A program made the translations under genes and the position numbers. 64,000 nt of DNA, taken from positions 14,763,422-14,827,421 of the forward strand of contig JAJEKV010000033.1 of assembly GCA_021234155.1 (NCBI GenBank). Reading direction: 5' to 3'. This stretch comes from Isoetes taiwanensis. Its lineage: Eukaryota; Streptophyta; Lycopodiopsida; Isoetales; Isoetaceae. Below the pieces are notes generated by a model. The model was not told where the DNA came from and ran no database searches. It worked only from the letters and a program-made list of their open reading frames with translations. Shown piece by piece: positions 1-64,000 of this stretch. Numbering within the stretch: the first letter of the stretch is position 1; every line of letters starts with the position of its first letter.

Positions 1-2306
1 ATTTAAACCGCTTCATGGCTGCATATAATTCTGGTAAAGACCAAGCATTTTACATATTTCAATCAAGGAGTTTTCAAGTAACGCACCAGTAAGTACAAGT
101 TCATTTTGTTCTCCGTTTGTAGCATGTTGATCAGTTCATAACAAACATAGTATGAACGCTTTTGAGACTCGCAATTCAATGATCCCAAAATTGTCCAAGC
201 AATTGCGGAACTTCTCAGAGAATGTACGTTCAGAATTATAGGTGTTGCATATTAGTGCTAAATTTATGTCACCTATATTGGCATGCTGATTTCTAGTTCG
301 TAGTGGTATGCTTGTGCATATGTGCTAACCTTTATGAACCCAAAGTGGTTTGTCTGCCTGTGATTTCGTCCGGTCCACAACTTGTCGCATTGCATTGTAA
401 AGGCTTTTCTCATCAAAACCCGTTTTGATGCCTTGAAGACATCACCGTAAGTTGCATCAGCTCTTCTTCGTGTAGTTCCTTGTCTTCACATTATGGTAGC
501 ACGTCCCATCATCACATTTCAAGGGAATCGGTTATCTCAGTCTGTTACCTATAATAACTTTATTTGCATCTAGAAGTATTTGGCAGAGATCACGCATTTC
601 TTGCTAGTTTCTACATCTGAAAGTGTGGGCTTTGGACTTTTGCATTGATGCAAGCTTCCAAGAAGCCTTGGGCGTTGATGTATTGATGCACAACCTTGCA
701 CATAGTGGCACTAACCATGATATTTTACGATTTATAGATTTGCTAGACCCAACAAGATTCCAAGGTATATCATAGACATACTATAGTTCAGCCCATTGGC
801 ACCTAAAAGCCTAATAATATGGACAAAAGTTATGGACATTTGTTGTGGATAAAAGGAGATAACGCGACTCAATATGATATCAAGCCGCCGAACAAACTAA
901 AACTTATATGATTTGAATAATTGAACTCACCATCCTGGTTTTGTCTCTTTTTTGCTTCTTCCTTTATTTGTGATTTTTACAAATTTGCTCGTTGTGGGAG
1001 CTTGTGTTTAATATATGCTTGAAATGTTTAACATAATGTATAAACCGCCAATTCTTGGGATATAACGATTGCATGGCTTGGGTAAATGTCATATAGCTCA
1101 TGTTGTTTTTATACGCCTTAAAGGCTTCAAAATGTACCGCGATGTTATCTTGTCGAATGTTGTGTAATGTTTTTTCTTCGGAGACAACTCTACAGAGTTG
1201 TAACATTGATATGCCAAAGAAAAATGAGGATGTTAATATGCTATTGTTGTCGCTTATTATTAAACGCCCCTCCTTGTAATTTAGATAAAGCCAAAAGTAA
1301 GCACTATATGCTTTGCTATGGCAAAATCACAAGGTGGTTGTGGGGTAAGTATTAGCAAAATTCATTCGTAGGAAGGATTTATTGTGAAGGTAATTCAAGG
1401 TGTTAATGAATGTATAGGGTACGATGGAAGATGTAAGGTGGCAAGTTAATGAAGTTGTTGCATCCCCAAGTGTAAGATTTCATTGCTAAACACATGATAA
1501 TGTTTATTCTCTCTAACCAAGGAGTCAATGAAATTCAAAAAGTTGATCAAATATATGCTGCCTTCACTGGTCAACCTCTATGGCGCGCAATCGATTTTTC
1601 TCTGCTACAGAGGTATAGAGCATTATGCAATTAGATGGTTAAGTCATTACCTTCATGGATGACAATAGGTTTCGCCAAGAGATATTGGGAAGGGCATGTT
1701 CTTATTTTTGCACAAACAAAAAATCGCAGGCTATGGAATTTGGATTAATTGATGGAGTTCTAGAGACAGAATATTGAAGTTTGTAACCTTGAGGTATGTT
1801 CTTAGATAATTATGATTGAAAACTTCATTTCATCATGACCAATGTCTCTCCATCTATGGGTTGCAAATTGGGGGATGTTAAAAAGCAAGGTTTGAAGTAA
1901 AATTTATGTATATTGATGACAGTGATATAGAGTGATAAGGCAACTTGCTTTGCTATCAAGAAAATAGAAACTTCCTCTTTCAAAGATATGGCCATGTAAG
2001 TACAATTTCTTATGCATCATGAAATTGTTTTTGTTATTCTTAAGGAGATTAATTATCTTCTGCCGGTAGAACATTCCAGTTTACCTTGCTCCATTTGGGG
2101 TTGCAGTTCCTATGTTTATTAAGAAAGCAAATTGTTTGGATTAAGATGATGTTGCCTGCTAGGACTTAAAACATCATCTGAAGTCTAATGGCTCGAAATT
2201 GCAGACACGAAATAACGTCTAAGCCTTATTGAGGGAAAACATTTTAATTTTGTTATTAGGCAAAGAATATTTCCACCCTTAGATGTTTTGTCCAAATGAG
2301 TTGAAT
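1..2306. other. No gene recognised
   Basis: This stretch is AT-rich with only short open frames on both strands. I recognise no domain in it. It lies upstream of the F-box/LRR exons in the same orientation, so it may hold the missing first exon or intron sequence of that gene. I looked for the short N-terminal F-box exon with a donor site and did not find one. Confidence 0.5.
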
Positions 2307-3773
2307 AAACTAGGGGCCGATTTTTATCGAAAGGGAGGCCGATAACGGGCCGGTGATGGCGGCCTTCTTCCCGAGAAACCCTAGGGGGTCCGGCCATAGC
2401 CCCCATTTCCCTTTGGTGATTCCTGACTGGGTCGATGCCGGAAGGGTGAGGGACTGCGGCCCCGCAGGACTAGGCTGTTAGAACCATTCTTGCAAAAGAA
2501 GTCTCCTTCCTTTCGCTCCCTTGCAAGAACCAAGAAGCTTCCTTCCATTTCTTCTAGCTCTAATCCCCGCAACGGTTTAGAGACTCGAGGTTCGTGGGCA
2601 AGGTGAGTGAGCTTGGTATTTCTTGCTTCTTGTTTTTGCATCTGCCACAGGGTTCCGGCTATGGGAGGTGTGCCATTGATTTCGTTCTTGTCAGCTCCTA
2701 GTGGTCTGGCTGGGAGAAGGGATGCAGAATCCGGGAAACAGATGTAAACAGGCCTGTAGTATGTGCTGCCATAAGAAGAAGGAACCACTCTTCAAGTACA
2801 GTCCCCAGCTTGAATAATTTTAGGAAGGGATCTTCACGACTAGCTTGGTGCTAGACTGGAAACAAATGCTGGCCCCTGTAGTATTGTGACAGCTAAGAAG
2901 AAGAGTTTGTTGGCATCTATAGTACTATTGTTCTGTAACCCCTTTCTTGATGCTGGTGCTAGTAGCTGCAAGAGCTAAACCCTTTTGTAAAATGAGCATT
3001 TTTCGATTGCTGTAAGTTTCAAAGACTTTGTGGTTTTTTGTCTAACAATTAGCAGGGCCCGTGTTCCCCTTTCCCAGCAAGGGGTGGCTTGAGAATTGGT
3101 AGTCTGCAGGAATGGAGCAGCTCAAAAGTCATTGACTTCTAGTGGGCGGGAGACCCTAGAAAGGTTAAATTCTTGGTCTTGGTGTAGACAAGGCCCGCAT
3201 GGCTAGATGCAGATGGGTCAGGCGTGGGTCAGGATTCTAGCGGTGCTGCTCCTTTAGGTTTGCTGGTGAGAAGAAGGTCGAGTGCCTCATGATATGGGGC
3301 ACCCCCTATAGTATTGCTGCAAAGCCTGATGGGATCAGCTTATCTTCTAGCAGGGAAGCATAAAGAGGATCCTGACTCTAGTTTGGCAGCTGACCAGTGC
3401 GGTTGGCTACTCCTCTTCCTGCTGCTGGTAATCTCAGGTCTGGTTTCTTTGTTATATCTGAGGGCCTATTTTTGAAGCAATGATGCAACTGGGGCATGTG
3501 GAAAGACAGAACTTAGCTCCCATAGTATCTGCTTTTGGAGAAGAGGCTGGTAGTTCTTGTTCAAGAATGGCCTTAGTTGTGTCATTAGAGTCTAGGAAGT
3601 TAGTCCTTCTCTCCCGTGAGTATCCTATGGAGAAGAAGTTGAGAGGGGTTCTAAGAGTACTAGGCTCAGAGTTTGGACTGCTATTCATGGATTAGAGAAG
3701 TGGTAGCAGTTCCATACTCAACTGTATGTATATAAATGTCTTATCATTCGAATATAATACAGACTCTTGTCTT

Positions 3774-3806
<33 letters not shown>

Positions 3807-3813
3807 AGGGGCC
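2307..3813 (+). mobile_element. Poly(A)-tailed retroposed insertion with 12-bp target duplication
   Basis: The block 2319-3801 ends in about 27 A residues (from 3775). It is flanked by identical 12-mers, AAACTAGGGGCC, at 2307-2318 and 3802-3813; the A residues of the right copy merge with the tail. That is the signature of target-primed reverse transcription by a LINE machinery. Just before the tail is an A/T-rich stretch ending CTTC. No reverse transcriptase is visible in its 1.48 kb, so it is a non-autonomous LINE derivative, a SINE-like element or a processed transcript. It lies directly upstream of the F-box/LRR exons and probably within that gene's 5' region or an intron. Confidence 0.75.
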
Positions 3814-3978
3814 AAGAAACCATCAGCATACAAAAGCTTGGGATTTAGGCTAAAGAGAATGTTCATTAAAGTCACAGCTGCCATTCTTATAGTAGTTTAT
3901 CCATAGGATAAGACACCATAACAAAAGTAATCCAAGCTTTATGAAATGGTTTGTTGATATAATTTGAACTTGTGACAG

Positions 3979-4792
3979 GGCAACTAGAGTGTGTCGAAAA
4001 TGGGGGCAAGCCATGAAGCATGCATTAGCATATAGAAGCGAGCTTAGTTTTGCAGGCTGCAGGATTGACAATGCGTCACTTGCTACTCTTGTTGATCAAG
4101 CTGTCAGCCTTTCGGAACTTGACATGTAAGTATGCAATGCCACTTATCATACTTCATTTGTGAAAACAACACATGGTGTATAACAACATAGGGTTTTAGT
4201 ACATAATTCTGTTGTTCAATTCTTTGTATCTCTGCAGGCAGGTGGATTTGTTGCATTAGTGATGCAGAGCTACAAAGGATTTCTTGTTCAAAATGCTGTC
4301 CTAATTTGACATCAATTTCTCTTTGGGGAGTTACAGGAATTACAGATGATGGAGTTGTCAAACTGGTACTTATCTTACTTAATCTTGATTTGCCTTGGAC
4401 ATTACAAACTTCTGGTTTTTAATTTCATATTATATGACTTAAATCTGTTCCATTATCCTTGTAGATATGTAGCGCAGCGTCATTGGAGCACTTAAATATT
4501 GGTGGTACATTCATCACCGTTGTAACTATGTTTGCAATTGCAAAGCATTCCAAGCGTCTAAAGGTAAGTATAAAATGCTGTCAATTTGCCTTCAGAGAGA
4601 GATAAAGTAACGTAAATACTTCTTCTGCAGAAATTAAATCTCTGGGGTTGCAAGCATGTGACAGAAAGAGGTCTTTTAAGTCTTTCTAAGGGCTGCCCAA
4701 TGTTGCAGTTTATCAACATTTGGGGTATGAAGAGTTCAGTCAATAGGGAGAGACTACTGGTAACGAACCCCCATCTGCTACTCACACCTTAG
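3979..4792 (+). CDS. F-box/LRR protein, At5g67140-like (C-terminal four exons)
   Basis: The likely product is a substrate-recognition subunit of an SCF ubiquitin ligase. Four exons join in frame: 3979-4125, 4242-4365, 4465-4563 and 4631-4792. Introns start GT and end AG (donors at 4126, 4366, 4564). The product begins ATRVCRKWGQAM, continues with SLWGVTGITDDGVVKL, EHLNIGGTFIT and KLNLWGCKHVTERGLLSL, and ends VTNPHLLLTP before the TAG at 4790. These follow the order of the leucine-rich repeats in the Arabidopsis F-box protein At5g67140. About 30 N-terminal residues, mostly the F-box helix pair, are not seen. They must lie in an upstream exon, perhaps separated by the retroposed insert at 2319-3801. 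No stop or frameshift interrupts the four exons, so the gene may be functional. Splice junctions are read by eye. Confidence 0.8.
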
Positions 4793-5280
4793 GAAAGAAG
4801 GGTATAAAGCTCTTTCTTTTCTTTATTGTAAATATTGTGATTGTGAGCATGTTATATGGCCTGATGCAAGGCTTAGAGGCCAGTGGTGATCCCAGTTATT
4901 GGATGTTCAAGTGTGCCCTCCTTACTCTTGCTGTAATGTATAAATTGTCATTATGACCAACCAACAGATACAGATCAACTTGCCCCACTGGTGAATCAAT
5001 TGTGTTAAATTCATCCAGAATTTTTAAATTTGCTGTTTTAGGATAGGATGGCTGGGGAAACATATTGAGAATTTGTCATACAATAACCTATCTTTTGATC
5101 AGCACGGAATAGCATTTTTCCATAAAATAACGAGATTGACAACAAGAACTCCTTAGGAGTTAAAAGCTTCATGCGTCTCAAGTTTTATGTTTATACAGAT
5201 GGCCATAACAGTCTCCAATTGCCATGTCAATAGAACATTTGTACACAGGCAAAGCATGGCAAATGACAATTAAGGATGCT
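4793..5280. other. 3' flank of the F-box gene
   Basis: AT-rich sequence with no coding signal. It probably includes the 3' untranslated region of the F-box gene. It ends in TGCT (5277-5280), the left target duplication of the element that follows. Confidence 0.5.
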
Positions 5281-5305
5281 AAGTCGTATTTAATTAAAGT
5301 GGGAC
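5281..5305 (+). repeat. Left terminal inverted repeat of the 9.66-kb element
   Basis: 25-bp perfect match to the reverse complement of 14920-14944. It is preceded by TGCT. Confidence 0.75.
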
Positions 5306-5476
5306 AAATCTTGAATTTTGGGACTCGGACTGAAAATGGGACTCACACACCATAAAAGAAATTTCTGAATTGATTGCTTGAATAGAATTACACATGACAC
5401 ACATAGAATTGGGTTACTTGTTTTCCTCATAAATTTTACAAACCACTAGTTGAGATAGTTTTCAAACTTCTCAATA

Positions 5477-8205
5477 TTATGTGCCCTCATACAATGATAT
5501 AGCATGGAGGTTGCTCATGGCCTTGTCCATCTCCCTTCTTGGGATCTTGTGTGTGTTGTCCTTTGCAACGTGAGAACTTGGATATGACCATACCACACAC
5601 TCCACCAATTCCCTCCTTTGAGGGTCAGCATAATTTGCCCTCCACTTCTTCTCCCAGCAGTCAGTGTATTGCTCCTTCAAGTTGCCCTTCTTGTGTCTCC
5701 CAATGGGCTCCCAATATTGAATTTGGAATCCAGGACGCAACTCCTCTCCATCAGGCATAGTGGTGGTTACATCAGAGAGTGCCACCCCTAACCATATTGG
5801 ACAGTCCTCATCATCAGGCCTTACTAGCACAAAGTATCCTTCCTTGATGTCCTCAAAGGGATCCCACTCGGGAAGATCAAACCACTTCGCTTTGAGGCCT
5901 TACTTCCCACAAACCACTTGGAACCCTTGTTGGGACCCAAGTGAGCATTCTTAGACGTGCTTGCACCTTGAGAACCCTCCCATCTTGACTCTGGCAAGAA
6001 CCCGTCTCTTAGCTCCCTCCCACATGGCTGTTCAGTTTCCAAGCATGTCACAACTTTCTCCCAGACTTGATTAGGGGAGTCCATTTGATTTTTCTTAAGA
6101 GTGGAGGTGTGCTTTCCATTTCGAACATCATCCCAGTGTGTTATGTAATCCTTGATGCCCTTCACCAGTTGGCTAGAGTCTTTGATTGTCTTGAAGGGAG
6201 GTAGTGGTTTTGGTTGCCCCTTAGGAATGAGAACTTCACCAGCAGCACCCCTTTGCCACAACTCGATACCTTGTACAGCATCCACAACTTGTCACCGGTC
6301 TCCACTTATATTGCATGATTGGTATTCCATCCCTAACCCAAAACTTGAACTGAAGTGGCTTTGTGTGTCCTGTCAACTGGTCCTTACCATCTAGCAAGTA
6401 TCCTTCTACAAATGATTTCCAATCTGCAACCTCATCCATCAAGAAAGCCATTGGGTTGGGGTCAATGCAGCTCTCAAACACATCCATTAGTTCAGTGGAG
6501 AGTGGTCACGTTTCTCTCTTGAGCTTGGTGGAGAAAGTTCCAAAGAATCCATCTATATCATCATGCGATGCCCAACCATCATGAATCCCACTTTCACAAC
6601 TTTGAATACTCCCACTGCTGTCAAGTATGACATTGCCCCAAACATCCATCTATTCTTGTTTTTTTTCCAACAGCTTGTCCAACTGAACACATAGCTCCTC
6701 AAGGCGTTGATTTCTCAAGTAAGGGGAAATCATCCCAAGTCCTCCTTGATTCACTAGACACCTTGGATGTGAGCTTTTTTATCCGCCTTTGGTAACAAAG
6801 CGTTGATCATCCATCAAAGCCTCAAAATGGGTGCCGGAAGGGGAATACCTCCTCCCTTCTATCGATCCTTTCTCTAGTGTTCTCGTGCACTTGAAAATAG
6901 AGCTCACATGGAAGTTTGGATCATCTCTCCATAGATCAAGCACAAAATGACCATATGTTCCAGCTTCCATGACCATGTGTTAATACACCCCAGACTTACT
7001 TTCATTGAAAAAGCCGCTTTTGACAACGCTTTGGGTAAAGGATCTAGCTTTGGCAAGAAAGTCTTGTGTTGGTCCATCTTATCATGAATTATACACAAAA
7101 ATTTGTCCCGGGCGCATCTCTAAAAATGTTCTCCACGCCAATACAACCGCCTACATGATATTTGGTCCCTTTGGTGATCTCGCAGAAATTGCTCCCTAAT
7201 TGCCATTCTTTCTTTTCTATTGCAGCTTGATGCAAGTGTATCCTTGAGTTGAATGCAAGTGTTGCACTTTGAGAATGGCATGTGTTGTAGGACACTCCAC
7301 GCCCAGAAGTGAGTGCTCCATAACTTACTGAAATGTGATTGAGAAAGAGGCCTACCTCCAGTAGTTTCTAGGATGGAGTTGACCTCCTTAAGGCACTCCT
7401 TCTCGGATATAGTGTTGTGGCAACACTTGCACCACTCGCACACCGTGCTTTCGCTCACCTTCTCGACTTGTGAGGCATAGATTGAGACATGTATCTCACA
7501 AAGCTCTCAAGACTGCAATGGCCTTTAGAGTATTTGCTCTAGTTTTCAAAGTGAGTGCATTACCATGTTGGAACAAAGTGTGCCCTTTTCTAACCTGCCC
7601 CAAAGATTCTGTAAAATGAAGACTTGCTCACCCCAAGAATCCATCTCAATGCTCTCATACATACCTTCATGCCCCTCAATTGATATAGTAGCCGGCCCCG
7701 TGTTTTCATCATAGCTGGAATTCCTACACAAGGAGTAAAATGAAATTAATCCTATCTTTTGAAGTGTCCAATGTATTGGGACCTTATATCCGCACGAGGT
7801 CATCCACATTGTATCGCAGACGTGCAATCTAGGTTGCAACACTCTTGTCCCCTAATTGCCTCCCGTGTTTTCTTTGGTTGGTGCCATACTTTCCATCCTT
7901 TCTAAATATTTGTCACTTCTAGGCCTCTTGGGCACCTTTGGCTGCCTTTTATGAAAGACATAGCGTCTCTTCCTTGTGACCAAAGGATGCTCATCGACCA
8001 CCAAATCTTCCACATGGCCTTGGGTGGGCCTTGGGGTGTGTAGTTCAAGAGGGCAATCTAGAGTATCACCATTCTTGTGTGTAATATATCTAATTGGCCA
8101 TCTCAACCGAGCTTGGGACTCCAAAGAGCAGCCCCGAAAGCACACAATGCAATCACTAGAGCTTCCCTGGGACATGATTGTATCAACTTCGATAAGAAGC
8201 TTCAC
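5477..8205 (-). pseudogene. DUF7869-type (DDE-transposase-like) protein, decayed
   Basis: Read on the minus strand, the segments appear in the order expected for the DUF7869 family but switch frame several times. An N-terminal basic region is at 8205-7852. A Cys-containing part ('ILETTGGRPLSQSHF', then 'FSKCNTCIQLKD') is at 7458-7120. A first acidic motif, HDKMDQHKT, is near 7086-7062. A 'VQLD..KKNKNRWMFGAM' motif is near 6690-6640, and SHDDIDGFFGTFSTKLK is near 6575-6520. The C-terminal part, FVLVRPDDEDCPIWLGVAL, ends in a stop near 5477. The three acidic motifs resemble an RNase-H-fold DDE/D catalytic set; that reading is mine. Frameshifts and stops (for example around 6976 and 7546) mean no full protein can be made. 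It occupies the left half of the TIR-bounded element and is probably its former transposase. Confidence 0.65.
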
Positions 8206-8435
8206 AATGCCAACCCAAGATGTTCATCTCCCAGCCTCTCATCATTCACACTATCAAATGGATCAACCTGTAGCTTATTATACCCTCCGCCAGAATACCG
8301 CCCGGGTTGCAAGGGTGCAACAAAAGGCAACCCATCTTCCTCCATTGGAGCCTAGGGCAATGGCCTCCTTTGGACTTCCCTGGCTCCATTTTACTCATCT
8401 CACATGTTCCCTGAATGAAAAAGCTCACATTAAAA

Positions 8436-8705
8436 CCATATAGCCCCAAACACCACAAATATGACCATATGAACCATATAAAACCATACAAACATATTAA
8501 ATATAATCATATTATATCATACAACCATATTAACTAAAATCATACAACCATATTAACTAAAATCATATAACCATATTAAAGCATACAACCACACTCATTC
8601 TAAACCATATGTAAACATTGTAAACATATATAACCATTGAAACTATTCAACCATTGAAACCTTATTAAATACATAAGATAACATATATAAACATATAACC
8701 TACCC
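8436..8705. repeat. CCATAT/ACCATATTAA-rich simple repeat
   Basis: About 270 bp are dominated by variants of 'aaccatattaactaaaatcat' and 'accatata'. This is a diverged short tandem array. It lies upstream of the DUF7869 pseudogene start, in the divergent intergenic region of the 9.66-kb element. Confidence 0.6.
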
Positions 8706-9750
8706 TTTCATATCTTGTCATGTCCCGTGGCATTTCTTCTGAGGCAAAAACCGCGGGCTATGTCAAGAATCAATCATTTGCGCGTCATGGAGGGCATGGC
8801 CACACGCGTGACAATGGTTTTTATTATTGCACTTTTACGAGGTTCGAGGGGTGCAGCCGAATTAATGCACCCTCTTCCTCCTCCCCCGACCATTCTTCCT
8901 CCCCTGTTTTCTCTGATCACTCATCCTCCCCCGTTTCCTTAGCGCCGCTTTTACCGATCAGGCGATCGATCGAACCGAGCGATTCCAAGGCCATCTTATG
9001 ACGGCAGATTTTTGGTCGACGGATCGGGACGCTTCCCAGAAGTTCTCGCTAGATTCATTGTTCGGCCGGCGTTCACCGAGAAGAAAGTGAGGCCCTTTTA
9101 GTGTTGCTTTTTAGTTTTACGTAAGTCCTTTAGTGCATTTTTACTTATATTACATTTTGTTAGAGGCTCTTATTGATCCCCCGATACAATTTACGTACCG
9201 AGAAATCCTTATTCACGCTTTGTTAACGACTATACCCACATGGAAGTTTAACTCGAAGCCTCCTCCTCATCCAAGCAAATCTTCCGGTATGTTTTTGTAA
9301 TATCATACCCTTTTTAATCTCATTTTCTCTCAGACGTTTCTCCATCGTTCTCGTACTCTTCTCCAGCGTTCTCTGTTTTCTCATTGATCTCACTAATCTC
9401 AACGTTATCCTGTTTTCCCTTTGTATTGTTTTTGTTTTTGTTATCTTTTTCTTGCTTGTGGTTGAATTGAATACATTGTACGGGCACAAGTGAGAATAGT
9501 GGTTAGAGTAGTAGCAAGCAACCGAGATAGAAATCATCGAGACCGGTGTTAGGAACTAAGATATTGCGAGCATTAACGTAACATAACTAGGAATGTCTTT
9601 CTCCCGGCAAGAACTAAGAATAGGAATTGCTTCACGAATCTCCATTTCTAACTCACGGCAAATCCAATTGCAGGAGACATGCAAAGGGAGTGGCGAAGTT
9701 GGGAATACTTAAGCTTACCAACAGTCCGGGGAAGTGCACGGGCCTTCTTC
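8706..9750. other. Non-coding part of the 9.66-kb element
   Basis: Includes a pyrimidine-rich stretch at 8866-8940 (CCTCCCCC and CTTCCTCC runs) but no recognisable gene. It lies between the two divergent genes and may have held their promoters. Confidence 0.35.
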
Positions 9751-10812
9751 TTCGACTCGCGAGTCGAGAACTTCGACTTCCTTGGCCGAGAAGAGTGTAC
9801 ACTACGGGCTGTTGGCGGTTGAGATTCGACTCTTGATTGAGAGATACCTGACTACCAATGTCTTCACGATGCTAGAACCTGCTGCGGCCTTCTGGGCTCA
9901 TTAGGGAGAATGTATACCACGCCAATGGCTCTTTTGTGCGGTCGCGGTGCCTCCACCGGTCCCGAGCCACTCTCCTTGAACCATGCTCGCCGAATATTGC
10001 GAAGAAGGGCAGCTCCGGCGGCGGGTGGAAGGGCACCGGCGACTAACCATAGGTTGGCGGCGGCTTTTCGACTTCGTGAGTGAGAAGCGCGAGCTCTAGT
10101 GCACTCTAGAGCTGGCACAGGACGATCTTAACCACTCTCCTTCTATCTTCCTCGGACATTGCGAAGGGAAGTGGTTTTCCTTGTCTGAGGAGAGCCAACT
10201 CTTTAACCAATTCTCACATTATTATTGGTGTGGCCTCTGCAAACAAAGGCCGAGGAACCATCTTCGCCGAATATTGCGAGAAAGGATGGGCTCGATTGGG
10301 TGGAGGCCTCTACGACTAACCACCAGGTGCTGGCGGCTTTCGACTCGTGAGTCGAAAACGCTACCGCTGCCGATACCCCCTCGGGGCGGCTGCCGAGTCT
10401 TAACAACTCTCCTTCTATCTTCCTCGGACATTGGGCGAAGGGAAGTTGTTTTGATTTGTGCAGGGGCCAACTCTTAGCAACCACAGGAAACCGCGAAGAG
10501 CTTTGCTGTATGCATTCACCGGCCAAGGAAGTGGGAATGCCTTACCCAACCGCACTCCATGTACCATCGAAGTTCACCGATGGCTAAGGCGTTTCGACTT
10601 GCGAAGTCGAGAATATAGACATGCAAACCAACTCTACGCGACAGCCATGGAAACCATATTGCACGCATGCATTCTACCAAGGAAGTCGAATGCCTTAACC
10701 AACGGGCACTCCGTGTGTACTAACGGAGTTACGGATGGCTGAAGGCATTTCGACTTGCGAAGTCGAGAATGTAGACAGAAATAACAATCGCATTCTCGAC
10801 TCGCAAAGTCGG
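9751..10812. repeat. First cluster of TTTCGACTT..AAGTCGAAA palindromes
   Basis: Six copies of a palindrome with arms TTTCGACT/AGTCGAAA, or TTCTCGACT in variants, lie at 9751-9770, 10065-10086, 10338-10357, 10592-10613, 10748-10769 and 10792-10812. Centres vary (CGCG, CGTG, TGCG). The copy at 9752-9767, TCGACTCGCGAGTCGA, is perfect. One lacks a base in the right arm (10065) and the last is degraded. The same motif recurs after 13650. Confidence 0.7.
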
Positions 10813-11125
10813 TGATCCTTAACAGACCAATTCTCCCGTGTATGGTAGCGGTGGCCTCGACCGGTCGAGTCACTCTCCTTGAACCATCTTCGTCGGTATT
10901 GCGAAGGGGAGGGGCCTTGACCGGGTGGAGGCCTCTACAACTAACCCGAGGGGAAACCCCGAGAGGAAGCCAAGGCTTGCATTCTCTACAAGTAATGCGC
11001 ACTTTCTATTCTCTCGTTTTTAGTCCCAAGTGCCTCTAAATTGTCGAGCCACTCTCCTTGAACCATCTTCCTCGAATATTTGCGAAGAGGAGTGGTTCGG
11101 ACAGTGGAGGCCCCTCCGACTAACT
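9965..11125. repeat. Six interspersed hairpin modules around CTTC..CGAATATTGCGAAG
   Basis: Diverged copies begin near 9967, 10130, 10250, 10398, 10865 and 11045. They share CCACTCTCCTT, then CATCTTC, TCGAATATTGCGAAG and GGAGTGG. The outer parts (CCACTC and GAGTGG) and the inner parts (CTTCCTCG and CGAAG) can pair, so each module can fold back. Several are followed by GGTGGAGGCCTCTAC and GACTAACC. I see no coding frame running through them. Confidence 0.6.
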
Positions 11126-11531
11126 ACAAGAGGATGCATTTGAACCGCATCTCCGGGCCTTAGTCCTAGCGATCTATGTACAACATTCCAAGTAAGCGGT
11201 CCATGAAAAAAACACCTAAAAGCGGAACTGTTTCTTTACCCCGATCCATTGTTTCCTTGCCGCAGCATCTCAACCCGGAGAGTAAATCATCTCGAAGCTG
11301 AAAAATCTTTGGACAAGGAAACGATGAATCCGTCGAGCTTATCAGCAGTTCCATTATTTAAACACATACGGCATGTTCTACAAGCGAAATAACATAGGCA
11401 TCTCTCGAAACTCACCTCTTCGCGCTAGTAATTCCTTGGGCCATCAGTATCACGGATCCATGACCTCACCTAGAGTCTTTGCTTCTTACGCCGGTCTCTT
11501 CAAGAGTGTATTCAAAGATCTAATACTTGTA

Positions 11532-11894
11532 TCATCTGCGATTCGCGCGATCCCCGTTCCATGCCTTGATGTAGAGTTCCGTAACCGGCGGCTCCTCTCC
11601 GCTTCCTACCTTAGCTCCGTGCTCATCGATCAAATCAAGCGCTTGCAATAGGATGCGCTGGTCGAAAAACACATATGCAAAAAAGGCCAGCAAACTTACC
11701 GTCGGCTGGCCATTCGAAGTCGCTAACGATTCGATGCTCCCCCCTCGAACTCGAGGTCCCCAATGCCGCGAGGGAAGATAAACTATGCTCCGCTCACTTA
11801 GTCCCTTGATGTGATTAAATTTGAAATAGTGTTTGGCCGGGCTAAAGCCGACCGTCTTTGTACCTTTAGCCCTTCTTTTCATAAATGATTGCAT
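11532..11894 (-). CDS. Hypothetical 120-aa ORF inside the 9.66-kb element
   Basis: The minus-strand frame is open from an ATG at 11894 to a stop at 11532. Its C-terminal part, starting SLLAFFAYVFFDQR and continuing ILLQALDLIDEHGAKVGSG, faintly resembles the N-terminal helix region of ZSWIM7/SWS1-type SWIM proteins. No CxC..CxH zinc motif follows, so I do not assign that function. It may be a captured or chance exon. It lies between the palindrome cluster and the ParB-like gene and points the opposite way. Confidence 0.2.
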   Translation of the reverse strand: MQSFMKRRAKGTKTVGFSPAKHYFKFNHIKGLSERSIVYLPSRHWGPRVRGGSIESLATSNGQPTVSLLAFFAYVFFDQRILLQALDLIDEHGAKVGSGEEPPVTELYIKAWNGDRANRR

Positions 11895-12649
11895 GTCCTT
11901 AACTTCAAATTAAAGAACACGCCCGATCTTTTTACATGCAGTCCTAAAACTCACAACGCGGAAGAGACTTAATTCTGAGGGTCCGAAGAGGATGAGAGGG
12001 CATACAGACATGACTGGCCCAAGAAGCGGCCTTGGGAGGGGATGCTTCTACCGGCGGCAAGAAGAAGAAGAAGACAAACACCCCGGTGAGCTCGAGGTTT
12101 TTCTTTTGTCGAATACCTTAACCGATCCATCCTTTCTTCTTGCAAAGATTCACCTCGGACTCACTTTGGTGATCAGCGGCGAACTCCATTCTTCGTCATC
12201 GAGGGATGGAGACGAGCTTCTTGAAACAAAGCAGATTCTTGGTGGTATGTCGAGGTATCGACAAGTGGGAAGGAGAAAGATCTGTTTCTACACCAAAGGG
12301 ACAAGAAGAGCTCCGGAGACAAGTACAAGAAAATCGGTGTTGTGCTCTCCGTCGGCATGATTCAAAGCATTTAACACTACATGTCGAGGACTGCGCGTAA
12401 GAGTAAGTTCTATCACACCAAAAATTAGCGATTTCAAATTATTCTCACTCTTCCATGAGCAAGGCTAAGGGCACAAAAAAAGGCGGCGCCTTTAAATTGT
12501 CGGAACCTTGGGTGGAAGGATCCGAAGGGATGAAGGAGGCGGAACCCTAACATCCGTGGAGCTTGGTATGGAGATTTCCGAGTCGGGGAAAACTGTTCAA
12601 TACGGGGGAGCTTCACTTCTCATCAGGTGAAGACTCTACAACACTCTAC

Positions 12650-13611
12650 AATTGGGGAATGAAGTTGTGGTTCATACACAAAAAAGTCCACCAAAAACAA
12701 AGATGGGGATGATGACACCACACGGGAGGAATCGGATGACTAAGGAGACTAAGATATGGACGAAGTCCCCAATAATGGATCCAGATGATCGGATCAGGAT
12801 TTCACGAGAGGGGCACGTAAAATGGAGCCGCCTAGCTCAAGATTATCCGTTGGGAATATCACACAAGCCGCCGCCGGACATTAGACGGCTGAAGGTTTTG
12901 CACGGGGAGATGCCGTCTTGTTCAACCAGGGAATTTAATCCAAACACACATGCTGGAGATTTCGAATTGATGGTGCGACATCCCGATGCAGAGATCAATG
13001 CCTGCGGATGTCATACCTTTTAGCAGATCGACCGGTGAGTTGTTCAGCTGGAAGTCTGAGGAAGATCTGAAGGGAAAGGACATCCGGTTCTGGGTTGTAG
13101 ACGGTCAGCATTCAGTTAGGGCGGCGCAAGTATTGCAGACGGAGAGGGTAAAAGCACGTTAGGGTGTCCCTTAAAAAGTATTATTTAGTGACCAAAAAAG
13201 TACCTAAAAAGGTACCCAGGACTGGGTACTGGGTACCTGTGTAATATGTCAATAAAAGGTACATTTTAGAACTTTTATATATATTTTGGTCTTCCATAGC
13301 ATTATATTTATCTTAACTTTAAATATTAACACGTTCTTGACTTTTTTTTTTTAACTTTTGTACTAGTTTTAATGAAAAGAAAAATGAAAAAGTACCCAGT
13401 TTTAAAGTACCTAGTGTATGTACTTTTGCTGGTTCCAAAAGTGGTACACCCTAACATGCTTTTACCCGAGAAGGAGGTGCCGCAAAGGATCAAGGATAGA
13501 TATGCCAAGCGAGAGTGCAGAGTTCTTTCGGCGGAGACGCCAGCAACCGAACTGGCCAGCATTAGCCACTGCCAGAACACAATAGCAGCGAGTGCGAGCT
13601 ATGTAAGGTAA
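12650..13611 (+). pseudogene. ParB-like (DGQHS motif) gene broken by a MITE
   Basis: The frame open from 12971 reads PADVIPFSRSTGELF and then FWVVDGQHSVRAAQVLQTE before it enters the MITE at 13146. After the MITE, the frame at 13468-13611 continues KEVPQRIKDRYAKRE, CRVLSAETPATE and LASISHCQNTI, and reaches a possible donor (TATGTAAG then GTAAAT). Removing the 322-bp MITE and one GAGA copy joins the two halves without a frame change. The (V/D)DGQH(S/R) motif followed by a helix is typical of ParB/DGQHR-type nucleotide-binding or nuclease-like domains; this is a motif-level call. Upstream, 12652-13023 is open in another frame (ending at the TAG at 13021), so there is at least one further frameshift or intron. 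Sequence at 14122-14660 may be a later exon. Confidence 0.5.
13146..13467. mobile_element. 322-bp MITE with 25-bp TIRs, TSD GAGA
   Basis: The left end, starting GGGTAAAAGCACGTTAGGGT (13146-13170), matches the reverse complement of 13443-13467 at 23 of 25 positions. GAGA lies on both sides (13142-13145 and 13468-13471). The interior is AT-rich and carries several GGTACC palindromes. There is no ORF of note. It sits inside a coding exon of the ParB-like gene, and precise excision would restore the frame. Confidence 0.8.
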
Positions 13612-13636
13612 ATAACTCTCTGAATCCTAACATTTG

Positions 13637-14040
13637 CCGATTATCATCGGGGTTTTCGATTTCGCGAAGTCGAGAAAGCCGGTAAATACGTAAAAATCAA
13701 AGGATGTAGAGCTTTCGACTTCTTGAGTCGAGAAAACCCGAAGAAGTAAAAAGAAAATTAGACATTCAAAGGGACTTTCGACATTCGCGAAGTCGAAAGC
13801 CCTACCATCTTGATGTTTTTCCGATTATCATCGGGGTTTCGACTCGGTCAGAAAGCCGGTAACACGTAAAATCAAAGGATGCGAGCTTTTCGACTCATGA
13901 AGTCGAGAAAACCCGAATAAGTAAAGAAAGGGACTTTCGACTTCATGCGAAGTCGAAAAACCGGGCTACTATTTACTTGTTCATTCGGGTGTTTGTAGAT
14001 ACTTTCATGCCACGACACCCACTTCGGAAGTCGAGAAAGA
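13637..14040. repeat. Second cluster of TTTCGACTT..AAGTCGAAA palindromes in a tandem duplication
   Basis: Seven more copies or half-copies are at about 13653, 13713, 13775, 13837, 13888, 13934 and 14021. The copies at 13775-13799 and 13934-13959 have long arms (CTTTCGAC and GTCGAAAG). They lie in a duplicated unit of about 180 bp: 13637-13818 and 13820-13968 both begin CCGATTATCATCGGGG, and both contain GAAAGCCGGTAA and AATCAAAGGATG. The cluster follows the ParB-like exon directly. Confidence 0.7.
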
Positions 14041-14121
14041 CACTACTTCACGCCATTGGATGCGGTTGTATGGAATGAATGTCCTCCATTGTAATTTGAT
14101 TTCAATATTCTTTTCTTCGTT

Positions 14122-14660
14122 TTGACTAATGGCACCGTAATTGTTAATCATACTCTCCTTGCTCCGGTGGTTCGTGCACAGATCCGACACGAGCACAATC
14201 ATTTCGCCGTGCATCACGTAGACTCGCCGAGGCGGCATGCATCCTGCTCAAGGCTAAAGAAATACCGCTCGCACGCACTCCGGCCACGCCTACACTCTTG
14301 CCCGCCTATGGGATAAGGTTGCTCTTAATTGAGAGGTTGCTCGCTACACCACGGGATAAAGAACAGCGAAGAACAAAGAGAAAGTCCAGAAGCTCAAAGC
14401 ATCTTGCAAGCATTGCATAACATCCACGGAGGTTGGGGAAGGAGCATATTCGATGAAAGGTCGCGGGAGGCGAAAGTGGAGAAGTCGGGTGGACAGGTCG
14501 GGTGGTAGTTCCGGAGGCACCTCCACGTGAGGCATTCCACACTCTTGAGGTTGCCCCAAGGCTTACGGGCGTGAAGAAGCCGCTAGTTAATCCCCTAAGG
14601 TGGACCACCTACCAAGATGATGTAATCAGAGTGACAAAGAAGACCGCCATGGTCTCTGCG
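14122..14660 (+). other. Exon-like segments downstream of the ParB-like exon
   Basis: Two frames look coding-like: one reading RADPTRAQSFRRASRR and RLAEAACILLKAKEIPLAR at about 14180-14270, and one at 14502-14660 containing NPLRWTTYQDDVIRVTKKTA. I cannot name a domain. Position and strand suggest later parts of the ParB-like gene. Confidence 0.25.
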
Positions 14661-14919
14661 TCCAATGTAAAATACATTGTACCTATTCCATTTATTAATA
14701 AAAATTCTTTTTCAACTAGTTCTTTGGTTTCAATCTTTAATGAATTTCCTTTGTTTCAGTTGCATTGTTCTTGTTCTCGACTCGCTAACCAGGGAAAACT
14801 GCAGCAAAGCTGGAATACAGAGTTTTATTCAAAAATTCGAATTAAGGATAGTTTTCGGGTCGAGGTGCTTCTTTTTATGTAAATTAACAGGGTTCCGAAA
14901 AAAAATGGGAATGGAATGA

Positions 14920-14944
14920 GTCCCACTTTAATTAAATACGACTT
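14920..14944 (-). repeat. Right terminal inverted repeat of the 9.66-kb element
   Basis: Perfect reverse complement of 5281-5305. It is followed by TGCT (14945-14948). Confidence 0.75.
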
Positions 14945-14960
14945 TGCTGCACAAATCAAA

Positions 14961-15040
14961 GATCACTAGATAAAGAGCTAAAGGTGTACAAAGTATCAAG
15001 GATCACTAGATAAAGAGCTAAAGGTGTACAAAGTATCAAG
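14961..15040. repeat. Exact 40-bp tandem duplication
   Basis: 14961-15000 and 15001-15040 are identical, each starting GATCACTAGATAAAGAGCTA. They lie just outside the right end of the 9.66-kb element. Confidence 0.95.
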
Positions 15041-15640
15041 CAAAACAGGAGGCATGTAAAGATGAAAATAATCACAAGTGAAGGATCTCAATGAAATAAT
15101 GAGCAAGTCTACCAAAATCAGTAGTGCTCACAATCATGCATTTGCGCTAATTCTGTTTCTATGTGTTGGACTTACCAACAATTTTCAATAAGGCTATAAA
15201 TTCTGCATGGTGGTGTTTTATTGCTAAAATCTTTAGCATGGGCGTTGTTTTATTTTAAAAAATTGGTGGTGATCCTCAAATTCCAACTACTTCATGTACG
15301 AGTAGTGGACATGGAAAACTTCATCTTTTGGTTCAACGATTGATTTTTGAGTGCTAAATTTTGCAATGGTTCTCAGATCCAATTGCATCGTGTCAAATAG
15401 CCGACTTTAAGGTGGAAGACTTGACCTTTTCTATTAAACTTGTCCTTATGCTTCTGCAATACTTGTTCTATGCGAGCACCAAAGATTTCTTCAGGGCAAT
15501 TTCCATAAAATCATGGTATCAAGCATTCTATTGTTTTGAAGTAGAAATTTTGATTGATTGTGAAAACATGACTTTGAAGTATGATTTAAGCCACTTTACC
15601 CTCCGGCCATGAAGGGCAACCCTCTGTGTGTAGCACCTTG
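15041..15640. other. No gene recognised
   Basis: AT-rich flank. An 83-aa plus-strand frame at 15361-15612 has no recognisable domain. Confidence 0.4.
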
Positions 15641-16500
15641 TTTTTTTGAAGAACTGTGTCATCAATATATTAAAAGAATGGTAATGTTACAAAGCAAGTG
15701 AGGAGGAAGAAGAACTGCCCCAAAGAGACAGCGATACCTCGACACTCCACAACAAACTCACAAAAAAACTGCAACTCTACTGCTGTACAAATCGACCATC
15801 ACCATCTACAACACCCAAGAAGTCCCACCAAATGGCAAACTTCCGCTCTACTAATCCCGGGAACACCAGAAAGCTTTGAAATAGCTTGTACCTGAGTCGA
15901 GGAATCAGAGAGGTTGCAGTCGCCTGAATCCCCCGAAGATCCACAACCGCCCCGCTTCCAAATCAACCACACCAACCAAGCCACGACAGATGCAAGGTTT
16001 TCGCCGCAAGAGCCGCCAAGCACCGATGGATACACATGAAGCAAAGAATCGGCGGCTAGTCAATCTCACGAAATAGAGCCCCGACCCAATCCCGTGCAAA
16101 CCGCAAGTGAGGGCATAAAACCGCATAATGCTCTCTGATCTCACCACGATGAAGGCCACAACAAGGGCAAAGAGGGCTCACACCAACCTAAACCGACTCA
16201 CAAGGACATTCACCCGACATGCCATTGCACCACCCGCCATGTAAGCACCCTAACCTTTGGTGGGGGAAGTGAGCTCCATGTCCACGTCCAAACCGAGCGC
16301 CATCGAGAACCCGGAAGCTGCAGAGACCACTTGCCTGAAGGGGGCAGAGTGTCATGAATAGCCAACACCCGTTAACAAGACCGCACAAAACAAGAAGACA
16401 CAACATCCGGATGAACCTTCCAAATCTGCACCACCACATCATCCTGAGGGACTATAGGTATGTGTTGCGGAATACTCCTCGCCACTTGTTCCCAAAATCC
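15641..16500 (-). mobile_element. LINE 3' fragment with zf-RVT remnant
   Basis: On the minus strand the sequence runs from about 16500 to a short A tail (T run at about 15641-15648). Decayed frames contain SPLCPCCG near 16170-16150 and HYAVLCPHLRFARDW near 16130-16085. This is the Cys-Cys-His-Cys pattern of the zinc-binding domain that follows reverse transcriptase in plant LINEs. Further on, AWLVWLIWKRGG (about 15970) matches the 'W.IWK.R' segment usual near the LINE C-terminus. Stops and frameshifts are frequent. The upstream part is missing and the fragment abuts the Helitron 5' end, so the Helitron may have inserted into it. Confidence 0.6.
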
Positions 16501-19500
16501 ATCTATATATCTATATCTATATATCTATATATCTAATAATAAAGGCGTTTTGTGATAGTCTGTGCGCAATCTTGTACCTTGAATTTTTTAACTTATTTTC
16601 ATCCCTTGATTTTGGCGGTTTTGTTTGATGTGGCGTTTTGGCTCTCTTCTTCCCGGAAATAGGCGCTGCTTCATCTTCTTCCTCTTGCAAGCCACGATCA
16701 TCCTTCCTTCTAGGCAGGATATTTTCGGTTTCCTTTTATTCTTCTTCTTCTAACCGCTTTGCAAGAATGGCCCTTTTCAGCCTTTTTTCAACAGATCCGA
16801 CATGGTAGAGAAGGTTTCGGCTAAAGGAGCCGCTTTCGATGAACCTCTGTTTATTTTTATGGGATATACAAAATGGAATCGATTCAGGATTGTTGCTTCG
16901 GCAAAGAAAGGAATTTGGCAGCCTCCAGGCTCTTCGTATTTTGTCTGCTCATGGATTTCTACAAGAAGGCTTCATGTCCCGGCAATAGTAATACGATTAA
17001 ACAGACATGGTACATGGAACATATTTTTTATAATATCTTGTTAAAGCTTGAAACACGCATTTGATATGTATGCCATTGTCCAAATGTGACCATAGCAGGA
17101 AGAAATTTCTCGAAGGTTATCTCCAATGGCTTATGAATTCGCAGAGCAGTGAAGAACTGAACAGCCTCCTGGAATCTCCTGTGATGTATATAACCTGTTA
17201 ATATTGCATCGGTGCATGCTTGAACAAATTCGCAATGTTCAAATCTCAGAGTCAACCATTGTGTTTGTTCCAGGGGCATTACACGAGGACACAAAGTGGT
17301 AGCTTCTATTTTGTTTGGGCACTTTGCACTATCATTTCTCAAAATGCTCTCTGCAATGCATGCATATCCGGTCGAGCTGCCAAATTAAAGTTGCAGAGAA
17401 GCGGCTCTTACAAAAACGTTATATCGTGAATTAGTCTTCCGTGGGGAAAATTTCTCTTCGTGTTAGACTTCGGGCTTCTAAAGAGTTTTATTTGCATATG
17501 ATTACGGGATCTTTACCTATTATACATCGCAATATAGTTTGTATGCGGATGAAAGATTCCAAGGTATCGAGCTTCTAAACATAGTTGTGCATTTTGAAAT
17601 GCTTAAATTTTGGTCTTGAACCTTGCGTAATGGCTAAGCTTGGGCCTGGTAATTGTGTTTGTTGGTGTGTTTTAACTTGCACTTAGAAGCGTCTGCTTTT
17701 CTGTAATTCCATTCCAATTTGCACTGTTCTTAACGGCAAAAGCTTGCTAAAGCTACTGATCAGATATAAGAGTTAAAATATGAATAAATATGGAAGGCCC
17801 ACAAACTGACAGATGCATACCTTGATTATGTATTGCATGGCAGATGATCCAAAGCTCTAAACTAAGAAAGAGAGCTCACCCGACCGGCTCGGGCGGAGAT
17901 GCCGCCTGAAGCAAAAAGCCACGGTGCTCAAAGGCCCATCTCATCCTGTTTAAAGTATACATGGCTTCTCTCCATCCATATACCTAGAGATAAAGATGCC
18001 GTTGTCTTTGTTGAAGGACTTGAGTTCCATTGTGAAGAACAAACTGATGTCCTGGCTTGACCTCTTGTAGAGCTAGAAATTGGTTCCTCATGAGCAAACA
18101 CAAATCTGGATCTGAGATATGTTAGCTAGCAACAATTTTGATAATGCCATATGCATCATGTGAGAGGTACCTTTCACGAGCTCAACCTTAATAAGTTGTC
18201 TGGCTGAATTGCAAAAAAAAACATTGCTAATACATCCTTTAGAAAATAATTATTTTATTTATCTAATCCTATGCTCGGGTGATTTGCGGGACCTTTTATG
18301 AGCATGATCCTAGACCCTAGATTGGACTTGAAATAGGAACTCGTCTCCATTTCTCCCATGGAATCCACATGTGTTTTTTTTTACGCTTAAGGCTGCTTTT
18401 GCAACAAATGCCATGATTTCAAATGCTTATTGAAAGTAAGCATGGACCTTATTAAATCCTTTACATTTCGTTGGAGCAATAATGTAAGCAATTTCGTTCA
18501 AAATTTGTATAGCACTGCTATGATATGTCCTTTCTGCCAGGCGTAGAATTTTCTAGAACTACTTCTCCCATAACCAATAATGCTTGAAATATTGACCTGC
18601 ATGTTGGGTAGATTGAAACCCAATTGGTCCGCAACACATAGAAATTTTTTAGGAAGGGCTCTATAGTTCTTGCAAAAATTCCTTCTCAAGCCTGCTCTGC
18701 TAGAATAAAGCTTCCTTATGTGTTACCGACTCTTTATTGCAGTAGGAATCCACGAGTCCATAAAGACAAATTAAAAATCTTACTAGATCAAGCCCAGAAG
18801 AAGAAAGAAAATGTGAACTGCTCTTGCAAAGCCTTTAGGAAACATATTGTTTTGCGGCTATGGCATATGGCATGGAACAGAGCTTTTGAAACAGATTGAA
18901 ACAGATCATGTGGACCTTTGGTTAGACGCCATAGTCAGGCCAACAACCTTCATCGTCGAAAAGAGATGCAGCAGAGAAACCTGCAGCTATGATGGTGCCT
19001 GTGTTGGACTCAAAGAACCATGCCCGCAACTTTCTTCCCTCCGATGCAGTGGACTCAAAAACATAATTAAAATCAATGCGTGATGTCTCTTCCTTGCCTC
19101 ATGAAGAGCAAGAAGCACGGTCCAAAGCTCCTGTCATCCCTCTAACATTGTCATATATTTTGTGCAGATGTCTCACTCTCCCCAACGGACTGAAGAAGAA
19201 ATGTTCCTTGCTTTTCTCTCTGCTTAAAATTATCACACTTAAACTGGAGCGCTTCTCTACCATTCTATTCTATTCTCACAGGTCCTCCTACTCTGTTAGT
19301 TTAAGCTTAAATCCTTTTCTAATATAGACTTAAACTCTGTAAATTTATGTCTAAATCCTTTCTTTTTCTGTTGGAAGCTTGTAAACATTCTTTGAATTCT
19401 ACACCACATGGCGCTATTACTGCGATGGGACAACTCTTGCAGAGAAGGATTAAATAGGTAAATATTTGAGGTCCCAAAGCCTTACAATTTTTGTTTTGTT

Positions 19501-20378
19501 ACTGCAGGTGCGAGAAAGATAAATCTGATAAGCGCATGTGTGATCTCTAAAGGATAAGGACGTTTTAGTCTTTCTTAAGGGGCTGGCAAAATATGAGTAG
19601 GAGTGAAGCCGCGACAAAACCTTTCTCAATAATATGCTCACAAGGAGGGACAAGGAATAAAGAACGACCTCATTGTTCTGCAGTATAGATGGAGTATATC
19701 ATTCACATCATCGCCTATTGGTTTGATTGTTGGGCTCCTTTTGTCAGACAAATTTGATATTTGATAATCAAAGCATTCTGCTGTTGAAGATTGCTACTAA
19801 ATTGTTGAATTGGATGAGACATCTAAAATATCAAATGTGTAGCATGTTGTACAACTTTTAGTCAATATATAGACAACCTTTCAGTTTCTGACCTTTTCAA
19901 CCTTTCAAGTTTCTACACAATGCTAGAGAATAGTATGAAGTAAGTATGTTAATGTAGTCTTAGTATACATATTTGCTAGGTATGTAATGTCATTATACAT
20001 ATTTATTAGGTTCCAATGATAGATCTAGAGCTTCTAACTTCTAACTCGGGAGAGCTTCCAACTCCTCCCATTGCCTCTTTATGGAATCAAGTACATAATG
20101 AGGAGATGCTAAATCTTGTGACTTTGCTAAATTCCATGCAAAAATGCTATTTTCAACATCATCCCCAAGTTTTATATACTTTTTAGCAATTAATCTACGA
20201 AACACTCTTGGGCTTAGTTGTAATCTTACGCCATTCCCAACATAACCACATAATTATATTTATTCCATTTTTTTAATGCCAATCGATATAACACCGAATA
20301 TAAATGATACGTTTTCATTAATATATTTTCACTTAATGCCTGACTGAAGAGCCCAGCAACGCTGGGCACTTTTTCTAG
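16500..20378 (+). mobile_element. Helitron (about 3.9 kb), non-autonomous
   Basis: The 3' end has the hairpin GCCCAGCAACGCTGGGC (20351-20367), 7 bases, then CTAG at 20375-20378 followed by a host T. The 5' end is probably one of the TCTATATATCT units at 16501-16533 that lead into AATAATAAAGGCG. The TCTATATA repetition makes the exact first base uncertain. No Rep/helicase coding is visible. The body carries a captured PPR fragment (17028-17342, minus). The 3' hairpin family matches the second Helitron ending at 25216. Confidence 0.6.
17028..17342 (-). pseudogene. Captured PPR-protein fragment
   Basis: The minus-strand frame contains ACTDAILTGYIHHRRFQEAV, then QFFTALRIHKPLEITFEKFL and PAMVTFGQ. 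This is the spacing of a pentatricopeptide repeat (N..I.GY......A..FF......P...TF...L.A......G). Only about one and a half repeats are present, with no organelle-targeting N-terminus, so it cannot act as an RNA-binding PPR protein. It lies inside a Helitron in antisense orientation, typical of Helitron gene capture. The family call rests on the repeat pattern alone. Confidence 0.5.
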
Positions 20379-21203
20379 TTATTCTATATTTTGAGAATAA
20401 TTTGCATATGTCTCCGTTCCATTTCCTCTTTCTGTTATCCGGGAGGTATATACCAAAACAAAAATGGGGTATGTGTTTGCTGTGATGTAATAATTGTCTG
20501 CAAGAAGTGGGCTAGATTGGGCACTGAACTGACATACAATAGTTTTGCATTTCATAGATGAAAAAGCACAGACCATTTTGAATGACGGATGGAGTATCAA
20601 CATACAATGACAGAGACATAAAACAAGGAGATTGCATGTCCAGCCTGCAAAGTCAACTTATTTTTTACAATGCCTTAAGAGTATATTACAAAAGATGTGC
20701 TTCCCAAACTTCTTGTATTTATAATACATGTGTTTGGACCAAAAAACTAGAGAGCTGAGACATCTTTGCAGCAAATGTGTATGCATAGTTGCTCAAGATC
20801 TGTTAATTCCTTGGAGAACTCAACAAGCCTAGTATATATAGAGAGCATTTTCATGCGATGGAGGAAAGACTAGACCGTTAAATGCCATGCCATAGACGTA
20901 ATACATAGAAAGAAAGCAATCTAATCTAAGTAGCATTAAAAAAACAAAGATGAAGAAATACTAGACTAGTAAATGTGCTAGACATCATCATTTTGCTTGC
21001 AATATTTTAACAACAATGCTCAAGCTCGAAAGGACCTTTTTTGAGTGGTTGTAGTGGATCTTGATGCGTTAGTCAATCTATCTTCGGCAATGGCATAAGA
21101 GCATAATTACAGAGGATATTCTCCCCCTAGTGTTTTTGGACCATCATGTTCTCTTCTTTAGAGCCCAACCTAATTACAAGTTTAGAGACGAAAAGAAAGA
21201 AAC
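20379..21203. other. No gene recognised
   Basis: AT-rich sequence between the first Helitron and the 27-bp repeat. Only short frames without recognisable domains. Confidence 0.4.
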
Positions 21204-22497
21204 AGAGATTCCATGGCATTTCAATATCCTTAGATAACAAGATGACACAAAAGATAACCAAACACACACGTATGCTCTGCCAGCTATCAAACATGCTGCA
21301 CAAGCTTCCACGTGTTAGTAACATGCATAAGAGTTATCCAGTAGTGTCAACATGAAGCAATGACTAACGGACTGCAAGTACACATATATGGAATCCACCA
21401 CACACACCATAGCATCTGCCAAGTAGACACACCCCGTTATATCTAGACAGTGCGTCATCTAGAACCCCCACGTTGGTGGATCCAAAGTGAGGGAGAAGCG
21501 CAAGCCTCCTAAGAACCCAGAACACTAGACTGTTGACTACGTCCATCACCGTCCCATACCGGCGATAGATTTCATCTCACCAGTACCCGGAGTTCCTAAC
21601 AAGATAAGGCATGCCTATCTAATCATATGCTTGCATAAACACTCCCTTCTGATAAACACCCAGTGCTTATCTAGATCTAAATCGTGTATCTGAGTAAAAA
21701 GCCTTATAATACTAGACTATTGCGACCACCTAGTAGTGTCCCATACCAGTACTAAGCACCCGTCTCACTAGCAATAAGAGACCTCCTAGTGAAACAAGTT
21801 TACCCTTGCTTCCATATAGGACAATGGTACTAGAAGAACGAAGCCCGACAGCTCCGTTAAGCACCATCGGCCTACAGCTCTTGGTTGCTACTGCAACTTG
21901 CTGCTGGGCCAGAAGAAGGCAAGTAGCATCCCAAGCTCACTTAGCTTATACTACAGAGCTTTCAAAGGAAAGGGGTTTAGCAATTCATAGGTTATGGGTT
22001 TACGATTTAATTCTAGTTCTAGGGAACAAGTTCACACTAGTTATCATGAAGCCTCTCACCATGGTAATCCTTAATTCTTGTACTCATTACGTTAACATGG
22101 CCCCGAGACCACAACCGGATTACATCCGGCTCATGACTTACCAAGATAAGGCTTCCGGGCCGCAACTTCGATTCAGCAGATCGTAACCACTTCCCCCTGT
22201 TGAATTACTCCCTTCCTTTGCAATTTGATTTCTCTGTTGGATAACCCAATCGACTGTTTGTAGTCTTCCGGCCTGTTGCTTCCTCCTGTAACCTCTGGAA
22301 CAAAATCCGCCGCCCTATTCAAGCCGCCGCCTTCTTCGATGTGTCGAAGCCAACGTGGCAATGCCACGTGGCAACCAACCAGCCGGTTCGAGCTAAATCA
22401 GATTGGCTGATTCGAATCTCGCGACTCACGCCATTGTTAGCTAGTAGTAGGTGAGCACCCCAGTAAACGAGAGATTCCATGGCATTTCAATATCCTT
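21204..22497. repeat. 27-bp direct repeats flanking a 1.24-kb block
   Basis: GAGATTCCATGGCATTTCAA and the next 7 bases (ATATCCT) occur at 21204-21230 and again at 22471-22497. The block between is richer in GC than its surroundings and contains loosely repeated 'gtcccatacc' segments (about 21549 and 21738). I see no reverse transcriptase, primer-binding site or inverted ends, so its nature is open: insertion with a long target duplication, or segmental duplication. Confidence 0.5.
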
Positions 22498-23348
22498 CCT
22501 TCCGATTTTCAAGATCACATGCAAAATACTTCTCATATTTAAATAGTGTAAATGCCAACAAATAAGTATTCTAAATGGTCAATACTTACTAAGATTGATA
22601 CAGTTATACCAGCTTATGCAATCGTAAAGAACATATTGGCCTATTTTTGTTGTATGATAAAACCTTAAACTAGCGGTTCATGATCAAAAAAATAAAGCAA
22701 GATAGAGATAAAACTAACTGGTTGTTGGTGGATTAAAGACGGAGGTAGTCTTCGATTTAAATTCTAACCCATTCTTGTTAGCAACACAACCTAGAACATA
22801 ATGCTTGTTAGAATTAAAAATGAAAAATAAGGATAACATGTGAAAATCGAATAGTCTTTGATTATCTTGCCGGGCTCCACATAAGTTCTATAAAATCCCA
22901 TTTGAGCCAAGCACACTTCAACTTACTAAAGGAAAAATTTATGCCATGCTACTCATGTTCTAAGACATCTATCCAGTCTATGTACCTTCCGCGGCCTTGC
23001 AAGAGTAGGACGTGAGCATGACCTCTCCACATTCACTTTCCAAGTGCCTACAGATCATCATTCGAAAGATTTGTTAGATACATGTCCTAGACAAATTTAC
23101 TGTGGTGGGGAATGTTCTTACAATAAAGCAGACATATTATCAGAAGATGACAAATTTTGGTCAATACGGCAGGTTATTGCTCCAATTGATGCAACTTCAC
23201 ATCCTATCAACTGTTTCCATTAATTCACTTCCCCATATTGAGAATGTGTAAACAAATTAAGAGAGGTCAGAGAAAAAATGTCACGTTAAAATAAGAAGTC
23301 CTGCAACAAAATGAGCACCACCATCCAAAATGAATGCGCTCTGCATAA
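22498..23348. other. No gene recognised
   Basis: AT-rich, short frames only. Confidence 0.4.
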
Positions 23349-25216
23349 TCTTATATTATAATGTTATACCGTAATTCTTGGATTGGATCAAGCCCTAATT
23401 TGAATGGTCGAGATCATCTGAGTGCATCCGAAGGTCGAGATTTATTGCACGACTTACCACCACCATGATTGGTCGTACTTTGGTCTCTTAAGGGGAAAGG
23501 GTAAAGGGAAAAGGGGGGAAAGGAAAAGGGAAGAGACAAGAGAGAATGTGAAGGGCAAAAAGGCACGGGAAAAGGGAGAAAAGCAAAGGGAAAAGGGTGG
23601 GGATAAGAGAAGAGAAAAAGGCATGAAAAAATGAAAAGGGAAAGAAGAAAGAAAAGGGGAGGGGAAAAGGGTACCTGGGGAAAGGGCAGAGATAAAGTAG
23701 TAAAAGGAAGAGGAAAGGGCATGGGAAAAAAAGGAAGAAGGAAAGATTGAAGAAAGGGAAAAAGGGAGGAGAAAAAAAGAATGGAAAAATGGAAGAAAAA
23801 AAGGGCATGGGAAAAGGGAGAAAAAGAGAAGCGTTGAAGAAAGAGGAAAAAGAAAGGGAAAAATGGCATAGGAAAAGGAAAAGGAAAAGGAAAACGAAAA
23901 AGAGAGAGGGAAATGGAAGGAAAAAAGCGCATCGAGAAAAGGGGAAGAGTAAAAGAGTGGGAAAATGAGGAAGAGGGGAAAAGGGAGAACAAGAAAAAGA
24001 TGGGGAGAAAGGAAGAAATAAGGGAAAGTGAGAAGAAATAAAAAGGAAAGGGAAAAGGGGGAAAGGGAACCTGAAAAAAAGGCATGAGAAAAAGGGAAAA
24101 AGGGAAACAAGAAAAGGGAAGGGGGGAAGGGCATGAGATAAAAGGGAAGAGGAAAATGGCGGAGAAATAGAAAAAAGAAAAGGCAAAAAAAAAGGGGGAA
24201 GATAGAAAGGGTGGGGAAAAGAGGAAATGGGCATAGGAAAATAAGAAAAGAAAACAAATGTGGAAAGGCATGGGAAAAGGGAAAAGGGAAAAGGAAAAGG
24301 AAAGGAAGGAAAAAGGGCACGAGAAAAGGATCGGGAAAGTAGAAAAACAAAAAAAAAAAAAATCCATTAGAAAAGGGAAAAGGGAAGAAGCGGGGGAGCG
24401 GAGGAAAAAGGGGAAGAAAACATGAAAAGGAAAAGAGAAAAGAAAAAGGAAGGGGGAAAAGAAGAAAAAATCGCACGGGAAAAAAAGAAGTGGGAAAGGG
24501 TGGGAAATGGAGGAAAAGGGAAGCACAGGAAAAATGGAAAGAAGAAAGGGGTGGAAAAAAAGGGAAGGGAAAAAGGGCGTAAGAGAAGAGAAATGGAAAA
24601 GAAAAAATGAGGAAGAAGGGGAAAAGGGGGAGAGGGCACGGGAAAAAAGAAAAGAGGAAAATAGGAAAAGGGAAGAGAAAAAAGGGAACATAGAAATATA
24701 GGAAAAGGAAAAAGGGAAGGGAGAAAGGGTGAGGAGATGGGAAAAGGGAAGGTAAAAAGGGCATGGGAAATGGGAGGGGAAAAAGAAAAAGGGAGAAAAG
24801 GGCATCCAAAAAAAGGAAGAGTGAAAGGCTGGGAAATGGACGAGGCATGGAAAAAAGTGAAAGACTAAAAGATTGAGGAAAAGGGAAGGCATGGAAAAAG
24901 GGTGGGGAAAAGAGAAGGCGTGGAAAAAGGTGAAGGGAAAAGGAGAAGGGCATGGAAAAAGGAGAAGAAGGAAAGGGTGGGGAAAGGAGGAAAAAGGAAA
25001 GGGAAAAAGGTTATTGGAAAAAGGGAAGAGGGAAAGGAAGGAAAGAGGTGGGGAAAAATGGGAAAAAATTAAAAGAAAAAGAAGAAAAAGTGAAATACGG
25101 GATAGAGCAAAAGGGAAAGGGAAACAGAAAGGGAAAGGTATAGGGCTTTTCTCACTACACCCAAAACATTTACAAGCTCTCAACTTACGCCCAGCAATGC
25201 TGGGTACCATTACTAG
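23349..25216 (+). mobile_element. Second Helitron, enclosing a polypurine tract
   Basis: The 3' end has the hairpin CCCAGCAATGCTGGG (25190-25204), 8 bases, then CTAG at 25213-25216 followed by T. It differs from the 20351 hairpin by an AAC/AAT loop change and one arm-end base. The likely 5' end is TCTTATATTATAATG at 23349, preceded by A; this end is a guess. There is no Helitron Rep/helicase. Nearly the whole body is the purine tract. Confidence 0.5.
23487..25140 (+). repeat. 1.65-kb polypurine tract (degenerate AAAAGGG/GGGCATGGG minisatellite)
   Basis: The plus strand is almost only A and G for about 1.65 kb. Units such as GGGAAAAGGG alternate with GGGCATGGGAAAA or GGGTGGGGAAAA. Pyrimidines occur mainly in the recurring CAT and single T or C positions. 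The absence of stop codons on the minus strand produces a 612-codon open frame that is a composition artefact. Confidence 0.9.
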
Positions 25217-25689
25217 TAAAGGTAAGAAAATCATGCTTTTAGACAATAGCACAGAGATTAGCTTGCCAGGATAAACTTGGCAAAAAGCACAAAAGCAACC
25301 TTAAAAGTGGGGCCTCGATGCCAGATGCCTTGATAGTAGTGATAGATGTTCTTTTTCGGAGAATCTTTTGGTAGAATTTCCATGGTTGGAAACACATCAA
25401 GATAATTCTATTAATAATGAAATTAATAATAAAGTAAGATTTGCTTCTCATCCTGAAACAAGAGTTCCTATGATTATAATGCAAATGCAAAAATTTTATA
25501 CTTTTTCATGAGGGCGGTGAGAAGATACGGAATGGTGACCGATACATTGATAGTTAAGCCTATTGCCTCCACTCCCATCATATTACCAATGTTGCTAATC
25601 AATTTGAGGCTCGCAAAACATAAAAAATATAAACAATTTGTAAAATGACAATGGATAATATAATATTTCTTAATACAAATTAATGAGAA
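25217..25689. other. No gene recognised
   Basis: AT-rich linker. Ends near a short GAGAAT repeat (about 25685-25700) that is probably the 3' tail of the adjacent minus-strand LINE. Confidence 0.4.
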
Positions 25690-27640
25690 TGAGAATGAGA
25701 ATGATTTTTAGCGCCCATCGAGGCCAATCTACTATGGGACCCATAAGAGCGACAAACTTACTCTTATTATCGGGTTAAAACCCCGCCGAGAAAGGGTTTC
25801 GAGGGAAAACCGTGGCGCAATAAGAATGCCGGCCAAACCGCATAAGTATACATCAATGTATATATACATGTCAAGTGTGTGCCCGAGGACATAGCTGATC
25901 TCGCATGTCCATAACCCCTCGAAGGTATGATCCCAAAGACCGCACGGATGTTGTGCTCAATGTCACATGTAACGGCTGGCCGGGCCCGACCAACTCAAAG
26001 ATAAGCGCGTCCGGAATTTGATCATATGTTGGGCAACTTTGAAGGGTATGAGATTCATCCTCAATGACTCCCATTTGGCAACATTGACAGAGCCCCGTCC
26101 CGGGTGGCTCACCAATCCATCCGCCTCGCCTCAATTCGAAGATGATGTGCCCCCGTGCGAATGGAGGCAATGAATGCGTGCCTTTTATGGGCAAGTGGGT
26201 ACGCAGTAGCATTGTGGGCCTCGTTCCAATGTGGGATTTATGTGTATACTGGTAGTGTGTTGTTTTGACATGTTCAAGGGCATTGGCATCCCAAAGCTTG
26301 CCGAGGAAGCAATCGCCAAGATATTGCCTCAAGCTATGGCGATCGCCTCTGTTTGCACATGTATGCACCTGTGGTTCTCGCACATTCCATCTAGCCAACC
26401 ATTGAGCTCTCTTTTCCTGCAGAAGGCCTTGAGGAATCGCGGCCCCATTGCCATGATATAAGCTAGTTTAGGGAGACGAGCATCGCCCATATTGACCACC
26501 TACGAAAATAGACAATGTGGCGATCAAGGGCCGCCCTCCGAAAAGGCAAGAAGAACTCTCCGCAGAGAATTTGATATGGGACTGTGGACTTCACCCCCTA
26601 GTGCTCATACTAAAAGAAGGCTTTACGGACCTGCTCCAAGTCATTCCAAGTAGCAAGTGATACTACTAGGCCCCATACTTCTACCCCGTATAAAAGGACA
26701 GGGCTCACTAAGACCTTGAACAGGTGGGATCGATGGGCCCAATCATACAACTCCGCTCTATGACTATTGTTTTGCATTGCATATAGTGCCTTCCACTGCC
26801 GTCACTTTCGAGTCGTATGGATGTGTCCCGATGCATAGTAGAAGGAAACTCCACTCCCAAATATTTGTATGTGGATGCAACTTCCACATTCCGCCTCAGA
26901 ATCGAAGGAGGGGACCCTACCGACGCGTGAAGATGATATGAAAACCACCTTAGTCTTGGCGAGGTTGTGGCACATCTCCGCTTGGCGTAATGTGTCTAGG
27001 GCATCGAGATGTCGTTGCATGTCCGGCTGGTGTGTAAGCTAGAGGTCCACATCATCAAAGATATATTAACCGGTCGATGTTCTCGATAGAGAAGGTGAGC
27101 TCCATCGCCCCCATTATCGCCAACCCCGGCTCTCCAATTGATCAATGTAAAGCCCAAACAATGTTGGGGAGAGGGCATCCCCGACGTAACCCCGATACTA
27201 CTATCAAATGGTTGGCTTGTTCCGCAACCGACCCGAGCATCTTTCTTATAGCCCATTAACCGCATTTTCGCAAATCTACGGGAACCCCGGTATTGCGGTC
27301 TTGCCCATACTTTTTCCCGAGGGCGTGTCAAATGCCTTCGCGCAAAATCCACAAAGCAACAATATAGATCCCGACGGGTTCCTCGCTGTCTTCAATCGAA
27401 GTTCGCAACATGAAGATGTGGTCAATGATTGAGTGCCGGGTCCGAATCTGCTCGGGTGAGGGACCGCACCCCGCCGCTCTGCCCAGCCAGCTCGAGAATC
27501 CCAAAAAAGCGGTTTTGCAAACACCGAATCGACCATGATTGTTTGGTAATTGGTCATAAAAGTAATGGGTCACCGCCTTATAGATGCAAACGGGTGGAAG
27601 ATCAACCTTCAACAATCCGGGTTCAAATCGGTAATTTTCT
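25690..27640 (-). pseudogene. LINE reverse transcriptase, decayed
   Basis: Minus-strand pieces appear in the order of a non-LTR retrotransposon ORF2. RTRHSIIDHIFMLRTSIED (about 27455-27390) corresponds to the 'QAGFR..HST.DHIF.LR' RT block. FCAKAFDT (about 27350-27327) is the 'VDF.KAFD' catalytic region. Next come NLAKTKVVFISSS (about 26970-26935) and HIQIFGSGVSFYY ('YLG..F', about 26870-26840). CQCCQMGVIEDESHTLQSCP (about 26090-26035) is the zinc-binding segment. Several frameshifts separate them. Its 5' side ends abruptly at about 27635 against the dispersed repeat copy A, consistent with 5' truncation or insertion into that repeat. It differs from the LINE remnant at 15641-16500. Confidence 0.75.
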
Positions 27641-28460
27641 CGCAACCACCCAAATTGGAACTTTCATGCCATTTTCTTGTAGCTTATTATATGCAGACAA
27701 AGCATTCTGCACTTCAGCAATATCTGCAAGAGGATTTAATATCATTTATGATGCCATGCTAAATGTATTCAGTACCAGTTATAATGCATAATTCAACCGA
27801 ACAAGTCCAACAGATGTGATGTCAAAGACATCCACCACATCTTAGACTATTGGAGTTGGAAAAAAGACATGGTCAAAGACAACATGTTTGCTTGGTGAGA
27901 TCGAGAATAAGGAACAAGCAGATCTCAGCCTCCAGAAGTCATAGACATGGCACAACAACTTATGACCTTGCTACATGTGAGCATACAATAAATTGTAATT
28001 GTTACCAATTGGATAAACTTCATTGCACACACAATTACAAGTCTATACCTAATTAGTATGACTGATACTTAGGCAGTATTGGAAAGTGTACAAACATGAC
28101 ACAATAAAAAATACATTATAAGAAAAAGATGATACATACTTTCTCCAACAGGTTTCCCTTTGCCAAAGAAAGTAATGAATGGCACATCAAAGAAAAATGT
28201 CAGCATAATAAGGCATGCGGTGGTTAAAACTCTTAACACAAGATTGTATCAGAACCTTGCAATACGTGCTTCCCAGACATGATTGCACGCAGAGCAATAC
28301 CTATCTATCATCATAATGATGCAAATGAATTCAACTTTCTACATCATGCCATAACCACATGTCAATGATGCCTGATCCCACCTGAACTTGAGCCTGAAAG
28401 ACAATATCAAACGCATGAATAGAACTATCCAATGCCTCGTGTCCCCATTTTGCCTTAACA
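27634..28460 (-). repeat. Dispersed repeat, copy A
   Basis: Closely matches 34157-34990 in the same orientation, from ATCGGTAATTTTC to CCCCATTTTGCCTTAACAT. On the minus strand both copies contain the reading YNKLQENGMKVPIWVVA (shared near the start) and a hydrophobic exon-like reading LTTACLIMLTFFFDVPFITF near 28200-28150. The repeat therefore seems to derive from introns and exons of a gene I cannot name. Confidence 0.75.
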
Positions 28461-29105
28461 TCTAGTGCATAATCTTTAAAAGATTAGTCTTGCTTGAACA
28501 GAAACCTCCTGTTGTGAAGGGACATAAAAATATCAAGAAATGTCAATGTACCTACTTATGTTATGTTAAATACCAGGCATGCCATTTATTCGACTGTCTA
28601 TATAAAGATAAGAATCTAAAAGAAGATATTCTGAACTTTAAAAACTTGATGTTGATAACTAGGAGCAATGGATGCCTGTGGCCTGCTCCAGATGACCTTA
28701 AGGTTCACCAATTCCTTGAAGGTGCAATGGGGATTTCACAATCGTGGTCTCGTTATCACCACATCGTCAATTCTCATAGCGAAGCTTCGCATACGCCGCT
28801 TGAAGGAATGTAAACTGACACCTCCAGGCACTTCAGAAAGGATGAAAGGGAAAAATGGCAAAAATAGAAAGCAGAGGCCCCATGCAAGAGGAGGCTATTC
28901 CATGACCTTCTCCATCTATCTGCCTAATTTCTAGCCAATTTTTTAATTTTCTTAGCCTAGATAGATTTAAAAAAAAAAAAAACCAAACCAAACGATCCTA
29001 GGTTCGACATCAACCCCTGGTCAATCCCATGGGCTATATTATCAATTCGGACTCCATTTTCATGAGAATCATTGGTACTTAAAGTCCTTTAGCCTTTGAC
29101 ATTTG
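28461..29105. other. No gene recognised
   Basis: Sequence after repeat copy A. Two overlapping short plus-strand frames at 28490-28934 lack a recognisable domain. A 13-A run lies near 28970. Confidence 0.4.
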
Positions 29106-29109
29106 CATA

Positions 29110-29390
29110 CTTGTACGGCTTTAATATAAAAGATCCAGACACCTTTGCACATATGTGTCTGTCCAAACCAGTATGTCTTTAAACCTTTAAACACAAGTTC
29201 ACGATCTATGTATTTACAAACATCTATAACAGCATTTGACCTTTGCACGCACCAAGATGTCTTTAAACCTTTAAACGAAGTTCACAATCTATGTATTTAC
29301 AAACATCCGAAACAGCCTTTGACCTTTGCACAATTGTACCATTTTAATATAAAAGATCTCGACGTCTTTGTCATATATGTGTCTAAAGGC
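29110..29390. repeat. Tandem duplication with 84-bp core
   Basis: TGTCTTTAAACCTTTAAAC begins at about 29174 and again at about 29258, each followed by AAGTTCAC and TCTATGTATTTACAAACATC. Both copies are bracketed by matching TTTAATATAAAAGATC and ATATGTGTCT segments (about 29120 and 29343). Confidence 0.75.
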
Positions 29391-29973
29391 ATGCAAGGCT
29401 CGATAGCTTTACTTTAGGGTTTATTAGAGCCTACGTTAGGGTAAAGGATTTGTTTGGTCGGTCGGAAGGCATGGAAGGCATCTGGGCATCCCGATTTGCG
29501 ATTGATACAAATCGGCTAGAGTTATTGTTTTGCAAGGAACGTTTTTCGAAAGGAGCAAAGTAAAAAGCGGATTTGGACTTCCGCCCCGCCCTTTTTTAAC
29601 ACATTCTACGGAGGAATGCGTGTCGTTTTATAATTTGGGGCAAAACTACAACAGGTTTGTGGTGAGGGCATCAGGCTTAATTTGTAGCTCCCCCTCCTTC
29701 TTCATCCGCCATCAAATTAATCTGCCCTTCCATTTTTAGCTTCAAGGTCATCCTCGGCATTCTTGGTATCTGGCTCCAGTTCTTCATATTCCTCTTTCTT
29801 CAAATTTGAATTGGTTGTTTGATGCTAACATGAATTCTAATTCGAAAAAGCTCTCAAACATTAGTTCTTGGGCGAGATTGAGAGCTCTGTTCTATTATCT
29901 TTTTAAGCCGGAATACACATCACGTTGTAGGAGTTTGTTGCTGGTCGATTTGTTTGCTGGACACATGCCTTAG

Positions 29974-30730
29974 GTTTTTGATATTTTCACCAAAAAAGGG
30001 CAAGATATGGTGTTCACTGTCTATGGCGAGCATTGGAGGAGGATGAGAAGGATCATGACCGTGCCATTTTTCCCAAACAAGGTAGTCCAGCAATCTAGTT
30101 TTGCTTGGGAGTCTGAAATTAACAGTGTTATTAAGGATTTGATGGCTAAAGAAGAGGCAAAAACTACCGGAGTTGTTATCAGAAAAAGGCTGCAGCTTAT
30201 GATGTATAATATTATGTACTGGATGATGTTTGATCGAAGGTTTGAGAGGGAAGATGATCCTTTGTTTTTGAAGCTCCGGGCTTTGAATGGCGAGAGAAGT
30301 AGATTGGCCCAGAGCTTCGATTACAACTACGGAGATTTCATTCCCATTTTAAGGCCCTTTTTGAGAGGATATTTGAAACTTCGCAGTGAAGTCAAAGAAA
30401 AGAGGCTACAATTATTCAAGGCTTACTTCTTGGAAGAACGAAAGTAAGATCATTTCCTGCACTTGTAGGTTGCTTTGTTAGTATGATGGTATAACATTTA
30501 GAAACTAAATAGGCCTTGTATGAAATCATGATGTTCTTGTCTGCCAGAACTTTTAGAATTCTTTTCGTTCTTGAATATGTGTAAATTATGACTTGGGAAA
30601 ATTTTGAGTACCAAGGGCTCGATGCATTTCTTTGAGAAATGTGCAATTGAACACATTTTGGAAGCTTCGGGATAAAGGGAGATTACTGAAGATAATGTTC
30701 TATATATTGTGGAGAATATCAATGTAGTAG
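29974..30730 (+). pseudogene. Cinnamate 4-hydroxylase (CYP73A) fragment
   Basis: The intact family hydroxylates trans-cinnamate at the ER in the phenylpropanoid pathway. The exon 1 part is open from 29974 ([20 protein letters not shown]) through [20 protein letters not shown] to [13 protein letters not shown] and a donor at 30444. These are C4H signature segments. Exon 2 (about 30601-30730) reads ILSTKGSMHFFEKCAIEHIL, then EITEDNVLYIVENINV. It contains an in-frame TAA at 30673, where C4H has EKGEI. About 100 N-terminal residues (membrane anchor, proline-rich hinge) are missing. No third exon follows, so the I-helix oxygen-binding region, the ExxR motif and the heme-binding cysteine are absent. 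It cannot be an active P450. Retention of an intron shows it arose from genomic DNA, not from mRNA. Confidence 0.85.
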
Positions 30731-30889
30731 GTATATGAATAGTCCTTTCCCAGTTTTTTATGTTTCTTCACAGTTGTCAGATAAACTAACTTATTCTTGT
30801 TAGCTCAACTAACATATTATATTTTGTATTCAATCTTTTAACATCAATTGACTTATGTATTTGCTTTTTGTTTCTCAAATTACAGCTAT

Positions 30890-31605
30890 AGAACTTGGGC
30901 GACTGAAGAAACCTGGCGTGAGCAATCATCAAGAAAACTTCTTCGTGAGCAATCTACTAAAGCTGCTTCACAGGTTATCAGCTCTGTCCTATTATTTCTT
31001 TGAAGCAATCCCTTGCTCTGTATGTATAATGTAACCAAATTCCCGCCAGCATTCATCCCCTCATTACTTTTGTTGATATTTCAGATGGAAAATTTTGATT
31101 CTGTAGAGCCAGTTGCCGAAGCTGAACATACATGACAGAAGAATTTCGATTCTGTAGAGCCAGTTCAAAAGTCGTAGATGTAGCATTCCGTCTAAGATAC
31201 ACTATTCATAGTCTAAGATTCACTACTCATATTCATGGCCAAATGTTGATCCGAGATGTCGCTTGTCCATTCTGCAGCTTCCTTTACATAGATCGAGGAC
31301 CTTTTCTTGTTACAGGTATTATATTATATGTTGATAAATAACTTCTTTTCTTGTTTGCATTGGAAGTTAGCCCAATAACAATAATGAAATTAGTTATTAT
31401 TGTATGCAGGATCAACAGGAAAAATCATCAAGGATGAGATTATTAACTTTATTCCTAGCATGGCCTTGAAGCCTACAGACTTGCCTGTCTTGTTCTTCAC
31501 TCAATCAGAAAAATTTGCAGTGATCAATAAGGGATATGAAAAATTATTTCGACAAAAATATGTTCTATCAAGTAATTTTGAAGAGCTTGAACTGAACCAA
31601 TAAAA
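30890..31605 (+). CDS. Exon-like segments of an unrecognised gene
   Basis: Three stretches look like exons. 30886-30975 reads YRTWATEETWREQSSRKLLR between TTACAG and GTTATC. 31132-31316 ends at a GT. 31411-31603 reads GSTGKIIKDEIINFIPSMAL and then KPTDLPVLFFTQSEKFAVIN after TATGCAG, and ends at a TAA in NFEELELNQ. The last segment has the composition of a real C-terminal exon. I do not recognise the family. It follows the C4H remnant on the same strand but shows no P450 motif, so it is probably unrelated. Confidence 0.35.
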
Positions 31606-32039
31606 ACATAGGCAATGAGAGATATTCTAATGCAGAATTCAAGTTATTTAGCAGTGGGACCATTATTGCCATCTTATGGGAATATCACAAAGAAGGTACC
31701 TAGACTGGTTACACAAACAGAAAACAGTACAAGTGTCATGATCATGAGGCTGTTGTAGGATTTTTAAGCCATTGTGGTACAATATTTAAGAGAATATTTG
31801 TGCGAATGTGTTTAAGAGATGCTTGTACAATATTGTAAATGTATTAAGAGGTCCTACCATAAAGATCATGTTGTGTTGCATGTTCGAATTTGTTATGGCC
31901 CGAAGGGCCCAAAAATACACATTGACTCATTTAATATAGTCTCTCTCATTGTTTCTAACATTTAGTATAGTTTGTATCGTTGTTTTCTAATATGTGAAAT
32001 TCCTTCTTAAGGGCCCGAAGGGCCCAAATTTTTTTTTAA
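31606..32039. other. AT-rich linker with two GGGCCCGAAGGGCCC copies
   Basis: The palindromic 15-mer region occurs at about 31903 (with TGGCCC) and 32010. Each is followed by AAA and a TTTAATATA motif. No gene seen. Confidence 0.5.
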
Positions 32040-32497
32040 TATAGCAATCGACACATAACTATCATTAACATTAATTAATATAGACCATTGCATCCAACAC
32101 ATTTAAATCAAAATCCCCCTGAAACCCCCTTCGGTTTGGGTGCATATTCACACGGGGGGTTACGTAGGGCAGCGAGAGCCCCAAAAATACAATACATTTA
32201 CAAAATTAACACCATTAAGTACACTATCTCAAACCTTATAGTATTTTGCAAATCTTAATATACAGTATATAAAAACTTGTACATGCATACCCCACAAACG
32301 AGGATCGCTATGTACAGTCCAGATCTTGGAATAAAGGGCAAATATGCCCATCCGACAGCTCTCGTTGCCCAGAGTAACCCTCCGTGTGAATATGCACCCA
32401 AACCAAAGGGGGTTTCAGGGGGATTTTGATTTAAATGTGTTGGATGCAATGGTCTATATTAATTAATGTTAATGATAGTTATGTGTCGATTGCTATA
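32040..32497. mobile_element. Foldback element with about 155-bp inverted repeats
   Basis: 32040-32195 pairs with the reverse complement of about 32345-32497, with only a handful of mismatches. The outer ends are TATAGCAATCGACACATAAC and its complement. Both edges fall in a TA step, so a TA target duplication is possible but not proven. The loop is about 150 bp and codes for nothing recognisable. It looks like a MITE or foldback transposon. Confidence 0.8.
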
Positions 32498-34156
32498 TAT
32501 CAAAACTTTTACAAGCATCTTAGACACTTCTTTTGTTCCATTCCTTAATTTTGAGAATTTGAGTGTACCAAATAGAAGGTTTATACTATCTACGACTTCC
32601 ATGGAATCATAAGCATACGTCTTAGATCAAACCTGATTTAGAAAGCTCCACTTATTCTACTTATATCTAGACATCCTTCTAGTTTGAAACAACCACACAG
32701 GCACTGCAGTCCACACATACCTAGCAGAGTAAGCTCGTGCATAAGCAATAAGCAGCCACATGCAAGTATCCTGTTCATGGCATAGCAACAACGACTGGCA
32801 AAGCCATAACAATTATTGAAAACTTAAAAATGTAGAAGCTCATCATATTATAAAAAAGAATAACCAAACGAGCAAGAAACAGGTCAAAATCACGAGCATA
32901 TGGTAGAAATAACATCTCTTTTACCTTGCCTTTGGATCCAGGTTATAAATCTGGCTATTACCAGCCTATCCTTTTTTAAGCCTGGTACTTCCTGATGCCA
33001 GTATATTCTCTGTCGCTTAGATTAAAGCCACGTATGTATGCCATCCATATATTATTTGATGATAGTTTAAAGCCAGAGCTACTTCACAACATCCAACATA
33101 AGTTTGTTTGTGCATTTTGACCGCACCTAGTTTGTAAACCTGTATATGCATATCTATCTTGCATATTTTTCAGCTGCCACAAGCAAAGTTGGCTCTAAAA
33201 CAAGCAATAAGCATCGATATTTCTTGATGCTCTACCATTACTATCAAACTGCAAACCGATCTGCTTCATAACATAAGCCTTGAAGCAAGATCATACCTTC
33301 AGAGGCCATAGCTTAGACTGCAATAGATCATCATCTCTCTTACCATCGATCTCAAGCAAAACCCATCGATCTGGCTATGCCCTTTTGGGCGACCGTTTTG
33401 GCGCCACCATGTTTGCTGGAAAAAGCCCTAATATTTTAGTCGACCCAATATTATAGGTCTTTAGAAAATTATAAACTCCAACCAATAAGCCATTCGAAAA
33501 AACTATTGTATTTTCCAAGGCTTGTATAGTATGCAAAGGCAGCTAAATGCATATTTTCTATATTTGCTAAAAAGCTGCCACGATGGGATATTTTGAAGCC
33601 AAAAAATGCATTTCATATCATATCAATCTCTTTGTATACTAAGAAAGTCCCTAGTTTGCATTTTTGCATTTTAGCATGGTTTTGAAGATATGAAGAGCAT
33701 TTTCTCTTCTTCTTTTTGGGTTGCCCCTAGGGGGGCAAGCCTTCGTCCATGTGGGTTTATGGCATATTCCAGGTATATGCCAGTATATGCCTGGAATATG
33801 CCAATGCTTGCAAACAGGCGGTGGCCGCTGTTGCTTGGCAGCCACTTTGGAAACCAGCTAACCGGTGTTTGGTCTGATAAGATTTTCCTTGCAGATGTAA
33901 CAAGCATTGATTGTGGAGGCAGTCGGAGCCACCAAGACCAGAATAACATTTCTTGGCTACGGGTTAGCTTGCGATGATGTATCTATGAAAAAAAAGGAAC
34001 AAGCTATTTGATTATGGACTATACAAAGTTTTAGCCGCGATGCATATCTGTTCTTCCTCCCCAATAGTCGCTCCCGGAACACCACAGGACGTTCCTAGAA
34101 TGGTGAAAGTCGAAGATGATCGTTGTTAGGTGGAGTACAAAGCATCCGAAAAAATC
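32498..34156. other. No gene recognised; two hairpins
   Basis: Short frames only. Contains the inverted repeat at 33761-33802 (arms GGCATATTCCAGG and CCTGGAATATGCC) and the small hairpin GGTTGCCCCTAGGGGGGCAA near 33719. Confidence 0.45.
33761..33802. repeat. 42-bp interrupted palindrome
   Basis: Arms GGCATATTCCAGG (33761-33773) and CCTGGAATATGCC (33790-33802). The 16-bp loop has its own near-symmetry (TATATGCC/AGTATATG). Confidence 0.85.
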
Positions 34157-34990
34157 GGTAATTTTCGCAACCACCCAAATTGGAACTTTCATGCCATTTT
34201 CTTGTAGCTTATTATATGAAGATAAAACATTACGCGCCGACAATATCGCAAGAGAATTTAAAATCATTTATGATGCCATGCTAATCAGTATTAAATTACC
34301 GGTTGTGATGCATAATTCAACCGAACAAGACCAACGGATGTGATGTCAAAGACACCCACCACATCTTAGACTACTGGAGTTGAAAAAAGGACATGGTCAA
34401 AGACAACATGTTTGCTTGGTGAGATCAAGAATAAGGAACAAGTAGGTCTTAGCCTCCAGAATTCATAGACATGGCATAACAATTTATGACCTTGCTACAT
34501 GTGAGCAAACAATAAATTGTAATTGTTACCAATTGGATAAGCTTCATTGTACACGTAATTACAAGTCTATACCTAATTAGTCTGGCTGATACTTAATACT
34601 TAGGCAGTAATGGAAAGTGCACAAACATGACACAATAAAAAATACATTATAAGAAAAAGATGATATGTACTTTCTCTAATAGGTTTCTCTTTTCCAAAGA
34701 AAGTAATGGATGGCACATCAAACAAAAAAATATCAGTCTAATAAGGCATGCAGTGGTTAAAACTCTTAAAACAAGATGGTATCAGTACCTTGCAAAACGT
34801 GCCAGGCATGATTGCACACAGAGCAATGCCTATCTATCATGATAGTGATGCAAACGAATCAACCTTCCTACATCATGCATAATTACATGTCAATGATGAC
34901 TAATCCCACCTGAACTTGAGCTGGAAGGACAATAGCAAATGCATGAATAAAACTATCCAATGCCTCGTGTCCCCATTTTGCCTTAACATG
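34157..34990 (-). repeat. Dispersed repeat, copy B
   Basis: Direct-orientation copy of 27634-28460, about 6.5 kb away, differing by small indels and substitutions. On its minus strand the frame 34267-34031 includes YNKLQENGMKVPIWVVAKIT. In copy A that reading is cut by the LINE junction, so copy B shows the pre-LINE sequence on that side. Confidence 0.75.
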
Positions 34991-35659
34991 TGATTCAACA
35001 CATATAACAAGCAAAGACATAAAAAACCAATAATCTTGCAACGAAATTCTAGGATACAGGTTGCCCCCTTCAAAAGAAAGTCAATTGCTTTATTTACTAT
35101 AGACTGATATACAACTGTAACAATATTTGCGAAATAGCACCAAATTTTCAAAACTACCCTGGGGTTTTGGCTTGCCAGTTGTTGCAACTGATGCGTAAAA
35201 TCAGAGAGTCTACACAAACTCTTTTTGATGACTTGTATGTCTATCAAGGTCATTGATTTATCAATGTGAGGGAAATTATCTTGTTGGTATCGATCAAAAC
35301 TAAATTTTCATCTTTCTATTTTTACATTCCCCTCAAAAGAAATTAGAAGAAAGGACAAAAGGAGAGCTACAATATCTCCATTTGGAGTTGTTATACAACG
35401 AACATATAGAGATGGTGAACAAAATGAGACTTGATTATTTAGACAATTATTTTTTTTCAATTACTCTTCTTCTACATATCAATGCAACACGTCAACTCAT
35501 GCTTACGAAACAAAATTCTCGCCTTCTTTTAATACTCACCTCAAAGGAAATTAGAAAAGCCTTGGTGTCTCAATTTAGAATCGCGAGAGGACGAAAAATA
35601 AGAACGACAAAAAAACGAGACTTTATTGTATATATTTAGACAATAATAGAAGAAAAATA
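34991..35659. other. No gene recognised
   Basis: AT-rich sequence leading into the large inverted repeat. Its true outer edge cannot be seen, because the partner arm runs off the window. Confidence 0.4.
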
Positions 35660-36027
35660 TCAACTAAAAAACAAATTATCATCATAACCTATGCAACTTA
35701 TTATTAAGACACAAAAAAGTATTCAATATATATTATATATATAAATTCCTATACAAAAACCTAAAGACATTTACACAATGCCTTCAGCGGAAAATCCTCC
35801 TAGAAGAACAAATAAAACTAGTATTCGCAACATCATTACTCCAGGTCAAGGGGTAGTGAGATGAGGTGATAGTTTCCTCGCGAGATGTCGTGGTTGATAT
35901 TTAGGCATGTGAAAGAATCACAGTTGCGGTTGCTTCACCAAGTGAAATTCAATTGTATGATAGCCATTATCACCATCATAGGGACCGGGTTTTGATAAGA
36001 ATAATAAACCTTTCGGAAGAAACATCA

Positions 36028-36729
36028 TTAAGCTCCTTCGGGAATGTCTACAATCCAATAATGCACATAGATATCTTTGTGCTCCAAATGATGAGGTTGA
36101 TGCCTAGGCGGCACAAGAGGATGAGGATGGGGATGAGGACGAGGATGGGGATGAGATTTGGGGGTGAGGAGGAGGAGGATGCGGATGAGATTTGGAATGT
36201 TTGGGGTGAGGATGAGGGCGAGGATGAGGTTTAGGATGAGCAGGGGACGGGGATGAGATTTGGGATGTTTGGGGTAAGTATAAGGATGAGGAAACGATTT
36301 GGGTTGTGAATGAGGATGAGGTATGGGGTGGTGAGGAGGGTGAGGTTGAGGATTGGCGATGGAGATGGCATTTCTATCAATGGCAATCAATGAGTAGAAG
36401 TTATTAGAAGGTACTTCCCAAGTTACAAATGATTCTAGTCTTTGAAGCTCCAAATGATTCTCGGCCGGTCTGCGATCTTGGGTCTTTGGAGCTGGAGCTA
36501 GAGTTGGAGATGTTGAGTTAACTATGGGCGTTTGTGTTGTTGGTGGTGTTGAGCTATTATCCTTACCCCAATCGATTGTAATGATTGGAGGATGAGCAAT
36601 TTCGGCAAGAGGAACAAACTCCATATCTCTCACCACCTCATTGTGCATATATGGAAACCTTAATGTCAAGGAAGCTGGATGTCTTTCTTTGTTTGAGAAA
36701 TTATCGTCGTTGTCATCATCATCAAACAT
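36028..36729 (-). CDS. Hypothetical 233-aa protein with His-Pro-rich tail (left-arm copy)
   Basis: Open on the minus strand from ATG at 36729 to a stop at 36028. The N-terminus is acidic (MFDDDDNDDNFSN). Then comes a region with MEFVPLAEIAHPPIITIDWG, and a low-complexity tail of HP, HPHP and NLI repeats made by a CCTCATCC-type minisatellite (36115-36350). No domain is recognised, and the tail is probably repeat-driven rather than functional. The right arm carries a frameshifted counterpart at 62943-63616. Retention of the N-terminal 75 residues in both copies hints that this part was once coding. Confidence 0.35.
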   Translation of the reverse strand: MFDDDDNDDNFSNKERHPASLTLRFPYMHNEVVRDMEFVPLAEIAHPPIITIDWGKDNSSTPPTTQTPIVNSTSPTLAPAPKTQDRRPAENHLELQRLESFVTWEVPSNNFYSLIAIDRNAISIANPQPHPPHHPIPHPHSQPKSFPHPYTYPKHPKSHPRPLLILNLILALILTPNIPNLIRILLLLTPKSHPHPRPHPHPHPLVPPRHQPHHLEHKDIYVHYWIVDIPEGA

Positions 36730-37835
36730 AAGGCTACAAGCATCTTCATTATTGCTTTGCTAGGCTACTTCGCTACAAACAACATTCTCTTCCAACTTTT
36801 ATAGCCGGTTTATGCCAATTATGGAAGATTTTTTTCTCTTTTGGGCCATTCCATCTAAAGATGTTTCTTTGGCCCTATTATAGCTTCCAAGCCATTGAAG
36901 GAAAGGAACTGTTCCTTTGGGAGCCGAAACCTTTGAGTGATTCTCGACAACGAGCAGCCAACGAGGATGCAGACATCCGTGCAGAGAGCTACGAGGGTTC
37001 AATCCGGATGGCATCTCTTTCAGGCCCCGGAGTCAAGAAAACATGGCGCTTCACTTCAAACCGATAAAAGCGGCTGGAATTCTCGTTTCTTCAATCGGTG
37101 AAGCGGTATGGATAATTTTCATTTAGCATAGGAATATTTAGGTTCGTTTTGCAGCTTTCTCCGTGTTGATATGTTTGGAGGATTTGACATATGTATGTTA
37201 AATCTTCCCGATTCATACTTAGGAAGTTGAGAGGGTTTTAAAATAGCTATATATCACCACGGCCCTTTAATTAGACTGCAATCCCATGCTTAATTTGATG
37301 CGAAAACCATGGCTTGCTTGGTGCAAAAAGTGAGCATTTTCTAAACAATTTGCGACCCTACGAGGTCATTTCAAGCCTCGAGGTTATTATCAAGGCTGTG
37401 TAAAGTCAAAGCATGGCAAGATGACTTGAAGTTAAATACTTGTTCGACACTTCCTCATTGTAAAATGAAGTTGTCAGCCCCAGGATACCTTGTACACTAA
37501 ACTTGGCTTCTGACATTTTATTTGTCACAAAGAAACAGTCATATATTACTACCGTAATAGTTAGTCAATAGCATTAGCACTTTTCACTCTTAAACACCGG
37601 GCCCAAAGCCTCGCTGGTATCCACTGACCTTTAAAGCCTCGTGGATGAAGCCTTAGAGCTTGTCCATGCAGCCTTCAAAGCCTCAGGGTATCACGATCGT
37701 GGGAGAAGATAAAAGATTTGAGGACTGGATTTGGCGCATTAAAATAACGATTCTGAGAGAGCAAGACTAATGTACCTCAATAGACGGCATTATCCGTTTT
37801 ATTTGAAATCGACTAGGAAAATTTAAATGCGACTC

Positions 37836-38153
37836 CTAGTGTCTTCCAATCATGTTCGTTCTTTTCATTTCATCCGCTTGATCATGAACATGCTGATTAT
37901 ATTTCAAATCTACCTTATCCATTGTCTCATGGCGGGATGGGCAATGCTTTTCCTTCATTTCGATAAAGGTCATGGCCATCCTCACATACCAACAGCAGTT
38001 CAACATCTCTTTTTGCCATATTTTATGGCCCTCAATATTATGTTCGATCTCGGACAATCGACTCCATAGCCCGTTTGTCCATTTGTTTGTATCTGTTAAA
38101 AGCTCGTTGGCGTTCAACTCCGGACACCCCGCCAACGAATCTAGCTTTTGCAC
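37836..38153 (-). CDS. Helical exon-like ORF (left-arm copy)
   Basis: The minus-strand frame reads AGCPELNANELLTDTNKWTN, then GLWSRLSEIEHNIEGHKIWQ and MKEKHCPSRHETMDKVDLKY. Charged and hydrophobic residues alternate as in a long helix. The counterpart in the right arm is on the plus strand at about 61560-61870, with small indels. I do not recognise the family. Upstream on the same strand (about 38300-38200), EATEREEAASKELMLHKITK looks like the preceding coding stretch. Confidence 0.35.
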   Translation of the reverse strand: MQKLDSLAGCPELNANELLTDTNKWTNGLWSRLSEIEHNIEGHKIWQKEMLNCCWYVRMAMTFIEMKEKHCPSRHETMDKVDLKYNQHVHDQADEMKRTNMIGRH

Positions 38154-38337
38154 CGCCGATGCTTCTTGAAGGGTCGATGAAGAACACTATCTTCTATGCG
38201 TATTTACGGGGTCACTATTGTTCTCAAAATCTTCTTTGTGATCTTATGCAACATCAGCTCCTTGGATGCGGCCTCTCTCCTCTCCGTAGCTTCTCAATTA
38301 TCGTCCCCTTCCTTTTCTATTTCAACGTCTCATAGCT

Positions 38338-38425
38338 GGCCATGGCAGAACCATGGTTCAAAACCATGGCAGAACCATGGCAGAACCATGGTTCAAAACA
38401 AGAAGAGCGGCCATGGCAGAACCTC
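38338..38425. repeat. CCATGG-centred short repeats
   Basis: AACCATGG and GGCAGAACCATGG are repeated four to five times, alternating with TTCAAAA. A related array (AACCATGGTTACGCCATGG) is at 61275-61325 in the right arm. Confidence 0.8.
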
Positions 38426-39085
38426 CAAGGTTTATGCTGGTTCATGATGATTTTAATGGATCCGATCTTGGTTGTATTGGAAGGTAACAGCATTAACGAG
38501 CATTAATGACCTGAGCAATGAGCAATTTATCGATTTGTCTCAATTCTTCCCATTAGTATTTATAGGCTAATAGTTTCCTAGTTGTCCATCTGCAATTTAT
38601 CTATTTTAGTTCTTCGTTTGTTGTACTTGAAAATATGTCTTGGCCAGTAGTTACGCATTACAATGTATTAATGCACTTGCATTTGATTCTTTGATTATTT
38701 TCAGTGCTTATATGGCTTTCACTTTTTTATTGTAATGCATCACATCTTTGCAACCGTGTTATTTTTGATGAGTTCTTATCACATTGATTCCACTTAATCC
38801 ATTCTTTCCAAATGCGTCATTTTTATTGATTCTTGACATCCCTCGCGCCAGTCCGGGTGCCTTATGTATCCGAGTTTGAAACGTTTGAATCCATCCCGGA
38901 ATGCATCCGCAAGAAATGCGATTGCAATGTCTATTCAAAATGGTCTCATTGCGATGTGCTTATTTTGATTTGTTTGCATGAATGACACGATCATGTTCTA
39001 CATGTGAGGTTGACCCTATTATTTTAATCGGGTAGTAGATCTTTGCTTTCCTCATTCTTTCGTTTCATATTCATCCTTTTGATAG

Positions 39086-39187
39086 AAACCAAAGCGGTAC
39101 TTGATGAACTATCAAGAAAAGAGCAATTTATAAGGAAAGAGCAATTAGAAGTTCGGGTTCTTGCTTGCTCATGTTCCATCACAAAAG
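39086..39187 (+). other. Conserved exon-like segment (left arm)
   Basis: Between TTTTGATAG and the donor-like AAAAG/GTATGT, the frame reads ETKAVLDELSRKEQFIRKEQ and then LEVRVLACSCSITK. The right arm keeps it on the minus strand at about 59830-59935 with one residue changed. No domain is recognised. Confidence 0.4.
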
Positions 39188-40046
39188 GTATGTTTGAGGT
39201 AAATAGTTTATTTTCTTTGTTGCTATTTCTTATCGTGCTCTGTTTCCAAATCTTAGAGTCTATGGAAGAGATGTTCTAAACCTGTGATTTCACAACAATT
39301 TTCTTGACTACAATCCATCCTAGAATGGTAAGTTGACAAGCATGTTTGAAGCTACCAAGATGATATGCATTTCTTTATATTTGGCGATAATTGAGCTTTT
39401 CAACTATAGACTTTTTTACATACATCTACATCGATTATGAAGCTATGGCTATGCTCAAAATCCTGTGCTTCCAAATCCGATCCGACCCACAAAGACCCAG
39501 CCACAAGCCCGATCTCTCAAAGCTTACCCCAGGCGGATGCTTCACGCTGCTGCACGACTCCCTCTGTTCAATTATTAATTATCAATATGGCATGACAACA
39601 ATTCCAACAATAATTCTCAAGGACTGACCAATCATACAAAGCCCGTTTCTAATTTCTTAGAAGGATTTCAATAAAAGCACTATCATGTATTTCATGCTTT
39701 GGTAAATGAAATGCTTCATATATTGCTCATCAAGTTGCTCATCAAGTTGAAAGGAAGTGTGTTAAAGAAATAAAATAGACGAATTTCACAAATTTACTAA
39801 AAAAGGAATATACTTAAAGAAAATAAAGAAATTGGCCGCCTTGTACTTTGTACTTTGTTTTGGTGTGTTATGGGAGCTGTATGCTTAATGGTTCATGTCA
39901 TTCATGTTTTTCGAATTATTATTTTGACCACAAAAAAACAAGATCTCTCATAACACACCAAAACAAAGATTAGATGTGATACGCAAAACGAAGAATAATA
40001 GCAAAAAAAGACAAGGGACAACCAGGGGAGCACGAAGCAGAAGAAA

Positions 40047-40232
40047 TCAACTACACCATCCCTCTTGCTGCGCCAACGTACCAATTAGAGGGTGGGCTAG
40101 GGTCGAAAGGTGTAGCATGGGCGAGAAAGGAATGGCCAAGACAATTGAAATAGCCAGACGAAGCAATAGAAGGCCAACACCTCCAAACCTTGTTAGTACT
40201 TGCTTTGGATCCACGTTGGCACAGACATTCAA
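40047..40232 (-). other. Membrane-like ORF (left arm)
   Basis: The minus-strand frame contains CANVDPKQVLTRFGGVGLLL and LRLAISIVLAIPFSPM, one probable transmembrane helix. The same reading occurs in the right arm at about 54410-54570 and, more decayed, at about 58440-58600. Family unknown. Confidence 0.3.
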
Positions 40233-40569
40233 TGCACCAATTTCGTCAACGACAAAGATGACCTAGAAAACATATTCTTGGATCAATCCAACGGTAGCCA
40301 AGAAAACGAAGAATTTGACACAGAGGGGTGGGTGATCTTGCTCCCATCAATACAACAAGTTTTGTCGAGGAATTAACCACATGTCTTGATCCAGTTGACT
40401 CTCGAGGTGATGATGGCGATATCTAACTGAGACGTGGAAGAATAAACAACTTGTGAATAAAAGAATAAATTTTGTCATTTCATTTGTATCTCTCTTCATT
40501 TGTTATTTTCACTCGTAAAATTACATAATAATTTGAGAACCATCTAAGGTTCAAGAGTTTCTTAAATTT

Positions 40570-41590
40570 AGGCGCAATCACCGACCGTAGTGCCTCGAGA
40601 ACCTGCAACCTTCAATGGGCTTATTAAGCTCGACGTCGTTTGTCTCTTAAGATCTTTGCAAAATCTTGCTCTGAAGGGATCTTTACGTGCGAAGGGGTCA
40701 AACGACGGCAGACTATTCAAGAGCCCATCAAAATGAAGCAGATTCACAAGATACATGATCCACTCTTACAACAAGATTTCCAAGAATTCACCGTGCATTC
40801 ATCTCTTTGTGCAATAGAGCTTAAGTAAGGAGCTAAGTTGTATTGATCCTAAGAGATGAATGCAAGAGGCATGTGGAAACCTCATTTGTGACCGAGGAGG
40901 GAGGTAACGCTGAAATGTAGCCATTTCGTTTTAGACCATTGTGCTTTGTAGTGAGAACAATGATTCCAACTATAGTGCCCAAGGTAAGTCGATGCCATTG
41001 AAATATTACACTAGAGCATTGAACATGGAGAGTGCATATGGGAACTTCGACGGTCTTGCAAACCTCTCGAATAATGGAGCCTAGAAAGTGACTACACCAC
41101 ATTGATCCAGAGAGGCAGAGAAAGAAAGATAGTTGCTTTCAACTTGAGATACTTAAGATTGTCGATGGCTCGTTCCAGAATTCAGGAGGAATCGTTGACC
41201 TTAGTGGCTCAAGAACATGCTGCCTTCCATGGGCTTGAACTCGACACTATTTGTCTCTTTCTCGTCTTTGCCGAATCTTTTTGTGAAGGGATCTTTGCGG
41301 CGAAGGGCCAAACCATGGCGGACCATTCAAAAGCCCGTGGAAGAGAAGCAGGTTCACAAGATACATGATCCACTCTTGATTCCAACTGCATGCATGTTCA
41401 AGTTCAATGACATCTGTCCCTCGGACATCATGACCTTTGTTGCAATGGGTACCATGGTTCCACCATAGATTCCAAAGGGAAAAAAGCGACCGACGGATGT
41501 CTAGATGTCATTGACCTAGCACGAAGTTCTAAGGTTATCATGGACCACTCTGATTCTTTTTCTCTTCGCCGCGGAACCATTGTTTTCGGA
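40570..41590 (+). repeat. Two related modules carrying a HKIHDPLL reading
   Basis: The module at 40570-40860 and the module at 41190-41470 are diverged copies: both have GTTTGTCTC, GAAGGGATCTTT, a CAAGATACATGATCCACTCTT segment and similar spacing. On the plus strand they read KQIHKIHDPLLQQDF and KQVHKIHDPLL. In the first, the following CIDP.R.MQEAC segment weakly recalls a kinase C-lobe; I do not rely on it. The right arm holds both modules twice, in reverse. Confidence 0.55.
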
Positions 41591-41698
41591 TACAAGATTT
41601 TATGATATTTCACACAATTATGGCATTTCAGAGATTGTGTTAAATTTTTGAAATGCAATAAATTGTGTGAAGTATCATAAATCTTACAAGACTTTGTC

Positions 41699-41868
41699 GC
41701 TAGTTGTTCTTTTTAGTGGGTGCATATGTGTACAAACAACTAAAGAAACAACTAAGTTTTTATATTACCTTGAAAGCATCGCCGCTAGTTGTTCTTTTTA
41801 GTGGGTGTATATGTGTACAAACAACTAAAGAAACAACTAAGTTCGCATATTACCGCAAAAGCTGACAT
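41699..41868. repeat. 85-bp tandem duplication
   Basis: CTAGTTGTTCTTTTTAGTGG begins at 41699 and again at 41784. Each is followed by GTGTACAAACAACTAAAGAA. The same pair is present in the right arm at about 52785-52925 and, altered, at 56605-56735. Confidence 0.85.
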
Positions 41869-44867
41869 GAAGCACCTGCAGGCCAATATTACTACCAATT
41901 TATTAACTCTAGAGGAGTCGACCTCTGTGAGCAATCTCCCTTATTTGCTAAACCCTACAGGCGTTTATGGAACAAATAGCAAAAATTTAGTCAATCTCGC
42001 TTGTTTGCTTAACATCTAGAAAGATCCGCTCGATTCGTTGGATTAGATAGCAAAATTCAAATCAATCCCAATTTCCTAAAATGTTGGATGTCGATATGGC
42101 ATGTTCCATGTGCTAAACTTGATGGGATTCCACCTCCCACGTAGTTTCATCTCTTAATGAAGATCACGTATCATTCTAGACTTTGTACCCACCACTAAGG
42201 ACTATGCAACCAGCAAGGATGAAGATCTTGTGTCTCAATAGGTTCATAATATATACCATATATTTTCAACCGTATATTATATTTTCTAGCATAGGTGGAA
42301 GTTAACTCCAACTATTCATGATGCCAAATGCATGATGCTGTTGGAAGCATTCATCCCCATCTCTGTTGTTATAAGATATAAATCATTCCCAATTACATTT
42401 GTTCAAATCTATGTTTATGAGATACAAATCTATTAACACATCTAAGTTGTAAGATACAAATGGAGCACTCTTTCCCTTCAAAGCATTGCTTTAAGAATAA
42501 CATTGTCAAAAGATAGAAGAAATTCAGCCTCCTGTCCCCTTTTCCTATATTCTTCTTCCCAAGCTGAGCTATGGTGTTCTAGCAATCCAGTACTGTGAAT
42601 CCAAAGAAACAACAAAATTTATAAGAATGTGTTCACACACATTCAAGCCAGGCTTCTCCGAGCTTTTTTGCTCATGCATCTAATGTGGCACCTTTGTAAA
42701 AAATTTAAGAATGATAGAATCCTTTACCATGGCAATGAAGTGGAGATAGCACTGTCAAATCCTTCATTGCAAAGCAAAGGTCATATGGACTAACAGTGAT
42801 AATGGATTTTTGAAAGCACCAAGCAATCAGACCAACTTTAACTTGCACCTCCTCATTATCCTTTGTTTTCCCGCCATGGAGATAGTTGATTGATTTGCTA
42901 GTTGGCCGCCATTTTGCTAATTGGCTGCCATTTCACAAGCTAAAAGCAACACTTTAATATATCCATGTAAACTGCCCACCTCTTGACCTTGAAGATGGTT
43001 ATAAGGTTCTGCCATGCGGTCAACTAACAATATCAAGATGACACCATATCCACAAAACATGTTATATTGTTCGCTTGCTTTTAAAGCTCAACACATGCTT
43101 ATCTATAAAGCTACAACAAAACAGAAAATCACACTTTTATATTGTCCCAAAAGCTGCACTGCAACCAGATACTCACCAAGGCCATAAGGCCCTTTCCATT
43201 CATAATTAATCCCCGCAATCTTGTGAAGCTTGCCTTTCCCGCAATATTGCAAGCTTGGTTTTGTAACCTCTTACCCAACTTCCAAAGCCCTTGCCATCCA
43301 GAATTGATCCGCCATCTCATAGCCTATTTCATCAATCAATGCACAAAACATGTAAGAATAGATATCAAAAGTCATTTTTGCATTCATTGACAGATCGTAA
43401 CATCATTGTGTCCTTTTGTGTGTCATGGTAACGCACCTTGCATCCTAACTAGGGCCTTCCAAAAATATCTGCAAGAAATGACAATTAGGTAACAAAAATA
43501 AACACCAGAATTCACCCTTCAAACAACGTGTTATCGACAGGGATTTGAAGCGGAGTTCAAAGCTTTGAAGCAGATGAAGCAAAAAACACCGCAAGATCGC
43601 GATCGGCAATAGCCCTTCGGAAATTACTCAGACGTCACCGTTTGCTTCAAAGTCCATCAACGCTTAACTGAAGTTCGAACTTGTCCATAAGAGTAGCCTT
43701 TCCAAGCAAATAGGTTTTCCGGGCAAGCATATTCTGGAGGAAGGAATCCGCTACTCCTGTGGAATCAATTCACTGCTATTGAGCAAAATACGAGTAGTGC
43801 AAGCCTTGCTTTTCTACAGCAGACTAGCAAAGCTTAAAGCAGCTAGCTTCTATTCCTTCCACTGGGCGTCTAGACAACTTGCTCTCGCGAAAAGGATCTG
43901 GTATTTATGCTCTTTGAGAAAAGCCGAATTTCTATCTCAACAAATGTATAGTCACGGCTAAGCTTTCTCAAAAATTTTATCAGAAACAGGACGATTGCCA
44001 CAGAAATCCTTTGCTTACACCGGCTACTATAAACATCAACTTTAACTTCAGCGTGTTCGGCTCCTCTATATTTATACCAAGATAGAGGGATCCACATCTC
44101 TCTAGAACCCACAATTGAAGCCTCCAGAACCATCGGGACCTCTAGAAGAACTGGTACGTTCCAGAAGATTCCAGAAACACCTGCATTTTTCTAAAAAATT
44201 TTGGCGCTTACACATTTGCAATACTAAGCATAGAAAACATATACTATATGAGTACATTTAAGCTGCCTTCTTATCGGCCATATTACAATTATATATTAGA
44301 GATATCTGAAAAAATGTGATTCCGTACAAGGGAAAAAGAAATCTACAATAGTGGTCAATGATCACCTTAGAACTTAAAACTAGAACTTAACTTTGAACTA
44401 AAGTGTTAGAGGACGAACCCTAGCAAGTAACTAAGCTCCCATTTTCGAGATTGGTAATCAATCAGAGTGCTTGAAAGCCCATTCACGGCACCTTTAGAAG
44501 CACCAATATTTCTGCGAGCCTCTATTTCACTGCTTCTCTGAGTAATGACGCTCAACAAGTAATTGAGCAGCATTGACACAGAGAGACAAAGGAAAGGAAG
44601 CTCGGGAAAACTTGATGCTTTCAAAGATTACATAACAAGAGATCCTAGAACTCTCTTGATTATGACCCTAAAAAAAATAGCCTAGAGCATGCTATAGTCC
44701 AATTGAATTTTAAAGCTAGGTAACTTATTCATCTTAATGCATCCCTATGATGTTTTTGTTTAATGTATCTAAAATGCCACTTATAATGAGCCAATAAACT
44801 TACTGCAGTGGGTACTTTAAATAAATCAAACAGAAAAAAAAAAACTAGCAAAAGGCAGGGAATAAAT

Positions 44868-45440
44868 TACTAATCGCGTATTTCTTATTAGCCAGAATGA
44901 CTTTAGCTAAACTTGCTCGATTTTAATCCCAAAACTTTCTGTGGTTTAGCTAAACTGTACACATTTTTCCTCTCATACTTTCTAGCGTTTAGCTAAACTA
45001 ACCCAAACATCATCCCAAATATTTCTAAGGTGCAGACAACAGAAAATATTAAGCCAATTTAGTATACTTTTTTTAAATATATCCCACTTATTTTAGTCAT
45101 TTTCTTTGTGAAAACATTCTAAAACAATGCTAATTAGCAAAGTCTAGGACTCAAATTAATTCATAATGCTAGAAACTAAACTACTAATCATATATTTCTT
45201 ATAAACTAGAATGATGTTAGCTAAACTAGCCCGAAATTCATTCCAAAAGTTTCTATGGTTTAGCTAAACAATACAAAATTTCACTCTCTTACTTTCTAGC
45301 ATTTGGCTAAAGAGCTCCAGGGTTGGCATAGTCCCGAAAAAAGTTAAGCTAAAAATATATTTTTTTTCCCAATTTTTTCCATTTACTTTAGCCAATTTTG
45401 TTTGAAAATGTGCTAAAAAATCGCCAAATAGCTAAGTTTA
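44868..45440. repeat. 313-bp tandem duplication, diverged
   Basis: 44868-45180 and 45181-about 45440 share 'ctaatc..tatttctta', 'TTAGCTAAACT', 'TTTCT.TGGTTTAGCTAAAC' and 'CTTTCTAGC.TTTGGCTAAA', with many substitutions. Confidence 0.65.
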
Positions 45441-45559
45441 GCCCTTAAATTATTCCATGGCAAAAGGCACACCAGAAGGCTTTGGCTAAGACTTTTTCAT
45501 ATTTGCATGCTAAGTTATGCATCGAAATATATTTACGATCTGCCTATTCTCAAGGTTCT

Positions 45560-45927
45560 ACTACATACTCTGCTTTGGCGACTTCATATCCAAGATTTAA
45601 GCCCAATATTTGTACTAGTCTATCTAACTTATTACTTCGTATATTGGGTTTTTTGCTGAGCTTACTAGCTTTTGCCCTAATTTATAATCTTAGCTACAGA
45701 GGCGAGTCTTCTTTAGAGTAAGTAACAAAAAGCATATTGTTGTTTCCTTTTAGCAGAGCATTGAAGTAAATCACTCTGCTACATATTTCTTCAGGTACCT
45801 TATTGCGAGTAATATTTTGATATGCTTATATTCTATTGTTGAAGGAGTGCGTATACTTATCAGTGTTGTACAAAAGAAGTTTGTTGCAAATGCTTTTTTG
45901 GAGTTCCTAAGCTTTGTGGGAGATCAG
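45560..45927 (+). pseudogene. CASP-like membrane protein fragment (two exons)
   Basis: CASP-like proteins are four-helix plasma-membrane proteins related to the Casparian strip scaffold. Exon 1 (to 45717) reads SLSNLLLRILGFLLSLLAFA, the first transmembrane helix with its family arginine, and ends at TTAGA/GTAAGT. Exon 2 (45795-45927) reads YLIASNILICLYSIVEGVRI, then VVQKKFVANAFLEFLSFVGD and Q before a GT donor. This covers the second helix and the loop, ending in the F..DQ segment where this family also splices. The two join in frame as SSLEYLIASN. No ATG precedes exon 1 in frame, and I found no third exon with helices 3-4 downstream. The fragment therefore looks like a partial copy or remnant. 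Confidence 0.65.
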
Positions 45928-48900
45928 GTGAGATTTTTTGCCTTCAAAGAGCCATTTTGAGGGATCTAGTTCTACTATGCTTTTTAACTACAATGCGCAA
46001 ATTCGATCTAGCGGTGTGATAGCTTATCTTCGTTGTCATGTTCTTCCCTCTTTGCTACAAGAGTGGAAGTTTTCTAAAGGCAGCCAGTGTGGGGAGTATA
46101 TTCTACTAATAAGAATAAGTGTAACCCCATTTCTTCAAAACTTCCAACGGAACTAATCAATCTCTCATAGGCATGATTGCCACACATGCCAGAAAAGCCA
46201 TGTATAGAGTGTTTCACTTAGATAAGTCGTAGCCTTAATGATGTAATATATGTTTAATTTAAGTGTGCTGATCACAAATATACAATCGATTCACGAAAAG
46301 ACACTATATCAACATTACATGCCAACCCAAACAAAGTGCTACCGCAGAGGGTTGCCCTCATATAGAGTTGGTACAAAATGTATTGGGTCAATGTATAAGA
46401 TAATTTCAAGCATCTCAACCACATAGCATAGACACGACAATTAAATGAAACTTATCATGCAATTATTGCTAAATTTGAAATATGTAGGGTAATTGATGTC
46501 TATAATAGGTTCCGAAACTTTCAACTATTTTCAACTACAAACTACAACCCTGTCACATCTCTACATTTCGAGACAAAGCGGTGGCATGACAATGAGTATA
46601 AGCTCCCGCAACAAGTCGAATATGGAAGAGTTGATGACTATGATCAACAACATCAAATGTACATGGTTTCCACCCTCACGGTATTCTAGTTGCATATAAC
46701 GCCTGCCCCAAGGTCATAAACAATTAAACAATAGTTGTAATCACCACAAGGCTCATCCCCATACATAACCGGTTTATGCAAACACAGGGAGGGACCCCTA
46801 ACACGCCCATTCCGAAAGATAACAAGCTCGAAAGTGCTCGAAAAGTCCAATAGTGCGATATTTGAAAAAATGGGAGCAAAGAAATAAGGATAGTTGCAAG
46901 CCCCATAACTTGCTTGTTATCGATACAAATTTCTCCAAAATTTCTCCAAGCCGAGCCGCACATAAAAAGAAATGTTGAGAGGTGGGTGAGAGTGAAGCAT
47001 CATGTGTGTTATGATAGAAAAACTTAATAATGTGTGGCATGGTATCCATGGCATAGCCGAAGTTTTATCTTAACATCTTGTTTTTGTTATACTTAAAAGG
47101 TTAATTTCGACATGACCATATGACTCCCATTTTAGAAAAGTTTGCGAGAAAAAAACCTTGTAAAAGGGAAGTTCCTCCCTCTGCCTATATGGACCACTTG
47201 GATCTTGCAATTTCGAACAATTTTATAGTGCTGCCGCAGATCTTCACATGCATGGTTTTTTTCTTCCCTTTATGTCTTTTGTTTCGTGTGTGCTTTGTTA
47301 AAGCACCATATCAAATCAACACTAATACTTGGTGGCTTGAAAGTTCTTTTCTTGTCTTCCGTGCCTAGATGGGCCATTACCAACATGAGCACATCATCGA
47401 TGTGTCTACCGGCTATTCTCATCGACAAGATACCTAATATATGTAGAATGCGACTAGATGCGACAAAATCAATGCCATTATTCCCTTCAAACCAAGAGTT
47501 ATGGATGGGCACTAGCCCTGCATTGTATAGGACAAACGAAAAGAAGCCGAATAGATTTTTGAGGAAGAAACATTGACAAATTATTTCGGCAAGGATGGCG
47601 GTTGCATATCAAAGTATGACTAACTGGAATTAGGTTATAGCATTCATTACCTCTTTGAATAAACACATTCACAACATGTGTTTGAGAATCCTCCCCGCAA
47701 ATATCGGCCTTCTTGCAAACCAAATGGCAAACGCTCTTGCAACCTAGGGTTTCAATCTCTATAAACCAAGAGCGTATTTCGTTTGCTCTCGATTCCAATG
47801 CAAGATATTTCACAAGTACCGGAAAGATCGCTCTAGGCTGCAAACCTCTCGAGATGAAGTACTAGAGAAAATCATAAATTGAATCCTTTCTAAGCCTAAA
47901 AGCGTTACTTTTCACAAATACACCAGCTAAACCCATGGCTCCCCCAACCCGATAATATCGGTAAGGTTTAATGTAAATTATCTAATAGAAACATAAAAAG
48001 ATAGCATTCACAAAACAAGACAAATGACATGTTAGATGTATCATGGATTTACCCGCTTCGATGTCGCAAATATCTATGGTGGATTTGCATGCTTCTAAAG
48101 AATGGGTTTTGTATGTTTCATCTCGATGAAGCCGCAATGTTGCATATTTCATATGAAGAAAATAAAAGAAACAGAAAGCCATGCAATTTAGAGCACTGAT
48201 AAGGTTTGAGCCCTTCTCGGGTTTGCAAAATCGAGAGTAAAATACGGTTTAAATCAAAAGAGAAGCTCTTCAAGAGTAAAGAACCAACTTCGGAAGCAAG
48301 AATATAAAAATCCCACCCAAATCTTTGATCCAAGTTCATCCTACAATCTTTGCATCGAGATAGCAAAACAACCGAAAAAAGACAACAAATGATTTCAAAA
48401 TCTTGACTTGCACGATGTTTACACTTCCGATCGATAATGCGGATATAAGGGTCCACTTCCAAAGCCCCGCAGAGTCCATGTGTGCAATTAAATGCTTGTG
48501 AAATTTGTTCTTGGGTTTCTTTGCAAAAATGAATTGCCCGGACTTTTGTCGTTCTTGAGATCAATGGGGCTCATTGTAGAAATTCTCGCCAATGCATCGA
48601 GAATGAGGAAATTTAAAACAACTACGAATCGTGAGGTGCAACAAGACTAGTCCTTAGAATCTTTGAGACAAAGAATCGTGTCGCTAGCCAACATTTCCTT
48701 ACATTGCGAATCCTATAAATTCTTCAAGCTATGATTTTCTTGGCCTCGGTGACAAAAATTTGCTTGCATTTCACACAAGGAAAAAAGCTTGCATGGTCAA
48801 AAGCCACATCCCAGTCTATAAATCCGAAAAGAAGATAGAAACGTGCGCATCGGATCGGGACTTGTGACTCACGGACAAACCCTTGGAATCCAAATAATAC

Positions 48901-50424
48901 CTACATTTAGCCCAAAACCAAAGGTATTTGTGTTCCAAGAAAATCAGGTATTTGTTTCAAAATGGGTCACGTAAATAACCACCATTCTCGTCTTAAATGA
49001 ATGCATATTCAAGCAAGAGCTACGATCATATTTAGCAATGCCACTGATTACCTCCTTCAAGAGAAACATTAAGCCCATTTCTAGATGATCCACTAAACCA
49101 CACCTCAAAATGCATCAAATATTTGTTGACCAAACCAAAGCTCTGGCTGAGCACGCATGTAGCAAATCGGTCAAGAACTTCGGGCGGTGAAATCCCGATT
49201 AGGCGAAATCTTGGAGGAAAAAATCTTGTTGTTACGAACTCCGATCAAATGAAAGATTGCACCGACTTATCAAATGCCGATGCTCAAAGAATCACGGAAG
49301 AGAAAAAGAAAAAAAGTCGGATCCACGGAAGAATCGGACAGATGCTTTGGTCACAACAATTTGCATGGGTTCCGAGATGGCCAAGAAGGAAGTCATTACT
49401 AAGCTCGGGCTTTTATTAAAAGTAGATGAAACCAGAGAATGGCGACGGTGACGGAAGCCATTCCCATGCTTATCTGACTTCTTAACTCGATGATTCGAAG
49501 TCCGAGGAGAATGCAATTGCATGTCCGCTTAATATATGCCTTCATGATAAAAACAAGAGGGCAATTATGGATATTCCGAAACTCGGATAATATTAGCAAG
49601 GTCTTAAATGCGGGCTTGACTATAGCAGCCAAGCAGTCTTTGTCAGCCGCAACACTTTTTAGCCTTATGTCAATAAAGGAGTATAGGGATACAAAGGTGA
49701 GAATGATGCGGTTATACCGGCTTTCTCGGATTGCTAGAGGATAGTGCTTTTCAGTCTAAAAAAGATGCTCTAGAGGGTCTTTTTCATCTTTCCTCATCCG
49801 ATATGAATAATTTACGCTTTGTATGCGTGCGGTGCGGTTCAAACCGCTATCGATAATTCATGATAGAAGGGCCGCTTGAACATTCAAAGAATGGAAGGTT
49901 GGTTCGGGATATATTGGCAAGATTAAGTATGATAGGTAAATGTCAAGAAGGGGCATTGAAAATAAGTGAGGCAAAGTGCAATTCCCTCCTAGTTGAAATC
50001 CTGGAACCTACATGAGACAATGAGAAGCCGCGGAAAATGCTTTTGGCCGTGCTTCTAAATTTGTGCCGCATGTGGTGGGGCAATAGTAGAGGAAGTTGTT
50101 AATTGCAACTCATGTATGTCAAACACTCGTGCACTTGTGTCTTCAGGTTCTCAGACGCACCCCGGAAGGCTGGTGCTTTGCTTCGTGATCTTGATGGTAA
50201 ATGAAATCGTGTGAAGGAGGAACGAAGAATTCGCCAAACACATTGTTACATATCTGTTTGGATGGTCTTCTTTGGACTAAAATATGATGTCATCTTTATG
50301 TAAAGAGGATGAGTGTCGAATACAAATTTGCCAATCTGAAGGTTTGATCATGATGATTTGTGGCCATTTTGATGGTATCACATGGTTTGCCATGACTTTT
50401 AGGCCTGCCATCAAAATCCTAATC

Positions 50425-51044
50425 TTTTTTTTTTTTTTTTTTTGAAGGAAAGGAAGGATTATATTAATCATAACTTAAGTACATACAAAATAAGGCTCAA
50501 AGGCCATATCAGAGAAAATTAAATATAAACAAAATGACCAATTGTCCATTGGCAACGAGAAAAGTCTGTCAAAACAGGATCATCTTCACGACCATGCCGG
50601 GGATGGGGGAGATGAATTTTGGGAAACCGGTATGGTAGCTTGCAAACGGGGTAGGGGATAAGTTCAAGAGAGAATCCGGGATAGTGGGAAGATCGGGAAA
50701 GAGTGTGTAGCATTAAGGGGCATTGAAAAGCAAGGGGGGGCCATCCAATTAATCTCAGCCCAGGAGGGGGTCAGCAGCAGTAACTCTTCAATGGGTACCT
50801 GGATAATATCCAATAACACACCAGCTGCAGCCTCACATCTGCCTTTATGGTAGTAATACATAGATCGCAAGCAAGAGAACTGCCTTTCAGTAAGAAGCCG
50901 GTTGTTGGCTCCAATGAACTTGTGGAGAATATGTGCATTGTATGCTTCCTTCAGCAAGAATTTAAGCCGAAACGTAGCTCTGACAGCTTGACGAGGCGTC
51001 CCTGAATGAATGGTCCTAATCTCAAAGGTTTGTCGACTTCGCAA
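50425..51044 (-). mobile_element. Retroposed element with poly(A) tail (minus strand)
   Basis: A run of 19 T (50425-50443) on the plus strand is the tail of a minus-strand element. It is preceded on that strand by TATAATCCTTCCTTTCCTTC, an ending common to plant LINEs and their derivatives. The minus frame 51044-50664 (126 codons, ILHKFIGANNRLLTERQFSC) has no RT motif. The 5' boundary and target duplication were not found. Confidence 0.5.
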
Positions 51045-52899
51045 AATAAAAAGGAAGCTTGCTTTCTATGGTCGCTATCTCTCTTTTGCTGGAAGAATGG
51101 TTTTAGCTAACTTCCTGTTGGCTAATGCCCATATTCAACTCTAGTTGCTTTGAAATCTATTTACCAACAGATCTAAGGGCGGTTTGCTCAAGCTTTAGCA
51201 GGTAAGTACGTTCGGAGGTTCCTTCTTGGATAATCTCACCATGTAGCTTCTTTACTAAATATTGGCTTTCTAAAAGCCATTCGGGTGGACATCCAACCAT
51301 TGAACATTAACTTTACCGAACTCTATCCTGCTGCCTAAATGTTGTCCTCTTAGAAGAATTCTTGTATCTGTTTTTGATCATGCACCAGTTGACATATCAA
51401 ACTCAACACGCTATCTTTTGGTGTCCCCTAGTCTATGATAATCAGAATGAGTGCACGGTACTAAGAAACCTCCTTTGGCTTCAAATCCCATTGGTAATGG
51501 CGGCAAAATCAACTGCGTAACCTAATAATATCATTCTTAACTTTTTTCTAGACATTGGAAGTTAATAATATCAAACAAGCAGACTCAATTTTGAAGTATT
51601 TATTCTACTCCAAACAATAGGAATATCTATGCTAAGGCTGCTACTAAGTGGAGTATTTAATATCAGGAAACTTTAAACCTGTTTGCTAGTGTCGGGAAAT
51701 CCAAATTGCTCTGCTATACATCACATAATATATTATATCTATTTTTGCAACATTTGATCACTTTGGAAGTGGCTAAATGTACCTCTCCATAACAATCCTT
51801 TCGGCTCCTTTGAGCTATAATGTCACTTTTATGGATGCCTCAATAACCCTGGGTCAATCTGGAAACACAGAAATAGGGTTTGTCTTGGTAGTATACAATA
51901 GATTAAGGATGCAATTACAAAAAACTTGCCTCTTCAAGGCTACGATGATAGAACACAGGTGGTTACTTTGTTGGTTTATTTCTGTCATTTTCAATCCAGG
52001 ATACTGATTGTGAACTCCTTTTTGATAGGGTACATGGAGGATTCAGCACATATGAGGAATGTCAAACCTTTATATCATTATGGATGAACTTGTTTAGGAT
52101 AAAGATAAAGAAAAAGGTTTTTTACGTCCATGGTGATCCAAACGGGCCATAGAACGGGAACTGAACAAAAGCCGTGAGACCGAACAGAACTCGGGGGCTA
52201 TGCTCTATAACAAGTCATGCTTGCAATAACAAGAAAAAAAAAATTGCAAAATAATGCATTTGGCATCATGAATAGTTGGAGTTAACTTCCACCTATGCTA
52301 GAAAATATAATATACGGTTGAAAATATATGGTATATATTATGAACCTATTGAGACACAAGATCTTCATCCTTGCTGGTTGCATAGTCCTTAGTGGTGAGT
52401 ACAAAGTCTAGAGTGATACGTGATCTTCATTAAGAGATGAAACTACGTGGGAGGTGGAATCCCATCAAGTTTGCGCACATGGCACATGCCATATCGACAT
52501 CCAACATTTTAGGAAATTGGGATTGATTTGAATTTTGCTATCTAATCCAACGAATCGAGCGGATCTTTCTAGATGTAACAGTGATGAGCAATCCTTTCGG
52601 TGATGAAAGCAGCTGCGAGATTGACTAAATTTTTTGCTATTTGTTCCATAAACGCTGGTAGGGTTTAGCAAATAAGGGAGATTGCTCATAGAGGTCGACT
52701 CCTCTAGAGTTAATAAATTGGTAGTAATATTGGCCTGCAGGTGCTTCATGTCAGCTTTTGCGGTAATATGCGAACTTAGTTGTTTCTTTAGTTGTTTGTA
52801 CACATATACACCCACTAAAAAGAACAACTAGCGGCGGCGATGCTTTCGCGGTAATATGAAAACTTAGTTGTTTCTTTAGTTGTTTGTACACATATGCAC

Positions 52900-54745
52900 C
52901 CACTAAAAAGAACAACTAGCGACAAAGTCTTGTAAGATTTATGATACTTCACACAATTTATTGCATTTCAAAAATTTAACACAATCTCTGAAATGCCATA
53001 ATTGTGTGAAATATCATAAAATCTTGTATCTGGAAAACAATGGTTAAGTGCGAGAAGAGAAAAGAAATCTGCGGTGGTCCATGATAACCTTAGAAGAACC
53101 GTGCTAGGTCAATGACATCTAGACATCTGGTCAGGCTTTTTTCCCTTTGGAATCTATGGTGGAACCATGGTACCCATTGCAAAGAAGGTCATGATGTCCG
53201 AGGGACAGATGTCATTGAACTTGAACATGCATGCAGTTGGAAGCAAGAGTGGATCATGTATCTTGTGAACCTGCTTCTCTTCCACGGGCTTTTGAATGGT
53301 ACGCCATGGTTTGGCCCCTTAAGCTCCGCAGAGATCCCTTCACAGCAAGATTCGGCAGCACGAGAAGAGACAAATAGTGTCAGAGTTCAGAAGCCCATGG
53401 AAGGCAGCATGTTCTTGAGCCACTAAGGTCAACGATTCCTCCTGAATTCTGGAACGAGCCATCAATCTTAAGTATCTCAAGTTGAAAGCAACTCTCTTTC
53501 TTTCTCTGCCTCTCTGGATCAATGTGGTGTAGTCACTTTCTAGGCTCCATTATTCAGAGAGGCGTGGTTGCAAGACCGTCGAAGTTCCCATATGCACTCT
53601 CCATATTCAATGCTCTAGTAGTGTAATATTTCAATGGCATCAGGACTTACCTTGGGCACTATAGTTGGAATCATTGTTCTCACTACAAAGCACAATGGTC
53701 GAAACGAAATGGCTACATTTCAGCGTTACCTCCCTCTGGTCACAGCGAGGTTTCCACATGCCTCTTGCATTCATCTCTTAGGATCAATACACTTAGCTCC
53801 TTACTAAGCTCTATTGCACAAAGAGATGAATGCACGGTGAATTCTTGGAAATCTTGTTGTAAGAGTGGATCATGTATCTTGTGAATCTGCTTCATTTTGA
53901 TGGGCTCTTGAATAGTCTGCCGTCGTTTGACCCCTTCGCACGTAAAGATCCCTTCAGAGCAAGATTTTGCAGCATGCAAAGAGACAAACGGCGTCAGAGT
54001 TTAATAAGCCCATTGAAGGTTGCAGGTACTCGAGGCACTACGGTCGGTGATTGCGCCTAAATTTAAGAAACTCTTGAACCTTAGATTGTTCTCAAATTAT
54101 CTATCCATGTCTTTATGTAATTTTGCGAGTGAAAATAACAAATGAAGAGAGATACAAATGAAATGACAAAATTTTTTGTTTTATTCACAAGTTGTTTATT
54201 CTTCCACGTCTGTTAGATACTGCCATCGACACTGGAGAGTCAACTGGATCAAGACATGTGGTTATTTCCTCGACAAAACTTGTTGTATTGATGGGAGCAA
54301 GATCACCCACCCCCCTGTGTCAAATTCTTCGTTTTCTTGGCTACCGTTGGATTGATCCAAGAATATGTTTTCTAGGTCATCTATGTCGTTGACGAAATTG
54401 GTGCATTGAATGTCTGTGCCAACGTGGATCCAAAGCAAGTACTAACAAGGTTTGGAGGTGTTGGCCTTCTATTGCTTCGTCTGGCTATTTCAATTGTCTT
54501 GGCCATTCCTTTCTCGCCCATGCTACACCTTTCGACACCCTCTAATTGGTACGTTGGCGCAGCAAGAGGGATGGTGTAGTTGATTTCTTCTGCTTCGTGC
54601 TCCCCTGGTTGTCCCTTGTCTTTTTTTGCTATTATTCTTCGTTTTGCGTATCACATCTAATCTTTGTTTTGGTGTGTTATGAGAGATCTTGTTTTTTTGT
54701 GGTCAAAATAATAATTCAAAAAACATGAATGACATATGAACCATA
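52900..54745. repeat. Right-arm segmental duplication, unit 1
   Basis: Matches 56640-58765 in the same orientation, including the HKIHDPLL modules and the 'RFGGVGLLL' reading. Unit 1 retains fewer small duplications. Confidence 0.85.
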
Positions 54746-55905
54746 TAGTATGCTGTTTTCGTTTTGGGGTTGTGGAGGGTATTCTGGCAATGGTGGGGAC
54801 TATGATTTCGGTATCGTATTGTATAGAAAATGGTATAATTTGCCATGTGAGAGGAGCTTGGATGGTTATTGCTATTTTGGGTTGTTGGCAATTGCTTTTT
54901 TCATGGATGTTTTTGCAAAGGCTCTTTGGAATAGGAGAAAAATTTGGCGCCCTTTTTTTAGGGCGTGGATAAGAAGGCATGCTCCCTTCTTTTTTTGGCA
55001 AAGGAAGCGGAGGAGAGGCGCAGGGCATGTAGGCAGACAGGCCGGCCTGTGCAGAAAGTGGCAGAAATTCCTCATGCAATGAAGCTCCAGGTCCTCCGCT
55101 TGAGCTCGATGGGCCAGGGCTGCCGATGGAGTTGCAGGGCTTGCGATTAGCCTTAGGCACACTTACTCTTTTGGGCACCATGCAGATGTTGGTGCTTTTC
55201 AGAGACTGAATCTGAAGAAGAGAGGATCATATCGGATTCAGATAGTGTTGACAAAGGGATGAAAGATAAAGCTTTTTGTGTATTCGATGGCTTCCTTCGC
55301 ACAAAGATATGAAGGATACAGGACTGTTTTACTGATTTCTATTTTCAAGGAGCTCTAAGTTTAAAACGGCGGAATTCCGGAGCAAGCTTTCGCTGTTGTC
55401 TTCAAACAATATCAGGTTTCCATTTGCAAGCTGCTGTACAAATCTTAGACCCCATTACTTGATGCCGGAGCCCCTGTCTTCAAGCATAAAATTTGCTGTA
55501 TCTGATGATTCTTGGGTCTGGGCTCTCCATAGCGGCCGAGCTTTTCATCTGCCCTCGAAAGCACCAGCCGTTAGCAGACGATTGGTCAATTCTGTTGGAG
55601 CATCTAAATAATTCTGAGCCTTCGTCCATATCTCTGTTTTTTCTGATCTATGCAAGCATTGTTCTGTTTACGGCAGCATACCAGATGAACAGACCATAGG
55701 GGTTCCTTCATATTCTGGCATCGCTGGCCTTCATGCTGACCATTGGCTTGTTTATTTTGTGTTTTTCTTGTGCTTTAACCATGTGGTCGATCGACACCAT
55801 AGGAAGTGGTTTGTTGTTTTTGGGTCAAAATCTTAATGGCCATTGATGTGGCACAATACTGGGAATATCCCACAGATCGATGGCTTGAAATAAAAGATGA
55901 ACCAA
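54746..55905 (+). pseudogene. Decayed multi-pass membrane protein segments
   Basis: Present only in the right arm. Overlapping frames read VVEGILAMVGTMISVSYCIE, then AWMVIAILGCWQLLFSWMFL (54760-54950). Further on come SSISLFFLIYASIVLFTAAY (about 55620-55690) and, after a stop, LASLAFMLTIGLFILCFSCA (about 55715-55780). These are at least four hydrophobic helices on the plus strand, separated by stops and frame changes. I cannot assign a family. The helical 'RFGGVGLLLLRLAISIV' reading nearby is in unit 1, so both may come from one gene. Confidence 0.35.
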
Positions 55906-56720
55906 ACGCTATAATACATGGAAAAAACGAATAAGCATACAGCTCCCATAACACACCAAAATAAGGATTTCAAAATTTTCTTTTTTAGTTTGTGGTTTGA
56001 AAGACAAAGTACAAGGCGGCCAATTTCTTTATTTTATTCACTCATTCTCTTCTTTAAGTATATTCCTTTTTTAGTAAATAGAGAAAGGGAGGTGAATGCC
56101 TACCAGAACTAAGAACAGGAATCGGATAGCTACAAAGACCGATTATTTGCAGAATACCAAAACAGGCCGCCACGGATTTCCTGACGCATCATAGCTCTGA
56201 CACAAAAGAAACACCCATTTCTGCAAGTTGAACATTCATTTCTTTCTGATGCTTGCTCCAGCCTTCTTGTTCTCGATGCTTGCTCTAGCCTACCGTAGCA
56301 CCACAGACAGTGCTCCACCTCTGCAGAATTTGTGCCTTCCGCTAGCAAACCCTATCTAGCAAACCCTATTTCTAAATGGCTCGAGGGTTGCATGTGAAGG
56401 AGTCTGAATAAGCTAATTGAAAAAAAAATACAACATGGCCCATGGGTCTAAACCATTGAACAAAAAACGCTAAAATTAATGTAGGCGTATATGCACTCTA
56501 GATATACTAATTAGTAGTTCCCATGCAATACGTTTTCGAAATCATATGAAAACCATAGGAAAAATAGTACAAAAATACAAAACCAACCCCCTGTTATTAT
56601 GCTAGATATGCACCCACTAAAAAGAACAACTAGCGGCGGTGATGCTTTCGCGGTAATATGAAAACTTAGTTGTTTCTTTAGTTGTTTGTACACATATGCA
56701 TCCACTAAAAAGAACAACTA

Positions 56721-56740
56721 GCGGCGGCGATCGCCGCCGC
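56721..56740. repeat. Perfect 20-bp GC palindrome
   Basis: GCGGCGGCGATCGCCGCCGC sits at the junction where the 85-bp repeat unit ends and the downstream sequence resumes. The other copies have GCGGCGGCGATGCTTTCGCG or GCGACAAAGTCTTG there. Confidence 0.95.
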
Positions 56741-57468
56741 GAACTTCACACAATTTATTGCATTTCAAAAATTTAACACAATCTCTGAAATGCCATAATT
56801 GTGTGAAATATCATAAAATCTTGTATCTGGAAAACAATGGTTCCGTGCGAGAAGAGAAAAGAATCTGCAGTGGTCCATGATAACCTTAGAACTAGGTCAA
56901 TGATATCTAGACATCTGGTCAGGCTTTTTTCCCTTTGGAATCTATGGTGGAACCATGGTACCCATTGCAAAGAAGGTCATGATGTCCGAGGGACAGATGT
57001 CATTGAACTTGAATATGCATGCAGTTGGAAGCAAGAGTGGATCATGTATCTTGTGAACCTGCTTCTCTTCCACGGGCTTTTGAATGGTCTGCCATGGTTT
57101 GGCCCCTTCGCTCGCAAAGATCCCTTCACAGCAAGATTCGGCAACACGAGAAGAGACAAATAGTGTCAGAGTTCAGAAGCCCATGGAAGGCAGCATGTTC
57201 TCGAGCCACTAAGGTCAACGATTGCTCCTGAATTCTAGGAAAGAGCCATCGACAATCTTAAGTATCTCAAGTTGAAAGCAACTGGAATTCCCAATCTTTC
57301 TTTCTACGCCTCTACGGATCAATGTGGTGTAGTCACTTTCTAGGCTCCATTATTTAGAGAGGCGTGGTTGCAAGACCATCGAAGTTCCCATATGCACTCT
57401 CCATGTTCAATGCTCCAGTGTAATATCTCAATGGCATCAGGACTTACCTTGGGCACTATAGTTGGAAT

Positions 57469-57965
57469 CATTGTTCTCACTACAAAGCACAATGGTCGAA
57501 ACGAAATGGCTACATTTCAGCGTTACCTCCCCTCCGGTCCTGTGAGGGTTTCCACATGCCTCTTGCATTCGTCTCTTAGGATCAATACAACTTAGCTCCT
57601 TGCTAAGCTCTATTGCACAAAGAGATGAATGCAGTGAATTCTTGGAAATCTTGTTGTAAGAGTGGATCATGTATCTTGTGAATCGCTTCATTTTGATGGG
57701 CTCTTGAATAGTCCGCGTCATTGTTCTCACTACAAAGCACAATGGTAAAGCGAAATGGCTACATTTCAGCGTTACCTCCCTCACGGTCCTGCCGAGGTTT
57801 CCACATGCCTCTTGCATTCGTCTCTTAGGATCAATACAACTTAGCTTCTTGCTAAGCTCTATTGCACAAAGAGATGAATGCACGGTGAATTCTTGGAAAT
57901 CTTGTTGTAAGAGTGGATCATGTATCTTGTGAATCTGCTTCATTTTGATGGGCTCTTGAATAGTC
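57469..57965. repeat. 250-bp tandem duplication
   Basis: CATTGTTCTCACTACAAAGC begins at 57469 and at 57719, with near-identical sequence following. It duplicates part of the HKIHDPLL module and makes a 168-codon minus-strand frame (57943-57437) in which the motif occurs twice. Confidence 0.85.
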
Positions 57966-59721
57966 TGCCGTCGTTTGACCCCTTCGCACGTAAAGATCCC
58001 TTCAGAGCAAGATTTTGCAGCATGCGAAGAGACAAACGGCGTCAGAGTTTAATAAGCCGATTGAAGGTTGCAGGTTCTCGAGGCACTAAGGTCGGTGATT
58101 GCGCCTAAATTTAAGAAACTCTTGAACCTTAGATGGTTCTCAAATTATTATGTAATTTTGCGAGTGAAAACAACAAATGAAGAGAGATACAAATGAAATA
58201 ACAAAATTTATTGTTTTATTCACAAGTTGTTTATTCTTCCACGTCTCATTAGAATCGCCATCGACCTTTGGAGAGTCAAGCGGATCAAGGCATGTGGTTA
58301 ATTCCTCAACAAAACTTGTTGTATTGATGGGAGCAAGATCACCCACCCCTCTGTGTCAAATTCTTCGTTTTCTTGGCTACCGTTGGATTGATCCAAGAAT
58401 ATGTTTTCTAGGTCATCTTTGTGGATTGTGAAATTGGTGCATTGAATGTGCGTTATAACGTGGATCCAAAGCAAGTACTAACAAGGTTTGGAGGTGTTGG
58501 CCTTACATTGCTTCATCCTGGCTATTTCAATTGTCTTGGCCATTCCTTTCGCCCATGCTACACCTTTCGACCCTAGCCCACCCCGCAAGAGGGATGGTGT
58601 AGTTGATTTCTTCGCTTCGTGCTCCCCCAGTTTGTCCCTTGTCTTTTTTTGCTATTGTTCTTCGTTTTTTATTATCACGTCTAATCTTTGTTTTGGTGTG
58701 TTATGAGAGATCTTATCTTTTTGGTCAAAATAATAATTCAAAAAACATGAATGACATATGAACCATTAAGCATACTGACTGCCATAACACACCAAAACAA
58801 GGATTTCAAAATTTTGTTTTATTACTTTTTGGAATCTTAGAAATTAGGTTTTTTTTTTTTTTTTTAGTTTGTGGTTTGAAAGACAAAGTACAAGGCGCCA
58901 ATTTCTTTATTTTATTCACTCATTCTCTTCTTTAAGTATATTCCTTTTTAGTAAATTTGTGAAATTGGTCTCACATTTATTTCTTTAACACGCTTCTTTT
59001 CTTTCCTTTTGTTTTACTTACTAGAGAAGCAAGATTTGAAAACGCATTTAGCAACTTGATGAGCAATATATGAAGCATTTCATTTACCAAAGTATGAAAT
59101 ACTTGACGATTGCTTTATTGAAATCCATACAAAAGAATTTGAAATTTTATTTGGGCGTTCAGCGAACATAGTTTCATTTAAATCCCCCAAGGCACGTACA
59201 TTTAGATCCATTTGAAAAATGCAGTCCATTTGAAAATGCTACTTCTCTGCATGAACTTTCCATGGCGACACTTTCGGCTTTTTAATGCTCATTGGGACGG
59301 CATAAAAGCCATGGCCTCTTGTTCATACCAAAAACACAGAGGGTCAGAAACCCCTTCTAAGAAATTAGAAACGGGCTTTGTATGATTGGCTGTCCTTGAG
59401 AATTATTGTTGGAATTGTTGTCATGCCATATTGATAATTAATAATTGAGGGAGTCGATGCGAGCGTGAAGCATCCGCACGGGGTAAAGCTTTGAGAGATC
59501 GGCTTGTGGTCGGTCTTTGTGGGGTGGATCGGATTTGGAAGCGCGTGATTTTGAGCATAGCCATAGCTTCATAATCGATGTAGATGTATGTAAAACAGTC
59601 TATAGTTGAAAAGCTCAACCATGCCAAAGATATAAGAAATGCATATCATCTTGGTAGCTTCAAACATGCTTGTCAACTTACCATTCTAGGATGGATTGTA
59701 GTCAAGAAAATTGTTGTGAAA

Positions 59722-60030
59722 TCACAGTTTAGAACATCTCTTCCATAGACCGCAGAAGATTTGGAAAGCGAGCACGATAAGAAATAGCAACAAAGAAAAT
59801 AAACTATTTACCTCAAACATACCTTTTGTGATGGAACATGAGCAAGCAAGAACCCGAACTTCTAATTGCTCTTTCCTTATAAATTGCTCTTTTCTTGATA
59901 GTTCATCAAGTACCGTTTTGGTTTCTATCAAAAGGATGAATATGAAACTTAAGAATGAGGAAAGCAAAGCATCTACTACCCGATTAAAATAGATAGGGTC
60001 AACCTCACATGTAGGACATGATCGTGTCAT
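59722..60030 (-). other. Conserved exon-like segment (right arm)
   Basis: Minus-strand counterpart of 39043-39279. Keeps VLDELSRKEQFIRKEQLEVR and VLACSCSITK within a 102-codon frame. Confidence 0.4.
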
Positions 60031-60549
60031 TCATGCAAACAAATCAAAATAAGCACATCGTAATGAGACCATTTTGAATAGACATTGCAACCGCATTTCT
60101 TGCGGATGCATTCCGGGATGGATTCAAACGTCTCAAACTCGGATACATAAGGCACCCGGACTGATCGTGGGATGTCAAGAATCAATAAAAATGACGATTT
60201 GGAAAGAATGGATTAAGTGGAATCAACAGATAAGAACTCATCAAAAATAACACGGTTGCAAAGATGTGATGCATTACAATAAAAAGTGAAAGCCATATAA
60301 GCACCGAAAATAATCAAAGAATCAAATGCAAGTGCATTAATACATTGTAATGCGTAACTACTTGGCCAAGACATATTTTCAAGTAGAACAAGCGAAGAAC
60401 TAAAATAGATAAATTGCAGGATGGACAACTAGGAAACTATTAGCCTATAAATACTAATGGGAAGAATTGAGACAAATCGATAAATTGCTCGGGTCATTAA
60501 TGCTCGTTAATCTTTGTTACCTTCCAATACAACCAAGATCGGATCCATT

Positions 60550-61230
60550 AAAATCATCATGAACCAAAGATAATTAGTGCTTTCGCAAAGATAAGTTAGC
60601 ATGTCATTACACAATTTAATGCCCCAAAAGCAACATGTAACCAAATAGATAGACAAACATGGCAACATCCTTGAAATATTTTCACATTCAACAAAAGCAT
60701 TATTGAAAGAATCATGTGTATTGAAAGAGCTTGGTTCTAGCAAGAATTATTCCATAGTAGAAAACGGTGCAACATAAAGTACCTAAGTAAGATATAATCT
60801 GCCCTTATTATTCTTAGTTTGAGGTGCATATTTTCATCAAATATATCACCAACTCGACATAGAAGTCGGGACGAAGAAAAACACTTGGGATTATCTCAAG
60901 AAAATAATTGAATCTCACCATCATGCATCAAACGTAGAAGTCGGGGGGACGAAAAAATGCATATCATGCAATAAAGCTTGTTGCTTATGTATAAATTCCC
61001 CGACTTGCCTACAAATGGCCCTCGCAAAACCGGAAGATGCATCTCCTACCAATGTCTTTGAAACAAAATAATAATCGACATGAGATAGACACACAAAATA
61101 GATGTGAACAGGGAAAAACAGGAAAAATAGTGGGAAGAGGGGAAACGGAATTAACCCGCCAAAAAAAACTATGGATCTTTTTTCGATGAAAATGTAGCAA
61201 CAAAACGAAGCCACATTCGCCGCTATTTCT
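60550..61230. other. Right-arm-only segment, no gene recognised
   Basis: About 0.67 kb absent from the left arm. In the left arm, GAACCTCCAAGG joins directly to the sequence that flanks this block here. Short minus-strand frames only. Confidence 0.6.
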
Positions 61231-61559
61231 CCATTTTTACTCCTTGGAGGTTCTCGCCATGGCCGCTCTTCTTGTTTTGAACCATGGTTACGCCATGGTT
61301 TTGAACCATGGTTACGCCATGGCCCGCTATGAGACGTTGAAATAGAAAAGGAAGGGGCGATAATTGAGAAGCTACGGAGAGGAGAGAGGCCGCATCCAAG
61401 GAGCTGATGTTGCATAAGATCACAGCAGTATTTGAGAATAATAGTGACCCTAAAACGCGATAGAAGATAGTGTTCTTCATCGGACCCTTCAAGAAGCATC
61501 GGAAGGTGCAAGCTAGATTCGTTGGCGTGTCAGGGAGTTGAACGCCAACGAAGCTTTTA

Positions 61560-61906
61560 AATGATACAAACAAATGGACAAATGGCTATGGAGTCGATTG
61601 TCCGAGATCGAACCTTATAACATTGAGGGCCATAAAATATGGCGAGAAAAAGAGATGTTGAACTAGCTTGTTGTTATATGTGAGGATGGCCATGACCTTT
61701 ACTTGGCGAAGGAAAAGCATTGCCCATCCCGCCATGAGGCCATGAGACAATGGATAAGGTAGATTTGAAATATAATCAGCATGTTCATGGATCTGCGAGG
61801 ATAAAATGAAAAGAACGGAACATGATTGGAAGACACTAGGAGCCGCACGACATTTTCCTAGTTGATTTCGGTGCCGAGATGGATAATCTTGTCTATTGAG
61901 GTACAT
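61560..61906 (+). pseudogene. Helical exon-like ORF (right-arm copy)
   Basis: Counterpart of 37836-38153. Small indels break the frame that is open on the left. Confidence 0.35.
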
Positions 61907-62942
61907 TAGTCTTGCTCTCTCAGAATCGTTATTTTAATGCGCCAAATCCAAATCCTCAAAACTTTTATCTTCTCCCACGGTGTGATACCCGGCCGAGGCT
62001 TTGAAGGTGCATGGACAAGCTCTAAGGCTTCATCCGCCGAGGCTTTGAAGGTCTGTGATACCGACCGAGGCTTTGGGCCTGGTGTTTAAGAGTGAAAAGT
62101 GCTACCGCTATTGACGAACTATTACGGTAGTAATATATATATTTCTTTGTGACAAATAAAATTCGTAAGCCAAGTTTAGTGTACAAGGTATCCACAACGC
62201 GACTTCATTTTACAATGAGGAAGTGTCGAGAACAAGTATTTAACTTCAAGTCATCTTGCCATGCTTTGACCTTACATGACTTGATAATAACACGGAGGCT
62301 TGGAAATGACCTCTTAGGGGTTGCATTTGTTAGAAAATGCTCACTTTTTGCACCAAGCAAGCCATGGTTTTCGTGATCAAATTAAGCATGGGATTGCAGT
62401 CTAATTAAAGGGCCGTGGTGATATATAGCTATTTTAAAACCCCTCTCAACTTCCTAAGTATGAATCGGAAGATTTAACATACATATGTCAAACCCTCCAA
62501 ACATATCAACACGGAGAAGCCGCAAAACGAACCCTAAATATTCCTATGCTAAATGAAAAATTATCCATACCGCTTCACCGATTGAAGAAACGAGAATTCC
62601 AGCCGCTTTTATCGGTTTGAAGTGAAGCGCCATGTTTTCTTGACTCGGGGGCCTGAAAGAGATGCCATCGGATTGAACCCTCGTAGCTCTGCACGGATGT
62701 CCGTGATCCTCGTTTTTTCGTTCGCCGAGAATCACTCAAAGGTTTCGCTCCCAAAGGGAGCAGTTCCTTTCCTTCAATGGCTTGAAGCTATAATAGGGCC
62801 AAAGAAACATCTTTAGATGGAATGGCCCAAAAGAGAAAAAAATCTTCCATAATTGGCATAAAACTGGCTATAAAAGTTGGAAGAGAATGTTGTTTGTAGC
62901 GAAGTAGCCTAGCAAAGCAATAATGAAGATGCTTGTAGCCTT

Positions 62943-63616
62943 ATGTTTGATGATGATGACAATGACGATAATTTCTCAAACAAAAGAACACATCCGTTTT
63001 CCTTGACATTAAGGTTTCCATATATGCACAATGAGGTGGTGAGAGATATGGAGTTTGTTCCTCTTCAAATTGCTCATCCTCCAATCATTACAATCGATTG
63101 GGGTAAGGATAATAGCTCAACACCACCAACAATACAAACGCCCATAGTTAACTCAACATCTCCAACTCTAGCTCCAGCTCCAAAGAGGCATCCAGACCGG
63201 TAGAGAATCATTTGGAGCTTCAAAGACTAGAATCATTTGTAACTTGGGAAGTACCTTCTAATAACTTCTACTCATTGATTGCCATTGATAGAAATGCCAT
63301 CTCCATCGCCAATCCTCAACCTCACCCTCCTCACCACCCCATACCTCATCCTCATTCACAACCCAAATCGTTTCCTCATCCTTATACTTACCCCAAACAT
63401 CCCAAATCTCATCCCCGGTCCCCCGCTCATCCTAAACCTCATCCTCGTCCTCATCCTCACCCCAAACATTCCAAATCTCATCCGCATCCTCCTCCTCCTC
63501 ACCCCAAATCTCATCCCCATCCTCGTCCTCATCCCCATCCTCATCCTCTTGTGCCGCTAGGCATCAACCTCATCATTTGGAGCACAAAGATATCTATGTG
63601 CATTATTGGATTGTAG
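62943..63616 (+). pseudogene. His-Pro-rich hypothetical protein (right-arm copy, frameshifted)
   Basis: Starts MFDDDDNDDNFSN like the left-arm copy. The frame ends at a TAG near 63201 (after APAPKRHP) and resumes in another frame from 63212 (LQRLESFVTWEV), followed by the HP-rich tail. The left copy (36028-36729) is open throughout. Confidence 0.45.
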
Positions 63617-64000
63617 ACATTCCCGAAGGAGCGAATGATGTTTCTTCCGAAAGGTTTATTATTCTTATCAAAACCAGGTCCCTATGATGGTGATAATGGC
63701 TATCATACAATTGAATTTCACTTGGTGAAGCAACCGCAACTGTGATTCTTTCACATGCCTAAATATCAACCCACGACATCCGCGAAACTATCACCTCATC
63801 TCACTACCCCTTAGATTTGGAGTAATGATGTTGCGAATACTAGTTTTATTTGTTCTTCTAGGAGGATTTTCATTTGAAGGCATTGTGTAAATGTCTTTAG
63901 GTTTTTTGTATAGGAATTTATATATATAATATATATTGAATACTTTTTTGTGTCTTATAATAATAAGTTGCATAGGTTATGATGATAATTTGTTTTTAGT

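Follow-up and report, generated by a model that had tools for sequence, protein, structure and literature searches.

The locus considered here raises the question of what has brought two unlike genes together between a pair of inverted repeats in the genome of Isoetes taiwanensis, and what each of them may contribute. The first-pass annotation of the window (the whole stretch of 64,000 nucleotides that was analysed) had described perfect 25-bp inverted ends with TGCT directly outside each, enclosing 9.66 kb, and had taken the segment for a mobile element that leaves 4-bp duplications. Reading the coordinates directly bears out the description of the ends, the sequence itself being the basis for all four of the following features:

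5277..5280, no strand: left target-site duplication, TGCT
5281..5305, plus strand: left terminal inverted repeat, 25 bp, AAGTCGTATTTAATTAAAGTGGGAC
14920..14944, minus strand: right terminal inverted repeat, 25 bp, a perfect match to the left one
14945..14948, no strand: right target-site duplication, TGCT

A search of the host genome for further copies of the exact 25-bp end returned 2217 (1102 forward and 1115 reverse), against 0 for the reversed control. When these ends were paired genome-wide, facing pairs clustered at 3.5-5.8 kb and 11-14.8 kb, so that the elements fall into two size classes, one near 4 kb and one near 12 kb. Target-site duplications were present at all 13 facing pairs that were read, with a length of 4 bp in 12 of them and 5 bp in the remaining one, and the paralogous uninterrupted (empty) sites fetched from the same genome, five out of five, read GGATGCTGCAC, with a single TGCT. 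The segment in the window is one damaged copy of a DNA transposon family of about a thousand copies, the full-length members of which are about 12 kb long, end in 25-bp inverted repeats and duplicate 4 bp of the target; since both duplications in many copies and pre-insertion sites are encountered, the family is of the terminal-inverted-repeat (cut-and-paste) type. That the inverted ends are a chance coincidence of dispersed repeats, a thought to which the high copy number of the 25-mer might lead, can be set aside almost with certainty given the empty control, the paired duplications and the uninterrupted paralogous sites. Scarcely more credible is a Ginger-type element with a Gypsy-like integrase: Ginger elements do generate duplications of 4-6 bp, but their termini are TG...CA and those of the present element AAG...CTT, and Pfam scans of both genes detected no integrase domain in either, so we reject this assignment.

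The two divergent gene remnants and the palindrome clusters that had been reported inside the element are indeed both present. The coding features, with limits that are in part approximate, are as follows:

5477..8390 (outer limits approximate), minus strand: gene 1, DUF7869 protein and probable transposase, with many broken frames; PF25273 match
11992..12085, plus strand: possible first exon of gene 2 (tentative; from ATG to a donor site chosen by eye), by comparison with copy L073
12148..13607 (splice limits inferred), plus strand: ParB-like exon of gene 2, by comparison with other copies, with motif VVDGQHSVRAAQ in the better ones; here interrupted by a MITE and frame breaks
14150..14644, plus strand: 3' open reading frame near the right end (third gene or terminal exon), kept in several 12-kb copies; no Pfam match

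Gene 1 encodes about 950 amino acids in the better copies, and an open reading frame of 830 amino acids persists in copy L074. The fragment in the window (6236-6502), taken alone, matches PF25273 with E=0.0016 and 18.5 bits, the Pfam cut-off for DUF7869 being 26 bits. The copy at C907:9.79 Mb reaches 150 bits (E=7.5e-44) and the C134 copy 104 bits in the same kind of profile scan, so that, with better copies scoring far above the curated cut-off, the predicted gene-1 product is a member of DUF7869. The genome is very rich in this domain: a first look gave 9,911 candidates, and all 150 that were scored exceeded the cut-off. The gene-1 family is only about 24-32% identical to the other DUF7869 proteins met in the analysis. 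A literature search under the family name (PF25273) found no paper, and a search of IMG/VR found no relatives. The proposal of the first-pass annotation that the DUF7869 protein is the transposase gains support from several directions and is probably correct. Gene 1 has an invariant D..D..D pattern, with DxMDQ, QLDN and GHTHDxID conserved between two DUF7869 families; the open reading frame is under purifying selection in a clean pair of copies (dN 0.015 versus dS 0.108); and the second DUF7869 family has a different, sharp end of its own in 15 loci. Since this second family also made a 4-bp duplication (ATAT, in the one pair tested), the case for a transposase may even be put as a very probable one. 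A single-sequence AlphaFold model of a DUF7869 relative has an order of strands and helices like that of an RNase-H core, but its pLDDT is 35 and we do not count it as evidence.

The ParB-like exon of gene 2 is open for about 390-400 amino acids in other copies. Its resemblance to ParB lies in the motif given above, over which phrog_1033 ('ParB-like partition protein') matches weakly (E=0.029); a match to DUF6371 is likewise weak (E=0.037), and the Pfam scan yielded no ParBc match in gene 2. Comparisons with phage and plasmid records gave chance-level matches only, IMG/VR held no relatives of the exon, and searches of PDB sequences returned no meaningful match. In fuller copies the Pfam scan recognized a NIF/HAD domain in gene 2 (E=2.9e-10), and we infer from exon order and strand only that it belongs to one transcript with the ParB-like exon. 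A DNA methyltransferase domain, which an element from Ectocarpus (see below) would lead one to expect, had no match among the gene-2 exons in five collections (Pfam, PHROGs, NCBIfam, PDB sequences and plasmids), searches that a strongly diverged domain could escape.

The window copy itself departs from this fuller organization at two places:

13146..13467, no strand: nested 322-bp MITE in the ParB-like exon, recognized by its inverted arms, with GAGA flanks (13142-13145 and 13468-13471)
13608..14030, no strand: deletion-junction region, lacking about 2.8 kb with the rest of the gene-2 exons, the NIF/HAD exon among them

The deletion emerges from BLAST blocks against six 12-kb copies, the missing part of gene 2 being present in full copies; the copy in the window derives from a fuller one by deletion, and a complete gene-2 product can no longer be made from it. 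The same 322-bp MITE sits at a different place in the C134 copy. The genes had been called 'decayed', and this holds for gene 2 with its deletion and inserted MITE. It seems not to hold for most of the small frame breaks, as a duplicate of the window insertion at C1038:15.176 Mb suggests: between the two there are 13 mismatches and 18 indels of one or two bases in 1.7 kb of the element, against 1 mismatch and 1 indel in 1.3 kb of flank. Such a difference between element and flank speaks for errors of unpolished long reads in repeats, which is what most of the small breaks look like, and genuine decay as their chief source can largely be rejected for this copy.

The association of the two genes is not peculiar to this copy. 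Where DUF7869 and ParB-like genes are co-located in the genome they are divergent in 19 of 19 pairs, with 0.41 co-locations expected, so the ParB-like gene, which the annotation had named as an accessory, is a standing partner. The ParB-like exon gave dN 0.042 versus dS 0.172 in a clean pair; pooled pN/pS values (0.39 and 0.45) are less striking, probably because they include frameshifted stretches. The two divergent genes are kept together and are under purifying selection. These observations weigh on the idea that gene 2 has no part in transposition and was picked up as cargo, in the manner of Pack-type elements. In favour of it, host proteins often have NIF/HAD domains. Giant transposons, too, frequently carry unrelated genes (PMC12477816). 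Against it, a ParB-like partner is reported in a distant algal element (PMC12477816), and gene 2 accompanies a DUF7869 gene, in the same divergent layout, at 19 separate places, with purifying selection between copies acting on its ParB-like exon. We thus consider cargo improbable.

What gene 2 might act upon is suggested by the noncoding DNA of the element, through which a 24-bp palindrome, TTTCTCGACTCGCGAGTCGAGAAA, is scattered. The window copy has the following palindromes, none with an assigned strand:

9752..9767: palindrome TCGACTCGCGAGTCGA
10340..10355: palindrome TCGACTCGTGAGTCGA
10594..10610: palindrome TCGACTTGCGAAGTCGA
10750..10766: palindrome TCGACTTGCGAAGTCGA
13715..13731: palindrome TCGACTTCTTGAGTCGA
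13890..13906: palindrome TCGACTCATGAAGTCGA
13937..13956: palindrome TCGACTTCATGCGAAGTCGA

The genome contains 4623 exact copies of the palindrome (control 0), with up to 14 per 12-kb element and 2-6 per 4-kb element; the 54 kb of the window outside the element have none. They occupy gene-2 introns, the vicinity of the gene-2 3' end, the spacer that separates the two genes, and the 4-kb elements. The latter have in common with a full copy 43-65 bp at the left end, about 200-250 bp at the right end, the palindrome, and little else; they lack these two genes and form a non-autonomous class, the palindrome being common to both classes. This class and the sharing of the palindrome had gone unnoticed in the first-pass annotation, as had the NIF/HAD domain and the largely assembly-derived nature of the frame breaks. 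With a bacterial-looking ParB-like gene and many copies of one palindrome on board, the element may well mark or handle DNA of its own. The arrangement recalls bacterial ParB-parS, since one element combines a protein with a ParB-like motif and a recurring palindrome about the size of parS, but differs in that the homology to ParB is weak and that the setting is a nuclear eukaryotic transposon; Pfam scans found no ParA ATPase partner domain in the pieces scanned. A full equivalent, in which the ParB-like/NIF-HAD protein would bind the 24-bp palindromes on every copy and load on, mark or cluster the element DNA, giving site-bearing copies an advantage in replication, transposition or escape from silencing, is a tentative and rather unlikely proposal. 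A little less doubtful is that the palindromes serve the transposase, or RNA as intron hairpins, instead of the ParB-like protein. Binding to internal repeats is common among transposases and their helper proteins, and some of the palindromes lie where RNA hairpins would form, in gene-2 introns and near the 3' end; their presence also in the spacer and in gene-free 4-kb elements makes a purely mRNA role unlikely, an argument that does not touch a role with the transposase.

The remaining question is how novel the element is. Its DUF7869 protein, very probably the transposase, is Sola-like in habit: 4-bp target duplications and terminal inverted repeats are also found in the Sola superfamily (as for Sola1 of Physcomitrella). 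A DDD-type transposase, of which the conserved aspartates may be a sign here, belongs to the description of that superfamily as well, and a ParB-like gene is no defining part of it. The closest precedent is Sola1-1_Ec32 of the brown alga Ectocarpus, likewise a giant DNA transposon with a transposase gene and, on the opposite strand, a ParB-like gene, this one with a DNA-methyltransferase domain (PMC12477816). The gene pair, previously taken to be without a described plant precedent, is thus not unprecedented, although the precedent is algal and not from a land plant; similar proteins have also been reported in transposons of green and red algae (PMC12477816). Sola1-1_Ec32 differs in its length (21.5 kb versus about 12 kb), its host, and its accessory domain, the Isoetes gene 2 having NIF/HAD and no detected methyltransferase; palindromes, present in the Isoetes element, go unmentioned in the consulted part of its description (PMC12477816). 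On the descriptions compared here, genuine membership of Sola1, with only the host and the details new, is slightly favoured. Apart from the Ectocarpus element, this assignment is in keeping with the 4-bp duplications, described DDD transposase and lengths up to >15 kb of Sola1, and with its occurrence in the moss Physcomitrella.

Taken as a whole, the data are in our judgement likely to reflect a family of ~12-kb transposons with a DUF7869 protein as probable transposase and a putative gene-2 accessory that may act on the palindrome, the window copy being a derivative. The DUF7869 protein would cut the element ends with three aspartates of a putative RNase-H-like core, insert the element at a target site whose strands are cut four bases apart, and mobilize the 4-kb elements in trans as well, each of these being probable. 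Mobilization in trans is also the explanation offered for the many giant families with pseudogenized transposases in the Ectocarpus genome (PMC12477816). Gene 2 would encode an accessory protein, the ParB-like part of which may recognize the palindrome and load onto or mark the element, while its phosphatase-like NIF/HAD domain may act on a bound partner.

With these results a vascular plant joins the algae whose transposons carry ParB-like accessory genes, and DUF7869, a domain of unknown function abundant in this genome, gains a probable function as the transposase of transposons with 4-bp duplications. They also counsel caution: where a nanopore assembly shows seemingly 'decayed' genes in high-copy repeats, the cause may be unpolished sequence. 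The conserved palindrome, kept even by gene-free derivatives, is a candidate binding site for ParB-like proteins, and such a site makes the role of these proteins in eukaryotic transposons directly testable.

The segment that the first-pass annotation took for a mobile element is a member of a transposon family. A search of the assembly (1,658,258,908 bases in 1110 contigs) with the 25-mer forming its ends returned 1102 exact matches in the forward and 1115 in the reverse orientation, 2217 ends in all, and none for the reversed control. Facing pairs of ends among the matches listed come in two sizes: 12 of them span 3.5-5.8 kb and 14 span 11-14.8 kb. As anticipated in that annotation, further copies carry 4-bp target-site duplications: these bound 12 of the 13 complete pairs read (TGCT in the window, ATTA, TAAA, AATT, TTTA, TCAT, ACAG, AATT, TTAT, AAAA, ATGA and CTTT), the remaining pair having a 5-bp duplication, TGTAC.

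Features of the window
5281-14944: transposon with perfect 25-bp inverted repeats at both termini (AAGTCGTATTTAATTAAAGTGGGAC) and TGCT outside each
13146-13467: MITE of 322 bp that interrupts the ParB-like exon; it has inverted ends of ~25 bp (GGGTAAAAGCA...) and is flanked by GAGA at either end
23414-25300: low-complexity array of 1.9 kb, GGGAAAAGG-like, a source of spurious long open frames
29974-30447: cinnamate 4-hydroxylase-like exon (CYP73-like P450), identified purely by eye; this fits a land-plant host
35892-42336 and 52251-63771: extensive blocks duplicated in inverted orientation, mostly of 91-100% identity, with tandem duplication within

When the two flanks of the window copy were joined and run against the genome, uninterrupted sites appeared at seven other places, and the five retrieved all have the sequence GGATGCTGCAC, in which TGCT stands once; the empty site that the annotation had asked for is thus present in the form of paralogues. 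The same query located three paralogous loci that share this insertion: that of the window, contig C1038 (15.176-15.188 Mb, flanks ~12.3 kb apart) and contig C1050 (5.852-5.869 Mb). At the last of these (C1050:5851671-5868741) the flanks of the TGCT insertion lie ~16.8 kb apart, the extra length presumably representing further nested insertions.

The genes of the window copy had been described as decayed, which holds only in part. Real losses are evident, as ~2.8 kb of the right half is missing relative to six 12-kb copies (the full coding elements) and the MITE interrupts the ParB-like exon; the same MITE also occurs in a transposon copy on C134, in a different place near that copy's other end. 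The small frame breaks, however, look like read errors. Compared with L001, the duplicate of this insertion on C1038, positions 5281-6976 show 13 mismatches and 18 indels of 1-2 bases over 1.7 kb of element, as against one mismatch and one indel over 1.29 kb of flank, and the DUF7869 gene of L001 is open for 486 aa where the window copy is broken. An equal age of element and flank is hard to square with this contrast, which unpolished long-read errors in high-copy repeats can explain; errors are therefore favoured. The assembly was built from Nanopore reads with Illumina polishing (PMC8566536), and the concentration of indels in the high-copy element next to a nearly clean flank appears to be a sign of unpolished repeats.

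The DUF7869 protein is the probable transposase, to judge from sequence comparisons. In the copy at C907:9.79 Mb its gene is open for 830 aa in one frame and then continues in another, matching DUF7869 (PF25273) with E = 7.5e-44. (This copy seems to be inserted in a LINE-like element, given a reverse-transcriptase-like frame seen by eye in its right flank.) A second DUF7869 family (loci L021-L040), 32% identical to that of the window, has DxMDQ, QLDN and GHTHDxID unchanged, as expected if these motifs hold three catalytic aspartates. Fifteen of its loci share a sharp terminus (...TTTAAACTTTGTT) with differing flanks, and this end (pattern AACAAAGTTTAAAWTGAAACGC) occurs in 433 + 499 copies genome-wide; the other end may often be different. 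The only close facing pair among the matches listed (C51, 16 kb), known from its ends and flanks alone, has ATAT on each side, a 4-bp duplication. The main argument for a transposase is that two families whose ends differ have this domain in common and make duplications of equal length. The 4-bp duplication and the DDD pattern fit Sola elements, a likeness in these features rather than an assignment to that group, and the closest known parallel to the pairing of genes comes from Ectocarpus (Sola1-1_Ec32). Ginger is excluded on two defining features: the termini are AAG...CTT instead of TG...CA, and Pfam scans of both genes gave no match to a Gypsy-like integrase. The DUF7869 family extends past the Isoetes genome, since ~500 residues of a 915-aa open frame in a contig from a Trichormus metagenome bin (CAKZGI010000425.1, 519-3263) can be aligned with E = 5e-31. 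As the symbiont of Azolla belongs to Trichormus, the contig may be wrongly binned plant (fern) DNA.

The better copies of the second gene encode VVDGQHSVRAAQ in one exon of ~390-400 aa. We tentatively assign it as ParB-like from this motif and from weak profile matches over it (phrog_1033 'ParB-like partition protein', E = 0.029; DUF6371, E = 0.037; DUF6551, E = 0.16); Pfam ParBc does not match the exon. Further exons follow downstream on the same strand, the last of them bearing a NIF (FCP1-like HAD phosphatase) domain (E = 2.9e-10, above the cut-off) and terminating at a stop codon, and the ParB-like and NIF exons are probably joined in one gene. Searches of Pfam, PHROGs, NCBIfam and PDB sequences found no methyltransferase domain in these exons.

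The pairing of the two genes is real. Among the best 150 ParB-like and the best 150 DUF7869 places of the window's family, there are 19 pairs no more than 15 kb apart (0.41 expected by chance), and every one has the divergent arrangement first noticed in the window, mostly at a spacing of 6.2-6.6 kb. In clean copy pairs dN is below dS for both the ParB-like exon (0.042 against 0.172) and the DUF7869 frame (0.015 against 0.108), indicating that selection kept both genes during the spread of the family. The pooled ratios, 0.39 and 0.45, exceed these, an effect that probably comes from the inclusion of frameshifted stretches.

The palindrome TCGACTCGCGAGTCGA, mostly embedded in TTTCTCGACTCGCGAGTCGAGAAA, is present in an exact or a near form 5-14 times per 12-kb copy, seven times in the window copy and 2-6 times per 4-kb copy (the class with the same ends and without the two genes), and in neither form in the remaining 54 kb of the window. 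The whole genome contains 4623 exact occurrences and none of the reversed control; among the matches listed, 32 of the first 50 sites lie inside a facing exact end within 12.7 kb. The palindromes of the full copy at C907:47.03 Mb are located in the intergenic spacer and the introns and towards the 3' end, and none falls in its recognised coding exons. Apart from the palindromes, all that the 4-kb elements have in common with a full copy is 43-65 bp at the left end and ~200-250 bp at the right. That the palindromes persist where the interiors are otherwise unrelated is good evidence for a function in cis.

Most likely, the DUF7869 protein would pair and cut the 25-bp ends and insert the element where the target is cut with a 4-base stagger. 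It would mobilise the 4-kb class in trans, and the product of the second gene would serve as an accessory. Given the likeness of this product to ParB and the parS-like size of the palindrome, the simplest interpretation would have the one bind the other; the NIF/HAD domain may contribute some role of its own.
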